A DNA stretch of 29,850 nucleotides from a virus, in IMG/VR virus record IMGVR_UViG_3300017714_000099, positions 1-29,850 of that record; one strand, written 5' to 3'. Position numbers and translations under genes: made by a program. A model generated the notes under the pieces. The model saw nothing but the letters and a program-made list of their open reading frames with translations. It had not been told where the DNA came from and ran no database searches. Of the stretch, positions 1 to 29,850 are shown piece by piece. Within the stretch, counting starts at the first letter, position 1. Each line of letters opens with the position of its first letter.

Positions 1-1011
1 ACTCCTTACGGTACTGGTAATTGGTTTCACCAAACATGGACAAGAGCAGAATCATCAGAAAACGAATTTTTACCTATAAAATTACCATGGTATGTGCATC
101 CTGAAAGGGATGAAACTTGGAGAAAAAGACAAGATGAATTATTAGGTGATCCTAGAATGGCAGCTCAAGAATGTGATTGTGATTTTTCAACTTCTGGTGA
201 TATTGTATTTTATCCTGAATATATAGAATATTATGAAAAATCTTATATTAAAGAACCATTAGAAAGAAGAGGTGCAGATCAAAATTTATGGGTTTGGGAA
301 TCTGCAGACTATTCAAGATCTTATATGGTTGTAGCTGATGTTGCTAGAGGAGATGGAAAAGATTATTCTGCGTTTCATGTAATTGATATTGAAAATAACG
401 TCCAAGTAGCTGAATATAAAGGACAAATTGGAACTAAAGAGTATGGACATTTACTAGTAGGAATAGCTACTGAATATAATGAAGCTTTACTTGTAATTGA
501 AAACGCTAATATTGGATGGGCAACTATTCAAGCAGCTATAGATAGAAATTATAATAATCTATATTACTCACCTAAAAATGATTCTAATGTAGATTCATAT
601 TTTGATAAGTATATGGATACCTCTAGAATGACAGCTGGGTTTACAATGTCATCTAGAACTAGACCTATGGTAGTAGGTAAATTTCAAGAATATATTTCTG
701 ATAAAGGAGTAACATTTCAGTCTAAAAGATTAATAGAGGAAATGAAAACTTTTATTTGGAGAAATGGTAGACCTGAGGCACAATCAGGATACAATGATGA
801 TTTAGTTATGGCGTTTGGAATTGCTATGTATATTAGGGATACTGCTTTAAAATACAAACAACGAGGAATAGATTTAACTAGACAAACCCTAAATAATATA
901 ACAGTAAACAGAACAACACACCAAGGGGCATATTTTTCAAAGGGAGCTGATAATCCTTATCATGTAAAAACAGAACATGGTAAAGAAGATATTAGTTGGC
1001 TTTTTAAATAA
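1..1011 (+). CDS. 17: Terminase large subunit (gp17-like), 5' truncated by window
   Basis: The reading frame is open from base 1, so the gene starts upstream; 336 C-terminal residues are visible, against about 610 for T4 gp17. The first residues (TPYGTGNWFHQ) correspond to the end of the packaging ATPase domain. The rest is the RNase H-like nuclease that cuts concatemeric DNA during headful packaging. Three acidic metal-ligand positions are intact: Asp in VADVARGDGKDY (visible residue 113), Glu in LLVIENANIG (167) and the Asp pair in YNDDLVMAFG (266-267), matching T4 D401, E458 and D542. The GTG at position 94 is internal and not a real start. The gene is followed after 27 nt by the portal gene, with no sheath or tube gene between them. 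Function is assigned from family motifs; the ATPase half cannot be inspected. Confidence 0.93.
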   Translation, partial: TPYGTGNWFHQTWTRAESSENEFLPIKLPWYVHPERDETWRKRQDELLGDPRMAAQECDCDFSTSGDIVFYPEYIEYYEKSYIKEPLERRGADQNLWVWESADYSRSYMVVADVARGDGKDYSAFHVIDIENNVQVAEYKGQIGTKEYGHLLVGIATEYNEALLVIENANIGWATIQAAIDRNYNNLYYSPKNDSNVDSYFDKYMDTSRMTAGFTMSSRTRPMVVGKFQEYISDKGVTFQSKRLIEEMKTFIWRNGRPEAQSGYNDDLVMAFGIAMYIRDTALKYKQRGIDLTRQTLNNITVNRTTHQGAYFSKGADNPYHVKTEHGKEDISWLFK

Positions 1012-1020
1012 TATTTATAA
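1011..1020 (+). promoter_or_regulatory. Candidate late-promoter motif ATATTTATAA before portal
   Basis: This exact 10-mer overlaps the last base of the terminase stop codon and ends 18 nt before the portal ATG. The same word occurs at 2951, 9688, 9874, 9901, 12603, 19681 and 23007, always in gaps between genes, which is why I read it as a promoter core. Its reverse complement contains TATAAATA, the T4 late-promoter core, and several copies read TATAAT on the plus strand. Confidence 0.5.
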
Positions 1021-1038
1021 CAATAATTATATACTTAA

Positions 1039-2940
1039 ATGGCGAATAAAAGCATTTTTTCAAGACTACAAAGATTATTTTCAACTGATGTTATCATTAG
1101 AAATGTAGGAGGAAATCAAGTAAAAGTAATGGATAGTAGTACTATCCAATCAACAGGAGAAATTGAAACTAATTCTTTAATAGATAGATATAATAGAATA
1201 TATACTAATAGTTCTACTTCTTTATATGGATCTCAATTTAATTTCAACTACCAATATCTTAGACCTCAATTATACTCAGAATATGATGTAATGGATCAGG
1301 ACGCAATTATTGCTTCTGCTTTAGATATTATAGCTGATGAATCTTCCCTTAAAAATGATATGGGGGAAGTATTATCTATTAGATCTGCAAATGAAGACAT
1401 ACAAAAAATACTATATAACCTATTTTATGATGTATTAAATATTGAATTTAATTTATGGTCATGGACTAGACAAATGTGTAAGTATGGTGATTTTTTCCTA
1501 AAACTAGAAATTGCAGAAAAATATGGAGTATATAATGTTATACCTTATACAGCATTTCACATAAGCAGAGAAGAAGGATTCAACCCAGAAAACCCAGCAG
1601 ATATAAGATATAGATACTCCCCAGATGGGATAGTAAACAGTAATTCAGGAATGTATAGAGTACCAGGTCAAGACCCAAACAATTCTCCTGGTGTATATTT
1701 TGACAATTATGAAATGGCTCATTTTAGATTAATTGCAGATGTTAATTATTTACCTTATGGACGTTCTTATATTGAGCCTGCTAGAAAATTATTTAAACAA
1801 TATACATTAATGGAAGACGCGATGTTAATTCATAGAATTGCTCGTGCTCCTGAAAAACGTATTTTTTATATGAATGTTGGTTCTATTCCTCCAAATGAAG
1901 TAGATGCATTTATGCAAAAAACTATTTCCAATATGAAACGTACTCCACATATGGATGAAAAAACAGGAGAATATAATTTAAAGTATAATATGCAAAATAT
2001 GCTTGAAGACTTTTATATTCCGATCCGTGGAAATGATACTACAACTAAAATAGATACAACACCAGGATTACAATATGATGGTATACAAGATGTAGAATAT
2101 TTAAGAGAAAAATTATTTGCTGCACTTAAAATACCTAAAGCATTTTTAGGATATGAAGCAGATTTAGAAGGAAAGGCTACTTTAGCCGCCGAAGATATTA
2201 GATTTGCTCGTACTATAGAAAGGTTACAAAGAATAATGGTATCCGAGTTAAATAAAATAGCATTAGTACATTTATACACCCAAGGTTATACAGACGAATC
2301 TTTAACAAATTTTGAAATTTCATTAAATTCACCTTCAATTATATTTGAACAAGAAAGAATGGAATTATTAAAATCCAAAGCTGAATTAGCTGCCTCTTTA
2401 CAGGAGCAAAAATTAATCCCAACAGATTGGATTTATGATAATATATTTAATTTTAGTGAAGATCAGTATGACGAATATAGAGATTTAATAAGAGAGGATG
2501 CTAAACGTAAATTTAGAATAGAACAAATTGAAGCTGAAGGTAATGACCCAGTTGAAACAGGTAAATCTTATGGTACTCCTCATGATTTAGCCTCATTATA
2601 TGGTAAAGGAAGAATGTATTCAGACCCAGGTAATGTACCCGCGGGATATGGAGATGATTTAGATTTAGGAAGACCTAAAGATTCTATAACTAAAATAGGA
2701 ACTCAAGATTCTAATTTTGGAAAAGATCGTTTAGGGGTAAAAAGAATGAAAGACACTGATAAAAATGATTCATCAAATAGTAGAACAGATACAAATAAAA
2801 GTGGATTAGCTTTAGAATCTGCTAAAACTACATATATGAAGAATAAAGATATGTTTAAAAAAATTAATAAGAAACAACTAGTGTTTGAAAATAATAAAAC
2901 TAATAGTAAACTATTAGATGAATCCCAGTTGAAGGAATAA
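1039..2940 (+). CDS. 20: Portal vertex protein (gp20-like)
   Basis: The 633-aa product is the dodecameric portal at the unique capsid vertex, through which the terminase pumps DNA and to which the neck attaches. Typical T4-group portal motifs are visible: MDQDAIIASALDIIADE (residues 85-101), CKYGDFFLKLE (147-157) and the wing/clip stretch around YLREKLFAALKIPKAFLGY (352-370). The protein is about 100 residues longer than T4 gp20 (524 aa). The excess lies largely in a C-terminal tail from about residue 500 that is rich in Asp, Lys, Asn and Ser and looks disordered. The ATG at 1039 lacks a Shine-Dalgarno sequence and follows an A/T-rich leader. It lies between terminase and head-core genes as expected for a head module. 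Confidence 0.95.
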   Translation: MANKSIFSRLQRLFSTDVIIRNVGGNQVKVMDSSTIQSTGEIETNSLIDRYNRIYTNSSTSLYGSQFNFNYQYLRPQLYSEYDVMDQDAIIASALDIIADESSLKNDMGEVLSIRSANEDIQKILYNLFYDVLNIEFNLWSWTRQMCKYGDFFLKLEIAEKYGVYNVIPYTAFHISREEGFNPENPADIRYRYSPDGIVNSNSGMYRVPGQDPNNSPGVYFDNYEMAHFRLIADVNYLPYGRSYIEPARKLFKQYTLMEDAMLIHRIARAPEKRIFYMNVGSIPPNEVDAFMQKTISNMKRTPHMDEKTGEYNLKYNMQNMLEDFYIPIRGNDTTTKIDTTPGLQYDGIQDVEYLREKLFAALKIPKAFLGYEADLEGKATLAAEDIRFARTIERLQRIMVSELNKIALVHLYTQGYTDESLTNFEISLNSPSIIFEQERMELLKSKAELAASLQEQKLIPTDWIYDNIFNFSEDQYDEYRDLIREDAKRKFRIEQIEAEGNDPVETGKSYGTPHDLASLYGKGRMYSDPGNVPAGYGDDLDLGRPKDSITKIGTQDSNFGKDRLGVKRMKDTDKNDSSNSRTDTNKSGLALESAKTTYMKNKDMFKKINKKQLVFENNKTNSKLLDESQLKE

Positions 2941-2950
2941 TACTTTTTAC

Positions 2951-2960
2951 ATATTTATAA
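2951..2960 (+). promoter_or_regulatory. Candidate late-promoter motif before the head-core gene block
   Basis: Exact ATATTTATAA, ending 16 nt before the ATG at 2977. It continues into ATAAATA, so the plus strand also contains TATAAATA, a perfect T4-type late-promoter core. It is placed to serve five closely packed genes up to the prohead protease. Confidence 0.5.
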
Positions 2961-2976
2961 ATAAATATATTTTTTA

Positions 2977-3843
2977 ATGAAAATAAAACATTCTAAGTAT
3001 AAAAATACCGGAATTCTTTTTGAATTACTGGTACGCCAAATTACGGCAGATACTTTAAAAGGAGGAAATTCTCCAGCTATCAATATATTAAAAGAATACT
3101 TTATAAAAACTTCTTTAGGTCGTGAATATAAATTATATGAATCTATTTTAAAATCTAAAGTTTTAAATGAGGGAAGAGCTAACATGGTAGTTACTACTAT
3201 TTTAGAATCATCTCAAAAATTTAATCGTTCTACTTTAAAAAAACAAAAATACAACCTAATTAATGAAATTAAAAAACATTATGATTTAGATGTTTTCTTT
3301 GGTTCAAAAATTATAGACTATAAAGAATTAGCAGCTTTATATACTTTAATTGAAGGATATAATATAAAAGATTCTGTAGATACTGAACAACTAATTAGTA
3401 GTAAAATTACCTTATTAGAACATCTAACTAAAAAGGAAGTAAAAGCTAAAAATATTAAAGAAGATATTTTAAAAGAATTTTCAACTTATGATAAAGATAT
3501 GAGAATTCTTACTTATAAAGTAATCTTAGAAAAATTTAACAATAAATACCAGGATTTATCTTCTGAACAAAAACAAGTTCTTAAAGAATTTATTAATTCT
3601 GTTGATTCAACTCCAGGATTAAGAAGTTTTTATAATACCAAAATTCAAGAATTAAAATCTATTTTAAATAAAGAATCTAAAATAATTAAGGATAAAGTTA
3701 CTCAAATTAAGATAACTGAAGTAATTAAATATTTAGTTGAATTAGATAAAACAGCTAAAGTTGATAATAATAATTTAGTTGACTTGTTACAATATTATGA
3801 ACTTATAAAAGAAATTAAATTAGCAAATGGGGTTCAAGTATAA
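2977..3843 (+). CDS. Head-module protein of unknown function (288 aa)
   Basis: I do not recognise this protein. It is a soluble, lysine-rich, probably all-helical protein with no signal peptide or membrane segment. Its N-terminus ([20 protein letters not shown]) is notable, and LFE at residues 14-16 fits the [L/I]-x-E consensus of T4-type prohead proteases. The gene sits directly after the portal, where T4 has the small prohead-core genes 67 and 68, so a role in the prohead core or in portal-proximal assembly is possible by position only. It follows a promoter-like motif and overlaps the next gene by 17 nt, suggesting translational coupling. The start is the first ATG in the frame after the motif; there is no Shine-Dalgarno sequence. 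Confidence 0.75.
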
Positions 3844-4774
3844 ACTTAAAGAAGTAGAGAGAAAAGTTGGAGATGTTAAAGTTGTAGATGGAGTAAAATC
3901 TGTTGTAACGGATATAGATCCTGAAACTAAATCTGTTACTTGGAAAATAGACTATGTCCCCGCTCTTGATTCTACGTATAAAGAATTTGATGAATTAAGA
4001 AAATATATTATTAAATTATCTCGTGATACTAAAGATAATGTAATTGATAATATTGCGGATAATGTTAAAGAATTATTTAACCAATACAGAACTCATCTTA
4101 GAAAAAATTATTCTGAAACATATAAAAAAATTATTAGAGAAGATAATATAGAAGAAAGATTAGATTTTGATGATATATTAGATTTAAGAGCTGATAAAGC
4201 AGATCTAGAAGATAGAATTTCACAACTATATAGAGATATGGAGCAAGAAGCCGAACCAGAAGGTGGTGAGGTAGCTGATAGATATGGTTCTGAATTAGAT
4301 AAGCTAGAAGGTAGATTATATAAAATACAAAAGCAGTTAAATGATTATGATATGAATGAATCTACTAACCCAAATGATAAGGGAAACAGCATACCAGGTA
4401 TATTTGCTTATTTAGATTTAATTAGAAGAGCTGGGAAGGATTTTATGGATAAAGAATACATAATGGCCGAATTTGGTCTTGACTCAGGAGAAGCTAGGAG
4501 TGTATTAGGTAAATACGCATCACAATTAGATGAAACATCAACATCAGGGGGGGCAGGAGCCTATTTAACTAAATATGCTTTTAAATTACCTAAAAAACAA
4601 GAAAAAATTGTACCTGAAGGAGTAGGTGCTACATTAGGACCGGGTCCTAAAGCAAGTGAAGAAGGAGTAAAAGATAATGCATATATAAAGCAATTTAAGT
4701 ATAAATTAGTACCTAAAGATAAAAATGGAAATTATGTCCAAAAAGGTAGTGGTTTAGAGGTAAAAAACTTTTAA
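3827..4774 (+). CDS. Head-module protein of unknown function (315 aa) with YKLKE N-terminus
   Basis: Unrecognised. The 315-aa product starts [11 protein letters not shown], and the next protein starts MYNYKLKED, so the two share a short N-terminal peptide. LKE at residues 7-9 fits the [L/I]-x-E cleavage consensus of T4 gp21. Residues about 40-175 are strongly charged and probably coiled-coil (for example the stretch around [16 protein letters not shown]). A glycine-rich patch ([17 protein letters not shown]) follows near residue 240, and near the C-terminus there is a second FKYKL (in [12 protein letters not shown]). The gene overlaps its upstream neighbour by 17 nt and ends 1 nt before the next start, so it is surely co-transcribed. 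A prohead core or internal-protein role is inferred from position and the N-terminal peptide. Confidence 0.72.
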
Positions 4775-4775
4775 T

Positions 4776-5000
4776 ATGTATAATTATAAATTAAAAGAAG
4801 ATAAAACAAAAAAATTCCATGATGAACGAATTATGGTTTTTGATGATTTAGAACTTAGATTAGATAATATAAAAAAATTAATACGTCAATCAAAAATTGA
4901 AACTATAAAATATTATAGAGAAAACCCTACAAGTTTTGCTGTATTTAAACCAACAGATTTAATTGGGGACTATATAAAAGATATTGAAACATTATTATAA
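4776..5000 (+). CDS. Small head-module protein (74 aa) with YKLKE N-terminus
   Basis: Unrecognised 74-aa protein: MYNYKLKEDKTKKFHDER followed by a predicted helical, charged body. The ATG lies 1 nt after the preceding stop codon, within a tightly packed operon. Its start is nearly the same as that of the preceding protein (YKLKE), again ending in L-K-E at residues 6-8. Size and position resemble the small prohead-core proteins of T4 (gp67/gp68), but I see no sequence match that would justify the name. Tight packing and typical codon use support it as a real gene. Confidence 0.68.
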   Translation: MYNYKLKEDKTKKFHDERIMVFDDLELRLDNIKKLIRQSKIETIKYYRENPTSFAVFKPTDLIGDYIKDIETLL

Positions 5001-5004
5001 AAAC

Positions 5005-6063
5005 ATGAAAAATTCAGAAAAAATATTCGAATCCGTAAAAAAAGGATTAATCAATGAAAACCTAACAGGATATGTAGATTTACAACCTGTTAATAATTTA
5101 GAATCTTCTCCAAAAGAAAATTTTGAAAATAAATTTGCTGAATTTTTAGCAGAAGATAAAAAGAAAGATGATGAAGCTGTAAAAGTTGAAGAAAAAAAAG
5201 TTTCTAAACATGTTGAAGAAGTAGAATCTCATAACTTTGATTATAAAGACCCTAAAAATTTAGATAACCAAATTGGTCAAGAAGTAATGAATGGTGTTTA
5301 TTTTGAATCAAAACAAAATCCTGATAAAACTATTGAAGAAATAAAAGAAATAGTTTCTAAAAATTTGGCTAAAGATGGTCAGTATTATATAAAAAATGCT
5401 GCTTTCGGTGTTGAAGGTATTGGGTATCAAGAAACTGAATTAGAAGAAGTATCAGGTAAACATGCTTCTAGTGGATATTCAGATAAATTAAAAAAAGTAG
5501 TTTCAGAATCTTTAATGGGAGGAAATGTAGTATCTACAGGTAACCCAAATTCAATATCTGCTCAACAAAATGAAATAGTAAAAGAAATTGCTGATGAAGT
5601 AGATGAAAGCTATGATGAATTTCAAAGAGATGATAAAGGTGCTAAAGATGTAGATAAAAAAGATAAAGGTGAAGAAGATGCATATGGCGCTGGAGTAGCT
5701 AAAGGAGAAAAAATAGAAAAGAAAAAAATGAAAAAAGAATCAATTGATTCTAAACTAGCAGAAATAGGTAAAGAAGCTGAAGCTGTAAAGTTAGAAGCTC
5801 AATTAAATTACTTACATGATCATATTGCTGAAAAAGTTGATAGAGTAAATTCAATTAATGAAGATGAAAATCTTCAAGAATTAATTGATAAGTCTAAAAT
5901 GAAACAAATGCAGAAAGAAATAAAGCTTTTAGAAAAAAGAAAAGCTAAAATGGAAAAGATATATGAAAAAATGTGTGGTAAAAAATACCAAAAAGAAGAG
6001 ATTATAGATGAAGAAATGGTTAATGGAGTTGAAGTAGAAGAAGTAGCTTTAGAAAATGAATAA
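5005..6063 (+). CDS. Charged coiled-coil head-module protein (352 aa), probable prohead core component
   Basis: I place the start at the ATG at 5005 (MKNSEKIFESVKKG). A TTG at 4984 would overlap the previous gene, and every other clear start in the window is ATG. The 352-aa product is very rich in Lys and Glu. A long helical segment from about residue 240 to 325 (around the stretch KMKQMQKEIKLLEKRKAKME) is a convincing coiled coil. IFE at residues 7-9 and further [L/I]-x-E sites would allow processing by the prohead protease encoded next. The gene overlaps the protease gene by 8 nt. Composition, position and size suit an internal scaffold/core protein, but I recognise no named family. Confidence 0.75.
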   Translation: MKNSEKIFESVKKGLINENLTGYVDLQPVNNLESSPKENFENKFAEFLAEDKKKDDEAVKVEEKKVSKHVEEVESHNFDYKDPKNLDNQIGQEVMNGVYFESKQNPDKTIEEIKEIVSKNLAKDGQYYIKNAAFGVEGIGYQETELEEVSGKHASSGYSDKLKKVVSESLMGGNVVSTGNPNSISAQQNEIVKEIADEVDESYDEFQRDDKGAKDVDKKDKGEEDAYGAGVAKGEKIEKKKMKKESIDSKLAEIGKEAEAVKLEAQLNYLHDHIAEKVDRVNSINEDENLQELIDKSKMKQMQKEIKLLEKRKAKMEKIYEKMCGKKYQKEEIIDEEMVNGVEVEEVALENE

Positions 6064-6661
6064 ATCTTTATTAATAGAAGTAAATACTTTTAAGGTTAAC
6101 CCTCTTCAATTAACAGAAAATGTTAATAAAAAGACGGGTAATCTAATGGTTGAAGGTGTATTAGCTACAGCCGAAGTTAAAAACGGTAATGGTAGATATT
6201 ACTCTAAAGGTTTATGGGATAGAGAAATGGATAAATATAATGAATTAATCCAAGAAAGACGCTCAATGGGAGAATTAGACCACCCCGAATCCTCAGTTAT
6301 AAATTTACAAAATGTATCTCATTTAATTTCAGACTATTGGTGGGATGGAGATAATGTAATGGGTAAAATAGAAATTTTATCTACTCCTTCAGGGAATATA
6401 TTAAAAGAATTAATTAAAGCAGGTGTAACAGTAGGTGTTTCATCTCGTGGTATGGGTTCATTAGAACAAAATGGTAATGTAATGGAAGTACAAGATGACT
6501 TTGAATTATTATGTTGGGATTTTGTTTCAACACCTTCTAACCCTGGTTCCTTTATGCATACCTTAAATGAAGGTAAAAAAATATTTACATATGATTATAC
6601 TAATGTAAATAATGTTATAAGAGAAATCCTTTGTTCCAAAGGTTCTTGTCCTATCTGTTAA
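6056..6661 (+). CDS. 21: Prohead core protease (gp21-like serine protease)
   Basis: The 201-aa product matches T4-type prohead proteases, which digest the scaffold and trim capsid proteins after Glu in [L/I]-x-E before DNA packaging. Visible motifs are GNGRYYSKGLW (44-54), the catalytic-histidine motif GELDHPE (72-78, His76), the nucleophile motif GVSSRGMGS (127-135, Ser129 or Ser130) and the DDFELLCWDFVSTPSNPG region (147-164) that normally follows it. The protein begins MNKSLLIEV, itself carrying L-I-E at residues 6-8, and has an LNE near residue 171 where self-processing could remove the Cys-containing tail (ending CPIC). It is translated from an ATG overlapping the preceding gene by 8 nt and lies directly before the scaffold and capsid genes, as in T4. 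Confidence 0.95.
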   Translation: MNKSLLIEVNTFKVNPLQLTENVNKKTGNLMVEGVLATAEVKNGNGRYYSKGLWDREMDKYNELIQERRSMGELDHPESSVINLQNVSHLISDYWWDGDNVMGKIEILSTPSGNILKELIKAGVTVGVSSRGMGSLEQNGNVMEVQDDFELLCWDFVSTPSNPGSFMHTLNEGKKIFTYDYTNVNNVIREILCSKGSCPIC

Positions 6662-6739
6662 TCTTACAAAATACTCATATACGTATCATCATAATATGCC
6701 ATCTCTATATGGTATTAATTAAAGTATAACTTACCCTAT

Positions 6740-6758
6740 TACGTTTCTAATAAACGTA
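6740..6758 (+). other. Short inverted repeat (7-bp stem, 5-nt loop)
   Basis: TACGTTT (6740-6746) and AAACGTA (6752-6758) pair around the loop CTAAT in the 120-nt gap between protease and scaffold genes, 24 nt upstream of the scaffold ATG. There is no T-run, so it is not a classical terminator. The gap otherwise holds no ORF beyond an 8-codon one and no ATATTTATAA. The hairpin could mark an mRNA processing site or an operator that separates scaffold and capsid expression from the upstream genes; this is conjecture. Confidence 0.35.
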
Positions 6759-6781
6759 TTTCACAAACAAATTTTGCGATT

Positions 6782-7969
6782 ATGTCAAACAACAGAGATT
6801 TGCTTAAAGAAGCAATTGCGGATGCTAAAGCTGTAAAAGAAACAGCAATAGCAAACGCCAAAGCCGCTTTAGAAGAAGCTTTTACTCCACATTTGAAATC
6901 TATGTTATCTGCTAAATTAGAAGAAATGGATAAAGAAGACGTTGAAGAAAAATACGATAAGTATGAAGAAGACGACGTTAAAGAAGAAATTTCTACTGAA
7001 TTAGACGAAGCTAAAAAAGAAGACAAAGATGAAGTTAAAGAATCTGAAGAAGTAGCAGAGGAAAACAAAGTTGACGAAGAAGTTAACTTAGACGAATTAC
7101 TTGCAGAAATCAATGAAGACGAAGAGGTAACTGAATCTGAAGAAATCGAAGAAGCTAAGGAAGAAATTGACGAAGCTAAAGACGAAGACAAAGATGAAGT
7201 TAAAGAATCTGAAGAAATTGAAGAAACTGAAAAAGTAACTGAAGAAGAAGAAGTCGAAGACGAAATTGAAGTCAAAGACGAAGAATCAGAAGGTGAAATG
7301 GAAGATGAAGAAATTGATTTAGAGGATATGTCAGAAGACGACCTTAAAGGATTTATTGAAGATGTAATTAAGGACATGGTAGAAGCTGGAGAATTGGAAG
7401 CTGGTGATGAAATGGAAATGGATGATGAAGAATCAGACATGGATATAGATATCGAAGTAGAAGATGAAGAAGTAGAAGTCATGGAAGAAGAAAAAGAAGA
7501 AAAGTTAGAGGAAATGGATGAAGTAAGCTGGAATGAGAAAAACAACCCTACAAGAGGAGCTAGTAAAAAAGAACTAGACCCTAAAAAGGTTGGACAATCA
7601 ACTTCTGCTTATGCTGTCAATTTAGAAGAAGCTTTAGCTCAAGTAGAAGAACTTAAAGAAGAAATTAAAGAAGTTAATCTACTAAATGCTAAATTACTTT
7701 ACACTAACAAAATCTTTAAAGCTAAAAATTTATCTGAAGATAAAAAATTAAGAGTATTAAAAGCTTTTGATAAGGCATCAACAGTTAAAGAGGCAAAAGT
7801 TGTCTTTGAAACATTAAATGAAGGAATAACTAATAAAGTTAGTAAATCAATTAATGAAGTAAAAGGTAGCGCATCTAAAGCAACAGGTACAGCTCCTAGT
7901 GCTAAACAACCAATCGTTGAAAGCGATGCTATGGTTGATAGATTTAAAAAATTAGCTGGAATAATTTAA
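6782..7969 (+). CDS. 22: Prohead core scaffolding protein (gp22-like)
   Basis: The 395-aa product is placed between the prohead protease and the major capsid protein, exactly where T4 encodes its main scaffold gp22. Composition fits: an N-terminal helix (MSNNRDLLKEAIADAKAVKE), then about 200 residues of almost pure Glu/Asp/Lys with many [L/I]-x-E sites, then a more ordered helical C-terminus (from about residue 285) ending in VDRFKKLAGII. T4 gp22 ends in a similar short basic/hydrophobic helix thought to contact the capsid protein. The acidic middle contains a near-perfect 48-bp direct repeat. At 395 aa it is longer than T4 gp22 (269 aa), the excess being the acidic part. The assignment rests on synteny and composition rather than on conserved residues. 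Confidence 0.85.
   Translation: MSNNRDLLKEAIADAKAVKETAIANAKAALEEAFTPHLKSMLSAKLEEMDKEDVEEKYDKYEEDDVKEEISTELDEAKKEDKDEVKESEEVAEENKVDEEVNLDELLAEINEDEEVTESEEIEEAKEEIDEAKDEDKDEVKESEEIEETEKVTEEEEVEDEIEVKDEESEGEMEDEEIDLEDMSEDDLKGFIEDVIKDMVEAGELEAGDEMEMDDEESDMDIDIEVEDEEVEVMEEEKEEKLEEMDEVSWNEKNNPTRGASKKELDPKKVGQSTSAYAVNLEEALAQVEELKEEIKEVNLLNAKLLYTNKIFKAKNLSEDKKLRVLKAFDKASTVKEAKVVFETLNEGITNKVSKSINEVKGSASKATGTAPSAKQPIVESDAMVDRFKKLAGII
7004..7216 (+). repeat. 48-bp direct repeat inside the scaffold gene (two copies)
   Basis: Copies at 7004-7051 and 7169-7216 differ at only two adjacent-codon positions (an AAA codon versus GAC). Both encode DEA-K-x-EDKDEVKESEE. They are in frame and 165 bp apart, consistent with the acidic domain having grown by internal duplication. 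Confidence 0.8.
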
Positions 7970-7993
7970 TTTTAACTAAAAAAACTAATAACA

Positions 7994-9625
7994 ATGAGTT
8001 TACAAACTTTATTAGAAAGTGCAAACCCATATCACTCAGTACAAAGCGACGCTGCTAGACTATCTGAAAAGTGGGAAAAAACAGGTTTATTAGAAGGTTT
8101 AAATGGATCTCATAAAAATAATATGGGAATTATCCTTGAAAACCAAGCTAAACAACTTGTAGTTGAAAGTTCACAAACTGGTGGAGGTGCCGCTTCTCAA
8201 GGTACATTTACTGCTGGTGTAGGTGAGCAATGGGCTGGTGTAGCCCTACCATTGGTAAGAAAAGTATTTGGACAAATTGCTGCTCAGGAATTTGTTTCTG
8301 TACAACCAATGAATTTACCATCTGGACTAGTATTTTTCCTAGATTTCCAGTATGGTACTGACAAAGCTCCATTTACTTCAGGAGGTTCTTTATATGGTAA
8401 CGCTGGTGCGAACCCATTTGGAAACACAAACGCTGGAGGATTATATGGTGCAGGTAGATTTGGATATTCTATTAACGACACATCTTCAGCTCCAGGAGCA
8501 GGAAATATTGCATCAAGTTCTGCTGACTGGTCTGATGTTAACTATGATTCAGATTTTTCTCAATCAATCGTTGATGGAGATGTAGTATCAGTTAATGTAG
8601 TATTATCAACACTTGATTCTAACTATGATGCTGAAGCTATTAGAGCATTTAGATTAACAGGATCTAACGCTCCAACTGAAGCTCAACAATACCCACAGTT
8701 TACTAAAATTAGTGCTGATGGTAATGATATCGAGTTTATAGTAGACAAAGATAGTATCAACCCGGCTGCAGATTCAATAGTATTCTATTCTCTACAACCA
8801 ACTGATCAATACAGAGGTGATTTTGAAGATGGAAATAATTCTCTAAATGGAGAAAATACTCCAATTTCTATCCCAGAAATTAACGTACAGATGAAATCAT
8901 CTGCTATCGTTGCTAAAACTAGAAAACTAAAAGCTGTATGGACTCCTGAGTTTGCTCAAGACCTTAACGCTTATCATGCTCTAGATGCTGAAGCTGAATT
9001 AACTTCAATCTTAAGTGAGTACATTTCATTAGAAATTGACTTAGAAATTTTAGATATGTTAATTGAATCTGCTGCTGCTGGAACAGAAGTATGGTCAGCT
9101 GTTAACAATAGATCAATTGCTCAAAACGCTAATGGTACAGTTACTGATTTAGGTTTCTATAATAGCCAAGGACAATGGTTCCAAACTTTAGGAACTAAAA
9201 TCCAAAAACTATCTAACATCATCCACCAGAAGACTTTAAGAGGTGGTGCTAACTTCCTAGTATGTTCTCCAACTGTAGGTACAATCTTAGAATCTATTCC
9301 AGGATTTGCTGCTGATTCAGATGGTGATACTTCAAAAGCTAGTTACGCATTTGGTGTACAGAAAGTAGGTGCTTTAAATAGCAGACAAAAAGTTTACAAG
9401 AACCCATATATGACTGAAAACAAAATCTTATTAGGATTTAGAGGAGGTCAGTTCTTAGAAGCTGGTGCTGTTTTTGCTCCATACATTCCGTTAATCATGA
9501 CTCCACTAGTATATGATCCAGACACTTTCACTCCAAGAAAAGGATTATTAACTAGATATGCTAAGAAAATGGTTAGACCAGAATTCTATGGTATCATAGA
9601 AGTAAATGGTTTAAACACTCTATAA
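7994..9625 (+). CDS. 23: Major capsid protein precursor (gp23-like)
   Basis: The 543-aa product is the HK97-fold hexamer protein of the head shell. VSVQPMNLPSGLVFFLDFQYG (from residue 101, shown across its first part) aligns with the T4 gp23 stretch beginning GVQPMNSPTG. Further matches are the KTRKLKAVWTPEFAQDL region (about 308-324), the AELTSILSEYISLEIDLEIL helix, and the C-terminal GLLTRYAKKMVRPEFYG segment. The N-terminus up to about residue 58 is probably a propeptide removed by the protease. Candidate [L/I/V]-x-E sites are at residues 8, 34, 49 and 58 (VVE before SSQTGGG), and T4 cuts after Glu65. Codons end in C more often here than in neighbouring genes, as expected for a highly expressed protein. 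An A-rich leader without Shine-Dalgarno precedes ATG, and a strong terminator follows the stop. Confidence 0.97.
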   Translation: MSLQTLLESANPYHSVQSDAARLSEKWEKTGLLEGLNGSHKNNMGIILENQAKQLVVESSQTGGGAASQGTFTAGVGEQWAGVALPLVRKVFGQIAAQEFVSVQPMNLPSGLVFFLDFQYGTDKAPFTSGGSLYGNAGANPFGNTNAGGLYGAGRFGYSINDTSSAPGAGNIASSSADWSDVNYDSDFSQSIVDGDVVSVNVVLSTLDSNYDAEAIRAFRLTGSNAPTEAQQYPQFTKISADGNDIEFIVDKDSINPAADSIVFYSLQPTDQYRGDFEDGNNSLNGENTPISIPEINVQMKSSAIVAKTRKLKAVWTPEFAQDLNAYHALDAEAELTSILSEYISLEIDLEILDMLIESAAAGTEVWSAVNNRSIAQNANGTVTDLGFYNSQGQWFQTLGTKIQKLSNIIHQKTLRGGANFLVCSPTVGTILESIPGFAADSDGDTSKASYAFGVQKVGALNSRQKVYKNPYMTENKILLGFRGGQFLEAGAVFAPYIPLIMTPLVYDPDTFTPRKGLLTRYAKKMVRPEFYGIIEVNGLNTL

Positions 9626-9653
9626 GCAGTAGTTTAGATTAATTCTAAAAATT

Positions 9654-9679
9654 AACCCGGCCTTGTGCCGGGTTTTTTT
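9654..9679 (+). terminator. Intrinsic terminator after the major capsid gene
   Basis: An 8-bp perfect GC-rich stem (AACCCGGC, 9654-9661, with GCCGGGTT, 9667-9674), loop CTTGT, and a run of seven Ts (9673-9679). It begins 29 nt after the capsid stop codon. It is the only clear rho-independent terminator in the window and ends the head transcription unit. Confidence 0.93.
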
Positions 9680-9687
9680 ATCTTAAA

Positions 9688-9697
9688 ATATTTATAA
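9688..9697 (+). promoter_or_regulatory. Candidate promoter motif directly downstream of terminator
   Basis: Exact ATATTTATAA beginning 9 nt after the T-run of the capsid terminator, continuing as TATAATTA. There is no start codon of a credible gene for 225 nt downstream, unlike the other copies. Confidence 0.4.
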
Positions 9698-9829
9698 TTA
9701 GTAGTATTTTATAATTATATTACTACTTATCTCATTATATCATTATATTGGATTATATCCGTTTTTTAACGTAGTTTTATTACTTATTATAATTTTTAAT
9801 ATAACTTATAATATAAAAAAATTATAACA

Positions 9830-9868
9830 TTAAAGGCGCGTATTAACCAAATTAATAGTCACCTTTAA
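9830..9868 (+). other. Compound hairpin upstream of neck operon
   Basis: Two nested perfect stems of 7 bp (TTAAAGG/CCTTTAA) and 6 bp (TATTAA/TTAATA) are separated by a CGCG/GTCA internal loop and capped by CCAAA. The GCGCG run inside is unusual in this AT-rich gap. It ends 5 nt before the tandem promoter motifs, so it could be an operator or the 3' end of a short transcript. Confidence 0.4.
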
Positions 9869-9873
9869 GTCCT

Positions 9874-9910
9874 ATATTTATAATAATAAAAAGTAATTTA
9901 ATATTTATAA
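9874..9910 (+). promoter_or_regulatory. Tandem candidate late-promoter motifs before the neck operon
   Basis: Two exact ATATTTATAA copies at 9874-9883 and 9901-9910, spaced 27 nt start to start. The second ends 12 nt before the ATG at 9923 and continues into TATAAATA on the plus strand. They are placed to drive the gp13-gp14-gp15-like genes. Confidence 0.5.
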
Positions 9911-9922
9911 ATAAAACATAAT

Positions 9923-11071
9923 ATGGCAAACATACCAATTTGGCCCGGTTCCAGTTCATTTACTCCGGGTGCTGATACTCCATTTGGGTTTTACGATGCA
10001 GATAGTGATTTTCAATTAGATGCAGATAAAGTTGCAAATTTTTGTGCCAGAAGATTAGGATACCCTTTAGTAGATGTAGAACTTCAAGATATAAGCTTTT
10101 ATGCGGCATTTGAAGAATCAGTTACAACTTATGGAAATGAATTATATGCCTATAAAATTAGAGATAATCAGTTAACTTTTGAAGGATTATCAACTGGAAG
10201 TAATTTGAATACTTCTATTGTAACTCCTAGTTTTGAGCCTATTGTTAGATTATCTGAACAATATGGGGCTGAAGCAGGTACAGGAGGGAATATAACTTAC
10301 TATTCAGGGTCAATACCAACAACAGCATCCATTCAAGAATATGATTTAGGACAATGGGCGGTAGATGCTGGAATAACAGGTAGTATAGAAATTAAAAGAG
10401 TATTTTATGAATCTGCACCCGCAATTGTAAAATATTTTGATCCTTATGCTGGAACCGGATTTGGATATCAATCTTTATTTGATTCTTTTGGGTTTGGAGG
10501 TATGAGTCCAGCTATTAATTTTTTAATGATGCCCTTAAATTATGATTTACAAACAATTCAAGCTATAGAATTAAATGATATGGTTAGAAGGTCTAACTTT
10601 AGTTTTGAAATGCGTAATAACAAATTAAAAATATTCCCTATACCAACATCAGGAAGTCATAATATGTGGTTTGAATATATTAAAAGAGATGAAAGAATTA
10701 GTAGTAGTATAGATAATGAACCCGGAAAAGTATCTAATGTATCAAATACTCCATATGTAAATCCAACATATGGTAGCATAAACTCTGTGGGACGCCAATG
10801 GATATTTGAATATACTTTAGCAGTATCAAAAGAAGTATTAGGTTATGTAAGAGGTAAATACCAAAACATACCTATTCCAAACGCAGATGTTCAATTAAAT
10901 CAAGGGGATTTAATTACTGCTGCTACTTCTGAAAAAACAAATTTAATAGAAAGATTAAGAGGATACTTTGATGAAACTTCACGTAAATCTTTATTAGAAA
11001 GAAGAGCACAAGAAGTAGAATACAAACAAACAGAATTGAAACAGGTACCTTACACAATTTATATAGGTTAA
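9923..11071 (+). CDS. 13: Neck protein (gp13-like head completion protein)
   Basis: The 382-aa product carries ARRLGYPLVDVEL (residues 42-54), matching the RRLGAPIINVEL motif near the start of T4 gp13. Gp13 forms the neck ring that seals the filled head and accepts the tail. The following stretch (FEESVTTYGNELYAYKIRD) also fits the family. It is longer than T4 gp13 (309 aa), with extra Gly/Ser-rich sequence around residues 100-200. A conserved-looking C-terminal region (RRAQEVEYKQTELKQVPYT) closes the protein. It is separated by 1 nt from the next gene, and the three neck genes clearly form one operon. The name is based on the N-terminal motif and on the order 13-14-15. Confidence 0.85.
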   Translation: MANIPIWPGSSSFTPGADTPFGFYDADSDFQLDADKVANFCARRLGYPLVDVELQDISFYAAFEESVTTYGNELYAYKIRDNQLTFEGLSTGSNLNTSIVTPSFEPIVRLSEQYGAEAGTGGNITYYSGSIPTTASIQEYDLGQWAVDAGITGSIEIKRVFYESAPAIVKYFDPYAGTGFGYQSLFDSFGFGGMSPAINFLMMPLNYDLQTIQAIELNDMVRRSNFSFEMRNNKLKIFPIPTSGSHNMWFEYIKRDERISSSIDNEPGKVSNVSNTPYVNPTYGSINSVGRQWIFEYTLAVSKEVLGYVRGKYQNIPIPNADVQLNQGDLITAATSEKTNLIERLRGYFDETSRKSLLERRAQEVEYKQTELKQVPYTIYIG

Positions 11072-11072
11072 T

Positions 11073-11603
11073 ATGGCAATGTATGGAGGCTCACGGGATG
11101 TGAGTTTAATTAGAGGATTAAACAGAGAATTGTTACATAATATTGTAACTCAACAAGCAGCTTTTTATAAATTTAAATTAGAAGAAACTAAAACAAATTT
11201 ATATGGTGAAGCTAGTGGGGAAAAATATTATGATGGTCCTTTCCTATTTAATTGTTTAATAGACAGACAAGATCAATCATACCCTGAAAGTGATGAAGGG
11301 GTTAATTTTTCTCAAGGTATTAGTTTTGCATTTTTAAGAGCAGATTTAAAAGATGCTGAAATTGTACCCGAAGTAGGAGATATAATTTTATATCAAAATG
11401 GGTATTATGGGGTCCAATCAACGGTAGCAAATCAATATTTTGTAGGTAAAAATCCAAGTTACCCAAATAAAGGATCAGATGGTAGTGCTAACCCACTTAA
11501 CCCAGGATTAGAAAATTTTGGTGCAAATTTATCTATAATTTGCGAAACATATTATATACCTTCAGATAAGGTAGCAATTTCACCATTTAAAGAAAGATTT
11601 TAA
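11073..11603 (+). CDS. 14: Neck protein (gp14-like)
   Basis: The 176-aa product begins MAMYGGSRDVSLIRGLNREL and contains EVGDIILYQNGYYGV (residues 100-114), which resembles the short beta-rich motif of T4 gp14 (a Gly-Asp-Leu-Ile segment followed by an aromatic). Gp14 sits with gp13 in the neck between portal and tail. The protein is shorter than T4 gp14 (256 aa). Its start is 1 nt after the gp13-like stop, and its TAA overlaps the next ATG (TAATG), so translation is coupled. The assignment is mostly by order plus weak motif similarity. Confidence 0.8.
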   Translation: MAMYGGSRDVSLIRGLNRELLHNIVTQQAAFYKFKLEETKTNLYGEASGEKYYDGPFLFNCLIDRQDQSYPESDEGVNFSQGISFAFLRADLKDAEIVPEVGDIILYQNGYYGVQSTVANQYFVGKNPSYPNKGSDGSANPLNPGLENFGANLSIICETYYIPSDKVAISPFKERF

Positions 11604-12586
11604 TGGCTCAATACAGAAAACCCATACCAAAAACTCAACGTGAAATAAGTGAAGATCTTGTTACACCCTTTAGTATTGAAAGAGGAAATCCTAATGCTAG
11701 ACTTAATCCTAATGAAAGTGAAACAGGTATTAATTTTAATAGATCTAAAAAGATAAGTTATAAAGATGATACAACAAAACCATTTTCAATTGGAATACAA
11801 GATTTAGATGAAGCAGTATTTTTTTATTTTGAAAATGTAATCCAACCCTTTGTCTTTCAAAATGGACAAAGAAGAAATGTACCTATTATTTATGGTTCTC
11901 CTGAAAGATGGAAATCATATCAAAAAGATGGGTATTATAGAGATAAAGGTGGGGCAGTAATGCTTCCTATTATAATCATTAAAAGAGATACAATATCTAA
12001 AGATAGAACAGTAACAAATAAATTAGATGCTAATATGCCTAATTTATATGCTTCTTTTCAAAAAGAATTTAATCCTAAAAATTTTTATTCTAACTTTGCA
12101 GCTTTAAATAATCGGATACCTACAAAAACATTTCATGCAGTAGCAGTACCAGACTATGTTACTTTATCTTATAGTTGTATTATTCAAACATATTATATGG
12201 AACAATTAAATAAAATAATTGAATCTATAGAATATGCTTCAGATGCATACTGGGGAAATCCTGAAAGATTTAAATTTAGAGCTTTTATAGATGATTTCAC
12301 AACAACAACAGAACTTGTTGCGGGTCAGGATAGATTAGTAAAGGGTACATTTAATATTAATCTTAGAGGATACATAATACCAGAAGTATTACAAAAAGAT
12401 TTAAATTCAATTAAAAAGTTTAATTCAAAATCAAAAGTTATTATACAGTTAGAAACAGTAACTAATTCTGATATTTTTGATCCAAATATTGTTAAACTTA
12501 AAGATGGTAGAACAAGGAAAAATAGAGAAGTTGAAGGTAAAAATAGTAATATAGGTGATGTAACCCCTGGAACAGAATTGTTTTAA
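11603..12586 (+). CDS. 15: Tail completion / sheath stabiliser protein (gp15-like)
   Basis: The 327-aa product has VPIIYGSPERW at residues 93-103, directly comparable to VPITYASKEHF of T4 gp15, preceded by a run of hydrophobic and basic residues as in the family. Gp15 caps the tail tube and sheath and joins the tail to the head. The YSCIIQTYYMEQLNKIIESI segment (about 186-205) and the later GTFNINLRGYIIPE stretch also follow the pattern of gp15 proteins. N-terminal (1-65) and C-terminal (from about 295) extensions are polar and probably disordered. The ATG overlaps the gp14-like stop by one base. It is the last gene of the neck operon, followed by a 74-nt gap holding a promoter-like motif. 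Confidence 0.85.
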   Translation: MAQYRKPIPKTQREISEDLVTPFSIERGNPNARLNPNESETGINFNRSKKISYKDDTTKPFSIGIQDLDEAVFFYFENVIQPFVFQNGQRRNVPIIYGSPERWKSYQKDGYYRDKGGAVMLPIIIIKRDTISKDRTVTNKLDANMPNLYASFQKEFNPKNFYSNFAALNNRIPTKTFHAVAVPDYVTLSYSCIIQTYYMEQLNKIIESIEYASDAYWGNPERFKFRAFIDDFTTTTELVAGQDRLVKGTFNINLRGYIIPEVLQKDLNSIKKFNSKSKVIIQLETVTNSDIFDPNIVKLKDGRTRKNREVEGKNSNIGDVTPGTELF

Positions 12587-12602
12587 ATTTATTTTTAAAA
12601 TA

Positions 12603-12612
12603 ATATTTATAA
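12603..12612 (+). promoter_or_regulatory. Candidate late-promoter motif before fibre-associated genes
   Basis: Exact ATATTTATAA in the 74-nt gap after the gp15-like gene, ending 48 nt before the ATG at 12661. The plus strand reads TATAATAA at its 3' end. Confidence 0.45.
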
Positions 12613-12660
12613 TAAATTATATAATATAGATTACAAATTTTATAATTAAGATTTTAATAG

Positions 12661-13044
12661 ATGGCAGAAAATATTAGATATATAGACTCTTTAAAAGTAG
12701 GAGCTTATGAAACAGACACACAAGGGGTCACTATATTAAATAATATTGACCATTATGTTATAACTGCTACAGGCACAGAACAAACAGTTAGAGGTAATCC
12801 TGAATTGTATTTTGACAATTTAAATTTAGGAATAGGAACCCAATCACCCGTTGCAAGATTAGAAGTAAATCATAATAATAGTGTTGATGACATTTTAATA
12901 ATTAAAAATTCAGATAATAATACGGGATTAAAAGTAAATAAAGAAGGAACATTTCAATTATTAGAATTTTCTTCATTACCTACAGCAATAACAGGTGGTG
13001 TTGCATATTCAAATGATAATTTTTGGTTAGGAGTAGTTTCTTAG
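12661..13044 (+). CDS. Small fibre-associated structural protein (127 aa)
   Basis: The 127-aa protein contains LNLGIGTQSPVARLEVNHN (about residues 53-71). This is the 'GIGTxxPxxxLxV' motif that recurs in phage tail-fibre ectodomains and also appears in fibres C and D of this window. The rest is beta-prone with many Asn, Asp and Thr; there is no membrane segment. The gene stands alone between two promoter-like motifs. It could be a small virion protein, a fibre tip or a remnant of a larger fibre gene. The family motif supports a structural role, but the exact place in the virion cannot be read from the sequence. Confidence 0.65.
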   Translation: MAENIRYIDSLKVGAYETDTQGVTILNNIDHYVITATGTEQTVRGNPELYFDNLNLGIGTQSPVARLEVNHNNSVDDILIIKNSDNNTGLKVNKEGTFQLLEFSSLPTAITGGVAYSNDNFWLGVVS

Positions 13045-13046
13045 CA

Positions 13047-13092
13047 ATATTTATTAATATAGCCCAACATCAAAAAATAAAAAATAAAAAAT
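13047..13092 (+). promoter_or_regulatory. Variant promoter motif and A-rich triple repeat leader
   Basis: ATATTTATTA (one mismatch to the common motif) at 13047-13056. It is followed by three perfect tandem copies of AAAAAAT (13072-13092) ending 8 nt before the ATG at 13101. There is no Shine-Dalgarno sequence; the A-rich tract looks like a translation-enhancing leader of the kind favoured in Bacteroidota. Confidence 0.45.
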
Positions 13093-13100
13093 AAGATACA

Positions 13101-14141
13101 ATGGCAACTTGGAAAAAAATACTAGTTAGTGGCTCACAAGGAGCTTTTACAGGAATAACTTCTTCAATACTAACAGATACAAATTTAGTAATAGCAGGAG
13201 CAGGTGGAGCACTAGAAAATAGTGGTTTAATTTTAAATGGTGGGGTTTTAGCTGCTGGTTCAAATTCTATTACATCAACAGGACAAAATTCTATACTAAC
13301 AGGTTCCTTTTCAGGTTCTTTTATTGGAGACGCTACACTCGATCTACCAGACTTAACTGAAGGAGCGGGTATTAGTGATTTTGTTTATGATGGTTCTACT
13401 ACTGCAAACATTGCAATTTCAGGGGCAGCTTCACTAAGTACTAATATTGTTACTAAATGGAGTGGAGATGCATTTGTTAATTCTTCTATAACAGATAATG
13501 GTACCGTAATATCAGGTGCTTCTTCTATTAGTTTAACTGGAGCTTCTTCAAAATTAACTGGTTCATTTACAGGGTCTTTTATTGGAGATGGCTCACAATT
13601 AACAGGTTTAGTTACTGAATTAGGAGTTTCTGGTTCAGATGGTACTGGTATATCTATTAATCTTTTAAACCAAGATTTAACAGTAGGAGGTACTACAAAT
13701 GAAATTGAAACTACATCTGCGGGTACTACTTTAACAATTGGTTTACCTGATGATGTAACTATTAGCCAAGATTTAACAGTTGATAGAAATTTAATAGTTA
13801 AAGGTACAGCTTCTTTCCAACATACTGAGGATTTAGATATTGCAGATAGATTTATTAGATTAGCTTCAGGTTCTACAAGTGCGGGAGACGGTGGTATTGT
13901 TATCCAACAAACAAATAATACAGATGGAGAAGCTTTTGCTTTTGATTCTGCTCAATTACGTTGGGGATTAACAAGTTCATTTGATGCTTCAGAAAATGCA
14001 TATACTCCTGATGCTTTTATGGCTGCTGTAACAAATTTAGCAAGTACAAATCCTAATACAAGTGGGCCTGCTTCTAGATATGATAAAGCAGGTAATATAT
14101 ATGTGTCAAGTGGAGATGAATCTATTTGGGTATATTCATAA
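13101..14141 (+). CDS. Tail-fibre-like structural protein (346 aa)
   Basis: The 346-aa protein begins MATWKKILVSGSQGAF, homologous to the start of the 633-aa fibre protein downstream (MPNWKKVIVSGSNAEL), so both probably use the same attachment or trimerisation start. It carries two copies of the fibre-spacer motif GSF(S/T)GSFIGD (about residues 70-80 and 153-163), the second followed by GSQLTGL, and is rich in Ser, Thr, Gly and Ala with short beta-strands. A central segment (DLTVDRNLIVKGTASFQ) is also typical of phage fibres. No S74 chaperone domain is present; it ends DESIWVYS. It probably lies in a transcription unit with the two small genes that follow. Confidence 0.75.
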   Translation: MATWKKILVSGSQGAFTGITSSILTDTNLVIAGAGGALENSGLILNGGVLAAGSNSITSTGQNSILTGSFSGSFIGDATLDLPDLTEGAGISDFVYDGSTTANIAISGAASLSTNIVTKWSGDAFVNSSITDNGTVISGASSISLTGASSKLTGSFTGSFIGDGSQLTGLVTELGVSGSDGTGISINLLNQDLTVGGTTNEIETTSAGTTLTIGLPDDVTISQDLTVDRNLIVKGTASFQHTEDLDIADRFIRLASGSTSAGDGGIVIQQTNNTDGEAFAFDSAQLRWGLTSSFDASENAYTPDAFMAAVTNLASTNPNTSGPASRYDKAGNIYVSSGDESIWVYS

Positions 14142-14157
14142 AAATTATTAAAACAGG

Positions 14158-14427
14158 TTGTTTAAAAAAATAAAAAATTGGTTTATGTCATTTAAAGCAG
14201 GCAATGTAAATATAGGAGGAAAACCTATAAAACAAGATAACATTATTGAAACTACAGAAAACTCTAAAAGCATTAAAATTGATTTAAATCAGAGTGAGTT
14301 AGAACTTTTATTACTTACTATTAAAAATGGTTTATTTAGAGGAGAATATGTTGAAACTGTTTATACTCTTACTTTAAAACTTCAAAAACAACTTGTTGAT
14401 TTAAAGTATGAAAAAGAAAAGTTATGA
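14158..14427 (+). CDS. Small protein of unknown function (89 aa or 80 aa)
   Basis: The body includes the helical stretch LNQSELELLLLTIKNGLFRG and a Lys-rich C-terminus. Two starts are possible: TTG at 14158 (MFKKIKNWFMSFKAGN, 89 aa) or ATG at 14185 (MSFKAGNVNIGG, 80 aa). Upstream of 14158 the frame is closed by a stop at 14149. ATG is otherwise universal here, which favours 14185; the plausible basic, amphipathic N-terminus favours 14158. Its TGA overlaps the next ATG (ATGA), so the two are translated together. There is no recognisable family. The position between fibre genes could mean a chaperone or a minor virion protein. Confidence 0.6.
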   Translation: MFKKIKNWFMSFKAGNVNIGGKPIKQDNIIETTENSKSIKIDLNQSELELLLLTIKNGLFRGEYVETVYTLTLKLQKQLVDLKYEKEKL

Positions 14428-14648
14428 AAATTAATATAAATGATTTAGAGCTTAGAGAAATAAAAGCACTTCGTAAATCTTTAAATTTTATCCCTCTTAC
14501 AGGAATTGATGCTATGTTTATAGCTTTACTCCAAACTAAAATTTCTACCCATATTTCTAAAACAGAAGAAAAAATTAAAAAGGAAGAAATTAAAAGTAGT
14601 AAGGATTTAAAAATTGCAATAAAAAACGACCCTGAAATAAAAAATTAA
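14424..14648 (+). CDS. Small protein of unknown function (74 aa)
   Basis: The 74-aa protein (MKININDLELREIKALRKSL...) is predicted to be helical, with a Lys/Glu-rich C-terminal half. It starts in an ATGA overlap with the preceding small gene, the strongest evidence that it is translated. I recognise no family and see no signal peptide. It is followed by the 104-nt leader of the 633-aa fibre gene. Confidence 0.6.
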   Translation: MKININDLELREIKALRKSLNFIPLTGIDAMFIALLQTKISTHISKTEEKIKKEEIKSSKDLKIAIKNDPEIKN

Positions 14649-14673
14649 CTTTTAAATGGGACCAAAGTCTTTC

Positions 14674-14683
14674 ATATTTATGA
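14674..14683 (+). promoter_or_regulatory. Variant candidate promoter before the fibre array
   Basis: ATATTTATGA, one base off the common motif, 69 nt before the ATG at 14753. The 104-nt gap (14649-14752) has no other feature I can name. An in-frame ATG at 14684 lies directly behind the motif but is unlikely to be the start. Confidence 0.35.
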
Positions 14684-14752
14684 ATGTATTATTGGCCCGT
14701 AAGGGAAGTGGGTATCGCATTATTCGATATAACCAACCATAATGAAGTTAGT

Positions 14753-16654
14753 ATGCCAAATTGGAAAAAAGTCATTGTTAGCGGCTCGAATGCCGAATTA
14801 AATTCACTTAACGTAGCAAACGCAGTTACTGCGTCTCTATTTAAAGGAAATGGAGCAAACATAGTAGGAGTTATTTCTTCTTCTTATGCTTTAACCGCTT
14901 CTTTTGCCCCTAATACAGGAGTAACTTCTATTATAGCCGGAACTAATGTAAGTATAGATCAATCTACAGGGGATGTTACAATTTCATCTACTGGTGGTGG
15001 AGGAGGTGGAGGTACTTTTCCATTTGATGGAGATGCTGTAATTACAGGTTCTTTACTAGTATCACAATCTTTTGTAGATTTTACAGACTCAACTGGAGTA
15101 TCAGGTTCATTTAGTGGTTCTTTTACAGGAAATGGTAGTGGATTAACCAATTTAGATGTTCCTCAAGTTGCTACTGTAACTGCTTCATTTGCTAATACCA
15201 GTAGTATTACAATAAATCATAATTTAGATACTCAAAATATTATAGTATCTGTATATGATTCTGTAAGAGACCAAATAATACCTCAAACAACAAATTTAGT
15301 TGATAATGATAATGTTAGAGTCGATTTTGCTAATACTAGTTCAGGTTTTGTAGTTGTAGCAAAAGGTGGACATATTGTATCAGGATCTGTATTAGTACCT
15401 CAAATATCTACTGTAGCAGATTCATTTACATCTTCATTATCACATACCACAACCCATAATTTTGATACTAAAAATGTAATTGTATCTGTGTATACAGGTT
15501 CAGATGAAGTAATTATACCTTCTTCTATTACAACAACTACCGTAGATACTGTAACTGTTACTTTCCCTGAGGCAACAACAGGTAGACTTGTTGTAGTTAA
15601 AGCAGGACATATTGTATCAGGTTCGGCTTATAACTCAGATAGATTAAATAATCAATCAGGTTCATATTATTTAGATTATGATAATTTTACAAATATCCCT
15701 GAAGGAATAATATCAAGTTCTAACTTTCCAGATGGAGTAGTAATTACTGGGTCATTACTAGTATCACAATCTGTAGTTGATTTTACAGATGCAACTGCTA
15801 TCTCAGGTTCATCATTTTCTGGTTCTTTCTTTGGAGATGGTACTGGGTTAAGTGGATTAGGATATGGAGATACTAAAAAATTAAATCAAACAGTTCCTGC
15901 AACAACTTGGTCATTCTCTCATAACATGAATGAACAGTTTCCAACTGTTACAGTATATAATGCTTCAAATGATGTAATACAACCTTCAAAAATTGAAGCC
16001 CAAGATGCACAAACTTTAAAACTTTACTTTGGTTCTGCAACTGCTGGTACTGCTGTAGCAGTAGTAGGAGGAACTGCAACAACTCAAGAAGCAGGTTTTA
16101 ATAGAGTATTTACTCAAACCACAGTAGCTACTACTTGGTCATTTGAACATAATTTAGGAAATAGATATCCTCAACTATCAGTATTTGATTCAAATGGAGA
16201 ACTTGTTTCTCCAGGTAGAGTAGAAACAATAGATCAAAATAATTTAAATATATATTTTGATTCGGGACAATCAGGAATAGCTACAGCTACTGTAGGAGGT
16301 ACTTCTTTAACAGCATCATATGCTGAAAGTTTAACAATTAACGGTACTTCTCTAACTACAGGAGAAAATACTGATACAGATACAGGTACAGAAACGGTAA
16401 CGACCGTTTCTACTTTAACTCATGATAGTGCATTTTTTGATTATGTAGTAAATGATGGGACAAATTATAGAGCAGGAACAGTAATGTCAGTATGGGATGG
16501 TTCATCAGTTGAATATAATGACAATTCAACATCAGATATAGGAAATACATCAGGAGTAACAATGTCTGTGGATATATCAGGGACAGATGCTAGATTAAGA
16601 GCAACAGTAACATCAGATAATTGGGATATAAAAACATTTACAAGAGCGCTATAA
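14753..16654 (+). CDS. Tail-fibre protein with four beta-domain repeats (633 aa)
   Basis: I choose the ATG at 14753 (MPNWKKVIVSGS) because it matches the start of the 346-aa protein at 13101. An earlier in-frame ATG at 14684 would add 23 residues without such a match. After a seven-glycine hinge (about residues 81-87) and GSFSGSFTGNGSGLTNL come four related domains of about 70 residues, at roughly 139-211, 219-291, 377-441 and 452-518. Each has an H-N-[LFM] strand, a 'VYD/VFD' strand and a Val-rich end with Gly (for example WSFEHNLGNRYPQLSVFDSN). Such domains are common in phage fibres and probably form trimeric shaft or knob units. The C-terminus has no S74 domain. The stop is 1 nt before fibre A, so both are read from one message. 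Confidence 0.82.
   Translation: MPNWKKVIVSGSNAELNSLNVANAVTASLFKGNGANIVGVISSSYALTASFAPNTGVTSIIAGTNVSIDQSTGDVTISSTGGGGGGGTFPFDGDAVITGSLLVSQSFVDFTDSTGVSGSFSGSFTGNGSGLTNLDVPQVATVTASFANTSSITINHNLDTQNIIVSVYDSVRDQIIPQTTNLVDNDNVRVDFANTSSGFVVVAKGGHIVSGSVLVPQISTVADSFTSSLSHTTTHNFDTKNVIVSVYTGSDEVIIPSSITTTTVDTVTVTFPEATTGRLVVVKAGHIVSGSAYNSDRLNNQSGSYYLDYDNFTNIPEGIISSSNFPDGVVITGSLLVSQSVVDFTDATAISGSSFSGSFFGDGTGLSGLGYGDTKKLNQTVPATTWSFSHNMNEQFPTVTVYNASNDVIQPSKIEAQDAQTLKLYFGSATAGTAVAVVGGTATTQEAGFNRVFTQTTVATTWSFEHNLGNRYPQLSVFDSNGELVSPGRVETIDQNNLNIYFDSGQSGIATATVGGTSLTASYAESLTINGTSLTTGENTDTDTGTETVTTVSTLTHDSAFFDYVVNDGTNYRAGTVMSVWDGSSVEYNDNSTSDIGNTSGVTMSVDISGTDARLRATVTSDNWDIKTFTRAL
16390..16411 (+). other. Intragenic perfect hairpin (9-bp stem, AACG loop)
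   Basis: AGAAACGGT (16390-16398) pairs fully with ACCGTTTCT (16403-16411) around AACG, in the codons for TETVTTVS of the 633-aa fibre gene. It is much more GC-rich than its surroundings. There is no T-run, so it is not a terminator. It may be accidental or may modulate read-through into the fibre array. Confidence 0.4.
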
Positions 16655-16655
16655 C

Positions 16656-19600
16656 ATGAAAATATTTGATCCAAAATTAACGGGTAGTATAGAAATACTT
16701 AATGAGATAACAGGTGATGTTACTATGAGTGCTAATCTTTTAGTAGAAGGCAATTTATCAGGAAACATTACAGGTTCAGCTTCAACAGCTTCATATATAG
16801 AATTATCAAATGTAGACGGAAGTGCTTCTTTAGCAAGTAGAATTTTTGATAATTCCTCCTCTATTGCTTCTCTAGAAGCAGTAAGTGGATCGTACGCAAA
16901 TAGTGCTTCATTCGCTAGCAGCATATCTGCTAACTCGGCTTCAATTGCATCCCTCGAAAAGGTAAGCGGTTCATATGCTAATAGCGCTTCGTTCGCAAGT
17001 AATATATCTGCTAATTCGGCTTCAATAGGATCTTTAAACGCTGTTTCATCATCCTATTTACTAAACACAACAGACACTTTAACTGGAGACTTAACAGTAA
17101 CGGGTAATATTATAGCAACCACTTTAAACGTTCAAGACGTAACAGCTTCTGTTGTTTACTCAAGTGGAAGTAACGTATTTGGGTCAAGTTCAATAGATAC
17201 TCAACAATTTACGGGTTCAATTTTAACAACGGGAAGTATAGAAGTAACAGGCCCAATTACTTCAGGAGCTATAGTATCATCTGCAAGCATTACTGCAGCG
17301 GGTAATTCTAATAGTTTTGGTAATACAACTATAGGAGCATTATCAGCTTCAACAGGAACTTTTTCAGCAAGTGTTACAGCGGCGGGTAATTCTAACAGCC
17401 TTGGTACTACAACTTTTACAGGGAATATTACTTTAACAGGTGGTACAACTAGTGGATTAAACATTACAACTTCTGGAACACAAGATACTATTAAAATAAA
17501 TAGAGCAGCTAATAATGATAATGCAATAACAAAATATCAAACTGCAAGTGCTGATAAATGGATAGTAGGTTTACGAAATACGGGAGATGACAATTTTAGA
17601 TTTTATTCTTATGGTACTTCAAGTGATGTTTTAACTATTAATCAAGCAGATGGAAACTCAACTTTTGCAGGTATGATAACTGTTAATGGTGGTGGTATTG
17701 ATATTGATAATGATGATGATGTAAGATTAAGATTTGATAATGCAGGAACCTTTAAAGCAGGTTTACAAGTTGTAACTACAACAGGAGATATGATAGCAGG
17801 AAGTGCTGTTAATGATTTTGCTATACGTTCTCAAGGTAATATGCTTTTTGCAAGTGGTGGTAATACAGAAAGATTAAAATTAGATACATCAGGAAATGCA
17901 ACTTTTGTAGGAGATGTAACTGTACATAATTCCTCAGCAGGATATTCTGTAATTTCAGGAGATGGAAATGGTGCAATTTACTCTTCAAATGGCGATGTTC
18001 AATTTTTTACTAATAACTCGGCATATGCAATTAATTTTTATGCAGCAAATAAAGGGGATAAATTATTGACTATTGCTAATAATGGAGATACTATGATTGG
18101 CAATACTGTTGTTAATCCTGCAAGTGGATTTGCAAGTCAAAAAGGTTTTGGATATGATGGAGGTACAGGGCAAACACAAATTGCAACAACTGATAATGCT
18201 TCTACTTTAGTTTTAGGTAGAAATAATGCAACAGATGGAAGTATAATTGATTTAAGAAAAGAAAGTGGTGTAATTGGAACATTTGGAAGTAATACAACAG
18301 GTGGGGAACCATTATTAGATATTTCAGCAAATGCTACTAATGGAAATATGAGATTTGTAACTGCAGGGTCAGAAGCTTTGCGTATAGACAGTTCACAAAA
18401 TGTAAGAACTTATGCAAAATTAGGAATTAGAGTAGATGGAGATGCTATTTCTTGGAGAGGAACTGCTCAAATACCAGCAGTAATAAATCTTGCAGGAAAT
18501 GGTGCATTATTTACAAGACCTGACCAAACTTTTTTAAGTCAGAATTTTTATTATGATGCTAGTGATATTGGTGCAGTAATAGATGCAGGGCAAGGAGCTA
18601 TTGTGCAATGTAATGCAGGAGAAATTATATTTTCTGGAACTTCAACAGGTGCAAGTAGTAATGCACAAATTAGCATTATAGAGAGGATGCGTGTTACAAG
18701 TGGTGGGGATATAACAATATCAGGTGGAGATATATTTTTAAATAGTGGAACAAATTATAATGACAAAGGTGTTGTTTATTTATCTAATGAAAGAACCGCT
18801 ATAATTTCTGATATTGTAGATGGTACTGCTAATGGAGATACAAGTTTAGATTTTCAAACAAGAAAAGGTGGAACGAGAGCGTCCGCTATGTTTATCAATG
18901 AGTTTAGAAATGTAATGATAGGTACTACAACTCAAGCACCATCTGCTCAATTAACAATAGCATTAGAAGATAGCGTTGGTGGTAGATTATCATTAAGTAA
19001 TTTGAGAACTGCTTTATTTGATGGAGATGAATTTGGTAGATTATCATTTGTTAGTAATGATACAACTCAAACAGGAGATAGAGCAAGAATTTCAGCAGTA
19101 TGTAAAGATACAGGTGCAGCAACAGATTTAGTTTTTTATACAGGAAATACATCTGCATCAGTAGCAGATAGAATGCGTATTACAAGTGGGGGGAATATAG
19201 ATATTTCTAATGCTACAACAGGAAATGCAGGAACAAGAATATGGGGAGGTTCTGATGGGGGTATTATATATATGTACAGACCTGCAAATGGTGGAACAAA
19301 TGTATTAAGATTTTATGTAGGAACAACTTTAGTAGGAGATATAAGTACAACTAATACTGCTACTACTTATAATTCTGCTTCTGATTATAGATTAAAAGAA
19401 GATTTACAAGATTTTGCAGGTTTAGATATGGTTTCTAAAATACCTGTATATGACTTTAAATGGAAATCAGATGAAAGCAGAAGTTATGGAGTTATGGCTC
19501 ACGAACTACAAGAAGTTTTACCACAAGCTGTAAATGGAAAAAAAGATGCAGAAGAAATGCAGTCAGTTGATTATTCTAAAATTGTTCCTTTGTTAGTTAA

Positions 19601-19670
19601 GTCAATACAAGAACTAAAATCAGATAATGATAGCTTAAAAGCTAGGATAGAAACATTAGAAAATAATTAA
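16656..19670 (+). CDS. Fibre paralogue A: adaptor plus ectodomain plus S74 chaperone (1004 aa)
   Basis: MKIFDPKLTGSIEIL leads into the shared adaptor (residues 45-189) with two 27-residue units (77-103, 104-130). A long beta-rich ectodomain with many 'NxTFAG' and 'ADRMRITSGG' strands follows. The last 96 residues are a Peptidase_S74 intramolecular chaperone. It begins SDYRLKED with Ser909 and Lys914 at the spacing of the Ser-Lys dyad of the endosialidase chaperones, and ends in a coiled coil (VKSIQELKSDNDSLKARIE). In that family the chaperone trimerises the fibre and then cuts itself off before the Ser. The gene starts 1 nt after the preceding stop and has no promoter motif of its own. Receptor binding is inferred; the ligand is unknown. 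Confidence 0.85.
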   Translation: MKIFDPKLTGSIEILNEITGDVTMSANLLVEGNLSGNITGSASTASYIELSNVDGSASLASRIFDNSSSIASLEAVSGSYANSASFASSISANSASIASLEKVSGSYANSASFASNISANSASIGSLNAVSSSYLLNTTDTLTGDLTVTGNIIATTLNVQDVTASVVYSSGSNVFGSSSIDTQQFTGSILTTGSIEVTGPITSGAIVSSASITAAGNSNSFGNTTIGALSASTGTFSASVTAAGNSNSLGTTTFTGNITLTGGTTSGLNITTSGTQDTIKINRAANNDNAITKYQTASADKWIVGLRNTGDDNFRFYSYGTSSDVLTINQADGNSTFAGMITVNGGGIDIDNDDDVRLRFDNAGTFKAGLQVVTTTGDMIAGSAVNDFAIRSQGNMLFASGGNTERLKLDTSGNATFVGDVTVHNSSAGYSVISGDGNGAIYSSNGDVQFFTNNSAYAINFYAANKGDKLLTIANNGDTMIGNTVVNPASGFASQKGFGYDGGTGQTQIATTDNASTLVLGRNNATDGSIIDLRKESGVIGTFGSNTTGGEPLLDISANATNGNMRFVTAGSEALRIDSSQNVRTYAKLGIRVDGDAISWRGTAQIPAVINLAGNGALFTRPDQTFLSQNFYYDASDIGAVIDAGQGAIVQCNAGEIIFSGTSTGASSNAQISIIERMRVTSGGDITISGGDIFLNSGTNYNDKGVVYLSNERTAIISDIVDGTANGDTSLDFQTRKGGTRASAMFINEFRNVMIGTTTQAPSAQLTIALEDSVGGRLSLSNLRTALFDGDEFGRLSFVSNDTTQTGDRARISAVCKDTGAATDLVFYTGNTSASVADRMRITSGGNIDISNATTGNAGTRIWGGSDGGIIYMYRPANGGTNVLRFYVGTTLVGDISTTNTATTYNSASDYRLKEDLQDFAGLDMVSKIPVYDFKWKSDESRSYGVMAHELQEVLPQAVNGKKDAEEMQSVDYSKIVPLLVKSIQELKSDNDSLKARIETLENN
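16788..17222 (+). repeat. Shared fibre adaptor module, copy A
   Basis: Encodes ASYIELSNVDGSASLASRIF, then two 27-residue units, then SSSYLLNTTDTLTGDLTVTG through to TQQFTGSI. The same module is present in B (19822-20337), C (23192-23545) and D (26429-26863), and in E from 29537 without its first 20 residues. The protein is nearly invariant; the DNA differs mostly at third positions. Confidence 0.9.
16884..17045 (+). repeat. 81-bp unit, two copies in fibre A
   Basis: Units at 16884-16964 and 16965-17045, each 27 codons starting SGSYANSASFAS and ending SLExV or SLNAV. In the first 12 residues the two copies encode the same peptide, yet nine of the twelve codons differ. The Ser/Ala-rich unit with spaced Ile, Leu, Val, Tyr and Phe may form a trimeric helix. 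Confidence 0.9.
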
Positions 19671-19680
19671 TATTTAAAAA

Positions 19681-19690
19681 ATATTTATAA
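19681..19690 (+). promoter_or_regulatory. Candidate late-promoter motif before fibre B
   Basis: Exact ATATTTATAA in the 34-nt gap between A and B, ending 14 nt before the ATG at 19705, with TATAATAAA on the plus strand. It would give fibre B and the two following small genes their own promoter. Confidence 0.5.
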
Positions 19691-19704
19691 TAAAAATATA
19701 ATAT

Positions 19705-22545
19705 ATGAAAATTTTTGATCCCGTAGGATTTAGTTCAAAATTAACAGGTTCCTTTTCTGGTTCTTTTACAGGAGATGGTTCAAGTTTAACAGGAACTATT
19801 TCTTCTTCAATAGCAACAACGGCATCTTATATAAAATTATCAAATGTAGATGGAAGTGCTTCTTTAGCAAGTAGAATTTTTACTAATTCTTCTTCAATTG
19901 GATCTTTAAATGCTGCAAGTGGATCCTATGCTAATAGTGCTTCATTCGCTAGTGATATATCTACTAATTCTGCTTCAATAGCATCTTTAGAAACAGTAAG
20001 TGGATCTTATGCTAATAGTGCCTCGTTTGCAAGTGACATATCTACAAATTCGGCTTCAATAGCATCTTTAGAAACAGTAAGTGGATCTTATGCTAATAGT
20101 GCTTCATTTGCAAGTAGTATATCTGCTAATTCTTCTTCAATAGGATCTTTAAACGCTGTTTCATCCTCTTATCTTTTAAATACAACAGACACTTTAACCG
20201 GTGATTTAACTGTAACAGGCAACATAATAGCAACTACTCTAAACGTACAAGACGTAACAGCTTCGGTTGTTTATTCAAGTGGTTCCAATATATTCGGATC
20301 TAGTTCAATAGATACTCAACAATTTACGGGTTCAATAAAAGTAAGTGGTAGTGTTGATTTACAGGCTGGAGACGCAATTTTTGCTGGTAGTGTTACTGCA
20401 AATTCTTTAACAGTAGATGATATAACCATCGATGGTAGCACTATATCAGACAGTAGCGCTTTAACAATAAGTAGTGGTGATGATATTACAATAGATGCCG
20501 ACTCTGATATTAACTTAGATGCTAATGGTGCAGATATAAGATTTAAAGATAACGGAACTGCTTTTGTTGAATTTAATTCATCTACTGGAACAGCTTTTGC
20601 AGGAACAATTTCTACTGTAGGAGCATCTACTTTTAATTTGGGAGAAGGTGTTTTTACAAAAGCAGTTAATACAAGTAATGCAATTGCAAGTTCAAATGTT
20701 TGGGGTTATGGTTTATATGAAGGTGCAAGTAGAATAGGAGAATTTAGTATGGTTAGAGATGGGAGTTCTTCTGTATATGTTGGAACTTCTTTTGCAGGTC
20801 AAAAATTAATATTAGGAACTGCTGCTAAAGTTACTGCATTAACAATAGATGCATCACAAAACTCAACTTTTGCAGGTGAAGTTACTTTATCAACAGAAAC
20901 CCAATATTTAAACTTTAAAAAAGCATCTACAGCCGATATACTTTCAACAATAGTTTCAGAAACAGATGCAGGAACTGGTGGTAAATTAAGGTTTTTAACA
21001 AAAAGAAATGGAGATACTCAAGTTAATGCTTTAATTCTTGACGATAATCAAAACGCAACTTTTTCAGGAAATGTAGGAATAGGAGCAACAGGATTATATT
21101 CAACAGACAGGGCATTAAATTTACCAGGAAAAGGAATATCTTTTAAAAATGATGTTAATGGTTCTAATAATAATTGGAGTTACATTTACAATACTGATAC
21201 AGGAAGTGCTTCTAATTTAGTTTTTGCAACAGGTGCTTCTTTAACTGCTTTAACTTTATCACATAGTGGAACAGCAACTTTTGCAGAAGATGTAGAAATA
21301 AGAAGTGGAAATAAACTTATTTTACAAAGACCAAATAATGGGGTGGCAACTGAAATATCTACTGATTCTACAGGTGCTATGATATTAAATAGTATAAATG
21401 TTGAGGGATTCTTTTTTAATAATGCAGGAACAACCGCTTTTAAACTTGACCCAACTAACGCAACTTTTGTAGGAAATGTAACAACAGGCCCCACAATATC
21501 TTTAACATCAGATAATGATACAGGATATACAAATTCAAGAGTAATTTTAAATGCTACTGAATCAACATCAAGGGGAGCAGGGATATTTTGTTTTAATTCT
21601 GCTGATGACATAGAATGGTATTCAGGATTAGGTTATGCTACAAATGATTTTATAATATCTTATAAATCTACAACATCTCATACTGATGAAACTGCAGACC
21701 AATCACTTGCTAAATTTAAAATAACTACTTTAGGAAGCGCAACTTTTAACGGAACAGGTGGTACTACTAACGTAACAGTATATGATGGCTCTGGTAATTC
21801 AGAGGTAGGATTAAAACTGCAAGGTGATGCTGCAACTTGGACTTTACAAAATTGGGGAAGTGGTGGAGATAAGTTAAGAGTTTTAAACAACGCTGGATCG
21901 TCTATGCAAGTTTGGGAAGATGACGGATCCGTAATATTTGGGGGTACTGATATAAATGGTTCTTATGGTGCAAGCAATACAATATTAGCAGTACAAGGTT
22001 CAACATCAGGTGGTGAAGGTATTATACAAATAACAGGTAAAGGAAATAACGCAACAGATAATGTTGGTAAAATTGATTTCCATAGTTACTCTGAAGCAGA
22101 TCCAATGTGTTCTATTAGGTCAATTAGAGGGTCAGCAGATGATCAGGGCGAGTTACAATTACTCACCAATAGTGGGGGAACTATACAAGAGAGATTAACT
22201 ATTTCTAAAGATGGACTTGTTTTTATAAATAAAGATGGTTTTGCTGATGGTGGACTTATTACTGGTTTTAGAACTGCTATTTCTGTTGGACAAAGTGCAG
22301 TTGCTATTGGAAAAGTTGCTACTTATGGTGGATTAGCTATGGTTTGGATGAATTATGCAGGTAATATTGGTTATGATTTAGTTTCTTATTCACTTTCACA
22401 AGTTACTGTATTATCTTCTCAAGCAATATCAGGTGGAACTTCATCAAGAACTTACACATCAGTTTCAGGAGTTTTAAAATTAACAATGGGTGGGTCAGAT
22501 ACTTATAGTGTATATGCAACCGAAATCAGAACAGCGAATACTTAA
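19705..22545 (+). CDS. Fibre paralogue B: adaptor plus ectodomain, no S74 domain (946 aa)
   Basis: It begins MKIFDP like A, then a spacer LTGSFSGSFTGDGSSLTG and the shared adaptor (residues 40-211) with three 27-residue units. Beyond the junction the ectodomain resembles C for about 14 residues (IKVSGSVDLQAGDA) and then goes its own way, with 'VGIGATG' and 'NxTFxG' strands. The C-terminus (about residues 846-946) lacks the SDxRxK motif and the coiled coil of A, C and D. It is instead a Ser/Thr/Tyr-rich beta domain (SYSLSQVTVLSSQAISGG...). Folding may therefore need a separate chaperone; the two small genes directly after it are candidates. The role as an alternative receptor-binding fibre is inferred. 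Confidence 0.83.
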   Translation: MKIFDPVGFSSKLTGSFSGSFTGDGSSLTGTISSSIATTASYIKLSNVDGSASLASRIFTNSSSIGSLNAASGSYANSASFASDISTNSASIASLETVSGSYANSASFASDISTNSASIASLETVSGSYANSASFASSISANSSSIGSLNAVSSSYLLNTTDTLTGDLTVTGNIIATTLNVQDVTASVVYSSGSNIFGSSSIDTQQFTGSIKVSGSVDLQAGDAIFAGSVTANSLTVDDITIDGSTISDSSALTISSGDDITIDADSDINLDANGADIRFKDNGTAFVEFNSSTGTAFAGTISTVGASTFNLGEGVFTKAVNTSNAIASSNVWGYGLYEGASRIGEFSMVRDGSSSVYVGTSFAGQKLILGTAAKVTALTIDASQNSTFAGEVTLSTETQYLNFKKASTADILSTIVSETDAGTGGKLRFLTKRNGDTQVNALILDDNQNATFSGNVGIGATGLYSTDRALNLPGKGISFKNDVNGSNNNWSYIYNTDTGSASNLVFATGASLTALTLSHSGTATFAEDVEIRSGNKLILQRPNNGVATEISTDSTGAMILNSINVEGFFFNNAGTTAFKLDPTNATFVGNVTTGPTISLTSDNDTGYTNSRVILNATESTSRGAGIFCFNSADDIEWYSGLGYATNDFIISYKSTTSHTDETADQSLAKFKITTLGSATFNGTGGTTNVTVYDGSGNSEVGLKLQGDAATWTLQNWGSGGDKLRVLNNAGSSMQVWEDDGSVIFGGTDINGSYGASNTILAVQGSTSGGEGIIQITGKGNNATDNVGKIDFHSYSEADPMCSIRSIRGSADDQGELQLLTNSGGTIQERLTISKDGLVFINKDGFADGGLITGFRTAISVGQSAVAIGKVATYGGLAMVWMNYAGNIGYDLVSYSLSQVTVLSSQAISGGTSSRTYTSVSGVLKLTMGGSDTYSVYATEIRTANT
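19822..20337 (+). repeat. Shared fibre adaptor module, copy B
   Basis: Same protein module as in A, C and D but with three 27-residue units and SNIFGSSS instead of SNVFGSSS. Its last part is identical at DNA level to copy C for 79 bp, across the junction to the ectodomain. Confidence 0.9.
19918..20160 (+). repeat. 81-bp unit, three tandem copies in fibre B
   Basis: Units at 19918-19998, 19999-20079 and 20080-20160 encoding SGSYANSASFAS-type 27-residue repeats. The first two encode the same peptide (DISTNSASIASLETV in their second halves) with scattered synonymous changes. Confidence 0.9.
20299..20377 (+). repeat. 79-bp perfect repeat shared with fibre C (copy in B)
   Basis: Identical base for base with 23507-23585. 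It spans the end of the adaptor (GSSSIDTQQFTGSI) and the first ectodomain residues (KVSGSVDLQAGDA). Flanks on both sides differ immediately. Confidence 0.88.
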
Positions 22546-22556
22546 AATTAAAAATT

Positions 22557-22820
22557 ATGAATATAAAATGGAAAGCTAAAATATGTTCTGGAATGGATGT
22601 AGTTGAAAAAATAAACTTTATTAAAGAAGGTATAGATTCAGATGGTAAAAAATATACAGCAAATTCTGTATATGTACCATCAGCAGATGATCAATATAAA
22701 ACCAGAGAAGAATGGCTACAATCTGAAATAGATGAAATAGCAGATAAACTATCAAATGATTTAGATGAGTCTATAATTGCTCAAAGTAAATTTAAAATAG
22801 AAGAAACGATTAAAAAATAA
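22557..22820 (+). CDS. Small acidic protein following fibre B (87 aa)
   Basis: The 87-aa product (MNIKWKAKICSGMDVVEKIN...) has a predicted beta N-terminal half (IKEGIDSDGKKYTANSVYVP) and a helical, acidic C-terminal half (REEWLQSEIDEIADKLSNDL). No family is recognised. It starts 11 nt after the stop of fibre B with an A-rich leader. Since B alone among the complete paralogues lacks a built-in S74 chaperone, this gene and the next could act in its assembly, as separate assembly proteins do for some other phage fibres. That link is positional only. Confidence 0.65.
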   Translation: MNIKWKAKICSGMDVVEKINFIKEGIDSDGKKYTANSVYVPSADDQYKTREEWLQSEIDEIADKLSNDLDESIIAQSKFKIEETIKK

Positions 22821-22829
22821 ATAAATAAA

Positions 22830-23003
22830 ATGGCATATTTAATTTTAAAACAATTCGATCCTTTAAGTATTCATGTTTGGGTAGAAAAATTGTCAGATAG
22901 TGATCCTAGATATATTTATGATACTTTACCTGAAGCAGAAGCTAAAAAATTAGAATTAGAAAACGATGATCCTTCTCGTGAATATAAAATAGAAGAGGTT
23001 TAG
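22830..23003 (+). CDS. Very small protein following fibre B (57 aa)
   Basis: The ATG at 22830 opens a 57-codon frame ending with TAG at 23001. The product is MAYLILKQFDPLSIHVWVEK and then an acidic helical part rich in Glu and Asp, ending REYKIEEV. The start is 9 nt after the preceding stop and is preceded by AATAAATAAA, like the other starts in this window. Codon use is typical of neighbouring genes, and the space is otherwise empty up to a promoter motif at 23007. There is no recognised family. With the 87-aa gene it forms a cluster tied to fibre B. Confidence 0.65.
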   Translation: MAYLILKQFDPLSIHVWVEKLSDSDPRYIYDTLPEAEAKKLELENDDPSREYKIEEV

Positions 23004-23006
23004 TAC

Positions 23007-23016
23007 ATATTTATAA
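23007..23016 (+). promoter_or_regulatory. Candidate late-promoter motif before fibre C
   Basis: Exact ATATTTATAA followed by TAAA, 40 nt before the ATG at 23057. A six-C tract (23023-23028) lies 6 nt downstream of the motif, and AAAAAAGGAC near 23041-23050 is the nearest thing to a Shine-Dalgarno element in the window. Confidence 0.5.
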
Positions 23017-23056
23017 TAAATTCCCCCCTTTTGGACAGTGAAAAAAGGACAAAAAT

Positions 23057-26000
23057 ATGGCAAACGAATTTATTATACGTAAGGGCTTTAAGTCTTTACA
23101 AGACTCTCAAATAACTGGATCCTTAAATTTATCTGGAGACCTAGAAGTTCTAGGTTCTATAAGCGGAGATATTACCGGATCAGCATCAACAGCATCTTAT
23201 ATAGAACTTTCAAATGTAGATGGAAGTGCTTCTTTAGCAAGTAGAATTTTTACTAATTCTTCTTCAATAGCATCCTTAGAAATAGTAAGTGGGTCTTACG
23301 CAAACAGTGCTTCATTCGCTAGTAGTATATCTTCTAACTCATCTTCATTAGGATCTTTAAATGCCGTAAGTTCGTCTTATTTACTAAACACAACAGACAC
23401 TTTAACCGGGGATTTAACCGTAACAGGTAATATTATAGCCACTACTTTAAATGTTCAAGACGTAACAGCTTCTGTTGTTTACTCAAGTGGAAGTAACGTA
23501 TTTGGTTCTAGTTCAATAGATACTCAACAATTTACGGGTTCAATAAAAGTAAGTGGTAGTGTTGATTTACAGGCTGGAGACGCAACTTTTGCAGGAAAAG
23601 TTATTGCTTCAAATGGAATTGAAGTCACTGGTGGTTCTACTGGCGCAGATATTTATATTAATAATACATCCCCTACATTGGGTTTTACAGATACAAATTC
23701 ATTTACTGATCCAAGTGACATTTATATAATAAGATCGACAAGTGGTGATAAATTGCAGTTTCAATGGTATGATGATAGTGCTGGCACTACAACAGAAACT
23801 TTTAATATAGACAATACAGGTAACGCAACTTTTGAAGGAGATGTTGGAATGGGTAAATTAACTGCAACTAAATCAGGAACAGCAGCAGTTTTTAATTCAG
23901 GAACTACTAATGTAGTAGCAAGTTTTACAAGTACAGATGGAACAGGCGTAATACAATGTGCTGATGATGGTGGTAATGTAGAATTTGGAGCAGCAGGAAA
24001 TAATTTTGTAGTACAACCTGCAGGCGGTGTTGCTCAATTAACAGTAGGAGCATCAAACTCAATTTTTACAGGAGACGTAGGAATAGGAACTGGTGGATAT
24101 GCTCAAAAACCTCTTGATATTTCAGGTGCAACAGGTGGGCAAGTTTTAATAACTGGGGCAGATGATGCAGTAGGAACAACAGCAGGTATATTGCTTAGAG
24201 CAGAGGGTGGTGAAGCTAATGGTTTGGCAAGAGTAAAAGGTGGAATTTTCTTTGAAAGAATAGCAGGAACTTATGGAAATGGAGATTTAAAATTTGCAAT
24301 TAATAGTAGTGCAAATAATGATATAGTTACAGTTGCTGATGTAAAAATGGCTATTACAAGTAATGGTACTTTAACAGTAGGAGGTGCAACTAATACAAGA
24401 TTAGTAACTACAATAACAGAAAATAGTATTATAGATTTAAACGTAATAGATGGCACAAGTACTGCAAGAGCCTTATCATTTTCAACAGGTGGAACTGCTA
24501 GAGTAGTTATAGATGCAAATGGTAGTGTATATAATAATAGTGGTACAGGTCAAACTTTTTTTGGATCAAATAATGCAGGAAATCCAAGTAGTGTTACAGG
24601 AGTTTCAAATTCAAGTTTTGGATATGGTGCAGGAAATGCTCTAACATCAGGATATCAAAATGTTTCAGTAGGTAGAGATGCTGGTGGTGTATTAACTACA
24701 GGGTTAAATAATGTTAGCGTTGGAACTAATGCAGGTTATAATAATGTAGATGGCCAACAAAACACTTATGTAGGTACAGCTTCAGGTTATGTTTCTCCTG
24801 GTCAAAATTACAATACTTTTGTAGGATATGAATCAGGACATAATAATACTGCAAATGAAAATACAGCAGTAGGTAGGTTATCATTACACGCTAACACTTC
24901 AGGTGTAAGAAATACAGCAATTGGTACTGAAAGTTTAAAGAGTAATCAAACAGGAGATGCAAATACGGCATTGGGTTATCAATCGTTATTTACTACAACT
25001 GGAGATAGAAATATAGCGATAGGAGACAGGGCAGGATATAATATCACAGCAGGTTCAATGAATATTGCTATTGGGTTTTTAGCTTTATCTGGTGGAACAG
25101 GAAATAGTTGTATTGCAATAGGAGATAATGCATTAAGTTCAGATGGAACTTTTGAAGAAAGTGTAGCAATTGGAGATTCGGCTTTACAAACTCAACAATC
25201 AGGAAGAAATCACGCATTTGGTTTTCACGCTTTACAAGATTTAACAACTGGAAATTACAATACTGCAGTAGGTGGAGAAGCAGGAGAAAATATTACAACT
25301 GGAACAGTTAATACTGCTGTTGGTACTTTTGCTTTAAGAACAGCTACAGATGCAGGTGGTCAAACAGCAGTAGGTTACCAAGCATTATATACATCTAATG
25401 GAAATGGAAATGTTGGAATGGGTCAACAAGCAGGTTATAGCATATCTACTGGAACTTTTAATATAGTTATAGGACATGAATGTGGGTTTGGATTAACAGG
25501 AGGTAACAATAATGTTCTTATTGGAGATAGAGCAGGTAGGGTTTTAGCTAATGGTATTGACAATGTTTTTATAGGTACTCAAGCAGCTTATAATAGAACA
25601 GGAGGAAATGAAAATACTTTTGTTGGAGAAAAAGCAAATGGTATTGGTATTGGTACAGGAAACAATAATACAGGTTTAGGTAGGTTTGTAGGTTACAAAT
25701 TAACAAGTGGTACAAAAAATACTTTTATTGGTCATCAATCAGGCTTAGAAGCAACAACTGCAGATAACAGTACATTTGTTGGAAAAAATGCAGGAAGTTT
25801 AGTTACAACAGGAGACAACAATACATTTATAGGGGAAGAAGCAGGTAGCAATGTAACTATTGGAGATAATAATGTTTGTCTTGGAAAAGACTCTGCAACA
25901 CCATCAAATTCATCTACAAATACAATTGTTTTAGGGAACTCCCTTATTCAATCTCTACAATGTCAAGTTCAAACTATTAGTGGTTTATCAGATGAAAGAG

Positions 26001-26278
26001 ATAAAACAAATATTAAAAATTCAGAATATGGTTTAGATTTAATTAATTCTTTAAGACCTGTTACTTTTGAATGGAATCAAAGAGATGGTAAAAAAATAGG
26101 TAAAAAAGATTTAGGATTTATTGCTCAAGACTTACAAAAAATAGATGATAAGCATTTAAGTTTAGTTAATGATGAAAACCCAGAAAAATTATTAGCATCT
26201 TATGGTAGATTAATTCCTGTATTAGTTAAGTCAATACAAGAACTAAAGGCTGAAATAGAAATATTAAAAAATAAATAA
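23057..26278 (+). CDS. Fibre paralogue C: adaptor, beta-roll ectodomain and S74 chaperone (1073 aa)
   Basis: It begins MANEFIIRKGFKSLQDSQIT, a start often seen in phage fibres, then the shared adaptor (residues 46-163) with a single 27-residue unit. After a variable region, residues about 500-960 are a long run of roughly 22-25 residue repeats with an 'NTxIGxxAGxxxTTG' pattern (for example NTAIGTESLKSNQTGDANTA). This resembles the head of trimeric autotransporter adhesins and should form a left-handed beta-roll. The final 96 residues are an S74 chaperone starting SDERDKTN, with Ser978 and Lys983 in dyad spacing and the coiled coil VKSIQELKAEIEILKNK. It shares its promoter with D and probably E. 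An adhesin function is inferred from the architecture. Confidence 0.86.
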   Translation: MANEFIIRKGFKSLQDSQITGSLNLSGDLEVLGSISGDITGSASTASYIELSNVDGSASLASRIFTNSSSIASLEIVSGSYANSASFASSISSNSSSLGSLNAVSSSYLLNTTDTLTGDLTVTGNIIATTLNVQDVTASVVYSSGSNVFGSSSIDTQQFTGSIKVSGSVDLQAGDATFAGKVIASNGIEVTGGSTGADIYINNTSPTLGFTDTNSFTDPSDIYIIRSTSGDKLQFQWYDDSAGTTTETFNIDNTGNATFEGDVGMGKLTATKSGTAAVFNSGTTNVVASFTSTDGTGVIQCADDGGNVEFGAAGNNFVVQPAGGVAQLTVGASNSIFTGDVGIGTGGYAQKPLDISGATGGQVLITGADDAVGTTAGILLRAEGGEANGLARVKGGIFFERIAGTYGNGDLKFAINSSANNDIVTVADVKMAITSNGTLTVGGATNTRLVTTITENSIIDLNVIDGTSTARALSFSTGGTARVVIDANGSVYNNSGTGQTFFGSNNAGNPSSVTGVSNSSFGYGAGNALTSGYQNVSVGRDAGGVLTTGLNNVSVGTNAGYNNVDGQQNTYVGTASGYVSPGQNYNTFVGYESGHNNTANENTAVGRLSLHANTSGVRNTAIGTESLKSNQTGDANTALGYQSLFTTTGDRNIAIGDRAGYNITAGSMNIAIGFLALSGGTGNSCIAIGDNALSSDGTFEESVAIGDSALQTQQSGRNHAFGFHALQDLTTGNYNTAVGGEAGENITTGTVNTAVGTFALRTATDAGGQTAVGYQALYTSNGNGNVGMGQQAGYSISTGTFNIVIGHECGFGLTGGNNNVLIGDRAGRVLANGIDNVFIGTQAAYNRTGGNENTFVGEKANGIGIGTGNNNTGLGRFVGYKLTSGTKNTFIGHQSGLEATTADNSTFVGKNAGSLVTTGDNNTFIGEEAGSNVTIGDNNVCLGKDSATPSNSSTNTIVLGNSLIQSLQCQVQTISGLSDERDKTNIKNSEYGLDLINSLRPVTFEWNQRDGKKIGKKDLGFIAQDLQKIDDKHLSLVNDENPEKLLASYGRLIPVLVKSIQELKAEIEILKNK
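23192..23545 (+). repeat. Shared fibre adaptor module, copy C
   Basis: Shortest version of the adaptor, with one 81-bp unit (23288-23368). It is otherwise the same protein as the other copies, with many synonymous base differences from A and D. Confidence 0.9.
23507..23585 (+). repeat. 79-bp perfect repeat shared with fibre B (copy in C)
   Basis: Identical to 20299-20377 in fibre B; see that copy. The repeat covers the adaptor-ectodomain junction. Confidence 0.88.
24552..25935 (+). repeat. Degenerate adhesin-head-type repeat array in fibre C
   Basis: About twenty degenerate copies of a roughly 22-25 codon repeat with a conserved 'N-T-x-[IVL]-G' core, such as NTAVGRLSLHANTSGVR. They are degenerate at DNA level, so the array is old or under selection to stay diverse. 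The fold is probably a trimeric left-handed beta-roll. Confidence 0.8.
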
Positions 26279-29200
26279 ATGAGATTAGATAACCCATCAA
26301 TATCAGGTTCTATTTCCTATTTAGGAGGAGGGACAAATACTATATCGGGAATAGATGCTAAAATAACAGGATCATTTACTGGTTCTTTTACTGGAGAAGT
26401 ATTAGGTACCTCTTCAATAGCAACAACGGCATCTTATATAAAATTATCAAACGTAGATGGAAGTGCTTCTTTAGCAAGTAGAATTACAATTAACTCGGCT
26501 TCAATTGCCTCCTTAGAAACAGTAAGTGGATCGTACGCAAATAGTGCTTCATTTGCAAGTAATATATCTGCTAACTCGGCTTCAATAGCATCCTTAGAAA
26601 CGGTAAGTGGATCGTACGCAAATAGTGCTTCATTCGCTAGTAATATATCTACAAATTCTTCTTCAATTGGATCATTAAATGCCGTAAGTTCATCTTATTT
26701 ACTAAACACAACAGACACATTAACCGGCGATTTAACAGTTACCGGCAACATTATAGCAACTACCCTAAACGTTCAGGATGTAACGGCTTCGGTTGTTTAT
26801 TCAAGCGGGAGTAACATATTTGGATCAAGTTCAATTGATACTCAACAATTTACGGGTTCAATTTTAACAAGTGGAAGTATAGAAGTAAATGGTGATAAGT
26901 TTACTGTTAGTGGAGCAACAGGAAATACCGTAGTTGGAGGAACATTAAATTCTGGTGCTATAACTTCTACAGGGACAATAACATCAACAAGTACAAGCAC
27001 GAACACTTTAGCTGGTAAATTAAGAATTAATGGAACAACAACAACTGGTTTAGAAATAGCATCTAGCTCTGGATCTTCTACAGGATTAAAATTATATAAT
27101 GATTCTTCAAATGATCATGCTTATATTTTAAATCATTATAATGGTAATTTAGCATTAGGAACTAACAATGCGGCTGTTATTACTTTAAATGGAACAACTG
27201 CAACTTTTGCAGGAGAATTAGTATCTATTAACGCAGGTCGTTATTTTAAAATACAAAATGCAGCAGGTAATGCTAATTTCCCAACGTACAGTTTTCAAAA
27301 CGATGGAAATACAGGAATATTAAGTGCATCTTCTGATAGTCTTGGTTTTATTACAGGAGGAACAACAGCACTTACATTAGATTCAGCTCAAGATGCCACT
27401 TTTGCAGGAAATTTAATTATACATAATACTTCAAATGCTCCTTTTATTGATTTTGTAGAAAGTGGAGCAACAAGTGATTCTAAAGCTAGAATTACAATGG
27501 ATCAAATTGATACAAATAATGGTACATTATTATTTGCTACTGAAAATGCAGGAACACTTTACAATCAATTCAAAATAACACAAACAGGAAATTTACTTTT
27601 AAGTAATGATGCTGCATCTTTTAACACATCAAATGCTAAATTAAATGTTTTACCTGCATCAAATGGTGTTTATCAACAATGGAATTATTCGCCTAGTAAT
27701 GAAAATTTTTCATTAAAATTAAAAGAAACAGTTACAAGTGGAAACGTAAGATATGTTTTTGATCAAATTAATAATTCAACAACATACGCAAATGCTTTAG
27801 TTTTTAATCAAGGAAACGTAGGAATAGGAACTGATGACCCTGGACAAAAATTACACGTTGAAGGTCGTGGTATTTTTGACAGTGGAGGATCTTCAGATAT
27901 ATTACAAATAATAAATGATAATGGTGGTGGAGTTTTTGGTATGACATCAAATTTATTTGCTTTAGATTTAGCTTCAACAAGTAACTTTAGAATAAGACAA
28001 GGAAGCTCAATACCATTATATCTTAAATCAGATGGAAATTTAGGTATTGGAACAGCTACACCTACAAATGGAAAAGTACAAATTCATACTGCTTCGGCTA
28101 TTTCATTTAGTCCTACTGTTTTTACAAGTGGTGCAAATCTAAGATTACAAACTGGAGGATCTGCAGGTACGGGTGTTACAACAGGTGTTTCCATGGGTGT
28201 AGGAGGAGCTGCTGAAGCATATATTGGAGCAGTGCAAAATGCATCTACTTATGCTGATATAGTTTTTCAAACATATAATGGTGCTTATGATGAAAGAATG
28301 CGTATAGACAGTGATGGAAATGTTAGTATTAAACAAGGAAAATTATCTATAGGTCAAAGCAGTGAAAATAACATAGCATATACAACAGGTGAAACTTGGA
28401 TAGGTTCTAATGGATTAAGATATAATTCAGGTTCAGATACTTTTGCAAGATCAAGTGCAACTGCCCAAGCAGCAATGATGGTTTTAACTACAACTGCTGA
28501 TGTTGAATTTTATACACAACCATCAACAAGCGATACAGGAACATATGCTTTGACTCCTAAAATGGTTATTAAAGGTAATGGAAATATAGGAATCGGAACA
28601 ACTAATCCTGATAACATATTACATATAGAAACTTCTAATGCTGGTGGTCCACAAATACAATTAGAAAGCACATCTGGTACGGCTAGTGCTGCTTTTATTA
28701 ATTTTGATAGCACTAGCTTACAATTGTCTACTCAAAGAGATATGGTAGATGGAGATTGGTACGATACATCAAAATCTTGGGGTGGAATAAGTATACAAGG
28801 TCCAGCAGGAGGCTCTTTCATTACTTTTAATACAGCAGCAGCATCAAATACCTCCCCTACAGAAAGAATGCGTATTACAAGTGGGGGATTATTGTTTGTA
28901 GGCGATACAAGTACTAATTATGGTTATTCTGCTCATCATATTGCAAATAGTGCTTCACAGGGATATGCTTTAATTGTTAGAAATTCAAATACTAGCACTA
29001 CAAATAATAGTGTAATTCAATTAAACCAAGCTACTACAGGGACTGATGGTTATTTTATGATTTGTAGACAAGGAGACCCAAATAGTGGAACAAATCGTTT
29101 ATTTATTTTTTCAAATGGAAATGTGCAAAATGTTAATAATTCTTATGCTGCAATTTCTGATGAAAGATTAAAAGAAAACATAGTAGATGCAACTCCAAAA

Positions 29201-29437
29201 TTAGATGACTTAATGAAAGTTAAGATTCGTAATTATAATTTTATTGGTCAAGAGGATAAACAAATAGGAGTTATAGCACAAGAAATTGAAAATGTATTCC
29301 CAAGTTTAGTAGAGGACACAAAAGAACCAGAAAGCGAGAAAACAACAAAATCAGTTAAGTATTCTGTGTTTGTTCCAATGCTTATAAAAGCAATACAAGA
29401 ACTAAAAGCAGAAATAGAAATATTAAAAAATAAATAA
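26279..29437 (+). CDS. Fibre paralogue D: adaptor plus ectodomain plus S74 chaperone (1052 aa)
   Basis: The ATG follows the stop of fibre C without a gap. MRLDNPSISGSISYLGGG and the spacer GSFTGSFTGE precede the shared adaptor (residues 51-195) with two 27-residue units. The ectodomain carries three 'GIGTxxPxxxLxI' motifs (NVGIGTDDPGQKLHVEG, NLGIGTATPTNGKVQIH, NIGIGTTNPDNILHIET) typical of phage fibres. It ends with a 93-residue S74 chaperone starting SDERLKEN, with Ser960 and Lys965 in dyad spacing and a coiled coil almost identical to that of C (KAIQELKAEIEILKNK). As in A, the part after the adaptor starts ILT-SGSIEV, so A/D and B/C form two junction types. Confidence 0.86.
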   Translation: MRLDNPSISGSISYLGGGTNTISGIDAKITGSFTGSFTGEVLGTSSIATTASYIKLSNVDGSASLASRITINSASIASLETVSGSYANSASFASNISANSASIASLETVSGSYANSASFASNISTNSSSIGSLNAVSSSYLLNTTDTLTGDLTVTGNIIATTLNVQDVTASVVYSSGSNIFGSSSIDTQQFTGSILTSGSIEVNGDKFTVSGATGNTVVGGTLNSGAITSTGTITSTSTSTNTLAGKLRINGTTTTGLEIASSSGSSTGLKLYNDSSNDHAYILNHYNGNLALGTNNAAVITLNGTTATFAGELVSINAGRYFKIQNAAGNANFPTYSFQNDGNTGILSASSDSLGFITGGTTALTLDSAQDATFAGNLIIHNTSNAPFIDFVESGATSDSKARITMDQIDTNNGTLLFATENAGTLYNQFKITQTGNLLLSNDAASFNTSNAKLNVLPASNGVYQQWNYSPSNENFSLKLKETVTSGNVRYVFDQINNSTTYANALVFNQGNVGIGTDDPGQKLHVEGRGIFDSGGSSDILQIINDNGGGVFGMTSNLFALDLASTSNFRIRQGSSIPLYLKSDGNLGIGTATPTNGKVQIHTASAISFSPTVFTSGANLRLQTGGSAGTGVTTGVSMGVGGAAEAYIGAVQNASTYADIVFQTYNGAYDERMRIDSDGNVSIKQGKLSIGQSSENNIAYTTGETWIGSNGLRYNSGSDTFARSSATAQAAMMVLTTTADVEFYTQPSTSDTGTYALTPKMVIKGNGNIGIGTTNPDNILHIETSNAGGPQIQLESTSGTASAAFINFDSTSLQLSTQRDMVDGDWYDTSKSWGGISIQGPAGGSFITFNTAAASNTSPTERMRITSGGLLFVGDTSTNYGYSAHHIANSASQGYALIVRNSNTSTTNNSVIQLNQATTGTDGYFMICRQGDPNSGTNRLFIFSNGNVQNVNNSYAAISDERLKENIVDATPKLDDLMKVKIRNYNFIGQEDKQIGVIAQEIENVFPSLVEDTKEPESEKTTKSVKYSVFVPMLIKAIQELKAEIEILKNK
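26429..26863 (+). repeat. Shared fibre adaptor module, copy D
   Basis: Contains two 81-bp units (26525-26605, 26606-26686). From the LNTTDT segment to GSI, comparison with copy A by hand gives 20 synonymous codon differences and one amino-acid change (Val/Ile) in 54 codons. Confidence 0.9.
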
Positions 29438-29446
29438 ATAGTAAAC

Positions 29447-29850
29447 ATGATAATATATGATGCAGACATAACGGGAAGTCTTAAAGTAAATGGTAGTGAT
29501 TTTAATTTAACATCAATATCAAGTTCAATTGTAACAAATTCATCTTCTATTGCTTCTTTAGAATTAGTAAGTGGATCCTATGCTAATAGTGCTTCATTTG
29601 CAAGTGACATATCTACTAACTCGGCTTCAATTGCATCCCTCGAAAAGGTAAGCGGTTCATATGCTAATAGCGCTTCATTCGCAAGTAGTATATCTGCTAA
29701 TTCTTCTTCAATAGGATCTTTAAATTCCGTAAGTGGGTCTTATGCAAATAGCGCTTCGTTCGCAAGTAATATATCTGCTAATTCGGCTTCAATAGGATCT
29801 TTAAACGCTGTTTCATCATCCTATTTACTAAACACAACAGACACTTTAAC
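29447..29850 (+). CDS. Fibre paralogue E, 3' truncated by window (134 aa visible)
   Basis: The ATG at 29447, 9 nt after the stop of D, opens a frame running to the window end: MIIYDADITGSLKVNGSDFN, then SISSSIVTNSSSIASLE. After this come three 27-residue adaptor units (29570-29650, 29651-29731, 29732-29812) and the beginning of SSSYLLNTTDTL. Compared with A-D it lacks the ASYIELSNVDG segment before the units. Its last 104 bp equal part of fibre A exactly. The missing remainder presumably holds another ectodomain; whether it ends in an S74 domain cannot be seen. Confidence 0.83.
   Translation, partial: MIIYDADITGSLKVNGSDFNLTSISSSIVTNSSSIASLELVSGSYANSASFASDISTNSASIASLEKVSGSYANSASFASSISANSSSIGSLNSVSGSYANSASFASNISANSASIGSLNAVSSSYLLNTTDTL
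29570..29812 (+). repeat. 81-bp unit, three tandem copies in fibre E
   Basis: Units at 29570-29650, 29651-29731 and 29732-29812. Parts of the first two are identical to the first unit of fibre A (61 bp, 29616-29676 with 16930-16990). The third is within a 104-bp block identical to A; part of the middle one matches the last unit of B. Confidence 0.88.
29747..29850 (+). repeat. At least 104-bp perfect repeat shared with fibre A (copy in E)
   Basis: Identical to 16980-17083 in fibre A and still running at the window end. Given how scrambled the codons are between most other copies, this stretch must have been exchanged or duplicated recently. Confidence 0.88.

What the first reader, a model, noticed from the sequence alone, without database searches (positions are those of the whole stretch)
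16656..29850. Tandem array of at least five fibre genes with one adaptor and different ectodomains
Genes A-D carry an almost invariant N-terminal module followed by unrelated ectodomains, and the visible part of E shares most of that module. Lying side by side, this looks like a receptor-binding repertoire: either several fibres mounted together or alternatives that swap onto one attachment point. Most T4-type phages carry far fewer long-fibre paralogues. The identical adaptor implies a single common docking partner.
Basis: partly seen in the sequence, partly recalled or inferred. Interest (0 to 1): 0.65.

Follow-up and report, generated by a model that had tools for sequence, protein, structure and literature searches.

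The report
Swappable tail-fibre array in T4-like phage
An uncultured aquatic T4-like virus of bacteria carries a row of five tail-fibre genes that share one inner shaft segment but have different starts and different outer ends, and sister viruses swap the outer ends at that segment, so this is a hot spot for changing how the virus recognises its host rather than one adaptor with interchangeable heads.

Summary
The array is real. Genes A–D and the visible start of E are five same-strand fibre genes. A–D share a 64-aa module with 0–1 amino-acid differences.

(1) The module is not the attachment end. Each gene has its own N-terminal tip in front of it. Across 71 fibre genes from related contigs, the best tip match lies in another phage 70 times, while the best module match lies in the same phage 35 times. 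The module sits anywhere from residue 5 to 2408, up to three times per protein, so it is an internal shaft element.

(2) The 633-aa protein is the portal (gp20), not a docking partner.

The array fills the interval between gp15 and the sheath gene gp18 of a virus distantly related to Flavobacterium phage immuto. That interval holds 0 to about 9 fibre genes in relatives. Four unrelated last-fibre ends occur in eight sister contigs with 96–100% identical sheath genes. Gene D of a sister phage switches to an unrelated ectodomain 57 nt after the module. A, C and D end in S74 chaperones.

Best reading: a mosaic fibre repertoire, probably co-mounted at separate sites, diversified by recombination through the shared module. 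New variant of a known kind.

The parts
1039..2940 (+). portal protein gp20 (the '633-aa protein'); not part of the fibre system
   Evidence: phrog_213 portal E 3.9e-60
9923..11071 (+). neck protein, gp13-like head-tail adaptor Ad2
   Evidence: phrog_211 E 7.6e-10
11603..12586 (+). tail terminator gp15; left border of the variable fibre interval
   Evidence: AlphaFold2 model from A4 (mean pLDDT 59); Foldseek top hits T4 gp15 4huh E 2e-6, probability 1.00
12661..13044 (+). X, 127-aa structural-type protein, conserved first gene of the interval
   Evidence: colinear in G001, G005 and L160-L162
13101..14141 (+). Y, fibre-like protein with MATWKKILVSGS tip
   Evidence: colinear in G001 and G005; relatives of this tip carry three copies of the module (L010)
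14684..16654 (+). Z, fibre-like protein with MPNWKK-type start and repeated domains
   Evidence: phrog_21918 E 2e-38 and phrog_16122 E 2.9e-29, 3-4 stretches; colinear in G001, G016, G017
16656..19670 (+). fibre gene A, 1004 aa
   Evidence: tail-fibre PHROG 5668 E 1.7e-27; Peptidase_S74 E 1.1e-12
16656..16745 (+). A tip MKIFDPKLTGSIEIL
   Evidence: best match in another phage, L038, 0.84 of self score
16851..17012 (+). A: two 27-aa NSxSIxSLxxVSGSYANSASFAS repeats
17031..17222 (+). A: shared 64-aa shaft module
19380..19532 (+). A: S74 chaperone/protease domain, SDYRLK at residue 909
19705..22545 (+). fibre gene B, 946 aa, no S74 domain
19885..20127 (+). B: three 27-aa repeats
20146..20337 (+). 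B: shared module
22557..22820 (+). 87-aa ORF between B and C, function unknown
   Evidence: no Pfam match over cut-off
22830..23003 (+). 57-aa ORF, in a stretch conserved before the C-type gene of L038; possible fibre accessory
23057..26278 (+). fibre gene C, 1073 aa
   Evidence: phrog_23837 E 5.4e-88, phrog_4636 tail spike E 2.8e-70
23354..23545 (+). C: shared module
24644..25936 (+). C: region of about 17 NTxxGxxAG repeats, YadA-head-like by motif
   Evidence: motif count; fold not tested
25988..26155 (+). C: S74 domain, SDERDK at residue 978
   Evidence: E 5.6e-14
26279..29437 (+). fibre gene D, 1052 aa
   Evidence: phrog_9942 tail fibre E 3e-29
26672..26863 (+). D: shared module
26921..26921 (.). 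junction where gene D and its sister-phage counterpart (L002) stop being homologous
   Evidence: identity 0.80-0.98 up to 26920, 0.15-0.57 after
29156..29311 (+). D: S74 domain, SDERLK at residue 960
   Evidence: E 1.5e-11
29447..29850 (+). fibre gene E, cut by the contig end (complete counterpart 1133 aa in L001)

Best explanation
This is a host-recognition cluster: a row of five mosaic trimeric fibre genes (plus three fibre-like genes X, Y, Z) inserted between the tail-terminator gene gp15 and the sheath gene gp18 of an uncultured virus in the Immutovirus/Far-T4 neighbourhood. Each gene is built as [gene-specific N-terminal tip]-[variable number of 27-aa repeats]-[64-aa shaft module shared within this genome]-[exchangeable ectodomain]-[S74 self-cleaving trimerisation chaperone, or another cap]. 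SHOWN: this anatomy, the location, the variation in gene number among relatives, the replacement of ectodomains between sister phages, and a replacement junction just past the module. INFERRED: the genes are expressed together as one late block, the different tips address fibres to different sites on the tail (or to each other), and the shared module acts as a shaft element and as the DNA homology through which incoming ectodomains are spliced on by ordinary phage recombination.
For: Module: 0-1 aa differences versus 17-27 third-position changes. It occurs 1-3 times per ORF at residues 5-2408 in 186 copies from related contigs, with no Pfam, PHROG or PDB match and none in bacterial genomes by one single-query scan. 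Tip/module dissociation: 71 genes, discordant 34:0, stable for tips of 20-40 aa. Location: gp15 by fold; sheath and tube by Pfam just downstream in sister L001 (the tube hit is below Pfam's own cut-off). Complete array in G001: gp15-X-Y-Z-five module genes-90-aa-type gene-sheath; empty interval in many contigs and in Mel-JY01. Swapping: four unrelated last-fibre ends beside 96-100% identical sheath genes, only about 85 nt of intergenic DNA shared; D junction at 26920/26921; the E gene of L001 carries a post-module segment of window D (90% nt identity). S74 with SDxxxK in A, C, D. No RT, no serine invertase, no notable inverted repeats.
Against: No virion data, so display and co-expression are not shown. 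B and the sister copy of E lack S74. 'One of each tip per genome' is only a trend (0 same-class pairs in 103 versus 2.6 expected, P 0.06, and not at looser clustering). Module homogeneity within a genome is not universal (L050, L040, L054 average 58-64% identity). Monomer structure prediction of the module region is poor (pLDDT 59, pTM 0.25).
Confidence: 0.6

Rival explanations
1. Branched complex: the fibres dock onto one another (one anchor fibre carrying the others), as in Ackermannviridae tail spikes, and the module or the tips are the fibre-to-fibre connectors.
For: Several receptor-type proteins encoded side by side with conserved N-terminal regions and variable ends, as in PMC11414711. 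Within-genome sameness of the module would suit a mutual contact surface.
Against: No gp10-like or XD-type domain found by Pfam or PDB sequence search. The predicted module region is extended rather than globular, although that model is weak.
Confidence: 0.2
2. One reading: a single common attachment point recognised by the identical module, with paralogues as alternatives competing for it.
For: Module protein sequence almost identical in A-D under strong purifying selection and more alike within a phage than between phages for about half of genes.
Against: Tips in front of the module are gene-specific and conserved across phages. The module is found deep inside shafts and up to three times per protein. 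The proposed partner is the portal.
Confidence: 0.12
3. The genes encode head, neck or whisker decorations rather than baseplate-borne adsorption fibres.
For: They lie beside neck genes, and some PHROG matches are labelled only 'virion structural protein'.
Against: The best-supported PHROG labels for A and D are tail fibre and for C include tail spike. S74 chaperones are typical of tail spikes and fibres. Rapid end replacement fits receptor binding.
Confidence: 0.08
4. Assembly artefact: chimeric joining through repeats created the apparent array or the apparent swaps.
For: The contig ends inside a 104-nt exact repeat of gene A, and sister contigs also break in this region.
Against: A complete colinear array occurs in an independent 113.7-kb contig. 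The D-end/E junction is reproduced in L001 from another contig. The same ectodomain type recurs in more than one contig (L080/L081, L082/L083, L085-L087).
Confidence: 0.03

Closest known systems
Hyperplastic region between g15 and g18 of T4-like cyanomyoviruses (PMC2984593, citing Millard 2009)
   Same: Same genomic site in the structural module, gp15 to gp18, with variable gene insertion.
   Different: In cyanophages it is described as holding 4-14 genes including metabolic genes, at a position called unique to cyanophages. Here it holds fibre genes, in non-cyanophage relatives too, and is often empty.
Host recognition cluster of pelagimyophages (PMC7029224) and metaviromic islands of marine phages (PMC3909814)
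   Same: Large hypervariable region with several tail fibres inside the structural module; fibre ends vary between near-identical phages.
   Different: That cluster lies between VrlC and gp14 and mixes in glycosyltransferases. Here it lies after gp15 and the genes share a common internal module.
Ackermannviridae branched tail-spike complex (PMC11414711)
   Same: Several adjacent receptor-binding genes with conserved N-terminal regions, variable ends, and recombination between neighbours.
   Different: No gp10-like XD domains detected here; the shared segment is an internal shaft module and the real tips differ.
Bdellovibrio mosaic adhesive trimer (MAT) fibres (PMC10769870)
   Same: Paralogous trimeric fibres of about 1000 aa, part with SDxxxK S74 ends and part without, with exchangeable tips; D residues 760-851 match Bd2133 (8ond) at E 9e-4.
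   Different: MATs are bacterial surface proteins with a signal peptide and one conserved N-terminal domain. Here they are phage genes with different tips per paralogue.
Flavobacterium phage immuto (Immutovirus), nearest cultured relative with Microcystis phage Mel-JY01
   Same: Same gene order; immuto also has fibre and structural genes between the gp15-like gene and the sheath.
   Different: Capsid protein only 58.7% and 50.5% identical. No module hit in the phages collection for gene A; one partial module hit in Mel-JY01, outside an otherwise empty gp15-gp18 interval.

Membership tests
S74 (endosialidase-type) chaperone-bearing phage fibres | C-terminal Peptidase_S74 domain above the Pfam cut-off | tested here: met
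   A, C, D score 48.4, 52.6, 44.9 bits against a cut-off of 22; B does not; the sister copy of E in L001 does not
S74 (endosialidase-type) chaperone-bearing phage fibres | SDxxxK catalytic motif at the domain start | tested here: met
   A909 SDYRLK, C978 SDERDK, D960 SDERLK; motif definition from PMC10769870
S74 (endosialidase-type) chaperone-bearing phage fibres | autoproteolysis and trimer formation | not testable with these tools
   needs expression and gels
T4-like (Far-T4/Immutovirus neighbourhood) structural module | conserved order terminase-portal-protease-capsid-gp13-gp15-(gp18-gp19) | tested here: met
   gp18/gp19 in sister contigs L001/L002
g15-g18 hyperplastic region | variable gene content between gp15 and gp18 | tested here: met
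   interval 0.3 to about 12 kb in spanning loci, 16 kb in G001, at least 17 kb in the window; empty in Mel-JY01
Ackermannviridae-type branched spike complex | gp10-like/XD connector domains | tested here: not met
   no Pfam match other than S74 above cut-off; module profile finds no gp10 in the PDB
Diversity-generating retroelement | reverse transcriptase in the genome | tested here: not met
   RVT_1 absent from the window and seven related contigs up to 177 kb, which may be fragments
Invertible fibre-switching cassette | serine invertase and inverted repeats flanking fibre ends | tested here: not met
   no PF00239 match; only weak, AT-rich or unrelated inverted repeats
   module starts at residues 100-148 behind gene-specific tips; internal and multiple in relatives

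The most novel reading that the evidence does not exclude
The 64-aa module is a genome-specific 'matching key'. In some phages (window, G001, G016) every fibre keeps almost the same module protein sequence although synonymous sites have diverged, while different phages have different versions. All fibres of one virion would then have to match one shared partner (an assembly chaperone, a collar, or each other), so that ectodomains are free to change but the module must change in all paralogues together.
Probability: 0.2. Interest if true: 0.65.

Novelty: new variant of a known kind. Interest (0 to 1): 0.47.

Why it matters
It gives a testable rule for how an abundant but barely cultivated group of T4-like phages may re-tool host recognition: gene-specific tips, one shaft module per genome, and free exchange of ends at the module boundary. 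It shows that the g15-g18 hyperplastic site, reported as specific to cyanophages, is also a fibre-array site in other T4-like phages. It also warns that short-read assemblies break inside these arrays, so fibre repertoires of such phages are undercounted in metagenomes.

Tried and rejected
Recent duplication or ongoing gene conversion as the full cause of module identity: rejected as the main cause, because synonymous sites differ at 17-27 of 64 codons. Local exact tracts (A-E 104 nt, B-C 79 nt) do suggest some exchange; the permutation P-values are rough because some compared flanks are not homologous.

DGR and invertible switching: no RT, no invertase, no notable inverted repeats.

gp15 by sequence: PDB profile search empty and hhalign inconclusive (E 0.074); solved by fold instead.

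Module structure: AlphaFold2 monomer gave pTM 0.25 with no secondary structure in the module; not sent to Foldseek.

'Each tip once per genome': only a trend.

Direct tblastn of the gene A N-terminal part in cultured phages: no match, probably partly because of low-complexity masking.

An early pattern search of G000 was exploratory and uninformative.
Full report
WHAT THE WINDOW IS. The window is an entire IMG/VR contig of 29,850 bases. It encodes a T4-like head-neck block: terminase fragment, portal (the 633-aa protein, phrog_213 E 3.9e-60), prohead protease, major capsid protein, gp13-like neck protein. The capsid protein is closest to Flavobacterium phage immuto (58.7%) and Microcystis phage Mel-JY01 (50.5%), and more distantly (33%) to Rhodothermus phage RM378, the reference of the 'Far-T4' phages (PMC4360716, PMC7198788). 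A Bacteroidota host is likely from these relatives but not shown. The ORF at 11603 had no family match. Its AlphaFold2 model (mean pLDDT 59) finds T4 gp15, the tail terminator, as best solved structure (E 2e-6, probability 1.00).

THE ARRAY. After gp15 come X, Y and Z, then five fibre genes A-E on the same strand. A-D contain a 64-residue module with 0-1 amino-acid differences, while 17-27 of 64 third codon positions differ. This means strong purifying selection on an old set of copies, not fresh duplication. In front of the module lie 1-3 complete 27-aa repeats, and in front of those lie tips that differ from gene to gene. A, C and D end in Peptidase_S74 chaperone domains with the SDxxxK motif; B ends differently. 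Gene C carries about 17 NTxxGxxAG repeats resembling a YadA-type head; this is motif evidence only.

THE MODULE IS A SHAFT ELEMENT. One scan of viral contigs with the module gave 165 relatives, of which 78 loci were kept. In these the module starts anywhere from residue 5 to 2408; 111 ORFs have one copy, 21 have two and 11 have three. It has no match in Pfam or PHROGs, no significant match in PDB sequences, and none by a single-query scan of one genome per bacterial or archaeal species. An AlphaFold2 monomer of the module region is poor and extended, as an intertwined trimeric shaft would be, but this is weak evidence.

TIPS AND MODULES BEHAVE DIFFERENTLY. For 71 fibre genes on contigs with at least two such genes, the best match of the first 30 residues lay in the same contig once, and the best module match lay in the same contig 35 times; discordant pairs were 34 to 0. 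The result holds for 20-, 30- and 40-residue tips and without the two sister contigs. Contig L038 carries A-, E-, D- and C-type tips in an order different from the window. The tips are therefore old, gene-specific and shared among phages, whereas the module is a property of the genome. It is tempting to say that each genome has one of each tip, but that is only a trend. Module homogeneity is also not universal: it averages 99% in the window, 94% in L006 (G001) and 92% in L036 (G016), but 58-64% in L050, L040 and L054.

LOCATION AND SIZE VARIATION. Sister contig L001 continues from the end of D through a complete 1133-aa E gene, a 90-aa gene, the sheath (Phage_sheath_1, E 7.5e-13) and a gp19-like tube protein. 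The window's array thus probably ends with E. Contig G001 (113.7 kb) spans a complete colinear array: gp15, X, Y, Z, five module genes (four with S74), a 90-aa-type gene, sheath. G017 has eight module genes and one more S74 gene, and G016 has seven module genes. Many relatives have only 0.3-0.5 kb between gp15 and sheath, and Mel-JY01 is empty there. The same interval is a known hyperplastic region in cyanomyoviruses, where it was called unique to cyanophages (PMC2984593).

ENDS ARE SWAPPED. Eight sister contigs with 96-100% identical sheath genes have four unrelated last-fibre ends, sharing only about 85 nt of intergenic DNA. The D gene of sister L002 is 80-98% identical to window D from its start to 26920 and unrelated afterwards; the module ends at 26863. 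The E gene of L001 carries, after its module, a segment found after the module of window D. Exact tracts of 104 nt (A-E) and 79 nt (B-C) inside 83-90% identical DNA suggest exchange between array members as well. No reverse transcriptase, serine invertase or notable inverted repeats were found, so a dedicated switching device is unlikely.

HOW IT PROBABLY WORKS. Shown: anatomy, location, number variation, end replacement, junction position. Inferred: the genes are read as one late block (gaps of 0-34 nt apart from the B-C stretch with two small ORFs); each fibre is addressed by its own tip; S74 parts cut themselves off after trimer folding; and the shared module supplies homology for recombination that brings in new ends. 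The alternatives are a branched fibre-on-fibre complex (20%), the single-adaptor model (12%), decoration fibres (8%) and assembly artefact (3%).

RELATION TO KNOWN SYSTEMS. It works like other host-recognition clusters of marine T4-like phages (PMC7029224, PMC3909814) and resembles the mosaic S74/non-S74 fibres of Bdellovibrio (PMC10769870; D matches Bd2133 at E 9e-4). It fails the tested marker of the Ackermannviridae branched complex, since no gp10-like domain was found. Within the papers searched I found no description of such module-sharing arrays at this site; subscription literature was not searchable.

VERDICT. The new part is the separation of conserved gene-specific tips from a genome-specific shared shaft module, at a fibre insertion site between gp15 and gp18.

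Noticed in passing
29747-29850 and 16980-17083: The last 104 nt of the contig are identical to a stretch of gene A, so the contig ends inside a repeat; sister contigs also break in this region.
   Followed up: partly
14684-16654: Gene Z contains a repeated domain (TWSFxHNxxxxxPxVxVYD...-type) matching phrog_21918 and phrog_16122 in several stretches; it may be a carbohydrate-binding-like repeat.
   Followed up: no
22830-23003: 57-aa ORF directly upstream of gene C, in a stretch also conserved before the C-type gene of L038 although gene order differs; possible fibre accessory or chaperone.
   Followed up: no
L011 2286-8555, L021 4954-11520, L034 3000-9683: In some relatives one giant fibre protein (over 2000 aa) carries three module copies, as if several array genes had fused, or one had split in the window's lineage.
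   Followed up: no
L085 and L086: Two contigs with 99.9% identical sheath DNA differ inside the last fibre: L085 keeps a B-type end, L086 has a segment related to gene C instead.
   Followed up: partly
PP395634.1 3410-3517: The only cultured phage found with the module (Microcystis phage Mel-JY01) carries it in a structural protein far from its empty gp15-gp18 interval.
   Followed up: partly
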